From NCBI RefSeq assembly GCF_016793705.1, contig NZ_JAEULO010000001.1:93238-157237 (forward strand): a stretch of DNA of 64,000 nt. The letters run 5' to 3'. The notes beneath the pieces are model-generated. The model saw only the letters and a program-made list of their open reading frames with translations, had not been told where the DNA came from and did no database searches. The translations under genes were made by a program, and so were the position numbers. Position 1 is the first letter of the stretch, and each line of letters starts with the position of its first letter. Shown here one piece after another: positions 1 through 64,000 of the stretch. The DNA is from Tabrizicola sp. (GTDB taxonomy: Bacteria > Pseudomonadota > Alphaproteobacteria > Rhodobacterales > Rhodobacteraceae).

Positions 1-544
1 AGCCGTAGACGGCGGTGGTCCGCATCAGATAGCCGACTGCGTCGATCTCGGCGGCATCGGGCTGCTCGCCTCGGGAAAGCCGGTCGACCATATGGGCGAA
101 CAGCCGGACCGACCGATTGGCCCGGCTGAGCGAAAGCTCTTTCCCGCTGATCCGCCCGGCCTCCTGCAGCGGCACGTTGTCGGCCAGGCGGTCAAGATCG
201 TCCGGCGTGACGTCGCCATCGACAAGCGCAAAGGTTGCATCCCAGGCCGTGGCGATCACCCTGTCGGATCGCATCTCATCGGGTAGATCATGTGCAAAGG
301 CGACAAGGCTGTAGGTGCGTTCCGGCCCCCGGGCCCGATAAACGGCACAGCCAACGCCCCGATCATCGATGTCCCAAATCGGGCGGTCAAAGCGCCAACC
401 CTCGCGCACGACGCGGCGGAGCATCACGCGCAGGAAGGAAAGCCGCATCGGATGGGCCGATCCCATCCGCGACAGGCGCATGACCAGGTCTGGGTCGCGC
501 AGGACGGCCTCTGCCGTTTTCCGGGTCCGTTCGACCATGCTCAT
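1..544 (-). CDS. conserved hypothetical protein, 3' part cut by window edge
   Basis: An open frame starts at ATG 544-542 and runs off the left edge, giving 181 codons without a stop. The protein begins MSMVERTRKTAEAV and contains the stretch YSLVAFAHDLPDEMRSDRV. I see no signal peptide, membrane segment or motif that assigns a function. Its start overlaps the stop of the dipeptidase-fold gene in an ATGA junction (541-544), so it is probably the last gene visible of the operon that runs from 7079 leftwards and is translationally coupled. The remaining C-terminus lies outside the window. Confidence 0.75.
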   Translation of the reverse strand, partial: MSMVERTRKTAEAVLRDPDLVMRLSRMGSAHPMRLSFLRVMLRRVVREGWRFDRPIWDIDDRGVGCAVYRARGPERTYSLVAFAHDLPDEMRSDRVIATAWDATFALVDGDVTPDDLDRLADNVPLQEAGRISGKELSLSRANRSVRLFAHMVDRLSRGEQPDAAEIDAVGYLMRTTAVYG

Positions 545-1548
545 TCCGCAGCCCTTTCCACCTCACCCCGCATCTCCGGCCCGAAGGACGCCGCGAAAAA
601 GCGCGCCCAGTTTCCGCCCAGCATTGCGGCCACTTCGGCGTCGGAAAACCCGACGGAGCGCAGCCCGCCCCGCAGATTCCCGAAATCGCGCGCGTCGCGG
701 AACCAGTTGGGCATGGCCGGAAACCCCGGCGCGTCCTTGCTGCCTTCGCCGAAATCCACCGATTTGGTCCAGCGCCCGGTGCGCATCCATTCGACCACGC
801 TGTCGGGCTGGTCCTGACAAAGGTCGGTGCCGATGCCAAGGAACTCGGTGCCGAACCGTTCGGCGGTCCGCGCGATCATGGTGCAATAATCGGACAGCTC
901 GCAGGCGCTGCCGCCGTTCAGGTGATGGGGGTACAGCGAAAAGCCCAGCATCCCGCCGGTTTCCGCCAGGGCGCTGATCACCGCATCGGACTTGTTGCGC
1001 CGCGCCGGATGCCAGGAGGCCGGATTGGCGTGCGTCACCGCAATCGGCCGCGCGGAATGCTCCACCGCCGCCAGCGTCGAGCGCTCACCGGAGTGGCTCA
1101 TGTCCACGACCATCCCGACACGGTTCATTTCGGTCACCACCTCGCGTCCCATGCGGGTCAGGCCCGTGTCTTCAGCCTCGTAGCAGCCGGAGGCGAGGAG
1201 CGACTGGTTGTTGTAGCTCAACTGCATGAAGCGCAGGCCAAGCCGGTGCAGCACCTGGACCAGACCGATATCGTCCTCGATGCAACTGGGGTTCTGCGCG
1301 CCGAAGAAGATTGCCGTCCGCCCGGTGGCCTTGGCAAGGGCAAGGTCATCGGCAGTAAAGGCTTGAAAGATCAGCTCTGGCCAGCGTTCGAACCAGCGGT
1401 TCCAGCGTTCGACCACCGCGACCGTTTCGCGGAAGTTCTCGTGGTAGACCAGCGTGACATGCACCGCGTCCACCCCGCCCGCCCGCAGCTGGCGGAAGAT
1501 GCGTTCGGACCAGTTGGAATACTGAAGCCCGTCGATCAGGTAGGTCAT
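541..1548 (-). CDS. renal dipeptidase (M19) superfamily protein
   Basis: A 335-residue TIM-barrel protein of the membrane/renal dipeptidase family. The start is ATG 1548-1546, overlapping the dehydrogenase stop (ATGA), which rules out the longer frame reaching 1704. Family-type segments are seen: VDMSHSGERST (usual DLSH), a THANP stretch and GIGTDLCQD (usual GxDxD). The N-terminal His-x-Asp pair that binds zinc in true dipeptidases is not there: the usual DGHND position reads DGLQYSN (residues 6-12). The role is therefore uncertain and may not be dipeptide hydrolysis. Similar proteins occur beside dimethylglycine or betaine catabolism genes in pseudomonads, which agrees with the quaternary-amine transporter upstream in this operon. 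Confidence 0.8.
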   Translation of the reverse strand: MTYLIDGLQYSNWSERIFRQLRAGGVDAVHVTLVYHENFRETVAVVERWNRWFERWPELIFQAFTADDLALAKATGRTAIFFGAQNPSCIEDDIGLVQVLHRLGLRFMQLSYNNQSLLASGCYEAEDTGLTRMGREVVTEMNRVGMVVDMSHSGERSTLAAVEHSARPIAVTHANPASWHPARRNKSDAVISALAETGGMLGFSLYPHHLNGGSACELSDYCTMIARTAERFGTEFLGIGTDLCQDQPDSVVEWMRTGRWTKSVDFGEGSKDAPGFPAMPNWFRDARDFGNLRGGLRSVGFSDAEVAAMLGGNWARFFAASFGPEMRGEVERAAE

Positions 1549-2996
1549 TCCGGCTCCCCCGCCGCCATGTAGGCGGTCTTGACCGTGGTGAAGAACTCGG
1601 CGGCGTAGCGCCCCTGCTCCCGCGGGCCGAAGGACGACATACCCCGACCGCCGAACGGCACGTGATAATCCGTGCCTGCCGTCGGCAGGTTCACCATGAC
1701 ACAACCCGACCGCATGTTGGCCCGGAAATGTGCGGCGCGGGCCAGGCTGCGGGTCATGATGCCTGCCGTCAATCCGAAGGGCGTGTCATTGGCGAGGGTG
1801 AGCGCCTCGGCGTAACTGTCGGCCGGGATAATGCAGGTGATCGGTGCGAACATTTCCTCGCGGTTCAGCGTCATGTCGTTCCGGGTTCGGGAAAAGACGG
1901 CAGGGGCCATGAAATACCCCTCGGTCGGCCGGTCCAGCCGCACGCCGCCGGTCAGAAGCTCTGCACCCTCTGTGGTCCCACGCGCTATCCAATCGAGGTT
2001 GGCGTTCAGTTGGCCCTCGCTCACCACGGGACCAATCTGCGTCCCCTCAGCCAGGGCATGCCCGACACGCAGCGCTTCGGCGGCCTTTACGAGCCGCTCG
2101 GTGAACGTGTCCAGGACTTTCCTGTGGACGATCAGCCGCGAGGCAGCCGTGCATTTCTGCCCGGTCCCGCCAAAGGCCGCGTTGGCGGCATGGGAGACCG
2201 CAAGATCGAGGTCGCAGTCGTCCATGATCAGCATGGGGTTCTTGGACCCCATTTCCATCTGTAGCTTGGCGCGGTTTCCAAGGGCGCGTGAGGCAATGTC
2301 CCTCCCGACCCCCACCGAGCCGGTGAAGCTGATCGCATCAATATCGGCATGACCAACCAGATGATCCCCCACGTCGCGACCAGGCCCCATGACGAGGTTG
2401 AAGGCGCCCGCGGGCAGTCCGGCGCGGGAAATGATCTCGGCCAGGGCGACGGCCGAGGCCGGGGTCAGATTGGCCGGCTTCCAGACGACCGCGTTGCCAA
2501 AGGCGAGGGCGGGAGCGATCTTCCAGGCCGGCGTCGCCATCGGGAAATTCCACGGCGTCACCAGAGCCACGACACCAGCCGGTTCCCGGCGCACCTCGAT
2601 CTCTACCCCCGGGCGCACGCTTTCGGCCTGATCGCCCTGCAAGCGCAACGCTTCGGCGGCAAACCAGGTGAAGAACTGCCCGGCGCGGTAGACCTCGCCC
2701 TTGCCTTCGACCAGCGGCTTGCCTTCCTCGCGCGACAGGAGCGCGCCGATCTCGGCAGCGCGGGCCATCAGTTCGGTGCCGATCAGCATCAGGACATCGT
2801 GGCGCTTCTGGATACCTGCCGCCCACCACTTCGGCTGCGCCGACCGGGCCGCAGCGACCGCCTCGTCCACATCCGCTGCAGAGCCCTGGACAAACTGGCC
2901 GATCACATCCGCTACGTCCGAAGGACTGCGGTTTTCAATCTGCATCGTTCCGCCCTGCCAGGCCCCGGCGATGTAGTTCCGCGTCTCAAGTCCCAT
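1545..2996 (-). CDS. alpha-ketoglutarate semialdehyde dehydrogenase-type aldehyde dehydrogenase
   Basis: 483 residues, full length for an NAD(P)-dependent aldehyde dehydrogenase. The nucleophile is Cys282 (GQKCTAAS), the general base Glu248 (QMEMGSKNP) and the oxyanion Asn150 (TPWNFP). The overall pattern (SVRPGVEIEVRREPAGVV, NLPTAGTDYHVPFGG, GPREQGRYAAEF) is that of 2,5-dioxopentanoate (alpha-ketoglutarate semialdehyde) dehydrogenases, which end hydroxyproline, arabinose or glucarate catabolism by making 2-oxoglutarate. It lies between proV and the dipeptidase-fold gene on the same strand. With a betaine-type transporter as neighbour, hydroxyproline or proline-betaine breakdown is the likelier context, but this is inference. 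Succinate semialdehyde dehydrogenase is the main alternative. Confidence 0.88.
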   Translation of the reverse strand: MGLETRNYIAGAWQGGTMQIENRSPSDVADVIGQFVQGSAADVDEAVAAARSAQPKWWAAGIQKRHDVLMLIGTELMARAAEIGALLSREEGKPLVEGKGEVYRAGQFFTWFAAEALRLQGDQAESVRPGVEIEVRREPAGVVALVTPWNFPMATPAWKIAPALAFGNAVVWKPANLTPASAVALAEIISRAGLPAGAFNLVMGPGRDVGDHLVGHADIDAISFTGSVGVGRDIASRALGNRAKLQMEMGSKNPMLIMDDCDLDLAVSHAANAAFGGTGQKCTAASRLIVHRKVLDTFTERLVKAAEALRVGHALAEGTQIGPVVSEGQLNANLDWIARGTTEGAELLTGGVRLDRPTEGYFMAPAVFSRTRNDMTLNREEMFAPITCIIPADSYAEALTLANDTPFGLTAGIMTRSLARAAHFRANMRSGCVMVNLPTAGTDYHVPFGGRGMSSFGPREQGRYAAEFFTTVKTAYMAAGEPE

Positions 2997-3020
2997 GGTT
3001 TCGTCCTGTTCCGGCTGCGG

Positions 3021-4043
3021 TCAGGCCCGCGCCAAGGCTTCCATTACTTTCCGAGGTGTCAAGGCACCGGCGATCTGCCCATCGGCCCCGCGCACAGCGA
3101 TGCTTTCCACGCCATCCGCAAAGGCGCCGAAGGCGGCTTCCAGCGTCGCTTCGGCGGCTATCTCCGGCGCGCCCGGAGCCGGGATCAACCCGGCATCGGC
3201 GAAGGCGCCGCAGAGCAGAATGCGCGCCCGGTTCACGTCGCGAACAAAGCGCGCGACATAGTCATCGGCAGGCGCACGCAGGATGTCGGCGCCGGTGCCG
3301 ACCTGCCGCACGGTCCCGTCCTTCAGGATAACGATATGGTCGCCCAGAAGCAGCGCCTCGTCGAGGTCGTGGGTGATGAAGACGATGGTCTTGCCCAGCC
3401 GCCCCTGAAGTTCTTTCAGCTGCATCTGCATGTCGTGCCGGATCAGCGGATCCAGGGCGGAGAAAGCTTCGTCCATGAGCAGGACCTCGGCATCCGTGGC
3501 CAAGGCACGCGCCAGACCGACGCGCTGCTGCATTCCGCCGGAAAGCTGCGCGGGATAGCTGGACTCGAAGCCCGAGAGCCCGACCAGCGCAATCTGCGCC
3601 TCGGCCCGCTCCTGTGCCGCTGCCTTCGCTATTCCGTCCAGCACAAGGCCATACATGACGTTTTCGATCACGGTCCGATGCGGCAGCAGGGCGAAACGCT
3701 GGAAGACCATCGCCACCTTGCGCCGCCGGAAGCCGCGCAGACGGGTTTCGTCATAGCCGAGAATATCCTCGCCATCATAGAGGATGCGCCCGCCTGTCGG
3801 CTCGATCAGGCGGTTGAAATGGCGGATCAGCGTGCTCTTGCCCGAGCCCGACAGACCCATGATGACAAAGGTTTCGCCAGCGGCAATCTCGAGGTTGATC
3901 TGGTGCAGACCCAGCACATGCTCGGTTTCCTGCAGCAGACTGGCCTTGTCCATACCGGCGTTCACCTTGGCCAGAGCACCCTTCGGGTCACGACCAAAGA
4001 CCTTCGACACCGATTCGACGCGGATCTTGACGGGTCGCATCAT
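3021..4043 (-). CDS. proV: quaternary amine ABC transporter ATP-binding protein (ProV/OpuAA type)
   Basis: 340 residues. Walker A is GLSGSGKST at residues 63-71, the signature is LSGGMQQR and Walker B is VLLMDEAFSALDP. The region before Walker A has the long extension (VFGRDPKGAL ... VLGLHQINLEI) typical of glycine betaine/proline betaine ATPases, and a short regulatory C-terminal domain follows the nucleotide-binding domain. The start overlaps the permease stop (ATGA, 4040-4043). It energises uptake of a betaine-like solute through the permease and binding protein encoded just upstream. The exact substrate (glycine betaine, choline, carnitine, proline betaine) cannot be read from the ATPase. 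Confidence 0.93.
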   Translation of the reverse strand: MMRPVKIRVESVSKVFGRDPKGALAKVNAGMDKASLLQETEHVLGLHQINLEIAAGETFVIMGLSGSGKSTLIRHFNRLIEPTGGRILYDGEDILGYDETRLRGFRRRKVAMVFQRFALLPHRTVIENVMYGLVLDGIAKAAAQERAEAQIALVGLSGFESSYPAQLSGGMQQRVGLARALATDAEVLLMDEAFSALDPLIRHDMQMQLKELQGRLGKTIVFITHDLDEALLLGDHIVILKDGTVRQVGTGADILRAPADDYVARFVRDVNRARILLCGAFADAGLIPAPGAPEIAAEATLEAAFGAFADGVESIAVRGADGQIAGALTPRKVMEALARA

Positions 4044-4915
4044 TTGGCCTCCCGGTGCAGATTGGCCTGCACACGGCGGCCGTAGGATTGTGCCATGCGG
4101 TCGAAGATGATCGCCAGCAGGACGATCCCCAGACCCGCGATCAGGCCCCGGCTGACCTCAAGCCGCTGAATGCCCTGCAACACCTGATAGCCAAGACCAC
4201 CGGCCCCGATCATCGAGGCGATTACCACCATGGAGAGCGCCATCATCGTTGTCTGGTTCACGCCCGCCATGATCGTCGGCATTGCCAGGGGCACTTCGAC
4301 CGTCCAGAGCTGTTGCCGCGAAGAGGCGCCGAAGGCCCGGCTCGCCTCGACGATCTCGGGATCGACCTGCCGGACGCCAAGGTCGGTGAGTCGGATCACC
4401 GGAGGGATGGCAAAGACGATGGTGGCAAGAAGGGCCGGGATCTTGCCGGGGCCGAACAGCATCACGAAGGGGATCAGGTATACGAAGATCGGCATGGTCT
4501 GCATGATGTCGAGCACAGGCAGCATCCCGCGCCGGAACCGGTCCGACCGTGCCATGGCAATGCCGGTGGGAAGGCCGATCAGCACCGAGAGGATCGTGGC
4601 GGCGAGCATCAGTGCAACCGTCGCCATCGCCTCGTTCCAGATGCCCAGGAGGCCAAGCAGGATCAGAAGGACCGCCACCGCCACCACCGGCTGCCAGCGC
4701 CGTGCAGCAGCCCAGGTGGCCAGGCAGAAGACCATGACCACCACCCACCAGGGAAGAAACTGAAGCCCGTGCTCAAGCCCGCTGATGAAACGCAGGACGG
4801 GAAGAAAGATCAGCTCCAGCGTCTCGCCCCACTCAGCGACGATACCGTTGAAGGCGCTGTCAAGGGCACGGCCGAAAGCGCGGGTATCCCAGATTTCGGG
4901 GAAGCCAGAGGTCAT
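4040..4915 (-). CDS. proW: quaternary amine ABC transporter permease (ProW type)
   Basis: 291 residues with at least six hydrophobic segments (for example LPWWVVVMVFCLATWAA and the long run before MAQSYGRRVQ). The binding-protein-dependent permease signature with an EAA-like loop (EASRAFGASSRQQLWTVEVP) is seen around residues 190-210. It forms the inner-membrane channel with proV (overlapping start/stop) and proX (58 bp upstream, separated by a GC-rich hairpin). The N-terminal segment before the first membrane helix is long, as in ProW/OpuAB proteins. Confidence 0.93.
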   Translation of the reverse strand: MTSGFPEIWDTRAFGRALDSAFNGIVAEWGETLELIFLPVLRFISGLEHGLQFLPWWVVVMVFCLATWAAARRWQPVVAVAVLLILLGLLGIWNEAMATVALMLAATILSVLIGLPTGIAMARSDRFRRGMLPVLDIMQTMPIFVYLIPFVMLFGPGKIPALLATIVFAIPPVIRLTDLGVRQVDPEIVEASRAFGASSRQQLWTVEVPLAMPTIMAGVNQTTMMALSMVVIASMIGAGGLGYQVLQGIQRLEVSRGLIAGLGIVLLAIIFDRMAQSYGRRVQANLHREAK

Positions 4916-4935
4916 GGAGCTGATCCTTGAGATTG

Positions 4936-4966
4936 CGTTGCCGCCCCAGGGGAGGGGCGGGCAACG
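4936..4966 (-). promoter_or_regulatory. hairpin between proX and proW
   Basis: CGTTGCC-G-CCCC pairs with GGGGC-GGG-CAACG around a short loop, with one bulged base. It lies in the 58-bp gap between the binding-protein gene and the permease gene. On the minus strand no T-run follows, so it is more likely an mRNA-stabilising or attenuating hairpin than a full terminator. Confidence 0.5.
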
Positions 4967-4973
4967 GTTCGTG

Positions 4974-5984
4974 TCAGTTGAGGCTTGCCCTGACCTTCTC
5001 GGCCACGTCCGCCGGGACCCATGCGGTCCAGATCGCCTCGTTGTTCTTCAGGAAATGCGTCGCGACCTCTTCCGCCGTCGCGCCGTTGTCGTCGCCCCAG
5101 GCCAGGACCGCGCTGATCTCGTCGTTCGGGACCTGCATCTTCGACAGAAACTCCGCCACGTCCGGCGCCTTGTCCTTCAGATCGGACACCACGGCCACGG
5201 CCACTTCGCCCGCCGCCCATCCGGTCACCTGAGGATCGGCACAGTTGATGTCCGTCAGGCAGGTGAACTTTTCACGGTCACTTTCGGGCATTCCCAGACG
5301 GACCAGCTTGAATTTGCCGACAACGTCCGACGGCCCCCAGTAGTAGCCCACCCAGGGCTTGTTCTGCGCGACGGCCCGCGCGATCGACGCCTTCAGGTTT
5401 TCGCCCGATCCCGGCGAGAACAGCTCGAACGAGTCCTCAAGCTTCAGCGCCTTGTAGTAGTTGGTGATGATCACCTCGCTCGCCCAGCCGGGCGGACCGT
5501 TGTAAAGCCGCCCCTTGCCTGGGTTCTGGCTGTCCTCGAAGACCGCCCAGTTTGCGGCAAGATCCTCGATCGTCTTGATCTCGGGATGCTGTTCCAGAAC
5601 GTAGTCCGGCACCCAGAGACCGTCCTGACCCCCGCCGGAGAAGATATCGGACGCCTTGTAGACGTTGCCCTTGGCCTGCATTTCGTCCCACTGCGCCTGA
5701 ACGGTCGATACCCAAAGCTCCGGCGCGATGCTCGGCGTTGAACGGGTCAGCATCGAGGTCGCAGTTGGCACCGTGTCGCCCGGAACCAGTTCGGTGTCGC
5801 ACCCATAGCCGGCCGCAAGGATCTTCTGAGTCACATGCGCCAGCGCAGCGGCGGACAGCCAGGTCATCTCGGCGATGGTGACATTCTCGGCCGAGCCACA
5901 ATCGCCCGCTCCGGCAGGTTGGGCCATGGCCATGCCCGAAGCCATAAGCGCGGCAAGGGCAGTCAAGCGTTTTGTTCCAGTCAT
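4974..5984 (-). CDS. proX: quaternary amine ABC transporter substrate-binding protein (ProX/OpuAC type)
   Basis: 336 residues from ATG 5984-5982, which has a TGGAGG Shine-Dalgarno six bases upstream; the longer frame to 6023 has none. The N-terminus MTGTKRLTALAALMASG...AQPAGA is a Sec signal peptide, so the mature protein is periplasmic. The mature part (CGSAENVTIAEMTWLSAAAL ... APELWVSTVQAQWDEM ... NKPWVGYYWGPSDV) matches the OpuAC-type binding fold that holds trimethylammonium groups with aromatic residues. It is the first gene of the transporter trio and presumably sets the specificity; proline betaine, carnitine, choline and glycine betaine all remain possible. Confidence 0.92.
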   Translation of the reverse strand: MTGTKRLTALAALMASGMAMAQPAGAGDCGSAENVTIAEMTWLSAAALAHVTQKILAAGYGCDTELVPGDTVPTATSMLTRSTPSIAPELWVSTVQAQWDEMQAKGNVYKASDIFSGGGQDGLWVPDYVLEQHPEIKTIEDLAANWAVFEDSQNPGKGRLYNGPPGWASEVIITNYYKALKLEDSFELFSPGSGENLKASIARAVAQNKPWVGYYWGPSDVVGKFKLVRLGMPESDREKFTCLTDINCADPQVTGWAAGEVAVAVVSDLKDKAPDVAEFLSKMQVPNDEISAVLAWGDDNGATAEEVATHFLKNNEAIWTAWVPADVAEKVRASLN

Positions 5985-6079
5985 TGCATACCTCCAGTGG
6001 CGCGACGCCGTCTTGCGCGGCAATCTCGTTGAAGGTTCTTCTTTCCTTCGATTTCAATCAAATGATAACGGATTACATT

Positions 6080-6100
6080 GATTTCAGCTTTTCTGAAATC
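6080..6100. promoter_or_regulatory. inverted repeat between Ldh2-type gene and proX
   Basis: GATTTCAG - CTTTT - CTGAAATC has perfect 8-bp arms. It overlaps the stop codon of the Ldh2-type gene and lies about 95 bp upstream of the proX start. There is no T-run on the minus strand, so a regulator site in the proX promoter is as likely as a terminator. The half-site ATTTCAG recurs at 7121-7127 in the promoter region at the other end of the same gene. Confidence 0.4.
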
Positions 6101-7079
6101 GAACGCGCGCCATCAGCCCCTCGTCCACTTCGACACCCGAAGTTTCTGTCCTTGCCCGTGCCGCCATCCGTCGCTGTCCCGGCAACCGCGCTCCGTCCTG
6201 CCCGGCGATCGCTTCGGCCAGTCCCTCGATCCGCTCGACAAAACCCGTGGCAAAGGCCCCCGGCTCGATCGCGATGAAGCATTGACCTGTTGCAGGCGGC
6301 CCCCCTGCCGGGCCGGAAAACGGGCTCGCCTCGCGGCTTGCGACGGCCCCAGCCAAGACCGAAGCGAGAACCTCGACCATCAACCCCATGCCAAAGCCTT
6401 TCACGCCACCCGCCGGCAGCATGGAGCCCTTGAGCGCGGCTTCAGCGTCGGTCGTGGGCTGACCCTCGGCATCCAGCGCCCAGCCTTCGGGGATCGGTTC
6501 GCCCTTGCGTGCCTTTAGCAGCACTTCCGACTTGGCGACCACACTTGCAGACTGGTCGATCACGAACCGCGCCCCGCCGCGCCCGTCAGGCACGCCCATG
6601 GCGAAAGGGTTGGTCCCGATAACGGGAACCTTTCCGCCAACAGGCGAGATCGAGGCAGGGGCGTGGGTGAAGCACAATCCGATCAGCCCGGCCTGGGCCA
6701 GGCGCTCGGCATGGTGGCCCAGAAGCCCGCAGTTGTACGACCGCCGCACGGTCATCGCCGCAATGCCCCGGTCCCGTGCGGCATCGACCAGCGTTGGCAG
6801 GCCCATATCAATGGCCGGATGGGCAAAACCATTCGCTGCATCCACCACGACAGCGCTCGCCCGCGACCGCTGGACCTGAGGCTGGGCCTGACCATCGACC
6901 TTGCCGCAACGCAGATGCTCTCCATAGATCGGCAGATAGAGCAGCCCATGCGACCGCATCCCGTCGCGCTCCGCCGCCCGGATTGACCGCGCGACGGACA
7001 CCGCTTGGGTCTCGCTCGCTCCGCAATCGGTAAGCAGCCGAAACGCCAGTCTCTCCACCTCGTCCAATGTCATCTGCAT
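6084..7079 (-). CDS. Ldh2/MDH2-family NAD(P)H-dependent oxidoreductase
   Basis: 331 residues from ATG 7079, preceded by GAGAGGAC. This is the malate/L-lactate dehydrogenase-like fold (YlbC/AllD/DpkA family): ERDGMRSHGLLYLP near residue 40, GTNPFAMGVPD near 180 and SMLPAGGVKGFGMGLMVE near 245. The family includes ureidoglycolate, malate and 2,3-diketogulonate reductases and also delta1-pyrroline-2-carboxylate/piperideine-2-carboxylate reductase, used in hydroxyproline and proline catabolism. Next to a betaine transporter and a ketoglutarate-semialdehyde dehydrogenase the imine reductase role is attractive but unproven. It is the first gene of the minus-strand operon and is divergent from the LysR gene at 7170. 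Confidence 0.85.
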   Translation of the reverse strand: MQMTLDEVERLAFRLLTDCGASETQAVSVARSIRAAERDGMRSHGLLYLPIYGEHLRCGKVDGQAQPQVQRSRASAVVVDAANGFAHPAIDMGLPTLVDAARDRGIAAMTVRRSYNCGLLGHHAERLAQAGLIGLCFTHAPASISPVGGKVPVIGTNPFAMGVPDGRGGARFVIDQSASVVAKSEVLLKARKGEPIPEGWALDAEGQPTTDAEAALKGSMLPAGGVKGFGMGLMVEVLASVLAGAVASREASPFSGPAGGPPATGQCFIAIEPGAFATGFVERIEGLAEAIAGQDGARLPGQRRMAARARTETSGVEVDEGLMARVRFQKS

Positions 7080-7114
7080 GGCAGTCCTCTCGCCTTTTCG
7101 CCCAGAAGCATCAT

Positions 7115-7132
7115 TTGCGCATTTCAGCGCAA
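7115..7132. promoter_or_regulatory. LysR-type operator candidate
   Basis: TTGCGC-ATTTCA-GCGCAA has perfect 6-bp arms, with the T-N11-A geometry usual for LysR regulators. It sits in the 90-bp gap between two divergent starts (7079 minus, 7170 plus), where a LysR protein normally controls both its own gene and the divergent target. Confidence 0.55.
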
Positions 7133-7169
7133 CACAGTATTTCTGAGAAAAACATCAGTGAGATTGAAG

Positions 7170-8072
7170 ATGATCCGGCTGGAAGCCCTGCGTGCCTTTG
7201 TCGAGGTCGCCGATCACGGCAACATCAAGGATGCTTCGGAAAAGCTCTTCCGGACCCCCTCGGCGCTGTCGATGACGCTGAAGCAGATCGAAGACCGTCT
7301 TGGTTGCCCTCTGTTTGAGACCGACCGAAAATCCAGCCTGACCGAGATGGGCAAGTTTCTTTACAATCAATCCGTCGTCCTGTTGCGCGACTACGACCGT
7401 GCGATGGAACGGATCGAGGCGCAGTCAAAGGCGCGGAGCGGGCGACTGCGCATCGCTTCGGTCCCCTCGGTCGCCACGATGCTCTTGCCACCGTTCCTGC
7501 AAGGGTTCCTTCAGGGGCGGCCCGATCTCGACATTGATCTCGTTGATACCGACAGCACCGACGTGCGTCTCTTGGTCGAAACCGGACAGGTTGACCTTGG
7601 CATTGCCGGAACCGCCCCGGATGTGCCCGGTCTGGAGTGTGAGCCGATCTTCTGCGACCCCTTCAAACTCGTGTGCCGAACCGACAGCCAGCTCGCGGAC
7701 AAGGGCGCCGTTCTCGACTGGTCCGACCTGACAGGCCATCCTTTGATCATCAACGAAGCCACCCGTGCGCTACCCGCTCCGGAATTTCAGCGACTTGCCC
7801 GCGACGCCCGCTTTTCGGTGCGCAACGTGACGTCCTTGCTCGCGATGGTCAGCGCCGGGATGGGCATTACTCTCTTGCCCGCGCTGGCAACGGTCAGCCT
7901 CGCCGCTTCGCTGACCACCCGCCCGCTGCGTGATCCCGCATGCCTGAGGACCGTGGGTATCTTCTGGCGCGCAGGCAGGGTGCCCAGTCCCGTCACGGGC
8001 CTGTTCCGGAGCGAATTCGCCGCCGCCGCCCGCGCCCAAGCCGGACAGTTCGGACTGCAACCCCTGACGTGA
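7170..8072 (+). CDS. LysR family transcriptional regulator
   Basis: 300 residues from ATG 7170, where the LysR-type N-terminus MIRLEALRAFVEVADHGNIK begins. The helix-turn-helix lies at about residues 18-38 (NIKDASEKLFRTPSALSMTL), and the effector domain begins near residue 92 (SGRLRIASVPSVATMLLPPF). It is divergent from the Ldh2-type/proXWV operon with a palindrome between them, so it is the likely local regulator, with an intermediate or substrate of that pathway as coinducer. Confidence 0.9.
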   Translation: MIRLEALRAFVEVADHGNIKDASEKLFRTPSALSMTLKQIEDRLGCPLFETDRKSSLTEMGKFLYNQSVVLLRDYDRAMERIEAQSKARSGRLRIASVPSVATMLLPPFLQGFLQGRPDLDIDLVDTDSTDVRLLVETGQVDLGIAGTAPDVPGLECEPIFCDPFKLVCRTDSQLADKGAVLDWSDLTGHPLIINEATRALPAPEFQRLARDARFSVRNVTSLLAMVSAGMGITLLPALATVSLAASLTTRPLRDPACLRTVGIFWRAGRVPSPVTGLFRSEFAAAARAQAGQFGLQPLT

Positions 8073-8419
8073 CGCGCCAGCGCACCGTGACCTCTTGCTC
8101 GTCCACCGATGGCGGACGGCCATTGCTCGCTCGCGACCGTCGGCTCCCTGCCCTCGTCGGATGCTGGTTTTCCTCTTTTGGCCGAGTCGCCGCTGTGGTC
8201 AATTGCGTGCCGTCTTGACGAACGGTGCGGCTCCGAATGCCCACCTGAAGGCCCCGCGGGAGGATGCGACGGACAGTCTTTCACTGGTGGTCAGCAGTCG
8301 CCGGGCTTCGGGCGAGAGGGTGTCCGCCTCTGCAAGCGTCGCTTGATTGCAGACAGGATTTGGTGGCCCTGCCAGAATTCGATTGGACGACCGTTTCCGA
8401 TCACCTATGAATCCTGCTC
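8073..8419. other. 347-bp intergenic region between two LysR genes
   Basis: No gene is supported here. Short open frames on both strands have no recognisable domains, start signals or conserved motifs. The last 60 bases before 8420 should hold the promoter and ribosome-binding region of the second LysR gene; no clear palindrome was seen. Confidence 0.5.
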
Positions 8420-9352
8420 ATGAGATACTGGAAGCACATCCCGCCGCTTCGGGCGATGTTGGCGATCGAGGCCACAGCGCGGCTTGGTAGTTTCTCCAAA
8501 GCCGCAGCAGAGTTGAACATCACGCAATCCGCTGTCAGTCATTTGGTGGGTGAGACCGAGGCCATGCTCTCGACCCGGCTGTTCGAACGCGGCAGCAGGC
8601 CGGTGACCCTGACCGAGGTGGGGCGGCGCTATGTCGCTGCCCTGGTCTCGGGGTTGAACCTGATCGGAGCGGAGGGGGAGGCGTTGCAGCGCGTGAGGGG
8701 CGATGTGCTGACGGTCTCGTGCAACCTCGCCTATGCCAACTTCTGGCTTCTGCCGAAGCTGAAGGACTTCCACGCCCTGCGGCCCGATATCGTGGTGAAC
8801 ATGGTCACCGCCTATCAGGGCCTGCCCCCGCTGTCGGGTGAAATCGACCTCTCGATCCGCTTCGGAAAGGGCGATTGGGAGGGCTGCAGCGCGCGGCTTC
8901 TGTTCAGCGAGACCATCGTTCCAGTCGCAAGCCCGACCTACCTTGCACGCTCGGCGCCGATCCGGGGGGCTGCCGACCTTTTGGGCCAGCAGCTTCTGCA
9001 CGCCAGGGCCGATGACAAGGCCTGGTATGACTGGGAGCAGTGGTTCGATCATTTTGGGGTCGAGCGACCGAGGACTCTCCCCGGGCCGCTCTATGACAAC
9101 CACTTGATGATGATGCAATCGGCCCTTGCCGGGGGTGGTGTCGCTTTGGGCTGGATCGGCACGGCGACCGGGTTCGTGCAGGCAGGGCAGCTGGTCGAGG
9201 TCCTGCCCGAGAAGGTCGAGGTCCAGGGCGGCGTCTATCTTGTCCATCGCGACGACCGGGCGCTTTCGCCGGCCGCCGAGGTTTTCGCCGACTGGCTCGC
9301 GACCGTCCAGGCCTTGCCGATCGCCCGCCCGGCTCCATCCGGCGGGGGATAG
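8420..9352 (+). CDS. LysR family transcriptional regulator (GcvA-like)
   Basis: 310 residues. The N-terminus MRYWKHIPPLRAMLAIEATARLG and the helix-turn-helix SFSKAAAELNITQSAVSHLV (about residues 24-43) are of the GcvA/AmpR branch of LysR regulators. The effector domain follows (LTVSCNLAYANFWLLPKL). Its last 118 bp overlap the 3' end of the convergent carnitine dehydrogenase gene, so its C-terminal tail (after about residue 270) is encoded by the same DNA as the end of that gene. It could regulate the carnitine operon, but the genes are convergent rather than divergent. Confidence 0.88.
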   Translation: MRYWKHIPPLRAMLAIEATARLGSFSKAAAELNITQSAVSHLVGETEAMLSTRLFERGSRPVTLTEVGRRYVAALVSGLNLIGAEGEALQRVRGDVLTVSCNLAYANFWLLPKLKDFHALRPDIVVNMVTAYQGLPPLSGEIDLSIRFGKGDWEGCSARLLFSETIVPVASPTYLARSAPIRGAADLLGQQLLHARADDKAWYDWEQWFDHFGVERPRTLPGPLYDNHLMMMQSALAGGGVALGWIGTATGFVQAGQLVEVLPEKVEVQGGVYLVHRDDRALSPAAEVFADWLATVQALPIARPAPSGGG

Positions 9353-10743
9353 GCGGCGTGGGCAAGCTCCAACGTTTCAAGCGCCTTGGCGACATGCGGC
9401 AGGGGCGCGCAGACTCTGCGGGTCGCCAAATCCACATGCAGGATCATCACCTCGACCGTCGCGGCAAGCGTGCCATCGGTCTTCATGAAGCGGTGGAACA
9501 GGTGGGTCTTCTTGCCCTTTCCATGCAAAACCTGCGTGCGAACCGTTATCTCTTCGCCAGCGAGCAACTCGGCCAGATAGCGGACATGGGTTTCGGCGGT
9601 GAAGTGGCTGTGGCCGCCCGCGATATACTCCGCTGTCACGCCGCAGCGCTCCGTCAGGGTATCGGAGGCGTTTGAGGCGACCTCGACATAATGAGCCTCG
9701 TTCATATGGCCATTCGCGTCGATCCAGGTGGAGGGGATAACCCGCCGCGCCGTTACAGGCAGATTGGTGTCTTGCGGAAGGGACAATCTGACCTCATGCG
9801 CCCTGACGGCGGCGCCCGCGCCGGCCTGTCGCGGCTTCAAGGCGCGGATCAGGGCGACGAGGTTTTGATCCCGTGCCTGCTCCATCTGAGCAATCGTTCG
9901 GCCGCCGGATTGCGCGTCGGACTGGGTGGTGATCCGGCCGATCAGCTTGGCATCCAGCGCAGGCACGTCGGTCAGATGGGTGAGCGGATCAGCCAGGGTC
10001 GGGCCGAACTGCGCCAGAAAATGCGCCATCCCGGCCTCGCCGCCGGATAGGCGATAGGTCTCGAACTGGCCCATCTGCGCCATGCGCAGGCCAAAGCCGT
10101 AGAGGATCGCCTCGTCGATCTGGGCGGTCGTGGCTATGCCGTCCTTGACCATCCAGAGCGTCTCGCGCCAGATCGCCTCTTGCAGGCGGTTGCCAATGAA
10201 GCCTTCGATTTCTCGCGCCATCACAAGGGGATGCATGCCGATGCCGCGCATGATCTCGGCGGCGCGCAGGGGCAATTCGGAAGGTGTGACGTCGGTCCCC
10301 ACAATCTCGACCAGGGGCACGAGGTAGACCGGGTTGAAGGGATGGGCGACGATCAGACGTTCGGGATGGTGGCAGAGCGCCTGAAGCTTGCTCGGGATGA
10401 TGTTGGAGGTCGAGGAGGCGAGGATCGCGCCCTCGGTCATGTGCGGCTCGATACCGGCAAAGAGCGACTGCTTGATCGTCAACCGCTCCGGGGCGCTTTC
10501 CTGAACCCAATCGGCACCCTGGACCGCTTCGGCCAGGGTCGCGCAGAATCGCAGTTGGCCGGACGGCGGCAAGGCGCGATCGTAAAGGCCCGGTAGGCTG
10601 GCGCGGGCCTTCTGTAGCACCGCTTGCAAACGGGTTTCGGCCTCGGGAGCCGGATCCCATGCGCGGACGTCGTGGCCGTTCAAGAGAAAGCGCGCGGCCC
10701 AACCGGCGCCGATCACGCCGCAACCGACGATGGCGACTTGCAC
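9235..10743 (-). CDS. lcdH: L-carnitine dehydrogenase fused to thioesterase
   Basis: 502 residues in two parts. Residues 1 to about 320 are a 3-hydroxyacyl-CoA-dehydrogenase-like carnitine dehydrogenase: Rossmann loop GCGVIGAGW at 7-15, AHPFNPVYLVPLVEIVG near 140 and EIEGFIGNRLQ near 185. Residues from about 335 form a hotdog thioesterase (PSTWIDANGHMNEAHY). Carnitine dehydrogenase oxidises L-carnitine to 3-dehydrocarnitine with NAD; the fused domain resembles the betainyl-CoA thioesterase of the same pathway. It starts one base after the stop of the acyl-CoA synthetase gene, so it is in one operon with it. The last ~40 residues overlap the convergent LysR gene and look like an extension. Confidence 0.9.
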   Translation of the reverse strand: MQVAIVGCGVIGAGWAARFLLNGHDVRAWDPAPEAETRLQAVLQKARASLPGLYDRALPPSGQLRFCATLAEAVQGADWVQESAPERLTIKQSLFAGIEPHMTEGAILASSTSNIIPSKLQALCHHPERLIVAHPFNPVYLVPLVEIVGTDVTPSELPLRAAEIMRGIGMHPLVMAREIEGFIGNRLQEAIWRETLWMVKDGIATTAQIDEAILYGFGLRMAQMGQFETYRLSGGEAGMAHFLAQFGPTLADPLTHLTDVPALDAKLIGRITTQSDAQSGGRTIAQMEQARDQNLVALIRALKPRQAGAGAAVRAHEVRLSLPQDTNLPVTARRVIPSTWIDANGHMNEAHYVEVASNASDTLTERCGVTAEYIAGGHSHFTAETHVRYLAELLAGEEITVRTQVLHGKGKKTHLFHRFMKTDGTLAATVEVMILHVDLATRRVCAPLPHVAKALETLELAHAAYPPPDGAGRAIGKAWTVASQSAKTSAAGESARSSRWTR

Positions 10744-10744
10744 T

Positions 10745-12772
10745 TTACGCCTCCTTCGTGACGATCAGCGCGTCGACAGCAATGGCGCCCGAGGCGGTGA
10801 CGACGACGGGGTTGACGTCGATCTCGGTGACTCGGCTCCGCAGTGCGGCGCAGGCCTGTGAGAAAGCCGCAAGCGAGCGGGCAGCTGCCGCCATGTCGCG
10901 GGGCGCATCGCCTCGAACGCCGTCGATCAGCCGGGAGACCCTCAGCCGCCTGATCATAGCTTCGGCCTGAGCGTCACCAAACGGCGCGCGGGCGCATTGG
11001 CGTTCGTCGAAAAGCTCGACCAGCGTACCGCCCGGCGAGACCATGACCAAGGGCCCGAAATCCGGGTCCATGACGCAGCCGAAGGTCAGCTCGATGCCCC
11101 TTTCGACCATGGTTTGAACGATCACACTTGGCCCAAGACGGCGCGAGAGGTCGGCATAGGCGGTCGTGAGCCCGGCCATGTCGCGGAGGTTCAGGATCAC
11201 CCCGCCACTATCGCTTTTGTGGTCGATGCCCTCGGCCGTTTTCAGGACCAGCGGGAAGCCCAGGGTGCTGGCCGCTTCAGCAACCGCCGCCGCCGTCTGG
11301 CAAACTACACTTTGCACGGTGGCCATGCCGAAGCCGCACAACAGTTCAAGGCTGGCGAATTCGTCCAGTTTTGCGCGCAGTTGGCCGGGCCAAGGCGCAA
11401 CCTCGGGCGCCTCCCACTGGGGCGCATCGGCCCAGGCCTGCACCTTGCGCACCGCCGTCATCATCGTGGTCGCGCCGTTCAGATAGGGAACCTCAAGGTC
11501 CGCCAACTCATCCGCAAGCCGCCGGTTATGGGCAAGGCAGAAGCTGGAATAGACAAAACAGGGCTTGGTGGTCAGGGTGGGCAGCGACTTCGCAAGGTCC
11601 AGAAGGCCTGGCTCATAGACGTAATCGTCTCGGAAATCGGCCTCCAGCCCCAGCATCGAGACCTCCGGCGCATCGGCAAGCACCTTCAGCCCGCGTTCGA
11701 AGACCTTGGGAAATTCGTCGGTCAGGTCGGCGGCGCAGTCCTGCGGGTTCGAAGGCTCCAGTTCGGGCGGCAGAGCCGCGCGCAGGGCGGTCAAGGTCGC
11801 GGGTGACAGGCGCGCCAGGGGCGTCTGCGTCTCGCTGCCAAGGTCGACCTGCATTTCGCGCAAGCCGCCGCTGTCGGTGACGAGGCCGACCCCGCCCGGC
11901 CCTGGCTTGCGCCCCGAGGCGCACAACAGGGCGGTGTTCATCAGCTCGTCCACCGTGTCGACCGCGATGGCCCCACACTCCTCGAACACCGCCGCATAGG
12001 CCGCGTTCGACCCCACCAGAGCCCCGGTATGGGACCGCGCCAGCCGGGCACTTTCCTCGGTCCTGCCGACCTTGCAGATCACCACCGGCACGCCTTTCGC
12101 CCGCGCCAGCTTCAGCGCGTCGATCAGGCCCTGCGGGTTGCGGGCGGATTCCATGAAGACGGCGATGGCCTTGGTCGTCGCCCGCCCCGCCGCATGGGCG
12201 ATGTATTCGTCGATCGTGGCGCCGATTTCCTGCCCCGGCGAGACCATGAGGTCGAAGCGAAAGCGCGGGTCGTTCATGCCCAGGACCGTGAAGACGCTGC
12301 CGGAGTGGGCAATCAGGGAGATACCTCCGGGTTTCAGATGGCCGGCATCATAGAAGCTTGCCACGGCCCGCGACCTTGTGTTGATGAAGCCCATGCCAGA
12401 GCCGCCGCAGACCGGAATCCGGGCCTCTGCCGCGATGGATTTCAGGCGGTCCAGCAAGCCGTCCCCGTGGCAGGCATCAAAGATCACCGCCGATTTCGCG
12501 CCCTTGTCGATGGCACCTAGCAAAGCGCGTTCCAGGTTGGCCCCGCCGACGCCCAGCACCGCCACGTCCGGGGCGTGGTCCAGGTCGGACAGCGAGGGCA
12601 GCGCGGGCAGGCCCGTGATCTCGCCGCCCCGCGGGTTCACGAAGCTGACTTGGCCTTTGAACCCTGCCGACAAGGTCGCTTGCGCCAGCCGGGCCCCGAA
12701 AGACCCTTCGCGGTCCGAGGCCCCCACGACGACCATGGAGCGCGCCTCGAACATCGGGACAAGGCGGCTCAT
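10745..12772 (-). CDS. NDP-forming acyl-CoA synthetase
   Basis: 675 residues with the complete fused layout of ADP-forming acyl-CoA synthetases: CoA-binding Rossmann domain (RSMVVVGASDREGSFG at 12-27), two succinyl-CoA-ligase-like domains including the phosphohistidine loop ARSHTGALVGS, and a C-terminal ATP-grasp domain (LVLKTAEGIDHKSDSGGV). The reaction joins a carboxylic acid to CoA with ATP giving ADP. Between CaiD-like and carnitine dehydrogenase genes the likely acid is a betaine such as carnitine, crotonobetaine or gamma-butyrobetaine, whereas enterobacteria use an AMP-forming CaiC; this substrate is inferred. The start overlaps the hydratase stop (ATGA). Confidence 0.88.
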   Translation of the reverse strand: MSRLVPMFEARSMVVVGASDREGSFGARLAQATLSAGFKGQVSFVNPRGGEITGLPALPSLSDLDHAPDVAVLGVGGANLERALLGAIDKGAKSAVIFDACHGDGLLDRLKSIAAEARIPVCGGSGMGFINTRSRAVASFYDAGHLKPGGISLIAHSGSVFTVLGMNDPRFRFDLMVSPGQEIGATIDEYIAHAAGRATTKAIAVFMESARNPQGLIDALKLARAKGVPVVICKVGRTEESARLARSHTGALVGSNAAYAAVFEECGAIAVDTVDELMNTALLCASGRKPGPGGVGLVTDSGGLREMQVDLGSETQTPLARLSPATLTALRAALPPELEPSNPQDCAADLTDEFPKVFERGLKVLADAPEVSMLGLEADFRDDYVYEPGLLDLAKSLPTLTTKPCFVYSSFCLAHNRRLADELADLEVPYLNGATTMMTAVRKVQAWADAPQWEAPEVAPWPGQLRAKLDEFASLELLCGFGMATVQSVVCQTAAAVAEAASTLGFPLVLKTAEGIDHKSDSGGVILNLRDMAGLTTAYADLSRRLGPSVIVQTMVERGIELTFGCVMDPDFGPLVMVSPGGTLVELFDERQCARAPFGDAQAEAMIRRLRVSRLIDGVRGDAPRDMAAAARSLAAFSQACAALRSRVTEIDVNPVVVTASGAIAVDALIVTKEA

Positions 12773-13587
12773 CCCTTGAACTCCGGCGCACGCTTCTCAG
12801 TGAAGGCGACGGAGCCTTCGGTGAAGTCATCGGATTGGATCATGCGTTCGTAATGCGGCATGTCGCTTTTGCCGACCCAGGCGCGGCGGGTTGCTGCATG
12901 ACTGGCTTCGACCGAGGCATGGGCATATTTCCGCATGTATTCCTTCAGCGCCGGGGCCACCATCGGCGCGCCTTCGGCGATCATTCCGGCGATCTCGCGG
13001 GCATGGTCGATCAGGCGGTCCACCGGCACCACGTCGCGCACAAGGCCCCAATGCTTCGCCTCTTCGGCATACATTTTCCGCCCTGTCAGGATCAGGTCCA
13101 TCGTCACGTTGTAGGGGATGCGGTGGTGCAGCTTCTGGATCGCGCCGCCGTCGGGCAGGAAACCGCGCTTCATCTCGGGCAGCCAGAAATACGCATCCTC
13201 GGCGCAGACGATCACATCGCCGCCCAAGGCCAGTTCGAAGCCCCCGCCGATGGCACCGCCCGCCAAGGCCACGACGACCGGCTTGTAAAGGTCAAAAAAC
13301 TCCGGCAACCCACCAAGGCCCCCCGGGCCGAGGTCAAAGCCGTTTTCGTCGTCCCGGCTTTCCCCCGCCGCGAAGGCCTTCAGGTCCCAACCGGCCGAGA
13401 AGATGTTCTTCGCATTCCCCGCGCTGGAAAGGAGGCCGACCCGCAACTCCGCGTCGTCATTCAGCCGTCGGAAGGCAGCATACATCTCGCGGCTGAGCGA
13501 GAGGTTGATCGCATTGACCGGCGGGCGGTTCATGGAGACTTCCATGACCGGGCCGGCGACGGTGACATTCAATTGGGCGCTGCTCAT
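12769..13587 (-). CDS. enoyl-CoA hydratase family, carnitinyl-CoA dehydratase-like
   Basis: 272 residues from ATG 13587, preceded by AAGGCAGG; the frame reaching 13617 has no such signal. Crotonase fold: SAGWDLKAFAAGE near residue 65 and the oxyanion-hole loop GGAIGGGFELALGGDVIV near 112, together with GPGGLGGLPEFFDLYKPVV and AFTEKRAPEFKG at the C-terminus, closely resemble CaiD. CaiD interconverts L-carnitinyl-CoA and crotonobetainyl-CoA. The usual catalytic glutamate region reads WLPEMKRGFLPDGGAI. Coupled to the acyl-CoA synthetase gene by overlap and 125 bp downstream of the flavoprotein gene. A general enoyl-CoA hydratase is the fallback. Confidence 0.85.
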   Translation of the reverse strand: MSSAQLNVTVAGPVMEVSMNRPPVNAINLSLSREMYAAFRRLNDDAELRVGLLSSAGNAKNIFSAGWDLKAFAAGESRDDENGFDLGPGGLGGLPEFFDLYKPVVVALAGGAIGGGFELALGGDVIVCAEDAYFWLPEMKRGFLPDGGAIQKLHHRIPYNVTMDLILTGRKMYAEEAKHWGLVRDVVPVDRLIDHAREIAGMIAEGAPMVAPALKEYMRKYAHASVEASHAATRRAWVGKSDMPHYERMIQSDDFTEGSVAFTEKRAPEFKG

Positions 13588-13712
13588 GATCCTGCCTTCG
13601 GACAAAGGGGGAAGCACCCCCGGTTCTCGTGGTCTGGGCAGGATTTTCCGCGCGAAGCTGCGTCAGGGCAATGCGGTCAATCCGCATGATACAATGACGC
13701 TGTCTCATGATT

Positions 13713-15632
13713 TCAGAGTGTGGCGGCGGCCTTCAACCCGTCGTAGACCGCTTCTTCGGCGGTGCGTGGAGCCATGGCGTCGCCGATGGTCAGCACCTCG
13801 GCCAGGTCGGCAACCTGCGCGCGCAGGTCATCGGCCGGGCGGTGGCCGAGGCACATCACCACCGTTTCCGCCTCGACCTCGATGGCGGCACCGCTGGAAG
13901 TGTGCTGCAGGTAGACCATCCCCCCCGCCGCGCCGTAAAGCCTTGCGTAGGGCGTGACCGTGACGCCCAGGCCATGCAGGCGGGCGGCGATGTCGTCTCG
14001 GACGTAAAGCGGCAGCTGGCCGCCCAGCATCGGCGCGGTCAGGGCAAGCGTCACGCTGCAGCCCTGCTGAACCAGCGCCTCGGCGATGCCCGGTCCGATC
14101 CAGTCGGCGCGCCAATCGGCGACCAGCACGCGCCGCCCGGTCTTGGCGCCTTGCAGCACCCCCCAGGCCGTCAGCATTTGCACCGAGCCGTCCTCGGGCA
14201 GCTCTGGCACGTAAGGCACGGCGCCGGTGGCGAGGATCACGACATCGGGGGCCTCTGCCGCCACCGTCTCGCGGGTCACGCGGATGCCGCGTTTCACCCG
14301 GACCTGCGCCAGCTCCATCTCGCGCGAGAGGTTGGTGACGATGCCGCCGAACTCGGCGCGCCTTGGCAGAAGTTGCGCCAGACGCGCCTGGCCTCCCAGC
14401 TGCGCCTCGGCCTCGTACAGCGTCACTTCATGGCCGCGTGCCGCCGCGACCGCCGCCGCTTTCATGCCAGCGGGGCCTCCGCCGACCACCATGACCTTCT
14501 TGCGCCGAACCGCCGGGGACAGGGTGCCGAACCTCAGCTCTCGCCCGGTTTCGGGGTGCTGGATGCAGGATATCGGCAGGCCGCGGTGGAAGTGCCCGAT
14601 GCAGGCCTGGTTGCAGCCAATGCAGGCACGGATGTCGTCCAGCCGCCCGGCCTGCGCTTTCATGGGCATTTCCGGGTCGGCGATCAGTGCGCGGGTCATG
14701 CCGCACATGTCGGCCTGTCCCGCCGCGAGGATCGCCTCGGCCACCTGCGGCTGATTGATCCGACCTGCCACAAAGACCGGAACACCCACGGCCCACTTCA
14801 GCCGTGCCGAAGCCTCGGCCAGATAGCCCGCGGCGAAAGCCATCGGCGGGGCGATATGCACTGCGCCCCCCAGCGTGGCCGAGGTGCCGAGGGTGACATT
14901 CAGGTAGTCCACATAGGGCTCAAGCGTTTTGCAGGCAGTGTCGACCTCGTCGGCTTGCAGCCCCGCCTCTTCACGCTCGTCGGCCGAAATCCGCATGCCG
15001 ATGATGAAGCTCTCCGGCACAGCCGCCCGCATCGCCTGCAGACAATCGCGCAGGAACCTCGTCCGGTCCCGCCCCCAAGCATCGGTCCGCAGATTGACGC
15101 GGGGGTTCAGGAACTGCGCGGGGAGATAGCCATGCGAGGCCACATATTCGACCCCGTCAAACCCCGCCTTGGCCAGCCGTGCGGCCGAGGCCGCATAGCC
15201 CGCCACGATCTCGGCGATCATGCCCTCGTCCAGTTCACGTGGCATGACGTGAAAGCGCTCGTTCGGCACGACCGAGGGTGCCCAGGCCACCGCCAACAGC
15301 CCGTCCGCGCTTTCCATGATCTCGCGTCCCGGATGGAACAGCTGGCTGATGATCACCGCGCCCTCGGCATGGACGGCCTCGGCCAACGCGCGAAAGCCCG
15401 GGATGCAGGAGTCTTCCGTCGCCATCAGCAGGTGCGAGGTATAGCGCGCCGTCTCATGCACCCCCGCCACCTGGGTGACGATCAGCCCGACGCCCCCCTT
15501 GGCACGCGCCCGATGATAGGCGATCAGCGCTTCGTTCACCGTGCCATCCGTCGGCAGGGTTGTGTCATGCCCGGTCGACAGAATCCGGTTGCGGATCACC
15601 TTTCCCCGGATGGTCAGCGGCGAGAACAGCAT
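13713..15632 (-). CDS. FMN/FAD/[4Fe-4S] oxidoreductase, dienoyl-CoA reductase / DgcA-like demethylase family
   Basis: 639 residues from ATG 15632. Residues 1 to ~330 are an Old Yellow Enzyme-type FMN barrel (HPGREIMES at 100-108, ASHGYLPAQFLNP at 165-177). Cys337, Cys340, Cys344 and Cys356 (CIGCNQACIG ... SCIQHP) bind a 4Fe-4S cluster. A FAD/NAD domain follows with VVGGGPAGMKAA from residue 382. The family holds 2,4-dienoyl-CoA reductase, trimethylamine dehydrogenase and the N-demethylases DgcA (dimethylglycine) and stachydrine demethylase. In a carnitine-type operon, demethylation of a methylamine moiety is likely, but reduction of an enoyl-CoA betaine is a real alternative. Start is one base after the cupin stop. 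Confidence 0.87.
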   Translation of the reverse strand: MLFSPLTIRGKVIRNRILSTGHDTTLPTDGTVNEALIAYHRARAKGGVGLIVTQVAGVHETARYTSHLLMATEDSCIPGFRALAEAVHAEGAVIISQLFHPGREIMESADGLLAVAWAPSVVPNERFHVMPRELDEGMIAEIVAGYAASAARLAKAGFDGVEYVASHGYLPAQFLNPRVNLRTDAWGRDRTRFLRDCLQAMRAAVPESFIIGMRISADEREEAGLQADEVDTACKTLEPYVDYLNVTLGTSATLGGAVHIAPPMAFAAGYLAEASARLKWAVGVPVFVAGRINQPQVAEAILAAGQADMCGMTRALIADPEMPMKAQAGRLDDIRACIGCNQACIGHFHRGLPISCIQHPETGRELRFGTLSPAVRRKKVMVVGGGPAGMKAAAVAAARGHEVTLYEAEAQLGGQARLAQLLPRRAEFGGIVTNLSREMELAQVRVKRGIRVTRETVAAEAPDVVILATGAVPYVPELPEDGSVQMLTAWGVLQGAKTGRRVLVADWRADWIGPGIAEALVQQGCSVTLALTAPMLGGQLPLYVRDDIAARLHGLGVTVTPYARLYGAAGGMVYLQHTSSGAAIEVEAETVVMCLGHRPADDLRAQVADLAEVLTIGDAMAPRTAEEAVYDGLKAAATL

Positions 15633-15633
15633 C

Positions 15634-15975
15634 CTACAGCCCCGCCCTTGCCCGCCAATCGACCGGCGAGAGCGCATAGAAGACCGTCGCCCCCTCGCCT
15701 TCGTAGCGCAAAGGCGTATTGGCCGGCACCCAGAGGACATCGCCGGGCTCGCAATCATAGACCGTCTCGCCGACGCACAGGCGGAAATTGCCCTCCAAGG
15801 TCACGATCAGCTCGTCATAAAGCACCGTCCAGGCGATGGAACAGCCGTCGAACTTCGCGATTCCCGCCCCCATCGAGGAGCTGATCTCGGGCCCGACAAG
15901 GCGCGCGATCTGCCCGCCTTCGCCATAGGCGTCGAAGCGGCGCTCGGCAGCTTTGAACTGAACGATGCCAGACAT
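15634..15975 (-). CDS. small cupin-domain protein (EutQ-like)
   Basis: 113 residues, a single cupin barrel: AWTVLYDELIVTLEGNFRLCVG, then DCEPGDVLWVPANTPLRY. Only few metal-ligand histidines are present, so an enzymatic role is unclear; small cupins of this kind accompany ethanolamine and betaine pathways. The start at 15975 has a GGAGGAGATATGTC-like leader with a strong Shine-Dalgarno. It is the first gene of the minus-strand operon and faces the XRE-cupin regulator across the palindromic operator. Confidence 0.8.
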   Translation of the reverse strand: MSGIVQFKAAERRFDAYGEGGQIARLVGPEISSSMGAGIAKFDGCSIAWTVLYDELIVTLEGNFRLCVGETVYDCEPGDVLWVPANTPLRYEGEGATVFYALSPVDWRARAGL

Positions 15976-16017
15976 ATCTCCTCCAGGGAACTGTAGTTTT
16001 CGGCATATGAAATTTCT

Positions 16018-16050
16018 GAAAGTAAAGAATCAAGACGATTATTTACTTTC
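16018..16050. promoter_or_regulatory. operator candidate for the XRE-cupin regulator
   Basis: GAAAGTAAA (16018-16026) and TTTACTTTC (16042-16050) form a perfect 9-bp inverted repeat around 15 bp. It lies in an AT-rich island between the divergent cupin (start 15975) and XRE (start 16140) genes. A related direct element TAGTTTTCGGCATAT / TACTTTCGGCAAAT occurs at about 15996 and 16044. Position and symmetry fit a dimeric helix-turn-helix regulator controlling both directions. Confidence 0.6.
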
Positions 16051-16139
16051 GGCAAATTTTTCTGCCTGGATCGACGGGCGGTCCTTGTTTCGTCCAGCGG
16101 CGGGGCGCTAGATATCCAGGACCGAACCGGAGCCTAGGC

Positions 16140-16712
16140 GTGCCACAAGACGACAGCCCCGCCGCAATCCTTGGGGACCGAATCCGCGGCTTGCGCAAGC
16201 GGCGCGGCATGACCCTGGCCGATCTGGCCGCCAAGAGCCGCCTGTCGCCCGGCTATATCAGCCAAATCGAGCGCGACCTGGCCCAACCGTCGATCCCGGC
16301 ACTGGTGGCGCTGGCGGCGAGCCTTGACGTGACCGTGCAATGGTTCTTTTCCGGTCCTGGCGAGCCTCCGGCGGAAGAGCGCGGCTACGTCGTGCGCGCC
16401 CGCAACCGCCTGCGGATCGACTATGACACGGGCATCGTCGACGAACTTCTGACTCCCAAGCTTTCGGCCCAGGTCGAGATGATCCTCTGCCGTCTGCCTC
16501 CGGGCAGCGGCGCGAAGGAAGCCTACAGCCACAAGGGCGACGAGGTCGGCTTTGTGATGGCGGGCGAGATGGAGCTTTGGGTCGGCGACCGCCACTTTCA
16601 CCTCCACACTGGCGACAGCTGCTCTTTTGCTTCAACCGAACCGCACCGCTACCGCAACCCCGGCGCGGTCGAGGCTGTGATCCTCTGGGCCATCAGCCCC
16701 CCGGCGTTCTAG
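16140..16712 (+). CDS. XRE family regulator with C-terminal cupin domain
   Basis: 190 residues from a GTG start at 16140, with GGAG eight bases upstream. Residues ~12-68 are an HTH_XRE domain (RIRGLRKRRGMTLADLAAKSRLSPGYISQIER), and residues ~105-185 are a cupin (SHKGDEVGFVMAGEMELWVGDR ... HTGDSCSFASTEPHRYRNPG). This is the PuuR/SutR type, a repressor whose cupin senses a small ligand. Divergent from the cupin/flavoprotein/carnitine operon, it is the likely controller of it through the inverted repeat at 16018-16050. Confidence 0.9.
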   Translation: MPQDDSPAAILGDRIRGLRKRRGMTLADLAAKSRLSPGYISQIERDLAQPSIPALVALAASLDVTVQWFFSGPGEPPAEERGYVVRARNRLRIDYDTGIVDELLTPKLSAQVEMILCRLPPGSGAKEAYSHKGDEVGFVMAGEMELWVGDRHFHLHTGDSCSFASTEPHRYRNPGAVEAVILWAISPPAF

Positions 16713-16814
16713 GTGTCGGGACCCGTCTCACGGTGGATGTAGAGCATTTGCGCGCCGCGCATGCCGCCGTCGGATTGGAACGACTTCGACGGAAACTGTT
16801 GAAACGGCAGTTCC

Positions 16815-17318
16815 ATGGACGAGGATGACCTCGCGCTGATTGCGGCGAAGGGCCATGTCCATTCCAGCTGCTTCAGCTATCTCGAACCGGAACTGCCCCG
16901 CATACGTGCCGCCGCGCGCGGGGTGTCGTTCGACTTCTCCACTTTGCACGACCCGGCCTATCTGGCGCAGGTTTGCCCGCATGTCTCGACGGCTTTCCTG
17001 TCAGGAGCAGGCCTGGCCGATGCGGCAGTGTCGGAGCTGATCGCGCGGGTCCTTGACCTTGGACCGGACACCGTCTGCGTGACGCGCGGCGACAAGGGGG
17101 CAGTCTGGGCCAATGGTCAGACCCGCATCGAACAGCCAATTGTGCCCGCCACGGTGGTCGACACCATGGGCGCAGGCGATGCCTTCATCGCTGGCTACCT
17201 TGTGGCGAGACTGCGCGGAGATACTCCGGAAGAGGTTCTCCAATATGCCGCCTTCTGCGCAGCGAAAGCCTGCGGTTGGGAAGGCGCATGGGGCTATCCG
17301 CTCGCAGACATTCCATAG
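16815..17318 (+). pseudogene. C-terminal remnant of a PfkB-family sugar kinase
   Basis: The open frame (167 residues) matches only the C-terminal ~60% of a PfkB kinase of the fructoselysine 6-kinase type: HSSCFSYLEPELPRI, SFDFSTLHDPAYLAQ, VCVTRGDKGAVWA and the catalytic loop DTMGAGDAFIAGY with its base Asp. The N-terminal sugar-binding half is missing; in the same frame a TGA lies at 16800-16802, 12 bp upstream of the ATG, and upstream sequence up to 16712 shows no kinase homology by eye. Without the N-terminal half it should not be an active kinase. Lies next to an IS5 remnant. Confidence 0.7.
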
Positions 17319-17377
17319 CCCCACCGCCGATGTCATTTGGTTCGCTCCCTGGCGCACCAGCGATCTTGGTTAGGGTC

Positions 17378-17830
17378 AGGAGCCATTGCTTGTGCCCAGG
17401 CGATGTGGTTTGGGCACCGAGACTGACCGATAGCAGTCTTTTCTGGTTGACGGACGAAAAGACGCGCCGCCTTCAGTCCTTCTTCCCCAAGATCCACGAC
17501 AAGCTCCATGTCGACGAGGGGCATGTTCTAAGTGGCATAATCTTTACCAATCGCAATAACCTGCTGTGGCATGATACCCCCAAAAGAATGGGTCGCCGAA
17601 GACGCTCTATAGTCGCTGGAGGCGGTAGGGCTCAAAGGTGTCTTTGCACGGATGATGGAGGGTCGGCCTCAGAAGGCGCGGAGACGAATGTCGTCGTTGC
17701 GGACTGGTTACGGGACGTATCGAAAGACCGGCGGATACGTCCTTGCATCCCAGGCACGCGAAGACCTTCCTCTCCGCCGTCGTTCTCGCCGCAGCCGTCA
17801 TGTTCTGACTTTGGCGACTGGAGCCCAGGC
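17378..17830 (+). pseudogene. decayed IS5-family transposase
   Basis: From about 17426 one frame reads LFWLTDEKTRRLQSFFPK and VLSGIIFTNRNNLLWHDTPK, the N-terminus of IS5/IS427-type transposases. Near 17593 the match continues in another frame (SPKTLYSRWRR, then a TAG where Trp is expected), and then in others (KGVFARMMEG, SEGAETNVV). The sequence next resembles only the last ~20 residues of such proteins (HAKTFLSAVVLAAAVMF, 17756-17808, ended by TGA). The catalytic DDE core is lost by deletion. A possible left end TTAGGGTCAGGAGCC lies at about 17371; no matching right inverted repeat was found. The element is not mobile. Confidence 0.72.
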
Positions 17831-17848
17831 GGCAGGTAACGAAATCGG

Positions 17849-18658
17849 TCAGAGTCCGAGGGTCGCCCTGAAGTCCTCGAACTCTATATCGTCCATGGCA
17901 ACGGTGTGCTGTCGCTGCGGATAACCACCGGACATCACGTCTGCAGCGAACTCCTTGAACGCATCGATACGTTCGCTCTGAAGGCGCGCATACTCGGCGG
18001 CGAAGTTTCGATAGGTCTTGGCGTGGCGCGGTTTGTGCCCGTCCGTGCAGCCCAGCACATCCTCGGCGAACAGGTATTGCGCATCCGCGCCCGGACCGGC
18101 GCCCATGCCCAGCATCAGCATGGGCGTGTTTGCGCTGATGAAAGCCCCCAGGCGGTCCGGCACGCATTCCAGTTCTGCGGCAAACGCCCCGATTTCCTCC
18201 AGCCGCTTGATCTGGTCCCAGACGCGTCGCGCTTCGGTCGACGTCTTGCCGACCGCGCGCCAACCTGTCCAGGTGACGATGTTGGGGTTCATGCCCACAT
18301 GCGCCACGATCGGGACATGGTTGTCACAAAGGGTCTTCTGGATGTCGAAGGCGGCAGCACAATAGAAGCTGTCACCACCCATCGCCATGAAATGATAGGC
18401 CGCGCGCAGGTAGTCATCGGCGGTGACCAGTGTCCCGTTCGGCCCGTAGGGCAAGCCGATCTGGACGAAGCAGTTGCCGGCGGCCTCTCGCATTGCGGGT
18501 GAAAAGAAGCGGGCCTCGATCGACAGCATGTGGATCCCGGCCTGCGCCGCCGCCGCCGCTTCCTCTGACGTCGTGACATAGAGCATCGCGATCTTCTCGC
18601 CGCGCGCTTTCATCTGGCGCATGTCATGGACGGTGGGGCGGGTGTTCTTGTGGACCAT
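17849..18658 (-). CDS. PanB-like (ketopantoate hydroxymethyltransferase family) protein
   Basis: 269 residues. The C-terminal half is typical PanB: VAHVGMNPN (His120), WRAVGKT at 133-139, LECVPDRL (Glu164) and GMGAGPGADAQ at 185-194. In the N-terminal half the canonical VGDS metal/substrate motif reads LSIEA (residues 45-49), so the chemistry may differ from pantothenate synthesis. PanB enzymes move a hydroxymethyl group between 5,10-methylene-tetrahydrofolate and a 2-oxo acid. Here the gene is the last of a catabolic operon with two oxygenases and a Rieske protein, not near panC, so a C1-handling catabolic role (perhaps in the retro-aldol direction) is inferred. Confidence 0.82.
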   Translation of the reverse strand: MVHKNTRPTVHDMRQMKARGEKIAMLYVTTSEEAAAAAQAGIHMLSIEARFFSPAMREAAGNCFVQIGLPYGPNGTLVTADDYLRAAYHFMAMGGDSFYCAAAFDIQKTLCDNHVPIVAHVGMNPNIVTWTGWRAVGKTSTEARRVWDQIKRLEEIGAFAAELECVPDRLGAFISANTPMLMLGMGAGPGADAQYLFAEDVLGCTDGHKPRHAKTYRNFAAEYARLQSERIDAFKEFAADVMSGGYPQRQHTVAMDDIEFEDFRATLGL

Positions 18659-18670
18659 GTCCGGGCTCCT

Positions 18671-18982
18671 TCAGGGAATGAATATCTGGACCTGGCCGTC
18701 CTCGACCCGGGTCTGGAAGGTGGCGAGATTGACGCAGACCGGGGCCCGCACGGCCTCGCCGGTGCGATAGTCGAACTGGCCGTTGTGCTTGGGGCACTCG
18801 ACGACATAGTCCATCACCAGCCCGTCGGCGAGGTGGACCCGCTCGTGGGTGCAATGGCCGTCGGTGCAGAAAAATTCGTCATCCGGACTGCGATAGATCG
18901 CGAAGCTGCGGCCGGCATGGTCGAAGCGCATCAGGTCTTCGGTCTCGATGTCATCGGTGGAACAGGCGGTGATCCAGGGCAT
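18671..18982 (-). CDS. MocE-like Rieske [2Fe-2S] ferredoxin
   Basis: 103 residues, one Rieske domain. The cluster ligands are Cys44-x-His46 (DGHCTHERVHL) and Cys63-x2-His66 (VECPKHNGQFDY). Such small soluble Rieske proteins pass electrons to a partner oxygenase; MocE does so in rhizopine (3-O-methyl-scyllo-inosamine) demethylation. The gene lies 31 bp from the fatty-acid-desaturase/MocD-like gene, the expected oxygenase partner. No ferredoxin reductase (MocF) is encoded in this window. Confidence 0.9.
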   Translation of the reverse strand: MPWITACSTDDIETEDLMRFDHAGRSFAIYRSPDDEFFCTDGHCTHERVHLADGLVMDYVVECPKHNGQFDYRTGEAVRAPVCVNLATFQTRVEDGQVQIFIP

Positions 18983-19013
18983 CTGGGCTCCAGTCTAGAA
19001 GTGTCGTGTCGGG

Positions 19014-20138
19014 CTATTCGGCGGCATGCGGAAGCGGATAGCCGCCGATACCCGGTGTCGGCTGGCCGGGTTCGAGGTCGCCGTGGAACTCGGGCCGGTA
19101 GGGCTTGGCGGTGGCGGGCAACTGCCGCTTCACGAACCAGTCGGGATTGCGGAACTGCCTGGCGAGCGTGGGGATGATCTCGGCATAGGCCGACAGGATC
19201 GACGGATGCGCAGGCGGCAGGTCATGCCGGATCAGCGCATGCAGGCGCGGCAGGGCGTGATAGGGCACCATCGGGAACATGTGGTGTTCGACGTGGTAGT
19301 TCATGTTCCAGTAGATGAACCGGCTGACCGGGTTGATGTAGACGGTGCGGCTGTTCAGCCGGTGGTCCAGCACATTCTCGGCAAGGCCCAGATGCTGCAT
19401 GTAGCCGGTCATGACCATGTGCCAGCTGCCAAACAGGATGGGCATTCCGATCACCATGAAGGGCAGGATCGAGCCGAGCCAGACGGCGAGGGCGGCGGTG
19501 GACAGATAGATCAAACCCCAGATGCGCGCGATGCGGAAGGCCTTCGGCTGTTCGCTGGCGGGCACGAAGGAGCAGGTGGTTTCGGGCATATGGCCGAAGA
19601 TCAGCTGGAGCGTGGCCTTGCCGTTGCCCCAAAGCTCGAACAGGCCGAAGAAGTTCAGGATCAGCCGCGCCACGACGGCGGGGCGCATGGCGATGATTTC
19701 AGGATCATGACCCACGATGATGGTGTCGGTGTGATGCCGGGCGTGGCTCCAGCGCCAGACCACCGGGTTGCGCAACATGCAGAAGCAGGCGATCTGGTAG
19801 AGGGCATCGTTCATCCAGCGGGTGCGGAAGGCCGTGCCGTGCCCGCATTCGTGCCAGCGCGAATCCATCGCCGAGGCATAGAGCACGCCGTAGATCGCCC
19901 AGAAGGGTGCCGACCACCAGGACGGCCACAGCCAGATGCCTGCGGCGGCCGATCCGATCATGGTGGCGAACAGGATGATCGTATCGCGGATGGCAGGAAG
20001 GTCGCCACGCTGCATCAGATCCTTCATCAACTTTCGCGGAATCTCGGTGTGATACCAGGCTGCCGACACGAGCCCGATCTCCTCGGCGAGCCTGGCGTCC
20101 CGTCCAAGCAGGGCATAGTCGCGGTTGGTGCGGGCCAT
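19014..20138 (-). CDS. MocD-like membrane fatty acid desaturase-family oxygenase
   Basis: 374 residues from ATG 20138 (GAAGAGAATACCG in front; an in-frame ATG at 20153 is less likely). The three histidine boxes of membrane di-iron desaturases/hydroxylases are seen: HECGH (96-100), HARHH (132-136) and HVEHH (282-286), with hydrophobic segments at ~50-90 and ~205-245. MocD of rhizobia is a member and acts with MocE in removing the O-methyl group of rhizopine. Its pairing with a MocE-like gene immediately downstream supports an oxidative demethylation or hydroxylation step at the membrane. Confidence 0.88.
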   Translation of the reverse strand: MARTNRDYALLGRDARLAEEIGLVSAAWYHTEIPRKLMKDLMQRGDLPAIRDTIILFATMIGSAAAGIWLWPSWWSAPFWAIYGVLYASAMDSRWHECGHGTAFRTRWMNDALYQIACFCMLRNPVVWRWSHARHHTDTIIVGHDPEIIAMRPAVVARLILNFFGLFELWGNGKATLQLIFGHMPETTCSFVPASEQPKAFRIARIWGLIYLSTAALAVWLGSILPFMVIGMPILFGSWHMVMTGYMQHLGLAENVLDHRLNSRTVYINPVSRFIYWNMNYHVEHHMFPMVPYHALPRLHALIRHDLPPAHPSILSAYAEIIPTLARQFRNPDWFVKRQLPATAKPYRPEFHGDLEPGQPTPGIGGYPLPHAAE

Positions 20139-20229
20139 CGGTATTCTCTTCATTCGTTTCTGGGTTGGAAGGGGGGTGCCGGGCCGACGGGAGGGAGGAA
20201 GCGGCCCGGCACAAGGTGGTCGCTTGCCG

Positions 20230-21237
20230 TCAACCCGAGCGAGCGGCCATCTTTTCGCGGCGCCGCTTCATCCGGCGGTCCAGCACGGCATCCGAGGCGG
20301 CGGTGCCGTCATGGTAGGTGCCGAAGATCTTGTCGAAGGGCACGGTTCCGTCGCCGTAGTTCACCTCGAAATACTTGTGGTGGAGGTAGTGGTTATAGGT
20401 GTGAGTATCCATCAGCTTCTCGTCCCCGAGGGCGATCTTGTCGAAGCCGATATGCCCGACGATCGAGCCGAGACCGGACAGTTGCAGGTGGTAGAGTGCG
20501 AACAGCGGATGGGCGGGCACGACCAGGTAGAGGAGCGAGCTGGAGAAGAAGAGAAGCTGCTCGACCGGGTGCATCGACAGCGACGACCAGGGGCTGGGAT
20601 TGACCGAGTTGTGGTGGATCGAGTGGATGTGCTTGTAGAAGAACGGCAAGTGCAGCGGCCGGTGGATCAGGTAGAAATGCCCCTCGTGCCAGATCGGCAC
20701 CAGAAGCCAGAGCGCGGTGAACCAGACCGGATGCGCCTCGAAGGTCGACCAGGCGCCGATGCCGTTGGCGTAGCACCACAGGATCAGCACCTCGTAGGCC
20801 GTCCAGATCGGGACGCCGGTCGCGAAGGTGCGGATGATGCCGTCGATGGTCTGGCTCTTGAACATGAACACGTCGGAGGGGTGTTCCTTTGGCCAGCGAT
20901 GGTTGTACTTGAACTGGTTCCCCTGCCGGCGCTGGACGTAGAGCCGCAGTTCCATCGCGCCGAAGAAGATCAGCACCGCCGCCGAGTTGCGCAGGAACAG
21001 GTAGAGGATCCAGCCAGGCGCAAGCGACCGGGTCGTCTCGACCGAGGGGGTCAGGAAGAACCAGTAGATCGCGGCCAGCACCATGAACGACAGGTTCCAG
21101 GGCAGGAAGTAACCCTTCAGAAAGCCGAGGATGTCGCGCGCCTTCCAGGGTAGGCGGTAGATCGGCGCGATGCTCAGCGGCTCGTTCGGGGTCCAGTCGC
21201 CGCGCTTGTTCCGGGTTCCGTATTGCAGGTCGTCCAT
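20230..21237 (-). CDS. sterol desaturase / fatty acid hydroxylase superfamily protein
   Basis: 335 residues from ATG 21237 with GAGGAGG upstream; the frame to 21336 is an over-extension. Histidine clusters are HEGHF (184-187), HRPLH (192-196), HIHSIHH (203-209), His223 and a C-terminal HYLHHKYFE, the pattern of ERG3-type membrane di-iron hydroxylases. At least four hydrophobic segments occur (~46-65, ~75-95, ~140-160, ~168-185). This is a second, unrelated di-iron oxygenase in the same operon as the MocD-like one. The substrate is unknown; it may oxidise the same solute at another carbon. Confidence 0.87.
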   Translation of the reverse strand: MDDLQYGTRNKRGDWTPNEPLSIAPIYRLPWKARDILGFLKGYFLPWNLSFMVLAAIYWFFLTPSVETTRSLAPGWILYLFLRNSAAVLIFFGAMELRLYVQRRQGNQFKYNHRWPKEHPSDVFMFKSQTIDGIIRTFATGVPIWTAYEVLILWCYANGIGAWSTFEAHPVWFTALWLLVPIWHEGHFYLIHRPLHLPFFYKHIHSIHHNSVNPSPWSSLSMHPVEQLLFFSSSLLYLVVPAHPLFALYHLQLSGLGSIVGHIGFDKIALGDEKLMDTHTYNHYLHHKYFEVNYGDGTVPFDKIFGTYHDGTAASDAVLDRRMKRRREKMAARSG

Positions 21238-21247
21238 GAGAGCCTCC

Positions 21248-22147
21248 TCAGGTCCAGTATCTGTCGATGAAGCGCTGCATTTCGGTGCGCATGAAGGCCG
21301 AGGACTGGTCGGCCCTGTCCTCCCAGGCGAAGACACAGGCGGTCATGATCCCGTCAAAGCCCACCTCTGCCAGCGTGCCGAAGAAATCGTCCCAAGGCAC
21401 CTCGCCCTGGCCGATGTCCAGGTGCTGGTGCACGCGCGCCTGGGTGCCGGGCGGGTTAAGGATATAGCGCAGGCCCGAGCTGGCCTTGTGATTGAAGGTG
21501 TCGCCCACATGCACATGGGCCAGCACATCGGCACATTCGCGGATCATCGCCCTGGTGTCGTCGCCGAAGTAGAAGGTATGCGGGGCGCAATACAGGAACC
21601 TGACGCGGGGACTGTTCACCGTGCGGATGATGTCCACCGCGGGTTGCAGCGTCTCGACCCAGTCCTCGGGATGCGGCTCGATGTGAAGAGTGATGCCCTC
21701 CCGCTCCAGGATCGGCACCAGTTCTTCCATGCTGCGCCACCAGGCATCCTCGCAGGTCTCGATCATGCTGCCGGTGTGGCAGCAATAGCAGGATCCCTTA
21801 TCGGGGTGCGGTCCGCGCCCGAATTCCGAGTTCATCGTGTCGATCTCCATCTCGACGCAGATCTCGATGGCGCGTTTCCAGTGGCGCACGGCGGCCTGCC
21901 GCTCGGCCTCGTCGTTGGAGGCCCAGCGATACATCGGAAGCAGGCTGGCGATCTTCACGTTCTCGGCGGCCAGCGCCGCCTTGAATGTCCTGATCCGGTC
22001 AGGAAAGACGCGGGGCGCCTTGAACCATTCCAGAAAGTCGGCGCGGGGCGAAAGCTCGATCCAGTCATAGCCCAGCTCGCGCACCTTGCGGGGCAGCTCT
22101 TCCAGGCTCAGGTGGCGGTGCATGAAGGGGTCAAGTGCGATGCGCAT
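21248..22147 (-). CDS. sugar phosphate isomerase/epimerase family protein (MocC/IolE type)
   Basis: 299 residues, AP-endonuclease-2/xylose-isomerase TIM barrel. Expected metal-site glutamates and histidines occur in NSEFGRGPHPD (~115), TLHIEPHPEDW (~165), LAHVHVGDTFNHK (~215) and HQHLDIGQGEVPWDDFF (~245). Members include IolE (2-keto-myo-inositol dehydratase), IolI, MocC and hydroxypyruvate isomerase. The neighbouring MocA-like dehydrogenase and sugar ABC transporter favour action on a keto-inositol or similar cyclic polyol. The gene is 10 bp from both neighbours, so cotranscribed. Confidence 0.88.
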   Translation of the reverse strand: MRIALDPFMHRHLSLEELPRKVRELGYDWIELSPRADFLEWFKAPRVFPDRIRTFKAALAAENVKIASLLPMYRWASNDEAERQAAVRHWKRAIEICVEMEIDTMNSEFGRGPHPDKGSCYCCHTGSMIETCEDAWWRSMEELVPILEREGITLHIEPHPEDWVETLQPAVDIIRTVNSPRVRFLYCAPHTFYFGDDTRAMIRECADVLAHVHVGDTFNHKASSGLRYILNPPGTQARVHQHLDIGQGEVPWDDFFGTLAEVGFDGIMTACVFAWEDRADQSSAFMRTEMQRFIDRYWT

Positions 22148-22157
22148 GATGCGTCCC

Positions 22158-23339
22158 TCAGTTCAGGTCGACCCAGACGCTGCCCGCCTCGTGGCTGTCA
22201 GCGGCTGAATTTACGAAGCGGGCGCCCCGCGCCCCGGTGTGGATATCGGGCAGGCAGAGCAGCCCCTCGGGCACCGTCTCGCCATTGCGGCGGGCAGCGA
22301 CGGCAATCGCGATCTCGCGGTAGAGGTTGCCCCAGGCATCCGAGAGGGATTCCCCGTGCCCGCGCGGCAGCAGGACCATACGTTCGGCCGGCGCCGCCAT
22401 GCCTGCACCATGCCCGCGCACAATGATCTGTTCCGGGGCGTTCAGGGGTGTGTAGCGCAGGGTTTCGGGGAATTCCTGATCCCAGTGCAGCCCGCCCTTG
22501 TCGCCATAGACGCGGACGCGCAGGGCGCAGTAGTTGCCGGGCGCGGCCTGGGTGATCCACATCGCGGCGGGCGCGCCGTTCGCCAGCTTCAGCGACAGGA
22601 AGGCGGTGTCCTCCATCGCCTTGGGCGCGCCACAGACATGGAAGTCGGCGCGCAAGCGCACGACCTTCTGGCCGGCGACGAATTCCAGCATCTGGAAGGC
22701 ATGGGTCCCGATGTCGCCCGTCGCCGAGGCGCGGCCGATCTTCGCAGGGTCGCGCCGCCAGGCCAGGCTGCGCGAGTTCGGATCGTCCGGCTCGGTCGCC
22801 CAGTCCTGCGCATATTCGACCTGGGCTTGCCGCACCGTGCCGATGGCGCCGACCTTCACCATCTCGGCGGCCTGCCGCGCCATCGGATGATAGGGATAGG
22901 GGTAGGTTAGCGCGAAGACGAGGCCCGTCTCGCGCTGCCGTTGTTCCAGCGCGACGCAATCCTCGCGCGAGATGGTCATCGGCTTGTCGCAGATGATGTC
23001 GATACCCTGGTCCATGAAGGCTTCCGCAATGGCCCGGTGCGACCAGTTCGGCGTGCAGATCACCACCGCCTCGATTCCGTCCGGGCGGGCGGCCTCGGCC
23101 CGTGCCATCTCGCGATAATCTGCATAGATGCGGTCCTCGGGCAGCATCCAGTCGCGGCCCGAAGCGGCAGCCGTCGCCGGGTCGGAGGACAGCGCCCCGG
23201 CTACCAGGTCCCAGCGGTTGGACAGTCGCGCGCCGGTCCAGTGCCACTGGCCGACCAGCGCGCCACGCCCGCCGCCGACGATACCCAGTCGCAGGCGGCG
23301 CTGCGCAGGCGGATAGAATACGGTCCCTGCAAGGGCCAT
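22158..23339 (-). CDS. Gfo/Idh/MocA family oxidoreductase
   Basis: 393 residues. The NAD-binding N-terminus reads RLRLGIVGGGRGALVG (16-31), then ICTPNWSHRAIAEAFM and the family lysine motif in IICDKPMTIS (usual EKP) near residue 120. The C-terminal substrate domain carries GDIGTHAFQMLEFVAG near 225 (catalytic Asp/His) and GGLHWDQEFPE. The family oxidises a secondary alcohol of cyclic or linear polyols to a ketone; the rhizopine enzyme MocA and inositol dehydrogenases are members. GGAG precedes the ATG at 23339. Operon position after the transporter genes suggests it does the first cytosolic step. Confidence 0.9.
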   Translation of the reverse strand: MALAGTVFYPPAQRRLRLGIVGGGRGALVGQWHWTGARLSNRWDLVAGALSSDPATAAASGRDWMLPEDRIYADYREMARAEAARPDGIEAVVICTPNWSHRAIAEAFMDQGIDIICDKPMTISREDCVALEQRQRETGLVFALTYPYPYHPMARQAAEMVKVGAIGTVRQAQVEYAQDWATEPDDPNSRSLAWRRDPAKIGRASATGDIGTHAFQMLEFVAGQKVVRLRADFHVCGAPKAMEDTAFLSLKLANGAPAAMWITQAAPGNYCALRVRVYGDKGGLHWDQEFPETLRYTPLNAPEQIIVRGHGAGMAAPAERMVLLPRGHGESLSDAWGNLYREIAIAVAARRNGETVPEGLLCLPDIHTGARGARFVNSAADSHEAGSVWVDLN

Positions 23340-23380
23340 GTCGCAAACTCCGTTCTTCGTTCGGTGAACCTCGGGACCCG

Positions 23381-24172
23381 TCAGGTCCTGATCACGTGGT
23401 AGGTGACTTCCTCGATCGACGTGTCTTCCTTGCGAGCCTCGTAGACCTTGGCGCCATGGCTCATCACCACGAAGCGGTCGCAGACCTGGAAGGCGTGATA
23501 GAGATTGTGCGTGACCAGGACCGAGGACGTGCCCTGGTTTTTCAGATCGCGCACATAGGCCAGAAGGTGTTCGGTCTCACGCACCGACAGGGCCGAGGTG
23601 GGTTCGTCCAGCAACAGGATATTGCGCTTGAAGTAGACCGCGCGGGCAATGGCGACCGCCTGCTTCTGCCCGCCCGACAGGAAGCCCACCTCCTTGTCGG
23701 GATCTTCGATCCCCGAGATCTGGACGGCTGAGCCGAGGATGTCGATCGCCTTGTCCTCCATCGCCTTGTGATCCATGAAGCCGAAGGCATTGGTGATCTC
23801 GCGGCCGAGAAAGATGTTGCGGGTGATCGACATCTGGTCGACCAGCGCAATGTCCTGATAGATCGTCTCGATCCCCGCCGCCTCGGAATCGGCGCGGCTG
23901 TTGAAGTTCACCGGCTTGCCATTGGCCAGAATCTCGCCCGAGGTCGGCGGGTTGATCCCCGACATCATCTTGACCAGCGTCGACTTGCCCGCGCCGTTGT
24001 CACCCAGAAGCCCCACGACCTCGTTGCGACCGATGTAGAAGTTCATCGAGTTGAGCGCGACGAAGGCGCCGTATCGCTTGGTAATGTTGCGCATCTCCAG
24101 CAGCGGGGTCTCGGTAGGGCGCAGCCCCTTGATCGGCTTTTCTTCCGGTTCGATGATTTGAAGGTCGCTCAT
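23381..24172 (-). CDS. sugar-type ABC transporter ATP-binding protein
   Basis: 263 residues with one nucleotide-binding domain: Walker A GDNGAGKST (~57-65), signature FLSGGQKQAVAIARA and Walker B ILLLDEPTSAL. It belongs to the carbohydrate-uptake-2 type (FrcA/RbsA-like), here as a single rather than a doubled domain, so a homodimer is expected. It is seven bases from the permease gene and works with it and the binding protein at 25332. Confidence 0.93.
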   Translation of the reverse strand: MSDLQIIEPEEKPIKGLRPTETPLLEMRNITKRYGAFVALNSMNFYIGRNEVVGLLGDNGAGKSTLVKMMSGINPPTSGEILANGKPVNFNSRADSEAAGIETIYQDIALVDQMSITRNIFLGREITNAFGFMDHKAMEDKAIDILGSAVQISGIEDPDKEVGFLSGGQKQAVAIARAVYFKRNILLLDEPTSALSVRETEHLLAYVRDLKNQGTSSVLVTHNLYHAFQVCDRFVVMSHGAKVYEARKEDTSIEEVTYHVIRT

Positions 24173-24178
24173 TTCGGA

Positions 24179-25237
24179 TCAGCCTTTCCGCCGGATGGCC
24201 ATGTTGGTGATGACCGAGATCACGATCAGCCCACCAACGAACATGTCGAAGTAGAAGCCGGGTGCGCGCAGAAGCAGGAGAAGATCCTGAATCGTGTACA
24301 TCAGCGCGGTGCCCAAGACGACGCCCAGAATCGAGCCGCGGCCTCCATTCAGCGCTGCGCCACCGATGACGCAGGCGGCGATAGCTTGCAGTTCAAGCCC
24401 CAGACCGCCGCCTGGCTGGATCGACATAACTCGCGTGCCGGCCAGGATACCGGAAAACGCCGCCATGAAACCACAGATGCCGAAGGCAATGATCTTGGTG
24501 CGCACCGGGTTCACACCAATTGCGACGGCTGCATTCCTGTTGCCGCCAACGGCAAAGAAGTGGTTGCCCAGCCGGTGATGATGGAGAAGGAAATAGAAGG
24601 CGACCGCCAGCAGCAGGAACCAGATCATCGAAGCGTGAACGACGCCGATCGAGCTGTTGAACAGCGTATTGAAGGGTTCCGACGGCTTGAAGCGCAGGGA
24701 TTGCGCGCCGTGATACAACAGCGTGGCCCCCTTCCACATCAGCATCGCGCCAAGCGTGGTGATGAAGCTGGGGATATTGAACCGCAAGGTGATGACAGCG
24801 TGCAGCACGCCGGCCAGCGCGCCGATTAGAAGCCCGACGGCGAGCCCGGCGAAGGGCGCGATGGCAGAGGGAACATCTGCGCCACTGTCACCGCCCCAGG
24901 TCATGGTCAGGGTCGCGGCGACGATCGAGCAGAAAGAGTAGAGCGCGCCCACTGAAAGATCGAATTCTCCGGCGATCATCAGGATCGAGACGCCAAGCGC
25001 CATGACACCCAACGGCGCAATCGCCTTTAGCGTGACCGCGATATTCGCGGCATCGAGATAGCGAAAGCTGGGATTGGCCAGCGAGACGGCGATCACCACC
25101 AACTGCACCGCCAGGAACAGGACGGCTATGCCGCCTTCCGGTTTGGTGCGTACCCAATCGACTATGCGCGAACTTCTGCTGCGCCGATTGCGTTGCTGGA
25201 TCGCTGCGCGGATGTGATCGGATTGTGCCGTGGCCAT
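24179..25237 (-). CDS. sugar-type ABC transporter permease (RbsC/FrcC family)
   Basis: 352 residues, about ten hydrophobic segments, BPD_transp_2 fold. Typical segments are GVMALGVSILMIAGEFDLSVG (~88-108), ITLRFNIPSFITTLGAMLMWKG and GLELQAIAACVIGGAALNGG (~290-310). These proteins form homodimeric channels for ribose, fructose, inositol or rhizopine-like compounds. It follows the binding-protein gene after a 94-bp gap that contains a GC-rich hairpin. Confidence 0.93.
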   Translation of the reverse strand: MATAQSDHIRAAIQQRNRRSRSSRIVDWVRTKPEGGIAVLFLAVQLVVIAVSLANPSFRYLDAANIAVTLKAIAPLGVMALGVSILMIAGEFDLSVGALYSFCSIVAATLTMTWGGDSGADVPSAIAPFAGLAVGLLIGALAGVLHAVITLRFNIPSFITTLGAMLMWKGATLLYHGAQSLRFKPSEPFNTLFNSSIGVVHASMIWFLLLAVAFYFLLHHHRLGNHFFAVGGNRNAAVAIGVNPVRTKIIAFGICGFMAAFSGILAGTRVMSIQPGGGLGLELQAIAACVIGGAALNGGRGSILGVVLGTALMYTIQDLLLLLRAPGFYFDMFVGGLIVISVITNMAIRRKG

Positions 25238-25292
25238 CGCCGGGTCCTTCCTCGGAATTGTCGCTCTTGCCAGGGCCTTTGCCCTGCAATGG

Positions 25293-25314
25293 AGGGGGCC
25301 ATTTCCGGCCCCCT
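25293..25314 (-). promoter_or_regulatory. hairpin between binding-protein and permease genes
   Basis: AGGGGGCC - ATTTCC - GGCCCCCT, perfect 8-bp arms, 18 bp after the stop of the binding-protein gene (minus strand). No long T-run follows, so partial termination or mRNA protection is likely, which would raise binding-protein levels over the membrane parts. Confidence 0.55.
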
Positions 25315-25331
25315 TCGTCGTGTCAGCGTGT

Positions 25332-26303
25332 TCAGCGCACCACGCCGGCCCATTCCACCGCAGCCTTGTAGTTGGTCTTGTCGACCAGACCTGCGCCGCC
25401 GGTGTTCATTTCGGAGGGGTACAGTCCGTATTTGACCGCCAGTGCCGCCTGCGTCACACCGTAGAAGCCCTGCGAATAGGGCTGCTGGTCGACCGCTGCG
25501 ATCATGTCGCCATTCTCGATGTCCTTCAGGATCGATTCCGAAATGTCGAACCCGCCGATAGCCACGGTCAGACCGGCATCCTTGGCCGCCTGAACCGCCT
25601 GGCTGGTCGGCGTCTGGCCGAGGCCGATGATCGCCTTCACGTCAGGGTGGCCGATCAGATACTGCGTCATCAGGTTCAGGGCCTGGCCATGGTCGTTGCC
25701 GGTGCCCAGAACCTCCGACTTCGCTCCGACCTCATCCAGTGCCTTCTGGACGCCCTCGTGACGCAGGACGGCGTAGGTGCCCTCGGGCGCTTCGACCGGC
25801 GTGAAGACCAGATCGCCTTCCTTGATGCCGGCTTCGGCGATCATGCGCTTACCCAGGTTGTAGCCTGACTCGACGAAATCCTGGCCCATGAAGGCCATGC
25901 GGCAAATGCCGCCGTCGGCGCCCTTGCTGTCGTCGATGTTGATCGTCAGGACCACGATCCCGGCTGCTGCGGCCCGGCACAACACCTCGTCGTAGGCGTT
26001 GTCGTCGGCGATGCCGACCACGATGGCGTCGACCTTGTTGGCGATGGCGGTTTCCAGGATGGTTGTTTCGTTGACCGGATCCTCCTCGCCATACTGGATG
26101 TCGAGCGTGATGCCCTGTTGCGCAGCAGCGTCCTTGCCGCCGTTGTTCACCGCCTCGAAGAACGGGTTGGAGGCTTGCGACCAGTGCAGCATCAGGATGT
26201 CGATGCTCGACCAGTCGTGGTCCTTATCATCAGCGCGGGCGATTCCGCCGAGCGCCAGCGCCGTCGAAAGCGCCAACCCTGCAATCCCTGTCTTGAAGTT
26301 CAT
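25332..26303 (-). CDS. sugar-type ABC transporter substrate-binding protein (MocB/RbsB-like)
   Basis: 323 residues from ATG 26303 with AGGAGG upstream; the frame to 26324 is an over-extension. A Sec signal peptide (MNFKTGIAGLALSTALALGGIARA) precedes a Peripla_BP_4 domain: LMLHWSQASNPFFEAVNNGG near 40, NKVDAIVVGIADDNAYD near 95 and VAIGGFDISESILKDIENGD near 250. This class binds ribose, inositol and rhizopine. It is the first gene of the catabolic operon, facing the LacI regulator. Confidence 0.92.
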   Translation of the reverse strand: MNFKTGIAGLALSTALALGGIARADDKDHDWSSIDILMLHWSQASNPFFEAVNNGGKDAAAQQGITLDIQYGEEDPVNETTILETAIANKVDAIVVGIADDNAYDEVLCRAAAAGIVVLTINIDDSKGADGGICRMAFMGQDFVESGYNLGKRMIAEAGIKEGDLVFTPVEAPEGTYAVLRHEGVQKALDEVGAKSEVLGTGNDHGQALNLMTQYLIGHPDVKAIIGLGQTPTSQAVQAAKDAGLTVAIGGFDISESILKDIENGDMIAAVDQQPYSQGFYGVTQAALAVKYGLYPSEMNTGGAGLVDKTNYKAAVEWAGVVR

Positions 26304-26614
26304 GTCTTTCCTCCTGTTGCGCACAGCCCATCGTTGCCGGAAAGAAGACCTTTCCGAGTGATTCTGCGTTTAGGGCAATGGGCGGTCTCCTCCCCGCACG
26401 CCGGGAGCATTCACCCGACGCAACTTCATGGTGCACAGCCGAAGTGCAGGAATCAAGGATTTGCAACTTTTGTTGCCGACGAGAGACGCCGACTTAAAGC
26501 AGTTGTTTTTCCGCTGGTTACAAGGCGCGACGTGTTGTCGCACGTCGAACTTGACGTGATCGCCTCAAAATTGTCGGCTACGGGTGATCGCTACCGGGCC
26601 GAGGGAAGAGGACG
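26304..26614. promoter_or_regulatory. 311-bp divergent promoter region with two operator candidates
   Basis: No gene is supported here. Two inverted repeats are seen: GCAAC-TTTT-GTTGC at 26463-26476 and CGACGTG-TTGTCG-CACGTCG at 26528-26547 (perfect 7-bp arms), followed by a further GACGTG at about 26553. They lie between the minus-strand ABC operon and the plus-strand LacI-type gene, where a LacI protein usually binds both promoters. Confidence 0.5.
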
Positions 26615-27619
26615 ATGCGCCGACCGACATTCGCGATGATAGCCCAGGATGCCGGCGTCAGCCTGGCGACGGTAGAGCGGGTACTGAACGGTCGGGGGGG
26701 CGTGCAGAAGGACAAGACCGAGCGCGTGATCAACGCCGCGGTAAGGCTGGGATGGGACCGGCGTCTTCCCGAGGTCCACCGTGGTGTGGTGCGTGTCGAA
26801 TTCATCATCGCACGGCCCGAAACCACGTTCTTCGCCCGGCTGGTCCACGAGTTTGAAAAGATCGCGCAGAGCCTGGATTCGCGCGTCGCCTTGCACCGCA
26901 CCGTCCTGACCGACGACCCCATGCTTTTCGCCAGGCGCATCTCTGGCTCGGGGGTGCAGCGTGCAGGACTGATCGTTGTAGGTCCCGACCATCATCTTGT
27001 CCGCGCGGCCCTGGCCGAGGTGCGCGCGACCGGAACCTACATCATCCAGATCGTGACGCGGACCTTTGGCACCGAACTCGATTATGTCGGCATCGACAAC
27101 TACAGTGCGGGTCGCACTGCGGCCATGTACATTTGGCGCATGTGCCGGGCGAAGGGCTCAGTGGTCGTCCTTTGTCCCGGCAATCAGTTCGAGGCTCATC
27201 GCGAGCGTATTCGAGGGTTTAGCGACTATGTTGATGCCCACCCTTCACCGGACCTGCAGTTTGAACGCCTGATGTTCGGACGCGATGACGGACCCTATGG
27301 CGCTTCCCTGCTCGCTGACTGCCTGCAAGAGCGGGATGACATCGTGGGCTTCTACAACTCCGGCGGCCACAACTCGCTGATCGGGCCCGTCTTGGAGTCC
27401 CATTCCAGGGGCAAGGCGATATTCTTCGTCGGCCACGAGTTCAACGCTTGGAGCGCCGCAGCCCTGAGTGACGGACGGATGGATGTGGTCCTCGACCAAG
27501 CGCCGGAAGTGCAGGCGCGTCGCGCGCTGGACATGGTGCTTTACCGGGTTGGCCTGACGACCATTCCGGTCCCGAACCCGCCCATCCGCTTTACAACGAT
27601 GACGGCAGAATCGTGCTAG
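26615..27619 (+). CDS. LacI family transcriptional regulator
   Basis: 334 residues. The N-terminal HTH_LacI domain reads TFAMIAQDAGVSLATVERVL (5-24) followed by the hinge-type region NGRGGVQKDKTERVINAA. The rest is a periplasmic-binding-like effector domain (VRVEFIIARPETTFFARLV ... DYVGIDNYSAGRTAAMYIW ... VLDQAPEVQARRALDM). GAGGGAAGAGGACG precedes the ATG at 26615. It is divergent from the rhizopine/inositol-like operon and presumably represses it until the transported compound or a product binds. Confidence 0.9.
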   Translation: MRRPTFAMIAQDAGVSLATVERVLNGRGGVQKDKTERVINAAVRLGWDRRLPEVHRGVVRVEFIIARPETTFFARLVHEFEKIAQSLDSRVALHRTVLTDDPMLFARRISGSGVQRAGLIVVGPDHHLVRAALAEVRATGTYIIQIVTRTFGTELDYVGIDNYSAGRTAAMYIWRMCRAKGSVVVLCPGNQFEAHRERIRGFSDYVDAHPSPDLQFERLMFGRDDGPYGASLLADCLQERDDIVGFYNSGGHNSLIGPVLESHSRGKAIFFVGHEFNAWSAAALSDGRMDVVLDQAPEVQARRALDMVLYRVGLTTIPVPNPPIRFTTMTAESC

Positions 27620-27780
27620 TGTCGGTCTGTGACCGTCGTGATGGAGCAGCTTACCCACGATCCGTGCCTCGTTTGGCAATACGCTTGAAGTAGCAAGCCA
27701 CGGCCCTTTGCGGACATTCGGATTTGCCGAGAAGGGCTTGGCAATGATGCAGCAGGCCATATGGAAACGCGTAACCTGCG

Positions 27781-28479
27781 CTAGACCGAAACCGCAGCCC
27801 TGAGCGCGGCCTTGTCGAATTCGCCGGTCCGGCCCGAGGCCGAGACCGCGCCGCGGCGCATGACATAGATCTGGTCGGCCAGTTGGTAGGCGAACTCGAA
27901 AAACTGCTCGACCAGCACGATCGCCATGTCGCCCCGGGCTTTCAGCGCCTTCAAGACCTCGCCGATCTCCTGGATGATGTTGGGCTGGATGCCTTCGGTC
28001 GGCTCGTCCAGCAGCAGCGCCCTTGGCCGCATGATCAGCGCGCGGGCAATGGCCAGTTGCTGTTGCTGCCCGCCGGAAAGATCGCCGCCGCGCCGGTGCA
28101 GGAAATCCCGCAGGATCGGGAAATAACCGAAAATCTCATCCGGAATCCGGTGCTCGGCCTTTGGCAGGACGGCAAAGGCAGTGTGCAAGTTTTCGCGCAC
28201 CGACAGCAGGGGAAAGATCATCCGGCCCTGCGGGACGACGGCAAGGCCGCGCCGGGCCATGTCTTGCGCGCGGACCGGGGGCAGGCTTTCGCCGTTCAGC
28301 ACGATCTGGCCGCCGGACCGGGGGTGCGTGCCGGCCAGGGCCTTGAGAAAGGAGGTCTTGCCCACCCCGTTCGGGCCGAGAATGCAGGTGATTTCGCCGG
28401 TCTTCGCGGCGAAATCGATGCCGTGCAGGATCTGGCTGCCGCCGTAGTGCAAGGTGAGGCCGGTGGTTTCCAGCATCAC
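27781..28479 (-). CDS. urtE: urea ABC transporter ATP-binding protein UrtE
   Basis: 232 residues. Walker A GPNGVGKTS (~34-42), signature DLSGGQQQQLAIARAL and Walker B ALLLDEPTEGIQPNIIQEI; the last phrase is typical for UrtE. LivF-like protein, second ATPase of the urea transporter. It overlaps urtD by ATGA and ends the operon. No urease genes follow in this window; a convergent LacI gene ends 161 bp away. Confidence 0.93.
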   Translation of the reverse strand: MMLETTGLTLHYGGSQILHGIDFAAKTGEITCILGPNGVGKTSFLKALAGTHPRSGGQIVLNGESLPPVRAQDMARRGLAVVPQGRMIFPLLSVRENLHTAFAVLPKAEHRIPDEIFGYFPILRDFLHRRGGDLSGGQQQQLAIARALIMRPRALLLDEPTEGIQPNIIQEIGEVLKALKARGDMAIVLVEQFFEFAYQLADQIYVMRRGAVSASGRTGEFDKAALRAAVSV

Positions 28480-29219
28480 CCGCGCCCCAGATAGACGCTG
28501 ACCACCTGCGGGTCGCGGGTGACATGGTCGAGGCTGCCTTCCGCCAGAACCGCGCCCTCATGCAGCACTGTCACCCGGCAGTCCAGGCGGCGGACGAAAT
28601 CCATGTCATGCTCCACCACGACGACGGCGCGGTCTTGCGCCAGATTGACCAGAAGGTCGGTGGTCTGCGCGCGCTCGGCCGGGGTCATGCCGGCGACCGG
28701 TTCGTCCACCAGCAAGAGCCGGGGTTCCTGCGCCAGAAGCATCGCAATCTCCAGCCATTGCTTCTGGCCGTGGGACAGCTCGCCCGATTTGCGCTGCAGA
28801 TGGCCGCTGAGGCCCACCTCATTGGCCAGCGCGCGAACACGGGCCAGGTCGGCGGGTTTCGGCGACCAGAACAGCACCTTCCACGGGCTGCGCGCGGCCT
28901 TCAGCGCGAGGATCAGGTTGGCCTCGACGGTCTGATCCTCGAACACGGTCGGACGCTGGAACTTGCGACCGATGCCTTCGCGGGCGATGCGGGCCTCGTT
29001 CAGACCCAGAAGCGAGATCGACCGGGGGCCGAAAGTGACGGTGCCGCTGTCGGGCCGGGTCTTGCCGGTGATGATATCCATGAAAGTGGTCTTGCCGGCG
29101 CCGTTCGGGCCGATGATGGCGCGCAGCTCGGCGGGGCCGATCGAGAAGGACAGGTTGTTGATGGCGCGGAAGCCGTCGAAAGAAACAGAGACGCCGGAAA
29201 CCTCAAGAAGCGCGGTCAT
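28476..29219 (-). CDS. urtD: urea ABC transporter ATP-binding protein UrtD
   Basis: 247 residues, LivG-like. Walker A GPNGAGKTT (~37-45), GKTRPDSGTVTF, signature ELSHGQKQWLEIAMLL (His in place of the second Gly, as usual in UrtD) and Walker B LLLVDEPVAGMTPAE. First ATPase of the urea transporter; its start overlaps the urtC stop and its stop overlaps the urtE start, so all are translated from one message. Confidence 0.93.
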   Translation of the reverse strand: MTALLEVSGVSVSFDGFRAINNLSFSIGPAELRAIIGPNGAGKTTFMDIITGKTRPDSGTVTFGPRSISLLGLNEARIAREGIGRKFQRPTVFEDQTVEANLILALKAARSPWKVLFWSPKPADLARVRALANEVGLSGHLQRKSGELSHGQKQWLEIAMLLAQEPRLLLVDEPVAGMTPAERAQTTDLLVNLAQDRAVVVVEHDMDFVRRLDCRVTVLHEGAVLAEGSLDHVTRDPQVVSVYLGRG

Positions 29220-30448
29220 TCCTGCGCCTCCTGTTCCTGCAGGCTGCCGTCATCGGGGCCCAGGGGCGCACCCTTGCGGTCGGGGGTGCCGATATGCAGG
29301 AAGCGGTCGAAAAGGCCGCCGATGCCTTTTGGGGCAAGAAGCGTGACCGCAACGAAGCTGAACCCGAGGATCACCAGCCACCAGTCCACCCAGGCAATGC
29401 TGACGGGGCCGAGGGGGATGTCAGGCAGGCGACCCGAGGTGAAAAGGCTTGAGAGCAGCGACACGAAACCCGCACCGATCACCGCGCCGTACAGCCGCCC
29501 ACGTCCGCCGATGGCGACCCAGACGGCAAGGTAGATCGAGGCGATCGGGGCCAGTTCCGCCGGGTTGATGATCCCGGCCTGCGGGTAGTAAAGCACGCCC
29601 GCCAGCGTTGCGACCAGGGCGGTCAGGGTGAAGACGAAAAGCTTGTAGGCCTCGACCGGGTAGCCAAGGAAGCGCACCCGCGCCTCGTCATCGCGGATGG
29701 CACGGATCACCGATCCGAACTTGCCCGAGACAACCCAGGCCAGCGCCAGATAGCCAAGCCCAAGCGCCAGTGCCGAGGCCCAGAAGAACCAGACCGAGAC
29801 CAGATCCTGCGAGGTATCCGTCAGACCCGGGAGGTTCTGCAGGCCGGAGAGCCCGTTGTTGCCGCGCAAGCCGCTGTCGTTCTGAAAAAGGTAAAGCGCC
29901 AGCGCCAGCGTCATCGCCTGCGTCAGGATCGAGAGGTAAACCCCGGTCACGCGGGCCCGGAACGCGAGCCAGCCGAAGACCAACGCCAGCAGGCCGGGAA
30001 CCGACAGCGCCAGGGTCAGCTGCAGGGGCAGGCTGTGCGCGAAGGTCCAGATCGCAGGCAGCTCGGACGAGCCGACGACGCCGAAGATCTGGGTGGCGAT
30101 GCCCTGTTGCACTTCCTCGGGCGTTGCCGGGAGGCCGCCCTGCGCCAGCGCCGTGACCACGATCTCTTCGGTCCGGGCATACATCAGCCACATGCCGATC
30201 ATGTAGCCGCCAAGCGCAAAGAACGCCATGTGGCCCAGCGAAAGGATGCCGGCATAACCCCAGACCAGATCCATCGCCAGGGCGACAAGGCAAAGGCACA
30301 GCGTCTTGCCCAGCGTCTTGACGAAAGAGGTGGAGATCAGCCCCGCGCCGAAGCCTTCGGAGAGAAGCGTGATGGCAAGGGTGAAAACGGCAAGAGCGGC
30401 AAGGAAGATCAGGACCGAGGGGGTGCGGGCAAGGAAGGATCGGGTCAT
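29216..30448 (-). CDS. urtC: urea ABC transporter permease UrtC
   Basis: 410 residues, LivM-like, about ten hydrophobic segments. Characteristic stretches are DLVWGYAGILSLGHMAFFALGGY near 60-82, NDSGLRGNNGLSGLQNLPG near 210 and GAVIGAGFVSLLSSLFTSGR near 345. It forms the channel with UrtB. The start is one base from the urtB stop and the stop overlaps urtD. Confidence 0.93.
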   Translation of the reverse strand: MTRSFLARTPSVLIFLAALAVFTLAITLLSEGFGAGLISTSFVKTLGKTLCLCLVALAMDLVWGYAGILSLGHMAFFALGGYMIGMWLMYARTEEIVVTALAQGGLPATPEEVQQGIATQIFGVVGSSELPAIWTFAHSLPLQLTLALSVPGLLALVFGWLAFRARVTGVYLSILTQAMTLALALYLFQNDSGLRGNNGLSGLQNLPGLTDTSQDLVSVWFFWASALALGLGYLALAWVVSGKFGSVIRAIRDDEARVRFLGYPVEAYKLFVFTLTALVATLAGVLYYPQAGIINPAELAPIASIYLAVWVAIGGRGRLYGAVIGAGFVSLLSSLFTSGRLPDIPLGPVSIAWVDWWLVILGFSFVAVTLLAPKGIGGLFDRFLHIGTPDRKGAPLGPDDGSLQEQEAQE

Positions 30449-30449
30449 G

Positions 30450-32390
30450 TCAATCCCCCGCCGCTCGCCCGCGCAGCGCGATGATGCCGCGCGGCCGGAA
30501 CTGGATGAAAAGGATGATGAAGAGGATCATGTAGGTCTGCGCCGCAAGGGTGTTAGAGGGGTTCAGGAACTCGATCAGCTTTTGCAAGGACCCAATCATC
30601 GTGGCCCCGGCCAGCGTGCCCCAGACATTGCCGACCCCGCCCACGACCACGGTCATGAAGCTTTGCACGATGTAGTCGGCGCCCATTTCCGAGGTGACCT
30701 TGGCATAAAGCCCGATGGCGACACCCGCGATCCCGGCGATTCCGGACCCAAGGCCGAAGGTCAGCATGGCTATGCGGTCCGGGTTGATCCCCATCGAGGC
30801 CGCCATGGCAGGGTTCTGGGTCACGGCGCGCGCCTCCAGCCCAAGCCGGGTCCGCTTCATCAGCCAGAGAAAGAACAGAAGGAACAGAAGCGCGAGAAGG
30901 AAGATCGCGATTCGGATATAGCTGATCGAGACCACGTCATTGAAGGTGAGCGCACCGTCGAGCCAGGCCGGGGCGGTCAGCGGGCGGGCTTGCGTCCCGA
31001 AGACGTTCTTCAGTATCTGCTGCAGCGCGATCGAGATGCCGAAGGTGGCGAGAAGCGTTTCTAGGGGCCGCCTGTAAAGATGGCTGATCACCAGACGCTC
31101 CATCGCCACACCGGCCGCGAAGGTCACCGCAAAGGCCAGGGGCAGCGCAACCAGCAGCGAAAGCGTGTAATCGGGCACGAAAAGCTGCACCACATAGCCG
31201 GTATAGGCGCCGATGGTGATGAACTCGCCATGCGCCATGTTGATCACGCCCATGACGCCGAAGGTGATGGCAAGGCCGATAGCGGCAAGGAAGTAGATCG
31301 CGGCCAGGGACAGCGCATCGAGCCCCAGATCGACCGCCTGCATTGCGGCCACCTTGCGGTCGATCTTTGCCAAAGCGTCGGTGGCGGCGGTGGTGACCGC
31401 AGGATCGGGCTCGGTGAAGACGTCGTAGAACCGGTGCGCGGCCAGCACCTTTGCGGCCTCGTCATCGGTGGCGGCAACCGGGACCGCGCCCGATGCCTCA
31501 AGCGCGGTATAGGCGCGGTCGCGAGCGGCTTCGGTGTTCAGATCGGCCACCGGCACGCCGCCGACCTTGCCTTCGACGATGTTTGCCACAAGTGCGGCCC
31601 GCTGGTCTTCGGCAGTCAGCCGCGCCGGGGCAAGGTTGGCGGCTACCAGCAGATCATAGGCCTCGGCCTCGGTCAGATCGCGGCCGGGGACCAGCACGCG
31701 GGCGACGTTTCCACCGGGGGCCTTTAGGGCGGCGATGCGGGTAGTGGCGACCAAAGGGTTCAGCGCGGCGCGGGTGTCCAGCGCGGTGTCGGTGCCAAGC
31801 GCGCGGATCGCCGCCACGCGGGCGGCGCTGTCGGGGTCGAAGCGCAGGGCCAAAATGCGCTCCAGCCGCTCTTTCTGTGCCCGCAGGCCCGGGTCGTCCT
31901 CGGTCGGGATCGAGGCCCTGAGCGGAGCCAGCGTTTCGGGGGATGTGTCGCGGGCGATGCTGTCCAGCGCGGCGCGGCGCTTTGCGGGGTCAGGATCGGA
32001 CAGCGTGAACTGCACCAGTGCCGACGAGATGACGCTGCGCACCCCGGCATTGGGCTTCAGGGCGGTCAACTCGGCCTTTGCGGCTGTCCCTGCAGGGGTG
32101 CCATCAAGGGCGGTCAGAGCGAATCCGTCGCCCTCGGGTGTCGCCAGAAACAGGGCCTGATCCGCCTTGCGCACCACCAGCCGCTTCTCCGCCCAGGCGG
32201 CAAGGATGTCGTCGGCCATAGGATCGCCGCTGGCGGCAAGGGCGGTGACCACCTGTCCAATGCTCTGACGCGAGGGCTTTTCGATTTGATCGCGGTTCGC
32301 CGCGACAATTGCCGCTGCTTCGCCCTCGGCCAGGGCAGGCACGGGCGCAAGCCAGAACAGGGCCGCAGCAAGGAGGGCGGTCAGGCGCAT
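30450..32390 (-). CDS. urtB: urea ABC transporter permease UrtB with N-terminal periplasmic domain
   Basis: 646 residues from ATG 32390; upstream in-frame codons belong to the urtA-urtB gap. A signal peptide (MRLTALLAAALFWLAPVPALA) is followed by an alpha-helical, repeat-like region of about 320 residues, rich in Ala/Asp/Leu, and then the LivH-type permease domain from about residue 370 (YFLAAIGLAITFGVMGVINM, GVAMERLVISHLYRRPLETL, FIILFIQFRPRGIIALRG). This long form is the normal layout of UrtB. It is preceded by a strong hairpin that separates it from urtA. Confidence 0.92.
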   Translation of the reverse strand: MRLTALLAAALFWLAPVPALAEGEAAAIVAANRDQIEKPSRQSIGQVVTALAASGDPMADDILAAWAEKRLVVRKADQALFLATPEGDGFALTALDGTPAGTAAKAELTALKPNAGVRSVISSALVQFTLSDPDPAKRRAALDSIARDTSPETLAPLRASIPTEDDPGLRAQKERLERILALRFDPDSAARVAAIRALGTDTALDTRAALNPLVATTRIAALKAPGGNVARVLVPGRDLTEAEAYDLLVAANLAPARLTAEDQRAALVANIVEGKVGGVPVADLNTEAARDRAYTALEASGAVPVAATDDEAAKVLAAHRFYDVFTEPDPAVTTAATDALAKIDRKVAAMQAVDLGLDALSLAAIYFLAAIGLAITFGVMGVINMAHGEFITIGAYTGYVVQLFVPDYTLSLLVALPLAFAVTFAAGVAMERLVISHLYRRPLETLLATFGISIALQQILKNVFGTQARPLTAPAWLDGALTFNDVVSISYIRIAIFLLALLFLLFFLWLMKRTRLGLEARAVTQNPAMAASMGINPDRIAMLTFGLGSGIAGIAGVAIGLYAKVTSEMGADYIVQSFMTVVVGGVGNVWGTLAGATMIGSLQKLIEFLNPSNTLAAQTYMILFIILFIQFRPRGIIALRGRAAGD

Positions 32391-32415
32391 GGGGTTTCCG
32401 AGCACAGGGCAAGAC

Positions 32416-32442
32416 GCGAGAGGGGGGAGGGCCCCCTCTCGC
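32416..32442 (-). promoter_or_regulatory. hairpin between urtA and urtB
   Basis: GCGAGAGGGGG pairs perfectly with CCCCCTCTCGC (11-bp arms, 5-base loop), 10 bp after the urtA stop on the minus strand. There is no T-run downstream on that strand. The place is the usual one for a stabilising or attenuating stem that lets binding protein be made in excess of the permease. Confidence 0.6.
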
Positions 32443-32452
32443 CCGAGGCAGA

Positions 32453-33739
32453 TCAGTAGTTCGAGGTCAGCTGAACGCAGGTCTTGGTCTCGGTGTTGTA
32501 CATACCGCACTTCAGCTCGGCCCAGTCTGCCTCAAGCACCGCCGATTCCGGCAGGTAGTCGGTCCAGGCATCGCCGGGGACCGGCTCGGTCTGGCTGATG
32601 ATGTCGAACTGGCCATCGGCGCGGATCTCGCCGATCAGCACCGGCTTCGTCAGGTGGTGGTTCGGCAGCATCTTGGACATCCCGCCGGTCAAGTTCGGAA
32701 ACTCCTGCCCGATCATTGCGGCCGAGACCGCATCAACCTCGGTCGTGCCGGCGGCCGTCACCGCATTCACCCACATGTTGAAACCGATGTAATGCGCCTC
32801 CATCGGGTCGTTCGTCACGCGCTTGTCGTCCTTGATGAAGGCCTTCCAGGCGGCGATGAAGGCCGCGTTTTCCGGGGTATCTGCTGACATGAAGTAGTTC
32901 CAGGCGGCCAGATGGCCGGCAAGGTTGGTGGTGTCTAGGCCCGAAAGCTCTTCCTCTCCGACCGAGAAGGCGACGACCGGCACCGTGTCGGCGGTGACCC
33001 CGGCTGCCGCCAGTTCCTTGTAAAAGCCGATGTTGGCATCGCCGTTGATGGTGGAGATCACGCCCACCTTCTTGCCATCGGCCCCCAGTGCCACCACGTC
33101 GCCCACGATCTTGGACCAGTCACTGTGGCCGAAGGGGGTGTAGTTGACGAAGATGTCTTCTTTCGGAATGCCCTTCGAGATCAGGTAGGCCTCAAGGATG
33201 TTGTTCGTGGTGCGCGGATAGACGTAATCGGTGCCCAGAAGCGCGAATTTCTTCACCTCAAGCTCGTTCAGGTAATAGTCCACCGCCGGGATCGCCTGCT
33301 GGTTGGGTGCTGCACCGGTGTAGAACACGTTCTTCGAGCTTTCCTCGCCCTCATACTGGACGGGGTAGAACAGAAGGCCGTTCAGCTCCTCAATAACCGG
33401 CAGCACGGATTTTCGGCTGACTGAAGTCCAGCAGCCAAACATCACGTCCACCTTGGACACGGTGAGCAGTTCGCGCGCCTTTTCGGCGAACAAGGGCCAG
33501 TCCGACGCCGGATCGACCACAACCGCCTCAAGCTGCTTGCCCAGAAGCCCGCCCTTGGCGTTCTGGGCTTCGATCAGCATCAGCATGGTGTCTTTCAGCG
33601 TGGTTTCCGAGATCGCCATCGTGCCCGAAAGCGAGTGCAGGACGCCGATCTTGATGGTTTCGCCTTCGGCAATGGCGATGCGAGGCATGGCAAACGAGGC
33701 AATCCCGGTGGCCAAGAGTGCGCGTCTGGTCAGTTTCAT
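32453..33739 (-). CDS. urtA: urea ABC transporter substrate-binding protein UrtA
   Basis: 428 residues from ATG 33739 (AGGGGAAA upstream). The N-terminus MKLTRRALLATGIASFAMPRIAIA is an export signal with a double arginine, so Tat export is possible. The mature part (TIKIGVLHSLSGTMAISETTLKD, FGCWTSVSRKSVLPVIEELN, LFYPVQYEGEESSKNVFYTG, GTDYVYPRTTNNILEAYLI) is the amide/urea-binding type of Leu/Ile/Val-binding proteins (FmdD/UrtA). First gene of urtABCDE. The promoter must lie in 33740-33900. Confidence 0.93.
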   Translation of the reverse strand: MKLTRRALLATGIASFAMPRIAIAEGETIKIGVLHSLSGTMAISETTLKDTMLMLIEAQNAKGGLLGKQLEAVVVDPASDWPLFAEKARELLTVSKVDVMFGCWTSVSRKSVLPVIEELNGLLFYPVQYEGEESSKNVFYTGAAPNQQAIPAVDYYLNELEVKKFALLGTDYVYPRTTNNILEAYLISKGIPKEDIFVNYTPFGHSDWSKIVGDVVALGADGKKVGVISTINGDANIGFYKELAAAGVTADTVPVVAFSVGEEELSGLDTTNLAGHLAAWNYFMSADTPENAAFIAAWKAFIKDDKRVTNDPMEAHYIGFNMWVNAVTAAGTTEVDAVSAAMIGQEFPNLTGGMSKMLPNHHLTKPVLIGEIRADGQFDIISQTEPVPGDAWTDYLPESAVLEADWAELKCGMYNTETKTCVQLTSNY

Positions 33740-34347
33740 TGCATTTCCCCTGTTCAAGCCCTGCAGTTGCGTTTCGCCGATCAAGACGATCCCGCCCGCC
33801 GAGCAGACCGCTAGTTTGTTTCAATGCCTCAGGTAGCTGAGGACCAGCATTTCCTTAGGGCCTCGGCTCGACACTCCGACCGCGAGACACATCAAGGGAG
33901 CCAGAGGACAGAACAGGTTCAACGCGATAAAACGCGGCCCGTTCGGCTTCTTCCCGCATGGGATCAGATGAACAATTTTCTGGCTGGGTTATTTTGCTGC
34001 AGCGCAGAAAACAGGCTGTTCGAAAAGGCGATGCCGGAAGGCCGCAAACACAACCCGACTTCGTGATTCGTGTCTGGCACATCAGATGGTTCAGGTCAGC
34101 TCTGCGGCCGCATTGCCGCCGAGGTGCCGTTGGGTTCGCTATCGGAGCGCTGATGATTACGGACAACGGCTACTTGCATGGGAATGTCCGCTTACCGCCC
34201 TTTGTCCGCGGCGTAGAATGTCTCGCGTGCAAATCGGAGCCTTGCAGCGAGATTGGTTTCATTCCGGGTCGAGTCTGGACCGGTATAGTAAGCAACCTGC
34301 TGTCCGACGCGGGCACCACGACCGAAAGCCAAGAGGATCTTCCGGAT
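33740..34347. other. 608-bp region without a recognisable gene
   Basis: It holds the upstream region of urtA and the DNA beyond the 3' end of the saccharopine-dehydrogenase-like gene. Open frames of 80-100 codons occur on both strands but show no domain, signal peptide or ribosome-binding site. The part 34095-34330 has a lower-quality coding look on several frames and may be decayed sequence, but I cannot name its origin. A nitrogen-control promoter for urtA is expected near 33750-33850 and was not resolved by eye. Confidence 0.45.
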
Positions 34348-35403
34348 TTAGCCGAGAATGGCGACCTCTACTCCTGGGCGCGAGGCGATGAACCCGGCGC
34401 CCAGCAACATCGACGGCGTGAAATATCCCGACTGTCCGGTCTGCGTCAGGCAATGCACGGTCATTGCCAGGGCCGTGTCGGCGGTCAGGGCATAGACGTT
34501 GGGAGCCGATATCGTCGCGGCGACACGATTTCCCGAGGGATCGAGAGCCTCGCCCCAGAACTCGGTGCGTTGCCGTGCGCGGGCCTCCGTATCCGGTCCG
34601 CCGCTGAACAGGCGGTTCGCGACATGATCGAGCCGGCGCTGCGCCCAGCCGGTCTCCATGAGGCCGCGCAGGGGGCTGGAGAGCTTGATGAACAGGGCGA
34701 GGGCGAGCGGCAGTGCGGTATAGACCATGCCTTCAGGTGCGCCCGTGGAAATGCCCGCCGTATAGACGTCGCCCCACGGGATCGTGACTGTCCAGCGTTC
34801 TCCTTCGGGAAAGGCGATGCGCCGGATGCGATAGCCGTTGGCGACGGGAGTCAGTTGGTGATCGCGGCGGATCAGCCCACCGGCGCCGATGGCTTCGATG
34901 ATGGTGCGGGCTGTCCCGATACTTGGCCGTGTGCCGAACGAGAAGGCCAGATCGATGCTACGCGCGCCCGGTAGGCGTTCCTTCAGCATCGCCGCCAGGC
35001 AATCAGTCGGCACGATGTCGAAACCGGCACCCGGGCAGAGCACGACCCCGGCCTCCCGGGCGCGCGCATCGAGCGCGTGGCACGCCTGAAACACAGAGAT
35101 TTCGCCAGTAATGTCGATGTAGTGGGCGCGCGCATCGAGACAGGCGTTTACCAATGGTGCTGCGGTCGCAGAGAACGGGCCTGCACAGTTCAGGACCGCC
35201 ACCATGTCCCGTATCTCGTCCGAGGCTTGTTCGACGCCGAAGGCACGCCAAGGCAGGTCCAACTCCTCCGCCAGAGGAACCAGCCTGGCCGCGCTGCGCC
35301 CTGCGATTACTGGTCGAAGGCCACGGCGCACCGCTTCGCGCACCACCAGCTCGCCCGTGTAGCCGTTTGCGCCGTAGATCATCCAAGGCCGATCGGCACT
35401 CAT
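34348..35403 (-). CDS. saccharopine dehydrogenase-like NAD(P)-binding protein
   Basis: 351 residues. The N-terminus PWMIYGANGYTGELVVREAVRRG (6-28) is the nucleotide-binding motif of the saccharopine-reductase-like/trans-acting enoyl reductase family; VLNCAGPFSATAAPLVNACL (~70-89) and HYIDITGEI (~93-101) follow as in that family. The reaction is unknown: relatives act as lipid-linked enoyl reductases or are uncharacterised. A weak hydrophobic stretch lies near 235-250. It overlaps the TetR stop by four bases and is divergent, through that TetR gene, from the alpha/beta hydrolase at 36152. Confidence 0.82.
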   Translation of the reverse strand: MSADRPWMIYGANGYTGELVVREAVRRGLRPVIAGRSAARLVPLAEELDLPWRAFGVEQASDEIRDMVAVLNCAGPFSATAAPLVNACLDARAHYIDITGEISVFQACHALDARAREAGVVLCPGAGFDIVPTDCLAAMLKERLPGARSIDLAFSFGTRPSIGTARTIIEAIGAGGLIRRDHQLTPVANGYRIRRIAFPEGERWTVTIPWGDVYTAGISTGAPEGMVYTALPLALALFIKLSSPLRGLMETGWAQRRLDHVANRLFSGGPDTEARARQRTEFWGEALDPSGNRVAATISAPNVYALTADTALAMTVHCLTQTGQSGYFTPSMLLGAGFIASRPGVEVAILG

Positions 35404-36050
35404 GATTGGCGCCCGCCGTCTTCGACGAAAGGCGTGATATAAGCGATGGTGGCCCGAACCGCCTCGGCGCGGATCGCCGGCGACAGGCGACGATCGAGCA
35501 TGTAGCCCCAGCGCAGGCAGGCAAAGGCGATCTGGATGGCCAGTGTGATCCTGTCCAATGGCGGCGCGGTATCGCCGCCACCTTCGCTGCCAAGCTTCAG
35601 GCGGGCACGGAACAGATCGGCCAGCAGCTTGTCTTTCTCGATATGGGCGGCACCGTCCGCGCTCCCGAAAGGACCCAAGAGCAGCAGGATCGCAGCGACC
35701 TGGTTGGCGTTGTAAAAGGCGGCCACGGCCTCCACCACGATGCCGACGAGCTCATGCCAATGTGTGTTCTCGGCCCCGGCGGTGGCCTCGCCGATGGCGT
35801 CGGCGATCCGTCCATACTGACTCTCGGCCATATGCGCGAACAGCGCGTATTTGTCCGGAAAGTACTGATAGATCGTCGTGCGCGGCACGTCAGCCCGAGA
35901 GGCGATCTCGGGGATGGATGTCTTGTCCGGCCCCACTTCCACCAGCAGTTCTTCGGCGGCGGCAATGGCCGCGTCGATTCGCTTTTGCGACCGCGCCTGA
36001 ACTGGACCACGGGATTGTCGATTGTTTTCATTCTGTTTTTTGTCAGTCAT
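35400..36050 (-). CDS. TetR family transcriptional regulator
   Basis: 216 residues from ATG 36050; the longer frame to 36116 would run through the operators. The TetR helix-turn-helix is TSIPEIASRADVPRTTIYQYFPDKYALFAH (about residues 45-75). The C-terminal ligand domain is of unknown specificity. Two palindromes directly upstream (36059-36074 and 36086-36101) lie between this gene and the divergent hydrolase, the standard set-up for self-regulation plus control of the divergent gene. It is coupled to the downstream reductase-like gene by an ATGA overlap. Confidence 0.9.
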   Translation of the reverse strand: MTDKKQNENNRQSRGPVQARSQKRIDAAIAAAEELLVEVGPDKTSIPEIASRADVPRTTIYQYFPDKYALFAHMAESQYGRIADAIGEATAGAENTHWHELVGIVVEAVAAFYNANQVAAILLLLGPFGSADGAAHIEKDKLLADLFRARLKLGSEGGGDTAPPLDRITLAIQIAFACLRWGYMLDRRLSPAIRAEAVRATIAYITPFVEDGGRQS

Positions 36051-36058
36051 GGACCAAA

Positions 36059-36101
36059 TCCAACAAATGTTGACTTTGTGCATTATCCAACATATGTAGG
36101 A
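36059..36101. promoter_or_regulatory. twin TetR operator candidates
   Basis: Site 1 at 36059-36074 has CAACA-AA-TGTTG at its core; site 2 at 36086-36101 is TCCAACATATGTAGGA, a 16-bp palindrome with one mismatched pair. Both contain the half-site TCCAACA. They sit 9 and 36 bp from the TetR start and 51 bp before the hydrolase start, and their centres are 27 bp apart. Confidence 0.65.
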
Positions 36102-36151
36102 TTTATTCTGCACCAAGGCAACCCTATCCGCCGCTTACCAGGAGTTTCGAG

Positions 36152-37111
36152 ATGAATGATCACCCCCAAGGATACGATGCCCAGCCCGCTTGGCGGACCA
36201 TTCAGGGCTTCCTGCCGCCGGAATACCGGCTCGGCCCTGACGACATGCCCGCCGAAGAATGGTGGGACTGGCGCGGACACAGCATTCACCTCGACCGCTT
36301 TCGCGATCCGGACGCCCCGATCAAGGTGATCTTGTTCCACGGCGTTGGCACCAACGGTCGCCAGATGTCGACGATTCTCGGCGCGCCGCTCGCCCGGAGC
36401 GGGTTCGAGACGGTGGCGATCGACATGCCGGGCTATGGCGTCACCAAGGTCGCGCGCGGCGTCACGGTGACCTATGACGACTGGGTGGCGGCGGCGAGCG
36501 ATTTCATCGACGCCGAGCTGGCGCGCGACCCACGGCCCATCGTGCTCTACGGCCTCAGCGCGGGCGGCATGCTGACCTATCACGCGGCGGCGCTGAACCG
36601 GAAGGTCAAGGGGATCGTCGGCATGACCTTCCTCGATCAGCGGATCCCGCAGGTCAGCGATGAAACCGCCCATAACAAGCTAATGAACAGGATCGGTATG
36701 CCGCAGGTGCGGCTGGCCAACAAGATTGGGCTTGGATCGCTGCGGATGCCGATGTCCCTCGCCAGCAAGATGCGCGCGCTCGTGAACGACGGGCGGGCGC
36801 TTCGGGCCTTCTACGCGGACCGCACCTCGGCCGGGAACTGGGTTTCGATGGCCTTTCTCGCCAGCTATGCCGACTATGTACCTGCTCAGGAGCCGGGAGA
36901 TTTCGACGTTTGCCCGATCCTGCTGACACAGCCGGCCGAGGACAACTGGACGCCGCTGCATCTGAGCAATCTCTTCCTCGACCGGGTTGCCAAGGTCCCG
37001 GTGAGCAAAGTCATGCTCGACAATGCCGGGCACTACCCGATCGAGCAGCCGGGCCTGCGACAGATGCACGATGCCATCGTTCCGTTCGCCCGCAAATGCG
37101 CCGAGGGTTGA
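36152..37111 (+). CDS. alpha/beta hydrolase
   Basis: 319 residues; ATG at 36152 preceded by GGAG. Alpha/beta-hydrolase fold: oxyanion segment LFHGVGTNGRQM (61-72), nucleophile elbow YGLSAGGM with Ser136, and a late His in LDNAGHYPIEQPG (~295). No signal peptide, so cytosolic. The ester or lactone substrate is unknown. Control by the divergent TetR protein through the twin operators is likely, and with the saccharopine-dehydrogenase-like gene it forms a small TetR-regulated set. Confidence 0.88.
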   Translation: MNDHPQGYDAQPAWRTIQGFLPPEYRLGPDDMPAEEWWDWRGHSIHLDRFRDPDAPIKVILFHGVGTNGRQMSTILGAPLARSGFETVAIDMPGYGVTKVARGVTVTYDDWVAAASDFIDAELARDPRPIVLYGLSAGGMLTYHAAALNRKVKGIVGMTFLDQRIPQVSDETAHNKLMNRIGMPQVRLANKIGLGSLRMPMSLASKMRALVNDGRALRAFYADRTSAGNWVSMAFLASYADYVPAQEPGDFDVCPILLTQPAEDNWTPLHLSNLFLDRVAKVPVSKVMLDNAGHYPIEQPGLRQMHDAIVPFARKCAEG

Positions 37112-37384
37112 GAACGAAGCGAGAGGCTGCTCACACCAACGGGCAGCCCCAGACCGAACTGCGGCCCAATATCGACCGATCTAGTTGCGGATCAGCACAG
37201 CTCACAAACCGTCGAGCGTCGCGTAGAATTTGACAATATGCTGAGCATGCTACCGCCGCTATGCCGCACCACCGTCAGTCTGCTTTCCGCCCTTTTCTAG
37301 CCCCTCAAAGACTCCTGATGGCGCGCTGATCAGAAGGTCGCGCCTTGACGAGCCCACTAGGTCCGAATACCTACCGAGATCAGA

Positions 37385-37458
37385 GCGGGCGTTGTGTAAT
37401 GGTAAGACCCTAGCCTTCCAAGCTAGAGACGCGGGTTCGATTCCCGCCGCCCGCTCCA
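37385..37458 (+). tRNA. tRNA-Gly (anticodon TCC)
   Basis: 74 nt. Acceptor stem GCGGGCG (37385-37391) pairs with CGCCCGC (37448-37454), followed by T and an encoded CCA (37455-37458). The anticodon arm CTAGC-CTTCCAA-GCTAG gives TCC in the loop, and the T arm GCGGG-TTCGATT-CCCGC is canonical. It reads GGA codons, and GGG by wobble. Confidence 0.97.
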
Positions 37459-37641
37459 TGCTCTCCCTCTTTGATGTCCCGCTCTGTCCGCGTGGACAAG
37501 TCTCTGCGCTGACATGATTTCAACGGGTTACGCGTGGGACTTAACGGTTTGTCAGGACTTTCCGCAGCTGCCCCACCGGGACCGGCGACGGAATGTCATC
37601 TTCCGTCCGTATGATGGTACAGGAACGAAGGAGACCTGCGC

Positions 37642-38463
37642 ATGAGCCATCACGACCACGGGCCGGAGGGGCTTGCTGCCGATCTGCCGCATCTGACGCG
37701 GCGGCGGGTTCTGGTGACGGGGCTGGCGATGGGTGGCGCGGCGCTGTCGCTCTGGGCCGCGCGGGGCCGGGCGGCGACGGTGACGGGCACGGCGGCGGAC
37801 GGGTCGGTCTGCGTGGCGAACCCGGCGGAAACCGAGGGGCCGTTCCCGGCGGACGGCACCAATGTCCGCGAAGGGCAGGTGGTCAACATCCTGACGGAAG
37901 AGGGCGTGATCCGCGAGGACATTCGCACCAGCATTGGCGGGCTGACCCCGGTGGCCGAGGGCGTGCCGGTCACGCTGGAGATCACGCTGGTCGATGTCGG
38001 GCGGGCCTGCACGCCCCTGGGCGGGATGGCGGTCTATGTCTGGCACTGCGACGCCGAGGGCATCTATTCGATCTATGCCGCAGGGGACCGCAACTACCTG
38101 CGCGGGGTGGGGATCACCGATGCGGCGGGCCGCGTGCGCTTCACCACCATCTTCCCGGCCTGCTATGACGGGCGCTGGCCGCATATCCATTTCGAGGTCT
38201 TCTCCAGCGCCGAGATGGCGGTCTCGGGGAAGGCTGCGCTGCTGACCAGCCAGTTCGCCCTGCCGGAAGCGGTATGCCGGGCGGTCTATCGCACGCAGCC
38301 GTTGTATGCGGCGAGCGTGGGAAACCTGGACCGGGTGAGCCTGGCGGGTGACGGGATCTTCCGGGACGCGTCGGAGGTGGAACTGGCCGCGCAGATGCTG
38401 GTCCTGACCGGCGATCCGGCAACGGGCTATCGGGCCAGCGGGCGGGTCGGGCTGGTGGTCTGA
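37642..38463 (+). CDS. Tat-exported intradiol ring-cleavage dioxygenase-like protein
   Basis: 273 residues; AAGGAG precedes ATG 37642. The N-terminus has a twin-arginine signal (TRRRVLVTGLAMGGAALSLWA, 19-39). The mature domain is of the protocatechuate 3,4-dioxygenase/catechol 1,2-dioxygenase type: PAETEGPFPAD (61-71), VYVWHCDAEGIYSIY (131-145), and FPACYDGRWPHIHFEVF with His181 and His183. Two Tyr and two His would bind Fe(III). Exported members of this family are poorly characterised; cleavage of an aromatic diol in the periplasm is inferred. The 3' end overlaps the convergent glycosyltransferase-like gene by 37 bp. Confidence 0.85.
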   Translation: MSHHDHGPEGLAADLPHLTRRRVLVTGLAMGGAALSLWAARGRAATVTGTAADGSVCVANPAETEGPFPADGTNVREGQVVNILTEEGVIREDIRTSIGGLTPVAEGVPVTLEITLVDVGRACTPLGGMAVYVWHCDAEGIYSIYAAGDRNYLRGVGITDAAGRVRFTTIFPACYDGRWPHIHFEVFSSAEMAVSGKAALLTSQFALPEAVCRAVYRTQPLYAASVGNLDRVSLAGDGIFRDASEVELAAQMLVLTGDPATGYRASGRVGLVV

Positions 38464-39233
38464 CCTTCGGGACTGGCCGCCTCGGAGGCGGGGTCCGGGT
38501 CCTGCCCGGAAAGCAGGATCGAGCCGGTCGTGCAATGCAGCGTCCGGCCGGGAAAGAAGGCCTGATACTTGCGGATGAAGGCGCGGCGGGCGGCACGGAA
38601 CTCCGGCCCCCGCACGCCCTTGCCGTGGTGGCGCAGGTGGAAGTCGATGGCATAGGCGCTGCCGCCCGAGAGTTCCGCCTGAAGGCAGAGGTCGGGGCCG
38701 TAGAAGTGGAACCCGCTCAGGTCATGCGAGCTGAGCACCGGGCGCGCGCGCCGCATCAGGATGAAGCATTCGTCCAGCGACTCGACCCGGGCGGGAAGCT
38801 GGCCGCGGCGGCGGTCGTTTCCGAACGGGTCCGAGATGTGCAAGGCCAGCGGCGGAGCGCCTTGCGCCTTTGCCCGCCACAGGCCCCCGGCCACCCCGGC
38901 CAGCAGCCAGGACGGATCGCGGCGGTCCAGATCGTCGAGGCAGGACAAAAGATGCGCTGCGCCCTCCTCGATCAGTTCCACGTCGTCGTGGCAGAAGATC
39001 ACATACCGGCCCCGCGCCTCGGGCAAGAGCGCCTTGTGCCAGGCATAGCCGTCCAGCCGGTTGCCGCTGCGGTTGTCGGCGGCCAGGAATTCGGTGGTCG
39101 CGGGCGTGAAGCCGCAACGCAGGAAGGACTCGCGCAGGCGGTCGTATTTCCAGCCATCGCGGACCAGCGAGCAGACCGAAAAGGTCAGACCGTGATCCGC
39201 CGGTCCGTCGAGATAGCGCGGCTCTGGCGTCAT
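38427..39233 (-). CDS. glycosyltransferase-like protein (GT-A fold)
   Basis: 268 residues from ATG 39233 with GGAGGG upstream; the much longer open frame to 40256 is the shadow of fabI. The N-terminus LTFSVCSLVRDGWKYDRL and the acidic motif YVIFCHDDVELIEEGA (~80-95, DDxE as a DxD-like metal site) indicate a nucleotide-sugar-dependent transferase. The acceptor is unknown. The C-terminal tail overlaps the convergent dioxygenase gene. Lies 23 bp downstream of the fabI stop on the same strand, so may be read through from the fab genes. Confidence 0.75.
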   Translation of the reverse strand: MTPEPRYLDGPADHGLTFSVCSLVRDGWKYDRLRESFLRCGFTPATTEFLAADNRSGNRLDGYAWHKALLPEARGRYVIFCHDDVELIEEGAAHLLSCLDDLDRRDPSWLLAGVAGGLWRAKAQGAPPLALHISDPFGNDRRRGQLPARVESLDECFILMRRARPVLSSHDLSGFHFYGPDLCLQAELSGGSAYAIDFHLRHHGKGVRGPEFRAARRAFIRKYQAFFPGRTLHCTTGSILLSGQDPDPASEAASPEGQTTSPTRPLAR

Positions 39234-39256
39234 GGTCCTGCCCTCCGGGCGGGGGG

Positions 39257-40045
39257 CTAGAGGTTGTCGGCCTGCGGCATCCCGAGGACGTGGAAGCCGC
39301 CGTCGACATGGACGATCTCGCCGGTGGTGCAGGCCCCGTAGTCCGAGCAGAGCCAGACCGCGGTGCCGCCGATCGCTTCCAGCGTGGCGTTGGAGCGCAA
39401 GGGCGTGTTGTCCTCGGTGTGGCGGTAGGTGGCCCGCGCGCCGCCGATGGCCGATCCGGCCAGCGTCTTCATCGGGCCGGGCGAGATGGCGTTGACCCTG
39501 ATCCGCTGCGGGCCGAGGTCGTTCGCCAGGTAGCGGGTGGCCGATTCCAGCGCCGCCTTGGCGACGCCCATCACGTTGTAATTGGGCACCACCTTGTTCG
39601 AGCCCTGGAAGGTCAGGGTGATCAGCGTGCCGCCCCCGGTCATCAGGGGCTCGGCGCGGCGGGCCACGTCGATGAAGCTGAAGCAGGAGATATTCAGCGA
39701 ATTCAGGAAGTTGCCCTTGGTGGTGTTGATGAAGCGGCCGGTCAGTTCGGTCTTGTCGGAGAAGGCGATGGCGTGGACCACAAAATCCAGCGACCCCCAG
39801 CGGCGGCCGACCTCGCCGAAGCAGGCGTCGAGGCTGTCTTCGTTGGTCACGTCGACGTCGATCAGGAAATCCGACCCGACCGAGGCGGCAAGGGGCTGCA
39901 CCCGTTTGCCGAAGGCTTCGCCCTGGTAGCTGAAGGCCAGCTCCGCCCCTTCGGCGGCCAGTGCCGAGGCGATGCCCCAGGCGATCGAGCGGTCGTTCGC
40001 CACACCCATGACAAGCCCGCGCTTGCCCTTCATCAGTTCGGCCAT
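39257..40045 (-). CDS. fabI: enoyl-[acyl-carrier-protein] reductase FabI
   Basis: 262 residues, normal length. NADH-dependent reduction of enoyl-ACP in fatty acid elongation. Tyr156 and Lys163 (NYNVMGVAK) are in place, with the cofactor motif VMGVANDRSIAWG (12-24) and the substrate loop near SPGPMKTLAGSAIGG (~190). The first active-site tyrosine of E. coli FabI (Tyr146) is Phe146 here (LTFQGSN). It is the third of the unsaturated-fatty-acid genes after fabA and fabB; the gap to fabB is six bases. Confidence 0.93.
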   Translation of the reverse strand: MAELMKGKRGLVMGVANDRSIAWGIASALAAEGAELAFSYQGEAFGKRVQPLAASVGSDFLIDVDVTNEDSLDACFGEVGRRWGSLDFVVHAIAFSDKTELTGRFINTTKGNFLNSLNISCFSFIDVARRAEPLMTGGGTLITLTFQGSNKVVPNYNVMGVAKAALESATRYLANDLGPQRIRVNAISPGPMKTLAGSAIGGARATYRHTEDNTPLRSNATLEAIGGTAVWLCSDYGACTTGEIVHVDGGFHVLGMPQADNL

Positions 40046-40051
40046 GATGCG

Positions 40052-41281
40052 TTACCCGAGGTATTTGGACATGACGAGGGTGGCGTTGGTGCCACCGAAG
40101 CCGAAGCTGTTCGAAAGGACCGAGTCGAGCTTCACCCCTTCGCGGAGCGTGGTCACGATCTCGCCCTTGTCGAGCGCGGGGTCGAGCGTGACGACATTGG
40201 CCGAGGCGGCGATGAAATCGCCGTTCAGCATGAGGAGCGAATAGATCGCCTCCCACACGCCCGCGCCGCCGAGGCAGTGGCCGGTCAGCGACTTGGTCGA
40301 GGCGATGGGGGGAGTGCTGCCGCGTCCGAAGACACGGCGGATCGCCTCTACCTCGGTCACGTCGCCGACCTGGGTCGAGGTGCCGTGCGAGTTGATGTAG
40401 TCGATCTTGCGGCCCTGCGGCAGGGTGGAGAGCGCCAGCCGCATTGCCCGCTCGCCGCCTTCGCCCGAGGGGGCGACCATGTCATAGCCGTCGGAAGTCG
40501 CGCCGTAGCCGGTGACTTCGCCGTAGATCTTCGCGCCGCGGGCGAGGGCGTGTTCCAGTTCTTCCAGCACCACGATGCCGCCGCCGCCCGCGATGACGAA
40601 ACCGTCGCGGTTGGCGTCATAGGTGCGGGAGGCGGTCTCCGGCGCGTCGTTGTATTTCGAGGACATGGCGCCCATGGCGTCGAAGAGGCAGGAGAGCGTC
40701 CAGTCCAGTTCCTCGCCTCCGCCGGCGAAGACGATGTCCTGCTTGCCCATCTGGATCAGTTCGGTGCCGTTGCCGATGCAGTGGGCCGAGGTGGAGCAGG
40801 CGGAGGTGATCGAGTAGTTGACGCCCCGGATCTTGAAGGGGGTGGCGAGGCAGGCCGAGACGGTGGAGGACATGCCCTTGGTCACGCCGAAGGGGCCGAT
40901 GCGCTTGGGGCTGCCGGTCTCGCGGACGATGTTGTGGGCCTTGAAGAAGGACTTGGTGGAGGGTCCGCCGGAGCCGACGATGATCCCGGTGCGGTCGTTG
41001 GAGATGTCGGAGTCCGAGAGGCCGGAGTCCTTCACCGCCTGGTCCATGGCGATGAAGGTATAGGCCGCGCCGTCGCCCATGAAGCGCAGGTCGCGCTTGT
41101 CGATATGGTCTTCCAGCACGATGTTCGGCGCGCCGTGGACCCGGCAGCGGAAGCCGTGCTCGGCATAGTCGGGGGCGAAGACGATGCCGGATTTCCCGGC
41201 GCGGAGGCTGGCCTCCACCTCGGCGGCATTGTTGCCGATGGACGAGACGATCCCGATCCCGGTGATGACGACGCGGCGCAT
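40052..41281 (-). CDS. fabB: 3-oxoacyl-[acyl-carrier-protein] synthase I (FabB)
   Basis: 409 residues. Condensing-enzyme triad: Cys162 in [10 protein letters not shown], His in [11 protein letters not shown] (~300) and His in [11 protein letters not shown] (~335). FabB elongates the cis-3-enoyl-ACP made by FabA, which commits to unsaturated fatty acids. A small membrane-protein gene separates it from fabA, an unusual insertion in the common fabA-fabB-fabI order. Confidence 0.94.
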
Positions 41282-41373
41282 GGGGCCTCCCTTGGTAACT
41301 CAAGGCCTGTTTACGGGAGAGGGGGTGAGGGGGCAAGGAGGTTGGGGGAGGGCGGTGGTCGATGCCCATGAGG

Positions 41374-41769
41374 TTACTTTTTGGCTTCTCGCGCCCTGAC
41401 GAGAAAAAAAACTCCCCCACCGATGCAGGCCCAAAGGAAGACCAGGACCAGAGACGGTATTTCGATGCCCGTGTTCAGGTGCGCATTCGTCCATGTACCC
41501 ACAAGTGATGGGAGGAAAAGAAAGCCAAACGCGGATAATGACGCAGACAGTCGTGCGCAAACCGGGGCAGAGAGTCGAAGTGCCAAGCCGAGGAAGTGCC
41601 CCACTAGGCTGCCCAGCAGAATGCCGACATAGAAACTGGACAGGAACACCAGCAATCCAATGCCCCGCGATGGCTGGTCATTCAGCATGATGTAGACTGA
41701 GACGGCGGCCAGGATGGCGATCCAGACGAGCCACATCGACCTTGGGAGTTTCCTGAAATAACCAACCAT
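41374..41769 (-). CDS. small hypothetical membrane protein
   Basis: 131 residues with four hydrophobic stretches (~12-30, ~38-65, ~75-92, ~103-125) and a basic C-terminus (RAREAKK). No family recognised. It lies between fabA (53 bp) and fabB (92 bp) on the same strand. It may be cotranscribed with them; a role in lipid synthesis is not shown by the sequence. Its base composition is clearly lower in GC than the flanking fab genes, which suggests later insertion. Confidence 0.6.
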   Translation of the reverse strand: MVGYFRKLPRSMWLVWIAILAAVSVYIMLNDQPSRGIGLLVFLSSFYVGILLGSLVGHFLGLALRLSAPVCARLSASLSAFGFLFLPSLVGTWTNAHLNTGIEIPSLVLVFLWACIGGGVFFLVRAREAKK

Positions 41770-41821
41770 CGTGGGGGCACGCTAGCACGAGCGAAATGCC
41801 TTGTGATGGCGATTTCTGACC

Positions 41822-42331
41822 TCACGCCTCGCTCAGCGCGACCTTCATGTCCTTGACGATGTAGATCACCTCGCCGTCGGCCTCGACGATGCCGTCGGCG
41901 ACGCCCATGGTCAGGCGGCGGGTCTGGAGCGCCTTGGTGAAGTCCACCTTGTAGGTAAGCTTCTTGCGATCGGGGCGGACCATGCCGGTCAGCTTGACCT
42001 CGCCCACGCCAAGCGCATAGCCGCGCCCCTGCCAGCCGCGCCAGCCGAGGTTGAAGCCGGTGAGCTGCCAGAGCCCGTCCAACCCGAGGCAGCCGGGCAT
42101 GATCGGGTTGCCGGGAAAGTGGCAGGCGAAGAACCAGAGGTCGGGGGTGATGTCGAACTCGGCGACGACATGGCCCTTGCCGTGTTCGCCCCGGTCTTCG
42201 GAAATGTCGGTGATCCGGTCCATCATCAGCATCGGCGGCGCGGGAAGCTGGGCGTTGCCGGGGCCGAAAAGCTCGCCCCGCGAACAGGCGAGAAGCGCTT
42301 CCTTGTCGAAGAAGGTCGGATACGACGCCAT
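41822..42331 (-). CDS. fabA: 3-hydroxydecanoyl-[acyl-carrier-protein] dehydratase/isomerase FabA
   Basis: 169 residues from ATG 42331; the frame reaching 42463 runs into the divergent gene. Active-site His71 ([16 protein letters not shown]) and Asp85 (LGLDGLWQL) are in place. FabA dehydrates 3-hydroxydecanoyl-ACP and isomerises trans-2 to cis-3-decenoyl-ACP, the anaerobic route to unsaturated fatty acids. First of the fab genes on this strand; divergent from an MFS gene 88 bp away. Confidence 0.95.
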
Positions 42332-42419
42332 CCCTTGTGGTCCCCCATTTGCCCCTTCACCCTCCCTAGCATTCGCGGGCGAAGACTGGCAAGTCTGGCG
42401 GACTATTGAGGGGCTGAGC

Positions 42420-43670
42420 ATGACGGCGTTGCAGCGGTTCATCACAGCAAGCGGGATGACCAACCTGGCGGACGGGGTGGCGGTGGTGGCCTGGGCGTGG
42501 ATCGCCTCGCTCCTGACGCGGGATGCGCTCTTGGTCGCGCTGGTGCCGGTGGCGCTGCGGCTGCCCTGGTTCCTGCTGGCACTGCCCGCCGGGCTGGTGA
42601 CGGACCGGGTGGACCGGCGGCGGCTGATCCTGACGATGGATGCGCTGCGGGCGATGGCCTTCCTGGGGGCGGCTTTGGCCTTGTGGGTGGCGCTGCCCTT
42701 GGGGGTCGCGCCGGAGAAGGGGGTGTCGGCGCCGGTTCTCTACTGGTCCCTGCTGCTGGCGGCCTTCGTCGTGGGCGGCGCCGAGGTCTTTCGCGACAAT
42801 GCGGCACAGACCATGCTGCCTGCACTGGTGCCGCCCGGGAGGCTGGAACGGGCGAACGGCCAGCTCTGGAGCGCGGAGTTGCTGACCAATGCGTTGATAG
42901 GCCCGGCGCTGGGGGCATTCCTGATCGGGCTCTGGCTGCCCTTGGCCTTCGGGCTGAACGCGGCGGCCTATGGGCTGGCGATGCTGCTGGTGGCGGGGCT
43001 GGCGGGGCAGTTCCGGGCGGTGCGGGCGGACCGGCGGGGCTGGCGGGCCGAGCTGGGCGAGGGGATCGCCTTCCTGCGCGGGGTGCCGCTGTTGCAGGTG
43101 CTGGCGCTGACGACGGGGTTCTGGAACCTGTTCGGAAACATGATCGCCGTCGCGCTGGTCCTCCACGCGCAGGAGAACCTGGGGCTTTCGGCGCAGGTCT
43201 ATGGCCTGACTCTGGCGGGAGGCGCGGTGGGGGGCATCCTGGGAAGCCTTCTGGGCGAGCGGATCGCAGCACGGCTGGGGCCGGTGCGGACGATGCAGGC
43301 GATGCTAGCGGTGTCCGGGCCAAGCTTTCTGGCGATGGGTCTGGCGCCGGGGGCCTGGACGCTGGGCCTGGCCTTCGCGGCGATGGAGTTCTGCAGCTTC
43401 GTCTGGAACGTCGTCTCGGTCAGCACGCGGCAGCGGTTGATCCCGGATGCGCTGCTGGGCCGGGTGAACAGTCTTTACCGGCTTCTGGCCTGGGGGATGA
43501 TGCCGCTGGGGCTGGTCCTGTCCGGGCTGGTGGTGTCGCTGGGCGAGGCGGTCGTTCCCCGTGGCACGGCGCTGGTGCTGCCGTTCTGGGTGGCCGGAGT
43601 GGGTTCTGTTCTGGTCACGCTCCTGGTCTGGCGGGCGATTGCGCGCGGATTTGCCGCAATTTCCCGCTGA
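42420..43670 (+). CDS. MFS transporter (EntS-like)
   Basis: 416 residues from ATG 42420 with GAGGGG upstream; upstream in-frame codons are antisense to fabA. About 12 membrane segments, with the MFS loop between helices 2 and 3 as [14 protein letters not shown] (~60-73). The MFS_3 subtype includes enterobactin exporters and many efflux proteins. Substrate unknown. The nearby irr gene hints at, but does not show, a link with iron. Confidence 0.87.
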
Positions 43671-43755
43671 TCCGGACGATTCCGCATTGAAACAGTCGGG
43701 TTTGCGGCCCTATATCAGGGAAAGCAACGTCAGGGGCGACCTTGGGGACGGGCGT

Positions 43756-44166
43756 TTGACCGGAACGGAACGCAGCGCAGAGTGGTTGAAGGCGGGGGGC
43801 CTGCGCCCCACGCGGCAGCGGCTTGCGCTGGCCGAACTGCTGGTCGGCGACGGCATGAACCGTCACGTGACCGCGGAAAGTCTGTATGCGCTGTCCCTGG
43901 GCGCGGACGAGAAGGTCAGCCTGGCCACGGTCTACAACACGCTGCGCGCCTTCTGCGACGCCGGGTTGATGAACGAGGTGGTGGTTGACGGCTCGAAAAG
44001 CTATTTCGACACCCGCACCGATGACCATCCGCATTTTTATTGGGAAGACAGCCACACGCTGACCGACGCCCCGGCGGAAGAGCTGGAGATCGCCGCTCTG
44101 CCGCAGGTCCCTGCGGGCATGGCGGTCAGCCGCGTCGATGTGGTGATCCGCCTGCGCAAGGCCTGA
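43756..44166 (+). CDS. irr: Fur-family iron response regulator (Irr-like)
   Basis: 136 residues from a TTG start at 43756 (GGGGACGGG upstream); other upstream starts are possible. The winged helix covers LKAGGLRPTRQRLALAELLV and KVSLATVYNTLRAFCDAGLM. The metal/haem region DDHPHFYWEDSHTL has the pattern of Irr rather than Fur (no CxxC zinc sites). Irr represses haem synthesis and other iron-using genes under iron limitation in Rhizobiales and Rhodobacterales. No Cys-Pro haem motif is seen at the N-terminus. Confidence 0.85.
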   Translation: MTGTERSAEWLKAGGLRPTRQRLALAELLVGDGMNRHVTAESLYALSLGADEKVSLATVYNTLRAFCDAGLMNEVVVDGSKSYFDTRTDDHPHFYWEDSHTLTDAPAEELEIAALPQVPAGMAVSRVDVVIRLRKA

Positions 44167-44170
44167 GGCC

Positions 44171-45043
44171 TCAGAACCACTGGCCGGGTTCCATCAGGCC
44201 AAGATCCATCAACTGCTGGCTGGTCCAGTCGAACCTGACCGAATTCGGCCAGCGGAAGGTCGGGATCGCATGGCGCGAGCCGGGGTTGGTGCGCAGCGCC
44301 TTGGCGGTGCGGAAGGAGCAGACCGCGGCGGTCAGATTGTGGTGCCAGCGGCAGGAATAGGTGTTCATCTCCTCGTCATTGAGCGTGAAGTCGGGCAAAA
44401 GCCTCAAGCCCGGCTTGGCGCGGAAGAGCGAGATGCGGTCGATCCGGCGCCGGGCATGGGGGATGTGCTCTTCGAACCGCCAGCGCAACCCGCCGAAGAA
44501 ATCGAGTTGCCGGTCCTTGGGCTGCCAGTCGTTCGCGGGGTCCTTGCGGGCCAGCGCGTAATAGCCCTTCCGGTCGAGCCAGGCATCGTCCAGCGCGACC
44601 CCGTCGGGGTTCCGGTCCAGGTCGCCCGCATAGAGATCGATCACATAGGTCAGCATCGCCTCGCGCCGCTCCTCGGCGTGGAAGGTAAGGAGTTCGCGGA
44701 TTCGGCGCGTCTCGCGGAAGGGGAAGAACAGGAATTCGGCGTTGTGGCAGTAGTGCAGCCAGGTACCGGGAAGCCGGGCGATCACCGCGTTCACCGCCTG
44801 GACCAGCGCGCCTTCGGCGAAGACGTCATGGGTGACGATGTGGATTCGATCTTCGAGACCGGCCGCGACGATGACGCCTTCGGGGGCCAGCAGAACCACG
44901 TCGCGGAAGCCGCATTTCTGCTGGTGGGCAAGGGTTTCGTCCAGGGCGACATTATCCTCGGCCAGGACCAGCGACAGCGGGCCGCGGCCCAGATCGGCGC
45001 GCTTTCGGTCGAGAAGGTCGGCAAGGCTGGGATAGCGCATCAT
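44171..45043 (-). CDS. conserved hypothetical, possible glycosyltransferase
   Basis: 290 residues from ATG 45043 (or the next ATG at 45040); the longer open frame to 45700 runs across the divergent GFA gene. MRYPSLADLLDRKRADLG and LAHQQKCGFRDVVLLAPEGV suggest a GT-A-like N-terminal fold, and LPGTWLHYCHNAEFLFFPF (~100-118) is a conserved-looking core. No DxD motif stands out. It converges with irr, four bases apart. I regard the function as unassigned. Confidence 0.65.
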   Translation of the reverse strand: MMRYPSLADLLDRKRADLGRGPLSLVLAEDNVALDETLAHQQKCGFRDVVLLAPEGVIVAAGLEDRIHIVTHDVFAEGALVQAVNAVIARLPGTWLHYCHNAEFLFFPFRETRRIRELLTFHAEERREAMLTYVIDLYAGDLDRNPDGVALDDAWLDRKGYYALARKDPANDWQPKDRQLDFFGGLRWRFEEHIPHARRRIDRISLFRAKPGLRLLPDFTLNDEEMNTYSCRWHHNLTAAVCSFRTAKALRTNPGSRHAIPTFRWPNSVRFDWTSQQLMDLGLMEPGQWF

Positions 45044-45184
45044 GGGTCCGGTCGGGGTCGAGCGGCAGAGTCGGCGATCCGGGCCGGCGATGCAAGGTGT
45101 CGCGAAGGCATCGGGATCGGTCGGCGGCGACAGGCTGTCCCGCGCGGACCGGGTGACACTGGGGGGCGGATCAGGGAGGATGCG

Positions 45185-45604
45185 ATGGATCAGGTCGAGA
45201 GGGGCGGATGCCTCTGCGGCAAGGTGCGGTTCACCACGAGGGGGCCGCTGCGCGAGGTGATCTTCTGCCACTGCTCGCAGTGCCGGAGGCAGTCGGGCCT
45301 CTATTTCGCTGCGACCAGCGTGGCGGCGGTGGCGCTGGACCTGTCGGGCGCCGAGCACATCACCTGGTTCGCGGCCTCGGGTTTTGCGAAGCGGGGCTTC
45401 TGTGCCACCTGCGGGACGCTCCTGTTCTGGAAGCCGAACGGCGAGGCGCGCTACGCCGTGCTCGCCGGGGCCTTCGACCGGCCGGACTGCCTGCATCCGG
45501 GCTATCACATCTGCACCGAGGGGCGGCCGGAGTTCTACCGGATCGACGACGGGTTGCCGCAGTATGCTGGAGACGGGCCGGGCGTGGTGACGGCGGCGGG
45601 CTGA
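45185..45604 (+). CDS. GFA/CENP-V family zinc protein
   Basis: 139 residues; GGAGG precedes ATG 45185. Zinc-binding cysteines: GGCLCGKVRF (9, 11), FCHCSQCRRQSG (28, 30, 33) and GFCATCGTLLFW (~75, 78). This is the small glutathione-dependent formaldehyde-activating-enzyme-like (GFA) fold; most members are not formaldehyde enzymes and have unknown roles. It stands alone between a divergent hypothetical gene and miaB. Confidence 0.88.
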   Translation: MDQVERGGCLCGKVRFTTRGPLREVIFCHCSQCRRQSGLYFAATSVAAVALDLSGAEHITWFAASGFAKRGFCATCGTLLFWKPNGEARYAVLAGAFDRPDCLHPGYHICTEGRPEFYRIDDGLPQYAGDGPGVVTAAG

Positions 45605-45671
45605 TCGCGGCGTTGCCGGTCCGGGCGGATGGGTGTAGATGCCCGGTCCATCCCCTGATGGTGCGACCCGC

Positions 45672-46991
45672 ATGACCGATGTGAAGAAGCTTTTCGTCAA
45701 GACCTACGGCTGCCAGATGAACGTCTATGACAGCGAGCGCATGGCGGAAGCGCTGGGCGCGAAGGGCTATGTCACGACCGATGTGGTGGAAGAGGCCGAC
45801 ATGGTGCTTCTGAACACTTGCCATATCCGGGAAAAGGCGTCCGAGAAGCTGTATTCCGACCTCGGGCGCCTGCGGGCGCTGAAGGCGGAAAGGCCGGGGA
45901 TGAAGGTCGGCGTCGCAGGCTGCGTGGCGCAGGCCGAGGGCGAGGAGATCCTGCGCCGGTCGCCGGTGGTGGACCTTGTTGTGGGGCCGCAGGCCTATCA
46001 TCGCCTGCCGGCGATGGTGGAAGGCGGCGGGCGTGTCGTGGACACCGACTTCCCGGTCGAGGACAAGTTTACGCTGCTGCCCGAAAGGAAGGCCCTGCGG
46101 GGGCCGACAGCCTTCCTGACCGTTCAGGAGGGCTGCGACAAGTTTTGCGCCTTCTGCGTGGTGCCCTATACCCGCGGGGCGGAGGTCAGCCGCCCGGTCG
46201 CGCGTCTTCTGGACGAGGCACGGGGGCTGGTGATGCAGGGGGTGCGCGAGATCACGCTCTTGGGCCAGAACGTCAACGCCTACCATGGCGAGGGACCGGG
46301 GGGCAGCTGGGGTCTTGCCCGGCTTGTACGGGAACTGGCCAAGGTCGAGGGACTTGCGCGCATCCGCTACACCACCAGCCACCCGAACGACATGGACGAC
46401 GACCTGATCGCCGCGCATGGCGATCTGCGCGAACTGATGCCCTACCTGCATCTCCCGGTGCAGTCGGGATCGGACCGCATCCTGAAGGCGATGAACCGCA
46501 AGCATACCGCCGAATCCTATCTGCGTCTGGTGGATCGCATCCGTGCCGCGCGGCCCGATATCTTGCTGTCCTCGGACTTCATCGTCGGCTTCCCCGGCGA
46601 GACGGACGCCGATTTCCGGGCGACGCTTGACCTGATCCGCGCGGTCGGCTTCGGGGCGGCCTTCAGTTTCAAGTATTCGGCGCGGCCCGGCACCCCGGCG
46701 GCGGAAAAGCCTCCGGTCGCAGCCGAGGAGGCGGATGCCAGGCTCCAGGAATTGCAGGGGCTGATCACCGCCCAGCAACACGCGGCGCAGGAGGCGATGG
46801 TCGGGCGCGAGGTGCAGGTGTTGTACGAAAAGACGGGACGGAAGCCCGGACAGATGGTCGGCAAGTCCGATCACCTGCACGCGGTGCATGTCGAGCATCC
46901 CGAAGGCCGGGTAGGCCAGCTTCAGCGGGTGCGGGTGACCGCTTCGGCGGCCAATTCGCTCGCGGCAGAGCCGGTCGGTCCCGCAAGCTGA
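45672..46991 (+). CDS. miaB: tRNA-2-methylthio-N6-isopentenyladenosine synthase MiaB
   Basis: 439 residues from ATG 45672. Auxiliary [4Fe-4S] cysteines are Cys14, Cys50 and Cys84 ([23 protein letters not shown]). The radical-SAM cluster is C155-x3-C159-x2-C162 (GCDKFCAFC). The C-terminus has a TRAM domain ([20 protein letters not shown]). MiaB adds the methylthio group to A37 of tRNAs reading UNN codons. It heads the conserved miaB...phoH-ybeY-corC-lnt neighbourhood; here two exported-protein genes are inserted before phoH. Confidence 0.95.
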
Positions 46992-47159
46992 TCCGGTGGA
47001 CTGTTGCTCAAGCGCATGATTGTCGGTGTGCTGCGAAAAATCGCCGCAAAAAGATCGCTTGCCCGAAGAATTCCTTCTCGCTGACCGAATTGATCTGCTT
47101 TATTGCCTCCGACACCAGGAATGACTCGGCCGGGTCGAGATCGAGGAGTGTGGGCATTG

Positions 47160-47729
47160 ATGAATCTGAGGAGCATGCTTCGGCACGCCCTGGCTGCCTG
47201 TGTGGTCGGCGGTTGCCTGGCCCTGGCACCGACGGCTGAGGCCGAGGGCAACGAGCCCGCTGTCTCGGGCAAGATCGAATGGGGCGTCTGGATCGACCGC
47301 GATGGCTGCCAGCACTGGTGGGCCGATGGCGGGACCGAGGGCTACATGGTGCCGCGCCGCGACCCGAAGACCGGCAAGCCCGTCTGCCTGAAACAGGTCA
47401 GCTGCCTGACCGAAAGCACCGACACCTACTTCGCCACCGCCAGCGCCACCCTGACGGCGTCCGGGCGCTCGAAGCTGGAGCAGTATTTCCGCCAGACCGC
47501 GGCTTTCTCCTATGCGATCACCGGGCACACCGACAGCCGCGGCTCGGACGCCTACAACCAGGGCCTCTCTGAAGCCCGGGCTGCGGCGGTGGCCGATGTC
47601 GCGCGTTCGGTCGGCGCGGTGGTCGACAGCGTCACGGGCCTGGGTGAAAGCCAGCCCGCAGCGTCGAATGCGACGGCGAAGGGCATGGCGAAGAACCGCC
47701 GTGTCGAAGTGCTCTGCAAGAAAGGCTGA
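47160..47729 (+). CDS. OmpA-family periplasmic/outer membrane protein
   Basis: 189 residues from ATG 47160. Signal peptide MNLRSMLRHALAACVVGGCLALAPTAEA. Residues 48-76 hold the motif DGCQxWxxDxGxEGYxxPR-x-DPKTGxPVC shared with the next gene. The C-terminal half is an OmpA-like peptidoglycan-binding domain (ITGHTDSRGSDAYNQGLSEA, then NRRVEVLCKKG). It probably ties the envelope to peptidoglycan. The next gene starts five bases after the stop, so the two are cotranscribed. Confidence 0.85.
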   Translation: MNLRSMLRHALAACVVGGCLALAPTAEAEGNEPAVSGKIEWGVWIDRDGCQHWWADGGTEGYMVPRRDPKTGKPVCLKQVSCLTESTDTYFATASATLTASGRSKLEQYFRQTAAFSYAITGHTDSRGSDAYNQGLSEARAAAVADVARSVGAVVDSVTGLGESQPAASNATAKGMAKNRRVEVLCKKG

Positions 47730-47734
47730 CCGTG

Positions 47735-48163
47735 ATGACGCTTGCAGACAGGACGGATCTGGTTCGGACGGGCACCGGCACGCGGTTCACGCGCCTGGGG
47801 CTCGCGCTTCTGGTCGCGACGGGTGTCTCCGGCTGCGGACGGTCGTTCTATGAGGTGTTCGAGGGCACGCAGCCCTATTCGGGTCCGGATTCGGTGATCG
47901 CCACCGCCGAGGATTATGGCGAGGACAATGCGGGCCTGGTCGACGGTCAGGCGGCCATCGCCTATGACCCGGACGGCTGCCAGGTGTGGATTATCGACGA
48001 CGGCGTCGAGGGCTATTCCTCGCCGCGTTTCGACCCGAAGACCGGACTGCCGGTCTGCGACGGCAAATATCCGCCGGGAACTGTGCTTGGCCCCTACGAG
48101 ACCGACAGCGCGCCCGGACCGGACCGGGTGTCGGGACCGGCGAAGCAAAAGCCGAAGACCTGA
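47735..48163 (+). CDS. putative lipoprotein sharing a motif with its neighbour
   Basis: 142 residues from ATG 47735 (a GTG lies three bases earlier). A signal with lipobox VSGC gives lipid-bearing Cys34. Residues 80-108 carry the same 29-residue motif as the upstream OmpA-family protein (20 of 29 identical by my count), each with a Cys at both ends. No further domain is recognised. A rho-independent terminator follows at 48182. The shared motif and operon suggest that both act together in the envelope. Confidence 0.75.
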   Translation: MTLADRTDLVRTGTGTRFTRLGLALLVATGVSGCGRSFYEVFEGTQPYSGPDSVIATAEDYGEDNAGLVDGQAAIAYDPDGCQVWIIDDGVEGYSSPRFDPKTGLPVCDGKYPPGTVLGPYETDSAPGPDRVSGPAKQKPKT

Positions 48164-48181
48164 ACGGACGACTTCCGTCGG

Positions 48182-48213
48182 AAGGCCCCGGCTGGTCCGG
48201 GGCCTTTTTCTTT
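48182..48213 (+). terminator. rho-independent terminator
   Basis: AAGGCCCCGG - CTGGT - CCGGGGCCTT with perfect 10-bp arms, followed by TTTCTTT, 19 bp after the stop of the lipoprotein gene. Confidence 0.9.
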
Positions 48214-48346
48214 GGCAGGTTTCGGGAACCGACATGAAAATGGCATGTTTCCATACAACAGTTAGTGCAGTCATCGGGTTTCACTTGCCAGATGACGTGG
48301 CCGGTTGCAGACTTTCCGTCATGGCCCTTAACATAAGGAGCGCCCA

Positions 48347-49348
48347 TTGGGCATCAGCGCGCTGACCCCCCCGTCCGCCGAGGACATCGTGGAAACCGTC
48401 CTCGAATTTCCCGACAACCGATTGCTGATCGACCTGTGCGGCGAATTCGACCGCAACCTTGCGCAGATCGAGCACCAGATGGGGGTTCACATCCTGCGGC
48501 GCGGCAACCGCCTGGCGGTGATCGGCGACAAGACGGCGCGGGAACAGGCAGCAGCAGTGTTGCGCTCGCTTTACGCCCGGCTGGAATCGGGGCGCAACGT
48601 GGCGGCGGGCGATATCGACGGCGCGATGCGGATGGGCCGCCCTGTGGACGCGGACAGCGCGGAACAGATCGAGCTGTTCTCGACCGGGATGGAGCTGCGG
48701 ACCCGGAAAAAGCCGATCGAGCCGCGGACCGAGGCGCAGAAGGCCTATGTCGCCAACCTCTTCCAGCACGAGCTGGGCTTCGGCATCGGCCCGGCGGGGA
48801 CGGGGAAGACCTATCTCGCCGTCGCCGTGGGCGTGACCATGTTCATCTCGGGCGCGGTGGAGAAGATCATCCTCAGCCGCCCGGCGGTGGAGGCGGGGGA
48901 GCGGCTGGGTTTCCTGCCGGGGGATGCGAAGGAGAAGGTCGATCCCTACATGCAGCCGCTCTATGACGCGCTGAACGATTTCCTGCCTGCGAAGCAGGTG
49001 GAAAAGCTGATGCAGGAGAAGCGGATCGAGATCGCGCCGCTGGCCTTCATGCGCGGGCGAACACTGTCGAACGCCTTCATCGTGCTGGACGAGGCGCAGA
49101 ACGCCACGACGATGCAGATGAAGATGTTCCTGACCCGCCTTGGCGAGGGCAGCCGCATGGTGATCACCGGCGACCGGACCCAGGTCGACCTGCCGCGCGG
49201 CACGGCTTCGGGGCTTTCGGATGCCGAGCGGATCCTGAAGGGGGTGAAGGGCGTGAGCTTCAACTACTTCACCTCGAAGGACGTGGTGCGTCACCCGCTG
49301 GTCGGCCGGATCATCGAGGCTTACGAGGCCGACGAAGCGCAGGGGTGA
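48347..49348 (+). CDS. phoH: PhoH-like ATPase
   Basis: 333 residues from a TTG start at 48347, chosen because AAGGAG lies eight bases upstream and no in-frame ATG fits. An N-terminal KH-like segment (residues ~20-75) precedes the P-loop domain: Walker A GIGPAGTGKTYLA (~145-157), Walker B AFIVLDEAQNAT (~240-251) and GDRTQVDLPRG. PhoL-type protein, an RNA-associated ATPase paired with YbeY across bacteria; ybeY follows 171 bp downstream. Confidence 0.93.
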   Translation: MGISALTPPSAEDIVETVLEFPDNRLLIDLCGEFDRNLAQIEHQMGVHILRRGNRLAVIGDKTAREQAAAVLRSLYARLESGRNVAAGDIDGAMRMGRPVDADSAEQIELFSTGMELRTRKKPIEPRTEAQKAYVANLFQHELGFGIGPAGTGKTYLAVAVGVTMFISGAVEKIILSRPAVEAGERLGFLPGDAKEKVDPYMQPLYDALNDFLPAKQVEKLMQEKRIEIAPLAFMRGRTLSNAFIVLDEAQNATTMQMKMFLTRLGEGSRMVITGDRTQVDLPRGTASGLSDAERILKGVKGVSFNYFTSKDVVRHPLVGRIIEAYEADEAQG

Positions 49349-49424
49349 GGGGCGGTTGTTGAGCGGAGCGCTGGCGCGCGAGGCTTTTGTCTCGTCGTCG
49401 GGCTTCGCCTCCTCCTCGGGCGAT

Positions 49425-49439
49425 GGGGGTTTCACCCCC
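49425..49439. repeat. GGGGGT-TTC-ACCCCC hairpin in phoH-ybeY gap
   Basis: A perfect 6-bp stem followed by AAACCCCCAGAGTATTTCGAAAAG. This wording is, from memory, a common intergenic element in Rhodobacteraceae genomes; only one copy is in this window. It may be a REP-like element or weak terminator. Confidence 0.45.
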
Positions 49440-49519
49440 AAACCCCCAGAGTATTTCGAAAAGAGCAAGGCTTTGTGGGGGGGGTTGAGCCTGTCAGGGC
49501 TTCGGGCTAGGCCGGGCGC

Positions 49520-50020
49520 ATGGAACTGGTCGAGACTGTGATCGAGGATGCGCGGTGGGAGGGCTTCGGGCTGGAGGCCCTGGCCGAGCGCGCCGGGCGG
49601 GGGGTTCTCGTCGGGCTGGGACTGCCTGTCGACGGCTTCGCGATCAGCCTGATGGGCTGCGACGATACCCGGATCGCCGTGCTGAACGCGGATTTCCGGG
49701 GCAAGCCGGTGCCCACCAATGTGCTGAGCTGGCCCTCCGAGGAGCGCGGGGCGGAATTTGCGGGCGAGGCGCCGGAGGTGCCGGAGGCGGGGGACGCGGA
49801 TGACCCCCAACCCCTCGGTGATATCGCCATTGCCTGGGAGACCTGCGCGCGCGAGGCGGAGGCGCAGGGCAAGCCGATGGCGGATCATGTCACGCATCTT
49901 CTGGTGCATGGCGTATTGCATCTGCTGGGCTACGACCACGTCGAGGACGAGGACGCCGCGCTGATGGAGGGGCTGGAGGTGCGGATACTTGCCAGCCTCG
50001 GGGTTTCTGACCCATATTAG
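49520..50020 (+). CDS. ybeY: endoribonuclease YbeY
   Basis: 166 residues. Zinc-binding motif H-x3-H-x5-H at His130, His134 and His140 (HGVLHLLGYDH); the conserved TNVLSWP segment is at 66-72. YbeY matures the 3' end of 16S rRNA and takes part in ribosome quality control. Between phoH and corC, the usual order. Confidence 0.95.
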   Translation: MELVETVIEDARWEGFGLEALAERAGRGVLVGLGLPVDGFAISLMGCDDTRIAVLNADFRGKPVPTNVLSWPSEERGAEFAGEAPEVPEAGDADDPQPLGDIAIAWETCAREAEAQGKPMADHVTHLLVHGVLHLLGYDHVEDEDAALMEGLEVRILASLGVSDPY

Positions 50021-50062
50021 GGGCCGCGCCCGCGAGACGGGTGGTATCTGGACAAAGGACCG

Positions 50063-50941
50063 ATGGGCAGTAGCACCGACGGGTCTCCCGCAGCGCAGAG
50101 CGCGCCGCCGGACGAGACCGATGAACCCGCCTCGGAAGGCCAGCGCGGCTTTTTCGGCAGGCTCCTTTCCGCCTTCAGCCCCGGGTCCGACGCGACCGCC
50201 ACCGAAGCGGCGCCCGGCACGTCCGCCGCGCCTCCGGGCCTGCATGTCCTGCGAAGGATGCGGGTGGACGATGTGGCCATTCCCAAGGCCGAGATCGTGG
50301 CAGTGCCGCAGGACATCGGCAAGGACGAACTGGTCGAGGTCTTCCGCCAGCACGGTTTCAGCCGGGTGCCGGTCTACAAGGGCACGCTCGACCATCCGCA
50401 GGGGCTGGTGCTCTTGAAGGACCTTGCCTTGCAGCACGGCTTCGGGGCGACGGGGCGGTTCAGCCTGAAGCGGCTTCTGCGCCCGATCCTCTATGCGCCG
50501 CCCTCGATGCCGACCGGCGTCCTTCTGCAGAAGATGCAGAAGGAGCGCGTCCACATGGCGCTGGTCATCGACGAATACGGCGGGGTCGACGGGCTTGTCA
50601 CCATCGAGGACCTGATCGAGACGGTCATCGGCGAGATCGAGGACGAGCATGACGAGGCCGAGGGCGCGCTCTGGAAAGAGGAGAAGCCCGGCGTGATCCT
50701 CGCGCAGTCCACCGCGCCCCTGGAGGAGATCGAGGCCGCGCTGGGCATTCCCCTCAGGGCGGGCGAGGAGGATGAGGAGATCGACACGCTGGGCGGGCTG
50801 GTCTTCCTGCGCTCGGGACGGGTGCCGGCGCGGGGCGAGGTGATCGGCCACGAAAGCGGCGTCCAGTTCGAGATCGTCGATGCCGATCCGCGCCGGATCA
50901 AGCGGCTGCGGGTGCGGGCGCCGGTGCAGGGCGCTGCGTGA
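50063..50941 (+). CDS. corC: CorC/HlyC family CBS-domain protein
   Basis: 292 residues. After a low-complexity N-terminus come two CBS domains ([19 protein letters not shown] ~67-85; [32 protein letters not shown] ~152-183) and a C-terminal CorC_HlyC transporter-associated domain ([27 protein letters not shown]). There is no membrane part, as in the short CorC form that assists Mg/Co efflux or, in this operon, outer envelope functions with Lnt. It ends three bases before lnt. Confidence 0.9.
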
Positions 50942-50944
50942 CGC

Positions 50945-52417
50945 ATGATTGACTGGCTGACGGGCAAACGCCGGGGGGCGCTGGCCTTCGGGCTGGGCGC
51001 ATTGGCCGCGCTGGGGCAGGCGCCCTGGGGGTTCTGGTGGGCGACGTTGGCCGCGATGGCGGTGCTGATCTGGCTGCTGGAACGGGTGGTGGATCGGCGC
51101 GGGGCCTTCTGGACCGGGCTTTGCGCCGGGACGGGCTATTTCGCCCTGGCGCTGAGCTGGATCGTCGAGCCTTTTCTGATCGACATCGCGGCGACCGGCT
51201 GGATGGCGCCGTTCGCGGTCGTGCTGCTTTCCGCGGGCCTTGGCCTTTTCTGGGGCGCTGCGGCTGTGCTGGCGCGCCTGTTCCCTCGGCCCGCCCTGGG
51301 TTTCGTCGTGGCCTTCGTCGCGCTGGAATGGCTGCGCGGGGTGATCCTGACCGGCTTTCCCTGGGCGATGCTGGGCCATGTCTGGATCGGCACGCCGCTC
51401 GATCAGCTGGCCGCCCTGGGGGGGCCGTCGGTCCTCAGCCTTGTCACCCTGCTGGCGGCGGCCCTGCCGGTCCTCTGGCGCTGGCGGGGCGCGGCGGGGT
51501 CGGCGCTGATCCTGGCGGCGGCGCTGGGTTTCGGCCTCTGGCGGCTGAACCAGCCCTTGCCCGACCCGCGACCGGGCATGCTGCGGCTGGTGCAGCCCAA
51601 TGCCGAGCAGTCGATGAAATGGGAGGCCGCGCGGGCGCGCGAATTCCTCGACCGGCTTCTGACCCTGACCGCGAAGGGCAGTCCGGCCGATCTGACGGTC
51701 TGGCCGGAAACCTCGGTGCCCTACATGCTGGAATATGCCCCGGAAGTGGCGGGGATGGTCGTGCGCGCCTCGGGCGGCAAGCCGGTCGCCCTGGGCATCC
51801 AGCGCGCCGAGGGGGACCGCTTCTACAACAGCCTGCGCGTGCTGGAAGGCGCTGCGGTCGAAACCGCGCGATACGACAAGGCGCATCTGGTGCCCTTCGG
51901 CGAATACATCCCCTTCGGCGACCTGGCCTATGACTGGTTCGGGCTCAAGGCCTTTGCTGCCCAGGCGGGCAACACCTATTCGGACGGACCTGGGCCGCAG
52001 GTGCTGGATCTCGGGTCCTTCGGCAAGGTGCTGCCGCTGATCTGCTACGAGGCGATCTTCCCGCGCGAGGTGAACGCGATGCCGGAGCGCGCGGACTGGA
52101 TACTCCAGATCACCAACGACGCCTGGTTTGGCATCCGCACCGGCCCGTTCCAGCATTTCGCGCAAGCGCGGCTGCGCGCCATCGAGCAGGGGCTGCCCTT
52201 GATCCGGGTGGCGAATACCGGCGTGACGGCGGTGGTCGATGCGCATGGCCGGGTGGTGCAGGAGCTGCCCTTCGGCACGATGGCGGCGCTGGACACGCAG
52301 GTGCCCGGCGCGCTTCCGCCGACGCCCTGGTCCCGTTGGGGCGACGGGCCGCTGGCGCTGTTGCTGGCGGGCCTCGCCGCCGTGGCGTTCAACCGCAGGC
52401 GGCGCGCTGCCCATTGA
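50945..52417 (+). CDS. lnt: apolipoprotein N-acyltransferase Lnt
   Basis: 490 residues. About six to eight membrane segments in the first ~200 residues, then a nitrilase-like domain with the Glu-Lys-Cys triad in WPETSVPY (~256), [16 protein letters not shown] (~305-320) and [11 protein letters not shown] (~365). Lnt adds the third acyl chain to lipoproteins at the inner membrane. Start is three bases after the corC stop. Confidence 0.94.
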
Positions 52418-52455
52418 CGGCACCTCACCTCCCGTCTAGTCAGGCGCATCTTGAA

Positions 52456-52502
52456 CCCCCCACAACGGCTTCCTGGCGTGGCGGGATGAACCCAACGGAG
52501 CA
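52456..52502 (+). ncRNA. SAM/SAH riboswitch upstream of metK
   Basis: The segment holds CACAACGGCTTCCTGGCGTG and then CAACGGAGCA, the conserved parts of the SAM/SAH riboswitch class. The stem is CCC-C-CCAC (52456-52463) with GTGG-C-GGG (52478-52485), one C-C mismatch. The sequence CTTCC in the loop can pair with the downstream GGAG (52497-52500), forming the pseudoknot that hides the metK Shine-Dalgarno, eight bases before the ATG at 52509. Binding of S-adenosylmethionine should therefore lower translation of its own synthetase gene. Confidence 0.93.
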
Positions 52503-52508
52503 CTTTCC

Positions 52509-53675
52509 ATGAGCCGCAAGGATTACGTCTTCACTTCGGAGTCCGTCTCCGAGGGCCACCCCGACAAGGTCTGCGACCGCATTTCGGATGCCGTCCTCGA
52601 CGCCTTCCTGAAGGAAGAGCCGAACGCCCGCGTCGCCTGCGAGACTTTCGCCACCACGAACCGCGTGGTGGTCGGCGGCGAGGTCGGCCTGTCCTCGAAA
52701 GAGGCGACCAAGGCGATGATGGGCCGGATCGACGGCATCGTCCGCGACTGCGTCAAGGACATCGGCTACGAGCAGAAGAAGTTCCACTGGGACAAGATCA
52801 AGGTCCACAACTACCTGCACGAACAATCCGCCCATATCGCGCAGGGCGTGGATCGCGACGGGGCGGGCGACCAGGGCATCATGTTCGGCTATGCCACGCT
52901 GGAAACGCCGGAATTCATGCCCGCGCCGATCCAGTATGCCCATGCGATCCTGCGCCGCCTGGCCGAAGTGCGGAAATCGGGCGCCGAGCCGACGCTGGGC
53001 CCGGACGCGAAAAGCCAGCTGACGCTGCGCTATGCGAATGGCAAGCCGGTGGAAGTGACCTCCATCGTGCTCTCGACCCAGCACACCTCCAAACGGCAGA
53101 CCTCGAAGGTGATCCGCAAGATCGTGGAGCCCTATATCCGCGAGGTGCTGCCGGACGGTTGGATCACCCGCAAGACCGAATGGCATGTGAACCCCACGGG
53201 AACTTTCGTCATTGGCGGACCTGACGGGGATGCGGGCCTCACCGGGCGCAAGATCATCGTCGACACCTATGGCGGGGCTGCCCCGCATGGCGGCGGCGCG
53301 TTCTCCGGCAAGGATCCGACCAAGGTTGACCGCTCGGCCGCCTATGCCGCGCGCTATCTGGCGAAGAACGTGGTCGCGGCGGGCCTCGCCGAGCGTTGCA
53401 CCTTGCAGGTCTCCTATGCCATCGGCGTGGCCAAGCCGCTCTCGATCTACGTCGACACCCATGGCACCGGCCAGGTCGAGGCCTCCCGCATCGAGAAGGC
53501 GGTGGCCGAGGTGATGGACCTGACCCCGCGCGGCATCCGCACGCATCTGGAGCTGAACAAGCCCGTCTACCAGCGCACCGCCGCCTATGGGCACTTTGGC
53601 CGCGCCCCGGACGCGGACGGCGGTTTCAGCTGGGAGCGGACCGATCTGGTCGAGGCGCTGAAAAAAGCGGTGTGA
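52509..53675 (+). CDS. metK: S-adenosylmethionine synthetase
   Basis: 388 residues. Three-domain MetK with [20 protein letters not shown] (~11-30, ATP site), [13 protein letters not shown] (~117-129) and [23 protein letters not shown] (~260-282, phosphate loop). It makes S-adenosylmethionine from methionine and ATP in the cytosol. Translation is under the SAM/SAH riboswitch just upstream. Confidence 0.97.
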
Positions 53676-53683
53676 TCCGGGAA

Positions 53684-53716
53684 GCCGTCCTCGGGGCATC
53701 GAGCCCCTCGGACGGC
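53684..53716 (+). promoter_or_regulatory. stem-loop after metK
   Basis: GCCGTCC-TC-GGGGC, loop ATCGA, GCCCC-TC-GGACGGC: twelve base pairs with a symmetric 2x2 internal loop, starting eight bases after the metK stop. No T-run follows. It could protect the metK mRNA 3' end ahead of the terminator at 53769. Confidence 0.45.
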
Positions 53717-53768
53717 GTCGCCACTTCGGGCTCCGGTCGCGCTTGACCCTTGGCCCGTGCTCTGCTTG

Positions 53769-53797
53769 AAGGCCCCGGATCACTTCCGGGGCCTTTC
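53769..53797 (+). terminator. rho-independent terminator ending just before trmB
   Basis: AAGGCCCCGG - ATCACTT - CCGGGGCCTT followed by TCT. The arms are identical to those of the terminator at 48182. The T-run is short and the trmB start lies three bases beyond, so some read-through into trmB is likely, or the stem also affects trmB translation. Confidence 0.7.
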
Positions 53798-53799
53798 TC

Positions 53800-54486
53800 A
53801 TGTCCGACACCGGCACCCGCCGCAACTTCTATGGCCGCATCCACGGCAAGACCCTGCGCGCCAGCCAGAAGGACTATCTGGCCGAGGATCTGGGTCCGCT
53901 GACCCTGCGCGGGGTGACGGTGGCCGAGAACCCCGCACGATCGGTCCTGGACCTGGGCTTCGTCAAGGGTCCGCTGTGGCTGGAGGTCGGTTTCGGCGGC
54001 GGCGAGCATCTGGTGCATATGGCGGCGCGGAACCCCGATGTGACGATCCTCGGGGCCGAACCCTTCGTGAACGGCATCGCGATGCTTCTGGGCAAGATCC
54101 GGGGGGCGGGGGTGAAGAACCTGTGGCTCCACCCCGGCGATGTGCGCGACCTCTTCGACGTGCTGCCCGATGCCTGCCTGTCGAAGGTCTTCCTCAACTA
54201 CCCCGACCCCTGGCCAAAGGCCCGCCATCACCGCCGCCGCTTCGTGACACCCGATTACCTATTACCCCTGGCCCGTATCACCAAGCCGGGGTCGGAGTTC
54301 CGTGTGGCGACCGACATCCCCGACTACGTGCGCCAGACGCTGGAGGAGGTGCCGCCCGCAGGGTTCGATCTGGTGCGGCAGGCGGGGCCGGGCGGGGCCT
54401 GGGACGACTGGTTTTCCACCCGCTACGAGCAGAAGGCCCTGCGCGAGGGTCGCGAGCCGCATTACCTGACCTTCCACCGGGCCTGA
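53800..54486 (+). CDS. trmB: tRNA (guanine-N7-)-methyltransferase TrmB
   Basis: 228 residues. SAM-binding [18 protein letters not shown] (~65-82), the family signature [17 protein letters not shown] (~131-147), and a C-terminal [16 protein letters not shown]. It methylates G46 in the variable loop of tRNAs. It starts directly after a terminator stem; no clear Shine-Dalgarno is visible because that place is taken by the stem, which is unusual. Confidence 0.94.
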
Positions 54487-54590
54487 CCCGCCGGTTTCGA
54501 AAACTCCGGACTGATTTCCTCGAAGAAATCGGGGTCGCGCCCCGCATCCGCTTGCGCTATCAGGCATCCCGGAAGCAAGGGGAGACGACG

Positions 54591-55937
54591 ATGTCCGGCC
54601 ATGGTGACGCGCAACCGATGAAATCCCGCAAGTCCGGGCCGTTGCGCGGCGTGGCCGAGGTGCCGGGGGACAAGTCGATCTCGCACCGCTCGCTGATCTT
54701 CGGGGCGATGGCGGTGGGCGAGACGCGGATCACCGGGCTTCTGGAAGGACAGGACGTGCTGGATACCGCGAAGGCAATGCGGGCCTTCGGGGCCACGGTC
54801 ACGCGGCATGGCGAGGGGGCCTGGACCGTGAACGGCGTGGGGGTCGGGGGCTTCCGCGAACCGGCGGATGTGATCGACTGCGGCAATTCCGGCACGGGGG
54901 TGCGGCTGATCATGGGGACGATGGCGACGACGCCGATCACCGCGACCTTCACCGGGGACGCATCCTTGCGCAAGCGGCCGATGGGCCGGGTGACGGACCC
55001 GCTGTCGCTGTTCGGGACCCGCGCCTATGGGCGGCAGGGCGGGCGGCTGCCGATGACGGTGGTGGGCGCGGCGAACCCGGTGCCGGTGCGCTATGCCCTG
55101 CCGGTGGCCTCGGCGCAGGTGAAGTCGGCGGTACTGCTGGCCGGCCTGAACGCGCCGGGCGAGACGGTGGTGATCGAGAAGGAATCGACGCGGGACCATT
55201 CGGAGCGGATGCTCATCGGCTTCGGGGCGCGGCTGTCGGTCGAGAAGACCGGGGAGGGGCATGTCATCACCCTGACCGGCCAGCCCGAGCTGCGGCCGCA
55301 GACGGTGGAAGTGCCGCGCGATCCGTCCTCGGCAGCCTTCCCGGTCTGCGCGGCGCTGGTCGTCGAGGGGTCGGATATCCTGGTGCCGGGGGTCAGCCAG
55401 AACCTGACGCGGAACGGGCTGTACCTGACGCTGGTCGAGATGGGCGCGGAGATCGAGTTCCTTCAACCCCGCGAAGAGGGGGGCGAGCCGGTCGCCGACC
55501 TTCGGGTGCGGTTCAGCGGGAACATGAAGGGGATCGAGGTGCCGCCGGAGCGGGCGCCGTCGATGATCGACGAATACCCGGTCCTGTCGGTGGTCGCGGC
55601 CTTCTCGCATGGCAAGACGGTGATGCGGGGGGTCAAGGAACTGCGGGTCAAGGAAAGCGACCGGATCGATGCGATGGCGCGGGGGCTGGAGGCCTGCGGC
55701 GTGCGGATCGAGGAAGACGAGGACACGCTGATCGTGCACGGGATGGGACCCGGCGGCGTGCCGGGGGGGGCAACCTGCGCCACCCATATCGACCACCGGA
55801 TCGCGATGTCGTTCCTGGTCTGCGGGCTGGCGGCGAAGGCCCCGGTCGGGGTGGACGACGGCTCGCCGATCCAGACCTCTTTCCCGGTCTTCGAGGGGTT
55901 GATGCGGGGCCTTGGGGCCGAGATCGAGCGGGGCTGA
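54591..55937 (+). CDS. aroA: 3-phosphoshikimate 1-carboxyvinyltransferase (class II EPSP synthase)
   Basis: 448 residues from ATG 54591 (AAGGGGAG upstream); the longer open frame is an over-extension through trm[60 protein letters not shown] and [13 protein letters not shown] are close to the class II enzymes of Agrobacterium type. The phosphoenolpyruvate loop reads GNSGTGVRL, with Gly where the glyphosate-tolerant CP4 enzyme has Ala100. It makes EPSP in the shikimate pathway. Confidence 0.95.
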
Positions 55938-55955
55938 CCTCGGCCCGCCCCGGCG

Positions 55956-56033
55956 TCAGAAGACGTCGAGCAGGTAGAGGATGATGATGATCGGGATCGG
56001 GATGCCGATCAGCCAGGCGAGGACGCCTTTCAT
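55956..56033 (-). CDS. 25-residue small membrane protein
   Basis: ATG 56033-56031 opens a 25-codon frame ending TGA 55958-55956: MKGVLAWLIGIP then IPIIIILYLLDVF. A strong Shine-Dalgarno AAGGAG lies seven bases upstream of the ATG, which decides in favour of a gene. The whole peptide is one hydrophobic helix with a central IPIPI kink and an acidic end. Function unknown. It lies 18 bp from the convergent aroA stop and is preceded by one copy of the duplicated promoter module (56102-56175). Confidence 0.7.
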   Translation of the reverse strand: MKGVLAWLIGIPIPIIIILYLLDVF

Positions 56034-56101
56034 GGGGTGACTCCTTCGGATGGTTGGTTGCCGGATCAACGCGGGGTGATGCGGGGCGGTTCCCTTGGCT
56101 G

Positions 56102-56175
56102 TGTCCACGGTGGACAATTCCGGATTTCAAAGCAACACCAACAGGTTGATCGCGGCCGTTAGGGTGGGGTTAAGG
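56102..56175 (-). repeat. promoter module copy 1 (palindrome plus CtrA-like box)
   Basis: The 15-bp palindrome TGTCCAC-G-GTGGACA (56102-56116) is followed at 56158-56175 by GTTAGGGTGGGGTTAAGG. On the minus strand the latter reads TTAA-CCCCACC-CTAA, one base from the CtrA consensus TTAA-N7-TTAA. The module lies 69 bp upstream of the 25-residue peptide gene. A second copy with the same order and spacing is at 57580-57652. Confidence 0.6.
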
Positions 56176-56203
56176 TTTGTCATCTGTGGTGCAGACAGCA
56201 AAG

Positions 56204-56228
56204 CGGGCGCGCCGGTGAGGCGCGCCCG
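56204..56228 (-). terminator. hairpin after the DUF3309-like gene
   Basis: CGGGCGCGCC - GGTGA - GGCGCGCCCG with perfect 10-bp arms, 26 bp downstream of the small-protein gene at 56255 on the minus strand. Neither side has a proper T-run (GCTTTGC on the minus strand, TTTGCG on the plus strand). Confidence 0.55.
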
Positions 56229-56254
56229 TTTGCGTTCGGGGGCTTGGAGGACCG

Positions 56255-56413
56255 CTAGACCCGGCCCATCAGGACGAGGATCAGCAGGATGACGACGATC
56301 ACCCCCACCGCACCGGAGGGGCCATAGCCCCAGCCGCTGGAATAGCCCCAGTTCGGCAGCGCGCCGATGAGGATCAGGATCAGCACGATCAGGAGGATGG
56401 TACCGAGAGACAT
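56255..56413 (-). CDS. DUF3309-like small membrane protein
   Basis: 52 residues from ATG 56413: two hydrophobic stretches (TILLIVLILILIGALP and GVIVVILLILVLMGR) joined by the Gly/Tyr/Trp-rich loop NWGYSSGWGYGPSG. This is the layout of the DUF3309 family, common and uncharacterised in proteobacteria, often stress-induced. The Shine-Dalgarno is weak (AAAGGCG). Stands alone between the 25-residue peptide gene and the hydrolase at 56626. Confidence 0.75.
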   Translation of the reverse strand: MSLGTILLIVLILILIGALPNWGYSSGWGYGPSGAVGVIVVILLILVLMGRV

Positions 56414-56625
56414 GGATGGTCGCCTTTCGCTTGGGGCCGGACAGCGTCCGGGTCGGCGGAAGAACGCGCAGGGGTAGGAATGGGTTCCGGGCAGGCGATG
56501 GGCCGCACCCATCCGCCGGGGCGTCGGGGCCCTCGGCCGGGCTCAGGGGCAGCGCCAGGCGCGGTGAGGTGTCTCCGAAATACTCCGACCGCGCGATGCT
56601 CCCTGCGGCCACTGCGGGGCCGGTT

Positions 56626-57537
56626 CTAGAACGGCCAGCGGTCTTTGGCGAAGGCGGTGATCGTTTCGGTGATCCGCCGGAAACTTGCTGCCGCGCGCGG
56701 GACAGAGTGGCGCGCGCGGAGGTGGCCGTGGACGAGGCCCTTGTCGACGCATGAAGCTGCGCGGCCTCCGGCGGTGACGATCTTCTGCGCGTACTCTTTC
56801 GCGTCGTCGGCGAGGGGGTCGCATTCGGCAGAGATCGCAAGGGTCATCGGCAGGCCGGTGAAATCGGTATCCCGAAGCGGGCTGACGGTCGGGTCGGCTT
56901 CGGGCGGGGGCCCGCCATGCCGGACGACCTTGTAGAAGAGCACGTCGTCGCGCGTCAGCATCGGGGCGCTGGCGTGGATCAGGTAGCTGCCGCGGTTCTC
57001 GTCGCCGCCGAGGCCGGGGTAGATCAGGACCTGGCCCTTGATCTGTCTGGTCTCCTTGCGGAGGGCATGGCAGGCGGCGGCGGCAAGGTTGGCTCCGGCG
57101 CTGTCTCCCGCCAGGATCAGCGGGCCCCTTGCGGCCAGGGCACGGGCCACGGCGCAGGCGTCGTCGAAGGCGGCGGGGTGAAGGTGCTCGGGGGAGAGGC
57201 GGTAGTCGGCGGCGACGACGGTCAGGCCGGTGGCCGCCCTTATGTCGGCGCAGATGCCGTCGTGGGAGTGGAGGCCTCCGACGACGAAACCGCCGCCGTG
57301 GAGGTAGAGGACGGTGGGTTCCTGGCCCGGGTAGATGCGGCAGGGGACGCCGGCGATGGGCTGGTCGTGGGAGGTGACGCCGGGCGGGTAGGGGGCGTCG
57401 AAGGCGGCGCACATCCGGTCGTAGATCGCCCGCTGCTCGGCGATGGAGAGGGTGGCGGTGTCGGGCGGGTAGGAGGCGTTGGTTTTCTCGATGAAGGCCC
57501 AGGTGGGGGCGTCGATGAGGGTCTGGTAGTCGGTCAT
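56626..57537 (-). CDS. alpha/beta hydrolase (hormone-sensitive lipase/Aes type)
   Basis: 303 residues from ATG 57537 with GGAGG upstream; the frame to 57711 is an over-extension. HGGG oxyanion motif at residues 80-83, nucleophile Ser146 in GDSAGAN, an acid in CDPLADDA (~244) and His in GLVHGHLR (~270). Carboxylesterase of family IV; the substrate is unknown. No signal peptide. Copy 2 of the promoter module lies 43 bp upstream. Confidence 0.88.
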   Translation of the reverse strand: MTDYQTLIDAPTWAFIEKTNASYPPDTATLSIAEQRAIYDRMCAAFDAPYPPGVTSHDQPIAGVPCRIYPGQEPTVLYLHGGGFVVGGLHSHDGICADIRAATGLTVVAADYRLSPEHLHPAAFDDACAVARALAARGPLILAGDSAGANLAAAACHALRKETRQIKGQVLIYPGLGGDENRGSYLIHASAPMLTRDDVLFYKVVRHGGPPPEADPTVSPLRDTDFTGLPMTLAISAECDPLADDAKEYAQKIVTAGGRAASCVDKGLVHGHLRARHSVPRAAASFRRITETITAFAKDRWPF

Positions 57538-57579
57538 GGGAGCCTCCGTTCCTCGGAGTGTAGGGGCCGCAAGGGGGGC

Positions 57580-57652
57580 TGTCCACGGTGGACAGGATTT
57601 CGAGGTCAGGGAAATCAAGGGGTTGGGTGTGGGCGTTAGGGCGGGGTTAAGG
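57580..57652 (-). repeat. promoter module copy 2 (palindrome plus CtrA-like box)
   Basis: TGTCCAC-G-GTGGACA at 57580-57594 and GTTAGGGCGGGGTTAAGG at 57635-57652, 55 bp from start to start (56 bp in copy 1). On the minus strand the box reads TTAA-CCCCGCC-CTAA. It precedes the hydrolase gene starting at 57537. The DNA between the two elements is only loosely similar in the two copies. Confidence 0.6.
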
Positions 57653-57758
57653 GTTGGGGCCATTGAAGAGCAAACAGGGCCAATGGCAAGGTGCACGGGC
57701 GCACAAGGCACGTTCGCCCGACAGGTCTGCGCCCGTGCAAAAGTGCAACCGCGCGCCT

Positions 57759-58706
57759 TCAGGCAGCCGAGCCTGGTCCCCCCTCGTTCTCAGCCGATTC
57801 CCCGGCGACCGGTCCGACGGGATCACCCGTCGCGGCAGCGGCGCGCGCGGCCTGAGCATCGTCAAAGGCTATCTCCACCGCGAGCAGTTCTTCATCCCGC
57901 GCCGCGCGCCATCGGTGCATGACCGTTTCATTGGCAAGAATGATGGCGATCAGAGCCAGGGTTGCAATGATCTTGGAGTTGGCCGCCGTCATCCCGATGC
58001 CGGCGAGATGCTCGGGAAATGAGACGGGAAGCACGGTCAGAGCGAGGATCAGCAGTGTTGCCACCATCATGCAGGCAATGCGAAGGAGGTGCGGACGTTC
58101 AAGCCAATAGTGCCGGGCGGCTGCCTGTCGCCCAAGGTGCAACGCGCAGCGGGGATCCTCTTCCGGCAGATCGCACTCGAATTCCGCGAAGATCCGGCGC
58201 AGGTTCTCGCGCATGATCTCGTTGCCGAAGATGTCCTGACAAGACAGGGCGAGCATTGCGAGGGCGAAGAGCGATGGATAGTTCAAAAGCGCAGCCAGCA
58301 GGACGAAGACGACGACAATTCCGACGGCCAGAACCTTGACGTAGCGCTTGTTTGTCACCTTTTCCCAATCGGTGGGGGACTGTCCTTCCGGGTAAAGACC
58401 GTCAAGGATGTCCATCTCGTTCAGGGTGTGCGCACGGTAGCTCCAGAGCCAGAAGTAGAGCGAGAACGCGAGAAAGATTCCGGGCCACTGGTCGAGCAGA
58501 AACCAGTAGTTCGTTGCGGTGAAGATCAGCAGGGAATGGTCGAAATCGTCGAGATCGAAGCCGTCGAACACCCCCGGATAACCAAGTGCCCATTGTGCGA
58601 CGATTGCGAAGAGCCCGGTCGAGATCAGCCAATCGGAAAGGTTCGAGGCTCGGCGGAGCCGGTTGACGACGCGTTTGTCCCGAGGGTCCGATTTGGGCTT
58701 CTTCAT
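57759..58706 (-). CDS. hypothetical multi-pass membrane protein
   Basis: 315 residues with six or so hydrophobic segments (~28-45, ~80-97, ~130-150, ~150-165, ~215-235, ~245-262) and an acidic/Ala-rich C-terminal tail. No family recognised. The start overlaps the stop of the lipoprotein-hydrolase gene (ATGA, 58703-58706), so the two are coupled and probably act together. Confidence 0.72.
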   Translation of the reverse strand: MKKPKSDPRDKRVVNRLRRASNLSDWLISTGLFAIVAQWALGYPGVFDGFDLDDFDHSLLIFTATNYWFLLDQWPGIFLAFSLYFWLWSYRAHTLNEMDILDGLYPEGQSPTDWEKVTNKRYVKVLAVGIVVVFVLLAALLNYPSLFALAMLALSCQDIFGNEIMRENLRRIFAEFECDLPEEDPRCALHLGRQAAARHYWLERPHLLRIACMMVATLLILALTVLPVSFPEHLAGIGMTAANSKIIATLALIAIILANETVMHRWRAARDEELLAVEIAFDDAQAARAAAATGDPVGPVAGESAENEGGPGSAA

Positions 58707-59608
58707 CCGCAGGGTCCGCTGTCTCCTTCTGCGGCGAAGTATGAGCCGATTCGCATCAGGATGTCAGAATTTGATTGGAAGACGAGATGCCCGTCTTCTG
58801 GCAGAAGGCAAAGGGCGGCATCGAAACGCCGGGCCAGCCGCTCGGCGCCGGATGGCGGAAAGACCGGGTCCCTTGCGCCGTGGAAGAAGGCGATCCGTGC
58901 CTGGGTTCCGGTCGCCTGCGGCGAGAGCGTCCAGAAGAGGAGACTGCCGGACTGGGCGCGCCCCTTACCTTCGCCGGGGGCCACGACCCGTCCCAGCAGG
59001 ATATCCTCGAGCCGGTTGGCCATCGCGCGCTTCTCGGGCATCTTGCGCCAACCGGTGCCGAGATAGAGCGTCTTGTAATACTCTTCCCAGATTGCCTGCT
59101 TCTCGAGACTGCCGATCCGGATCGCGCCCGCAGCAACCGTGACACCGCCGCGCAGCGCCGCGAGAATCGCACCGGGAAACGGGGTGGGAGAGGAGACGGC
59201 GGCCACCGTCACCCGCTTGCCGTCCGAGATGCGCCAGGCCGCCTCAAGCGCGATGGCCGAGCCGGTGGAATATCCGAGCAGGTTGATCCGTGCGTCGGGA
59301 TAGCGGTTCGCATAGTCGGCGACCCAGCCGGCAGATCGTTGGACATCGAGACCGGGTGAAACTGGCTGCCCCTGCATTCCCGGCAGGCGGTATTCGACCA
59401 CCAGATGCTCGGGTCCGGCCCAATCCTGCGCCGGGCGAAAGATTTCGGCGGTCGTCAGTGCGCCCGGCAGCAGGAAAGTGATCGTCCGGGGCTGCGTCGG
59501 GGTTTGGGCCGCAGCGGTGTAGAGCGGCGGCGTCACATCAACCGGGCGAGCGGCACAGGCGGACAGCACCATCGCGAAAAGCGCCGGTGCCGTACAGGCC
59601 AGTCTCAT
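58703..59608 (-). CDS. lipoprotein with alpha/beta-hydrolase fold
   Basis: 301 residues. Signal peptide with lipobox LSAC, lipid-bearing Cys18. Hydrolase elements: ITFLLPGALTT (43-53), nucleophile elbow LGYSTGSA with Ser114, FFHGARDPVFP (Asp, ~255) and LPEDGHLVF (His, ~279). Membrane-anchored esterase of unknown substrate. The start codon overlaps the stop of the decayed EttA fragment at 59605. It is coupled to the membrane-protein gene downstream. Confidence 0.82.
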   Translation of the reverse strand: MRLACTAPALFAMVLSACAARPVDVTPPLYTAAAQTPTQPRTITFLLPGALTTAEIFRPAQDWAGPEHLVVEYRLPGMQGQPVSPGLDVQRSAGWVADYANRYPDARINLLGYSTGSAIALEAAWRISDGKRVTVAAVSSPTPFPGAILAALRGGVTVAAGAIRIGSLEKQAIWEEYYKTLYLGTGWRKMPEKRAMANRLEDILLGRVVAPGEGKGRAQSGSLLFWTLSPQATGTQARIAFFHGARDPVFPPSGAERLARRFDAALCLLPEDGHLVFQSNSDILMRIGSYFAAEGDSGPCG

Positions 59609-59796
59609 ATGGCGAGCCGCTTGTATGTCATACGCTTAGGCTCCAGCACATCCGGTCGCAGACTCCGAACTCTGTCGTTCTCGCAAGCGTCGAAGTTGCC
59701 CCCGAACCATTCCACAGGCGCATCGCCTCCGAAAGCCAAATTGTAGGTGCAGAGGCGGTCGGGAAAGACGCTGTCGTGGCCGATGATGATCGCACG
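59605..59796 (-). pseudogene. decayed copy of the ettA 3' end
   Basis: Read on the minus strand from about 59796 to TGA 59605 the frame gives PDRLCTYNLAFGGDAPVEWF, then GGNFDACENDRVRSLRPDVL and EPKRMTYKRLAI. This matches the last ~60 residues of the intact EttA at 60186 (LDRLCTHILAFEGDAHVEWF ... ALEPKRVKYKRFAR) with scattered substitutions. Homology stops abruptly near 59796. There is no ATPase domain, so it cannot function; it marks an old duplication or rearrangement. Confidence 0.8.
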
Positions 59797-59843
59797 CTAC
59801 GGACAGTCGGGGTGATGGAGCGCTGAAGCGGAGCCTGGGGGAG

Positions 59844-59886
59844 GTGGGGTAGACCCCCACGCGAGAGAGTCGGGGTGAACCCCGAC
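59844..59886. repeat. paired hairpins after the 100-residue secreted protein gene
   Basis: GTGGGG-TAGAC-CCCCAC (59844-59860) and GTCGGGGT-GA-ACCCCGAC (59869-59886), both with perfect arms, directly after the stop at 59887 (minus strand). Wording such as GGGGTGAACCCCGACCTACG is, from memory, a frequent intergenic element in Rhodobacteraceae; it may serve as a 3' end here. Confidence 0.5.
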
Positions 59887-60189
59887 CTACGGCTGGGCGA
59901 AATCCGGTTTTGGGAAGTCCAGCGAGCCGGTGGTGCACTGGTGCCACTCCATCTCGAACCCCGCCTGGCCCTCCTTGCCAAGGCACCAGCCGCGCCGGAA
60001 GAGGAGGTAGCCGACATAGTCGCGGGCGCCGCAGGCCTGCCAGGTTTCGGTATCATCGCCCGAACCGCCGCGGCAGCGGGTGTTCAGCGTGGCCTCGTCC
60101 TGGAGGAGCTGCGTCGTTTCGGCGTCCTGCGCGAGGGCGGGGGAGGCCGCGCCCAGAGCGACCGCGGCGGAGAGGGCGAGGGCCCTCAC
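59887..60189 (-). CDS. small secreted hypothetical protein
   Basis: 100 residues. Signal peptide MRALALSAAVALGAASPALA; the mature 80 residues contain four Cys (CRGG, WQACGARDY, RRGWCLGKEG, HQCTTGS), so two disulfides are possible. The spacing resembles small periplasmic DUF4189/DUF-type proteins, but no family is assigned. The start overlaps the ettA stop (ATGA, 60186-60189), giving translational coupling to ettA. Confidence 0.75.
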   Translation of the reverse strand: MRALALSAAVALGAASPALAQDAETTQLLQDEATLNTRCRGGSGDDTETWQACGARDYVGYLLFRRGWCLGKEGQAGFEMEWHQCTTGSLDFPKPDFAQP

Positions 60190-61841
60190 CTCGCGAACCG
60201 CTTGTACTTCACCCGCTTCGGCTCCAGCGCGTCGGGGCCCAGGCGGCGGACCTTGTCGTCCTCATAGGCCTGGAAGTTGCCTTCGAACCATTCGACATGG
60301 GCATCGCCCTCGAAGGCGAGGATATGGGTGCAGAGCCGGTCGAGGAAGAAGCGGTCGTGGCTGATGATGATCGCGCAGCCGGCGAAGTCTTCGATGGCGG
60401 CCTCCAGCGCCTGCAGCGTTTCCACGTCCAGGTCGTTGGTCGGTTCGTCGAGCAGCAACACGTTGCCGCCCGACTTCAACAGCTTGGCCATGTGGACGCG
60501 GTTGCGTTCGCCGCCCGACAACAGGCCGACCTTCTTCTGCTGGTCGGTGCCCTTGAAGTTGAACGCGCCCGTATAGACGCGGGAGTTCATCGCCATGTCG
60601 CCCAGGTGGATGACCTCGGCGCCGCCGGAGATTTCCTCCCAGACGTTCTTCGCTGGGTCCAAAGCGTCGCGGGACTGGTCGACGTAGGCGAGCTTCACCG
60701 TCTCGCCCAGCTTGATCGTGCCTTCATCCGGGGGTTCCTGCCCGGTGATCATGCGGAAGAGGGTGGATTTCCCCGCGCCGTTCGGGCCGATGACGCCGAC
60801 GATGGCGCCCGGCGGGACGGTGAAGGACAGGTCCTCGATCAGAAGCTTGTCGCCCATGTGTTTCTTCAGGCCCGTAACCTCGATCACCTTGTTCCCAAGG
60901 CGCTCGCCGTTCGGGATGATGATCTGCGCGGTGGTGGCGCGTTCGGTGACGGTCTGGCCGGCCATCTCGTTATAGCGGTTGAGACGGGCCTTGCCCTTGG
61001 CCTGACGGGCCTTGGCACCAGAGCGGATCCACTCCAACTCCTTTTCCAGGGCCTTCTGCTTGGTCTTGTCCTCACGCGCTTCCTGCTGCATCCGCTTGGC
61101 CTTCTGGTCCAGCCAGGCAGAGTAGTTGCCTTCGTAAGGAATGCCCCGGCCGCGGTCCAACTCCAGGATCCAGCCGGTGATGTCGTCCAGGAAATAGCGG
61201 TCGTGGGTGACGATCAGGATCGTGCCCTTGTAGTCGATCAGGTGCTTTTGCAGCCAGGCGATGGATTCGGCGTCAAGGTGGTTGGTCGGTTCGTCGAGAA
61301 GCAGCATGTCGGGCTTTTCGAGGAGGAGCTTGCAGAGCGCGACGCGGCGGCGTTCCCCGCCCGAAAGGGTGGTGACATCGGCATCATCGGGCGGGCAGCG
61401 GAGGGCGTCCATCGCGACGCCGACGGTCGCCTCAAGCTCCCACAGGTTGCCGGCGTCGATCTGGTCCTGCAGGGCGGCCATCTCGTCGGCGGTTTCGTCC
61501 GAGTAGTTCATGGCGAGTTCGTTGTAGCGGTCGAGGATCGCCTGCTGTTCGGCCACGCCAAGCATGACGTTTTCCTTGGCGGTGAGCTTGGGGTCGAGAT
61601 GTGGCTCCTGCGCGAGGTAGCCGACCTTTGCCCCTTTTGCGGCCCAGGCCTCGCCTTTGAAGTCCTTGTCCATCCCGGCCATGATCTTCAAGAGCGTGGA
61701 TTTCCCCGCGCCGTTGACGCCGACGACGCCGATCTTCACGCCGGGCAGGAAGTTCAGGTGGATGTTCTCGAAGCAGGTCTTGCCGCCCGGGTAGGTCTTG
61801 GAGACGTTCTCCATGTGGTAGACGTATTGATAGCTGGCCAT
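60186..61841 (-). CDS. ettA: energy-dependent translational throttle protein EttA (ABC-F)
   Basis: 551 residues from ATG 61841. Two ABC domains without membrane parts: Walker A GVNGAGKST (41-49) and GPNGAGKST (~345), signatures LSGGERRR and LSGGERNR, Walker B MLLLDEPTNHLD and VLLLDEPTNDLD. The linker is basic (KRMQQEAREDKTKQKALEKE). The N-terminus MASYQYVYHMENVSKTYPGGK is typical for EttA, which binds the ribosomal E site and gates elongation with the energy state. A decayed copy of its 3' end lies at 59605-59796. Confidence 0.94.
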   Translation of the reverse strand: MASYQYVYHMENVSKTYPGGKTCFENIHLNFLPGVKIGVVGVNGAGKSTLLKIMAGMDKDFKGEAWAAKGAKVGYLAQEPHLDPKLTAKENVMLGVAEQQAILDRYNELAMNYSDETADEMAALQDQIDAGNLWELEATVGVAMDALRCPPDDADVTTLSGGERRRVALCKLLLEKPDMLLLDEPTNHLDAESIAWLQKHLIDYKGTILIVTHDRYFLDDITGWILELDRGRGIPYEGNYSAWLDQKAKRMQQEAREDKTKQKALEKELEWIRSGAKARQAKGKARLNRYNEMAGQTVTERATTAQIIIPNGERLGNKVIEVTGLKKHMGDKLLIEDLSFTVPPGAIVGVIGPNGAGKSTLFRMITGQEPPDEGTIKLGETVKLAYVDQSRDALDPAKNVWEEISGGAEVIHLGDMAMNSRVYTGAFNFKGTDQQKKVGLLSGGERNRVHMAKLLKSGGNVLLLDEPTNDLDVETLQALEAAIEDFAGCAIIISHDRFFLDRLCTHILAFEGDAHVEWFEGNFQAYEDDKVRRLGPDALEPKRVKYKRFAR

Positions 61842-61980
61842 GACGTACTCCGGGGATCCTTGGGTTGGCGCGTATGTAGCGATTGTTCCGGCCAAGGGCA
61901 ACGGGAGCGGTCAGCAGCACCAGCCAAGGCCAGGGGCCGCCCAGGGCCGCCCCGCGAAGGTGGCAAGACAGACGGGCAGA

Positions 61981-64000
61981 TCAGGCCGCCGGGCTTTTCG
62001 GAGCGCCTTTGTCGGACTTGCCGGCAAAGCCTGAGGCGTGGCGGCGCCAGAGCTGGAGAACCGTGCGTTCGAGCCAGATGTAGACATGCGCGCCGATGAT
62101 ACCGAGGATGATCGACAGGGTCAGGGAGAGCCAGGGATACGGCTCCCCCAACTTCTTGGTTACAACTGTCAGCAATTCATAGTGGCAAAGATAGATGAAC
62201 ATCGAGGCGCCGGCGATTTCGCCCAGGATAATCTTCACCGGGGCGGGAACGATGACATAGCGGACGAAGATCAACAGCGCGCAGCCCCCGGCGACATAGT
62301 AGGCTGCAGAGGTGAACTCCCACACTGCAAGCACCGAGGCGATGACCATCCCAAGCGCAAAGAGCTTGGCGCGCAGGTCCTTGGCGGTTGCGATGACCAT
62401 GCCAAGGGCAAAGCACCAGCCGTAGTGCCACGGCGTGCGGTGATAGTTGTAGTTGCCATCCCAGTTGGCTTCGATGGTGCGATCGACGGCCACGAAAGCG
62501 AGGAACAGGAGGATGGAGCAAAGCATCGGCCTGGCCTGGAAGGCGGATCTCACTTTCGGAATCGAGAAGAGGAGTGCTGCGATCAGAAAGAGCTGAATGT
62601 AAATCTCGATGAAATAGAAGGTGAAGCCCAAAATGTTTCGCGGATTCTGGAAATTCGAGACCAAGACCAGCGAGGGGAGTTCGAACTTGTGGCTCACCAG
62701 TTCGAGGAAGGCATCGGTCAGGATAGTCGGGATCGCGACGAAGCGGATCGTGCCTAGAAGGGTCATCACGCTGCCAGACCGAAGGATTTCCGGCAGCTGG
62801 AAACGCGCAACGGAATAGCCCGCAAGAACGACGAGGAAATAGGCCGCGCCCCAGTTGGAGCTGTAGATGAACGCTTCGGTGTGCAGTGCAACGATACAGA
62901 TCATGAAGAAGGCGCGCGTGAGTGTCGCGACTTCCAGCTTGCGCCAGATCGTCGGCACTGTGTCCGACTGCAGGCTTTGCAGGCTGGCAATGGTCATCTT
63001 CTCCCAGTCGTCGGGCAGAGGACCAAAGCGGCCTTCGAAGTCGAGCGAGACCTGGATGTAGTGCAGCGAGTCGCCACCCAGGGATTCGAACGTGTCGTCA
63101 GGCTGGACGTCCTGACCGGGAAACTCGTGCCGGAACAGCGACAGGACGTCGTCAATCTGATCCGAGTGCGCGCGGGTTGGTGCAGGCGCAGACAGAGAGA
63201 GAGACGCAAACTGGTCGGCAAGGATCCTGCGCTGGACTTTGCCGGTTCCGGTGACGGGCAGCGCCTTGACAGCCATGACATGGAGCGCCGAACCGGCGGC
63301 GATGCCCATCTCTTGCAGCGCGGCTGCGGCAATGTCCTTGACCCGGACCGTTTCGCTCTGCGCTCCGACGACGGCGACGAGTATGCCTTCTCCTCGCTGG
63401 GCATCCGGAACCTTTGCGACAGCAACCTCAAGGCCAGCGCCTGCGCGTTCGCGTATCCGGTCCTCCAGCTGATCGGGCACGATCTTCTGGCCGCCGCAGT
63501 TGATGAGATCGTCCGCACGCCCGACGAAGTAAAGGTAGCCGTTCCGCAAATGTCCGAGGTCGTTGGTCTGTAGCCAGCCCTCGGCATCGGTCAGGGGATG
63601 CAGACCATTTTCGTCGATGCGGTGGCGCGCAACATGTGGGCCGCGGATCCGGATGCGGCCATCGGCAGATAGGTCAATCTCGCTTAGGCCGACCGTCCGT
63701 CCGACCGAGTCGAGTGCATCGTCGGAAACGTCGGATATCTGCAGGAAGGTGCCGCGGGACGCTTCGGTCAACCCGTAGTGCTGGACAATTCGGGCGTTGG
63801 GAAACATCAGGCGAATGCCGCGCTTCTCTTTGGTCGTCATGGGCTGCGAGCCGATCTCCAGCCAGCGCAGCGCTTTGCCCGCCTTTCCGATCACCGAAGG
63901 GTCGGCCAAGAGGATGCGCAAGAGTGTGGGCACGGCCGAGAGCGCGTTTACCGCGCCCGAATCCAGCATGCGCGCGAGTTCCATCGGGTCGAAGCCGCGC
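61981..64000 (-). CDS. adenylation - acyl carrier - membrane acyltransferase fusion, 5' part outside window
   Basis: The frame is open to the right edge; about 673 codons are visible. First comes the C-terminal part of an AMP-forming adenylation domain (ARIVQHYGLTEASRGT; WLQTNDLGHLRNGYLYFVGR; PVTGTGKVQRRIL with the catalytic Lys). A carrier-protein domain follows with the phosphopantetheine Ser in SLGGDSLHYIQV. After that comes a membrane part with about ten hydrophobic segments, of the acyltransferase-3/OafA type (RAFFMICIVALHTEAF; GASMFIYLCHYELLTVV). The design suggests loading an acid on the carrier and passing it to an acceptor at the membrane. Substrate and acceptor are unknown. Confidence 0.85.
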   Translation of the reverse strand, partial: RGFDPMELARMLDSGAVNALSAVPTLLRILLADPSVIGKAGKALRWLEIGSQPMTTKEKRGIRLMFPNARIVQHYGLTEASRGTFLQISDVSDDALDSVGRTVGLSEIDLSADGRIRIRGPHVARHRIDENGLHPLTDAEGWLQTNDLGHLRNGYLYFVGRADDLINCGGQKIVPDQLEDRIRERAGAGLEVAVAKVPDAQRGEGILVAVVGAQSETVRVKDIAAAALQEMGIAAGSALHVMAVKALPVTGTGKVQRRILADQFASLSLSAPAPTRAHSDQIDDVLSLFRHEFPGQDVQPDDTFESLGGDSLHYIQVSLDFEGRFGPLPDDWEKMTIASLQSLQSDTVPTIWRKLEVATLTRAFFMICIVALHTEAFIYSSNWGAAYFLVVLAGYSVARFQLPEILRSGSVMTLLGTIRFVAIPTILTDAFLELVSHKFELPSLVLVSNFQNPRNILGFTFYFIEIYIQLFLIAALLFSIPKVRSAFQARPMLCSILLFLAFVAVDRTIEANWDGNYNYHRTPWHYGWCFALGMVIATAKDLRAKLFALGMVIASVLAVWEFTSAAYYVAGGCALLIFVRYVIVPAPVKIILGEIAGASMFIYLCHYELLTVVTKKLGEPYPWLSLTLSIILGIIGAHVYIWLERTVLQLWRRHASGFAGKSDKGAPKSPAA

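Follow-up and report, generated by a model that had tools for sequence, protein, structure and literature searches.

Gene content of the operon

Which compound is degraded by an operon in Tabrizicola sp. that joins a sugar-type ABC transporter to two membrane oxygenases, a Rieske ferredoxin, and a paralogue of ketopantoate hydroxymethyltransferase (PanB)? We give a probability of about 0.5 to the reading that this LacI-controlled operon takes up a methylated cyclic polyol and strips off its methyl group by oxidation, and that the PanB paralogue would pass the one-carbon unit to tetrahydrofolate. The window, i.e., the whole 64,000-nucleotide stretch of DNA that was analysed, contains nine genes of the operon, all on the minus strand, separated by gaps of 6 to 94 bases and running from a periplasmic substrate-binding protein (SBP) to the PanB-like protein. 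The strand, spacing, and order described in an earlier, sequence-only reading were all borne out by the coordinates and by Pfam. The divergent LacI gene that it had included is likewise present, but falls outside the range (17849-26303) to which the set had been assigned.

17849..18658, minus strand: PanB-like protein, PanB fold, metal site lost (Pfam Pantoate_transf, 123 bits)
18671..18982, minus strand: MocE-family Rieske [2Fe-2S] ferredoxin (TIGR02377, 173.2 bits; cut-off, 136.15)
19014..20153, minus strand: MocD-like desaturase-type membrane di-iron oxygenase (PF00487, 124 bits; cut-off, 29.7)
20230..21237, minus strand: ERG3/FA_hydroxylase-type membrane di-iron oxygenase (PF04116, 69.8 bits; cut-off, 31)
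21248..22147, minus strand: IolE/MocC-like TIM-barrel isomerase (PF01261, 184 bits)
22158..23339, minus strand: Gfo/Idh/MocA-family dehydrogenase (Pfam; best NCBIfam model levoglucosan dehydrogenase, 81.8 bits versus a cut-off of 650)
23381..24172, minus strand: CUT2-type sugar ABC transporter ATPase, single domain, 263 amino acids (Pfam/NCBIfam)
24179..25237, minus strand: CUT2-type sugar ABC transporter permease (PF02653, 147.5 bits)
25332..26303, minus strand: SBP (best NCBIfam model and nearest PDB chain)
26615..27619, plus strand: divergent LacI-family regulator (Pfam)

The named family of each gene product was supported by a Pfam score above the cut-off. The start of the ERG3-type hydroxylase was placed at 21237 (MDDL..., the family consensus) rather than at 21336, where the longer open reading frame begins, and for the SBP the start codon is either the one at 26303 or a GTG further upstream, at 26324. 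Only two 7-base inverted repeats were found in the region between the LacI and SBP genes, and one more lies inside the LacI gene.

Two unrelated membrane oxygenases

The two oxygenases had been called unrelated, and profile comparison with hhalign agreed, returning a probability of 0.9%. The histidines of the HECGH, HARHH, and HVEHH boxes of the MocD-like protein were invariant in 9 sequences, and the His-rich motifs of the ERG3-type protein were invariant in 13; we take such boxes and motifs to be marks of the FA_desaturase and FA_hydroxylase membrane di-iron families. These intact motifs, like the genes, their families, and their linkage, are read directly from the sequence. The predicted structure of the ERG3-type protein (pLDDT 69) had no PDB match at an E value of 0.001, and profile searches with both oxygenases against PDB sequences gave no match at an E value of 0.01. 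No ferredoxin reductase gene was present among the ten genes, which counts against the proposed demethylation.

The Pfam names, fatty acid desaturase and fatty acid hydroxylase, would fit oxygenases whose targets are membrane lipids or other hydrophobic molecules and whose co-transcription with a sugar transporter is a matter of chance. This explanation is hardly credible, since linkage to sugar transporters, LacI genes, and inositol genes recurs in the window's order, in the Rhizobiaceae, and on an actinobacterial contig.

Comparison with rhizopine catabolism

Rhizopine catabolism by the mocRABCDEF genes of Sinorhizobium/Rhizobium was reportedly described by Bahar et al. in 1998. In its workings the operon resembles mocDE-dependent rhizopine breakdown, yet several features that define that system are not shared. 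Shared with the moc system are a MocD-type oxygenase with a MocE ferredoxin, MocA/MocC-type enzymes, sugar-type transport, and a link to the inositol pathway. The gene set had been predicted to differ from the known moc locus, and it does: a LacI regulator is found in place of MocR, the SBP scores below the rhizopine-model cut-off, an ERG3-type oxygenase and a PanB-like protein are added, and no mocF occurs among the ten genes. The gene list is given as mocRABCDEF in the passage of PMC10107442 that concerns it, and the PanB-like protein does not figure in that list. Ordinary catabolism of rhizopine (3-O-methyl-scyllo-inosamine) would account for the passing score of the MocE model and for the best NCBIfam model of the binding protein being the rhizopine SBP (NF052284). 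However, that model failed, with 124.9 bits against a cut-off of 420, and together with the exchanged regulator, the additional oxygenase and PanB-like protein, and the missing mocF this makes the rhizopine explanation very improbable. The solved chain nearest to the SBP in the PDB was 4ru1 (E value, 2.5e-24), which is called a verified myo-inositol transporter in the pertinent passage of PMC10747050. The 'moc' genes of PMC6341043 were set aside as not relevant because in the passages of that article that name them they are mannopine genes.

A PanB paralogue without the metal site

The PanB-like protein reached 89.1 bits with the curated PanB model TIGR00222, below its cut-off of 207.55, and a true PanB scoring 334 bits is encoded elsewhere in the same genome (at C19). 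Its predicted structure (pLDDT 85) has the PanB fold, in that the 28 best PDB matches were all PanB. The active-site alignment began with 65 PanB-like pieces; removal of three with odd lengths (two of locus L060, one of L105) left 62 proteins. In E. coli numbering, D45 and D84 are presumably the metal-site residues of PanB, along with K112 and E114, and H136 and E181 the catalytic ones. The metal-binding loop was deleted, and D84, K112, and E114 were replaced, in all 62 proteins, none of which kept any of these four residues; the catalytic His and Glu (His120 and Glu164, corresponding to E. coli H136 and E181) were retained in 62/62. The PanB-like protein therefore has the fold and catalytic pair in common with PanB and differs from it in the lost metal loop, in its score below the curated cut-off, and in its operon context. 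In true PanB the metal site binds the keto acid. Pantothenate synthesis was ruled out as the function by the lost residues and the true PanB elsewhere. In the records examined, the family is nevertheless annotated as 3-methyl-2-oxobutanoate hydroxymethyltransferase despite the lost metal site.

Linkage of PanB-like proteins to either oxygenase

The sequence-only reading had proposed to look for co-occurrence of the gene families in other genomes, and the association proved strong. Among 292 genomes of the window's order, 42 of 50 PanB-like places had a gene for a MocD or ERG3-type oxygenase no more than 10 kb away, compared to 0 of 33 true PanB genes. That order was taken as Rhodobacterales, since some of the genomes correspond to named records of Gemmobacter, Marivivens, Amylibacter, and Loktanella. 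Within 10 kb of 63 PanB-like loci, we found MocD only at 33, the ERG3-type oxygenase only at 17, both at 4, and neither at 9. This set includes two near-identical pairs (L067/L068 and L088/L089), and excludes a truncated PanB-like copy in L011 and six duplicates or close copies dropped before counting (L055, L062, L066, L069, L071, and L076). Two loci (L114 and L115) were recruited by a MocD search and have an oxygenase by construction; without them, an oxygenase was found at 52 of 61 loci. Of the nine loci with neither type, three have an oxygenase at 10 to 14 kb (L009, L067, and L068), and one has it across the record start (L064). No oxygenase occurred in the available stretch around two others (L053 and L077), and the remaining three (L101, L103, and L104) have none within 10 kb; all five count against the main reading. 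MocE was present at 46/63 PanB-like loci versus 0/20 true-PanB flanks, and a LacI gene was within 10 kb at 41/63. A neighbourhood arising by chance was ruled out by the true-PanB controls (0/33 and 0/20). Rather than an oddity of the set, as had been supposed, the PanB-like protein constantly accompanies the oxygenases.

Since the two oxygenase types are usually alternatives, the window is unusual in carrying both; we speculate that they act at two different methyl positions or on two substrates that are related. In a quick tree of the PanB-like proteins, nine switches of oxygenase partner from one of the unrelated types to the other were counted, and therefore the PanB-like protein probably handles something that both types release. 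It is probably the one-carbon acceptor, and may depend on tetrahydrofolate.

Alternatively, the carbon skeleton rather than a one-carbon unit could be what the PanB paralogue works on, as a lyase, aldolase, or isomerase, with the oxygenase link reflecting a shared class of substrate. The PanB fold, the class II aldolases among the fold matches that follow PanB, and the variation of sugar genes from locus to locus are consistent with this, as are clusters of ERG3-type and MocE genes without a PanB-like gene on four plasmids examined. These clusters indicate that the ERG3-type oxygenase can do without the PanB-like protein and also count against the main reading. Yet the oxygenase link stays constant while the sugar genes vary, unrelated oxygenases are interchanged, and the one-carbon genes purU and folD accompany some loci (9/63 and 3/63, respectively; controls, 0/20), so we regard a role on the carbon skeleton as unlikely.

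Inositol and one-carbon genes near relatives

Inositol genes adjoin a number of the PanB-like relatives (13/63 loci were marked iol, but two of these, L101 and L103, have instead a ribokinase-like gene beside the PanB-like gene), and some loci carry IolG and iolBCDE. A Neotabrizicola plasmid encodes LacI, PanB-like, ERG3-type, SBP, permease, ATPase, MocE, TIM-barrel, FAD reductase, a further PanB-like, FolD, PurU, and IolG proteins. The actinobacterial contig, from the Ilumatobacteraceae, carries PurU, PanB-like, ERG3-type, IolG, MmsA, IolB, IolE, IolC, and IolD genes, of which IolE is below its cut-off and IolB and IolD were detected by tblastn only. A Marivivens locus combines MocD, MocE, PanB-like, and transporter genes with iolG, C, D, E, and B. 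In Rhizobium leguminosarum Vaf-108, the run of seven genes that starts with the SBP and ends with MocD recurs, followed by a regulator, iolE, and iolD; both oxygenases are present, but MocE and PanB-like genes are absent from that stretch, which argues against the main reading. So do several relatives that sit with non-inositol sugar genes, and the operon's own enzymes: the dehydrogenase failed the IolG model (61.6 of 355 bits) and the isomerase failed the IolE model TIGR04379 (26.1 bits; cut-off, 290). Furthermore, no PurU was found at an E value of 1e-40 in the window genome and four genus-mates, again counting against it. At least two copies of iolD above the cut-off occur in the window genome (at C64 and C57), and distances of iolD from PanB-like loci are lower bounds.

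Proposed pathway

We infer the chemistry of import, demethylation, and one-carbon transfer from these gene sets, and the likeliest substrate would be an inositol methyl ether. The CUT2 transporter would bring the methyl-cyclitol into the cell, where the MocD and/or ERG3-type oxygenase, supplied with electrons by the MocE ferredoxin, would hydroxylate the O-methyl carbon to yield an unstable hemiformal. The PanB paralogue, without its metal site, would then move the formaldehyde-level carbon onto tetrahydrofolate, giving 5,10-methylene-tetrahydrofolate, and FolD and PurU, where present, may carry the one-carbon unit on to formate. The Gfo/Idh dehydrogenase and TIM-barrel isomerase would channel the freed cyclitol into the inositol (iol) pathway by converting it to one of its intermediates; the iolD gene of that pathway lies elsewhere in the same genome. 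It is also possible, and we suggest it tentatively, that either unrelated membrane di-iron oxygenase forms an interchangeable and widespread O-demethylation cassette together with a PanB-fold protein which, having lost its metal site, is dedicated to accepting formaldehyde or a hydroxymethyl ether with the help of tetrahydrofolate. In that case both the activity of this enzyme and the route by which methyl groups from sugars and cyclitols are disposed of would be new.

The same gene set and one-carbon genes would also fit oxygenases that hydroxylate a C-methyl branch on a cyclitol or sugar; once the adjacent hydroxyl had been oxidized, the PanB reaction, run in reverse by the paralogue, would place the hydroxymethyl group onto tetrahydrofolate. 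A naturally hydroxymethyl-branched sugar would suit the two ribokinase-like loci without an oxygenase. However, the retro-aldol chemistry of true PanB uses the metal, and the metal loop is deleted in all 62 aligned proteins, making C-methyl removal quite improbable.

A precedent for the preferred O-demethylation is the nicotine operon purU-mabO-folD of Arthrobacter nicotinovorans pAO1, as presented in part of PMC3891541. Methyl removal feeding methylene-tetrahydrofolate, as proposed here, and the FolD and PurU neighbours of some relatives, are common to both. According to the same part of PMC3891541, the N-methyl oxidase MABO itself yields methylene-tetrahydrofolate, whereas here the candidates are O2-dependent membrane oxygenases and a separate PanB-like protein.

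Possible substrates and a related module in rhizobia

In the passages of PMC5789663 that concern it, Mimosa exudate raised expression of genes resembling mocDEF, of a transporter resembling mocB, and of iol genes in Rhizobium mesoamericanum; its authors read the response as rhizopine use, and pinitol was the most concentrated compound measured in the exudate. Many legumes make pinitol or ononitol, production being widespread in the group according to an excerpt of PMC8730688. Among the matches listed, the open-licence literature described no bacterial pathway for pinitol or ononitol demethylation, and none of those matches linked MocD/MocE or the ERG3-type oxygenase to a PanB paralogue or to the demethylation of pinitol. 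If the preferred reading is true, the operon would be a pathway for demethylating compounds of the pinitol/ononitol type, another reading would be available for MocD/MocE clusters taken as rhizopine genes, and the large PanB-like family would gain a function.

The same core module as in the operon, LacI-MocD-MocE-FAD reductase-PanB-like, occurs on Sinorhizobium meliloti pSymB and Rhizobium johnstonii pRL11; unlike the operon, these clusters have no adjacent CUT2 sugar transporter, Gfo/Idh dehydrogenase, or ERG3-type oxygenase. No function for them was found in the open-licence literature among the matches listed. In S. meliloti 1021 the core module lies on pSymB at 607130-610801, and it can therefore be tested in a model organism.

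Layout of the operon and standing of the proposed pathway

Operon and regulator in the window (contig C4, 93238-157237)
17849-26303, minus strand: nine-gene operon encoding a substrate-binding protein, permease, ATPase, Gfo/Idh dehydrogenase, TIM-barrel isomerase, ERG3-type oxygenase, MocD-like oxygenase, MocE (Rieske ferredoxin) and PanB-like protein; intergenic gaps of 6 to 94 bases
26615-27619, divergent from the operon: LacI gene

The gene families assigned in the sequence-only reading were borne out by Pfam and NCBIfam, and profile comparison of the ERG3-type and MocD-type proteins confirmed its claim that the two oxygenases are unrelated. Both types carry His motifs that are invariant among relatives; in these families such motifs bind a di-iron center. 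The model nearest to the operon dehydrogenase was levoglucosan dehydrogenase, at a low score. Judged from sequence, the odds are about even (roughly 0.5) that the operon imports and oxidatively demethylates a methylated cyclic polyol, with a putative transfer to tetrahydrofolate by the PanB-like protein. The putative nature of both the substrate and the tetrahydrofolate role, the relatives found beside non-inositol sugar genes, and the low-scoring dehydrogenase hold the estimate at this level; for the same reasons, we class the operon with MocD/MocE-type demethylation, as a variant form of it, and keep it apart from rhizopine catabolism.

The PanB-like protein departs from true PanB at the metal site

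The true PanB of the same genome, on contig C19, scored 334 bits against the PanB cutoff of 207.55, versus 87.8 to 89.1 bits for the window PanB-like protein. Sixty-two PanB-like proteins were aligned with E. coli PanB and the window genome's own PanB. Of the E. coli metal-site residues (D45 and D84, with K112 and E114), the loop bearing D45 was missing in all 62 proteins, D84 was replaced by G/A/S/C, K112 by Y (59 proteins) or I (3 proteins), and E114 by A/S/G/C/P. The catalytic residues H136 and E181 were retained in 62/62. Three further residues (E162, H212, and R230, window numbering) were invariant in all 62 and were different or lacked a counterpart in both true PanBs. The top matches of the predicted structure (pLDDT 85) were PanB structures. 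These features mark the protein as a repurposed PanB paralogue.

PanB-like genes are linked to either of two oxygenases

Among 292 genomes of the window's order (taken as Rhodobacterales from matching named records), PanB-like genes occurred at 50 places in 44 genomes (E value, 1e-30). A MocD- or ERG3-type gene lay within 3 kb of 38 of these places, within 10 kb of 42, and within 15 kb of 45, versus 0/33 true PanB genes at the same distances. Since the 44 genomes carry a mean of about two such oxygenase genes, chance proximity is estimated at around one percent. True PanB was not found in 11 of the 44 (E value, 1e-50), and it is possible that these 11 depend on pantothenate.

Neighbors within 10 kb were also counted at 63 PanB-like loci from all sources, with the flanks of 20 out of the 33 true PanB genes as the control. 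Oxygenase (54/63), MocE (46/63), permease (42/63), LacI (41/63), substrate-binding protein (40/63), TIM-barrel (33/63), and IolG-type (22/63) genes were each found in 0/20 control flanks; the values were 12/63 versus 1/20 for FAD reductase and 48/63 versus 10/20 for a general ATPase label. The ERG3-type/PanB-like association is one-sided, because four plasmid clusters with LacI, ERG3-type, and MocE genes (L117 to L120, from S. meliloti pSymA and from plasmids of Paracoccus yeei, Fuscovulum, and Shinella) had no PanB-like gene in the 19 kb searched for each; three of the four carried FAD reductase. At locus L097, a tandem pair of PanB-like genes (9124-10634) adjoins MocD and a glucosidase-like gene.

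A quick tree was built from the 62 PanB-like proteins together with two true PanBs; among its rows with an oxygenase within 15 kb, the type lying closest switched nine times. If the lack of an oxygenase is scored as a state of its own, giving three states, the strongly supported branches by themselves require the MocD label to be gained or lost eight times and the ERG3 label six times. Two unrelated oxygenases swapping around one conserved partner suggests that the PanB-like protein acts on a product shared by both; formaldehyde or a hydroxymethyl ether would fit. Three relatives inside sugar ABC operons (L101, L103, and L104) formed one supported clade on this tree and had no oxygenase within 10 kb; L101 and L103 carry a ribokinase-like kinase scoring slightly under the cutoff.

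Folate one-carbon genes near PanB-like loci

PurU lay within 10 kb of 9/63 PanB-like loci and FolD within 10 kb of 3/63, each versus 0/20 true-PanB flanks. Such loci include those of Rhizobium rhizophilum, Sinorhizobium sp. RAC02, a Neotabrizicola plasmid, and an Ilumatobacteraceae metagenome-assembled genome, where PurU, IolG, IolC, and methylmalonate-semialdehyde dehydrogenase exceeded curated cutoffs and IolE fell under. When only those genomes of the order that carry PurU are considered, 2/12 PanB-like places had it within 5 kb (binomial, ~5e-4, assuming uniform density). By contrast, PurU was not found in the window genome or the four genus-mates searched (E value, 1e-40), so formyl-tetrahydrofolate there must go elsewhere. 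The Neotabrizicola shimadae plasmid (L064, L113), typed as mobilizable, carries the operon in a 13-gene form that includes FolD, PurU, and two PanB-like genes.

Inositol genes and the substrate

iolD was present in 39/44 PanB-like genomes versus 137/248 others (Fisher, 1.8e-5, ignoring kinship). Among the matches listed, it lay within 20 kb of at least 8/50 PanB-like places and at least 12/39 MocD places, and of 0/33 true PanB genes. In Marivivens, MocD-MocE-PanB-like is followed by isomerase, transporter, and iolG, C, D, E, B. R. leguminosarum Vaf-108 keeps the window's order from binding protein to MocD (57 to 87% identity); a regulator, iolE, and iolD come next, and MocE and PanB-like genes are both absent from this stretch. 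Cypionkella has the window's order minus MocD and MocE.

The nearest solved relative of the window binding protein by sequence was 4ru1, which one report describes as a verified myo-inositol transporter (PMC10747050). In a study of R. mesoamericanum, Mimosa exudate induced inositol genes along with mocDEF-like genes and a mocB-like transporter, which its authors read as suggesting rhizopine use; pinitol had the highest concentration among the exudate compounds listed there (PMC5789663). Pinitol itself may be an alternative trigger. As other PanB-like relatives adjoin non-inositol sugar genes, the demethylation cassette may serve several methylated sugars.

Paralogous loci and other genes

Further loci in the window genome
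Contig C62: two ERG3-type genes, LacI, two binding proteins, three permeases, ATPase, dehydrogenase, isomerase, MocE, isomerase, PanB-like, two further dehydrogenases; MocD absent from the first 18 kb
Contig C27: LacI, ERG3-type, transporter
Contig C39 (L011): MocD, MocE, truncated PanB-like copy; LacI, isomerase, transporter, and IolG-like gene alongside

The truncated copy (L011 6609-7007), adjoining MocD-MocE, encodes 133 residues with 83% identity to a genus-mate's intact copy; its remainder had no match within the stretch examined. Elsewhere in the window, a carnitine-type cluster (9235-15758) includes carnitine 3-dehydrogenase (614.6 bits; cutoff, 592) and crotonobetainyl-CoA hydratase-like, CoA-ligase-like, and mycofactocin-type OYE flavoenzyme genes, each under its own cutoff. 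A urea-type ABC transporter lies at 27781-33784, with UrtA and UrtC above their cutoffs. An apparent gene remnant, a short open reading frame at 16815-17318, matches fructoselysine 6-kinase over its C-terminal 158 positions only.
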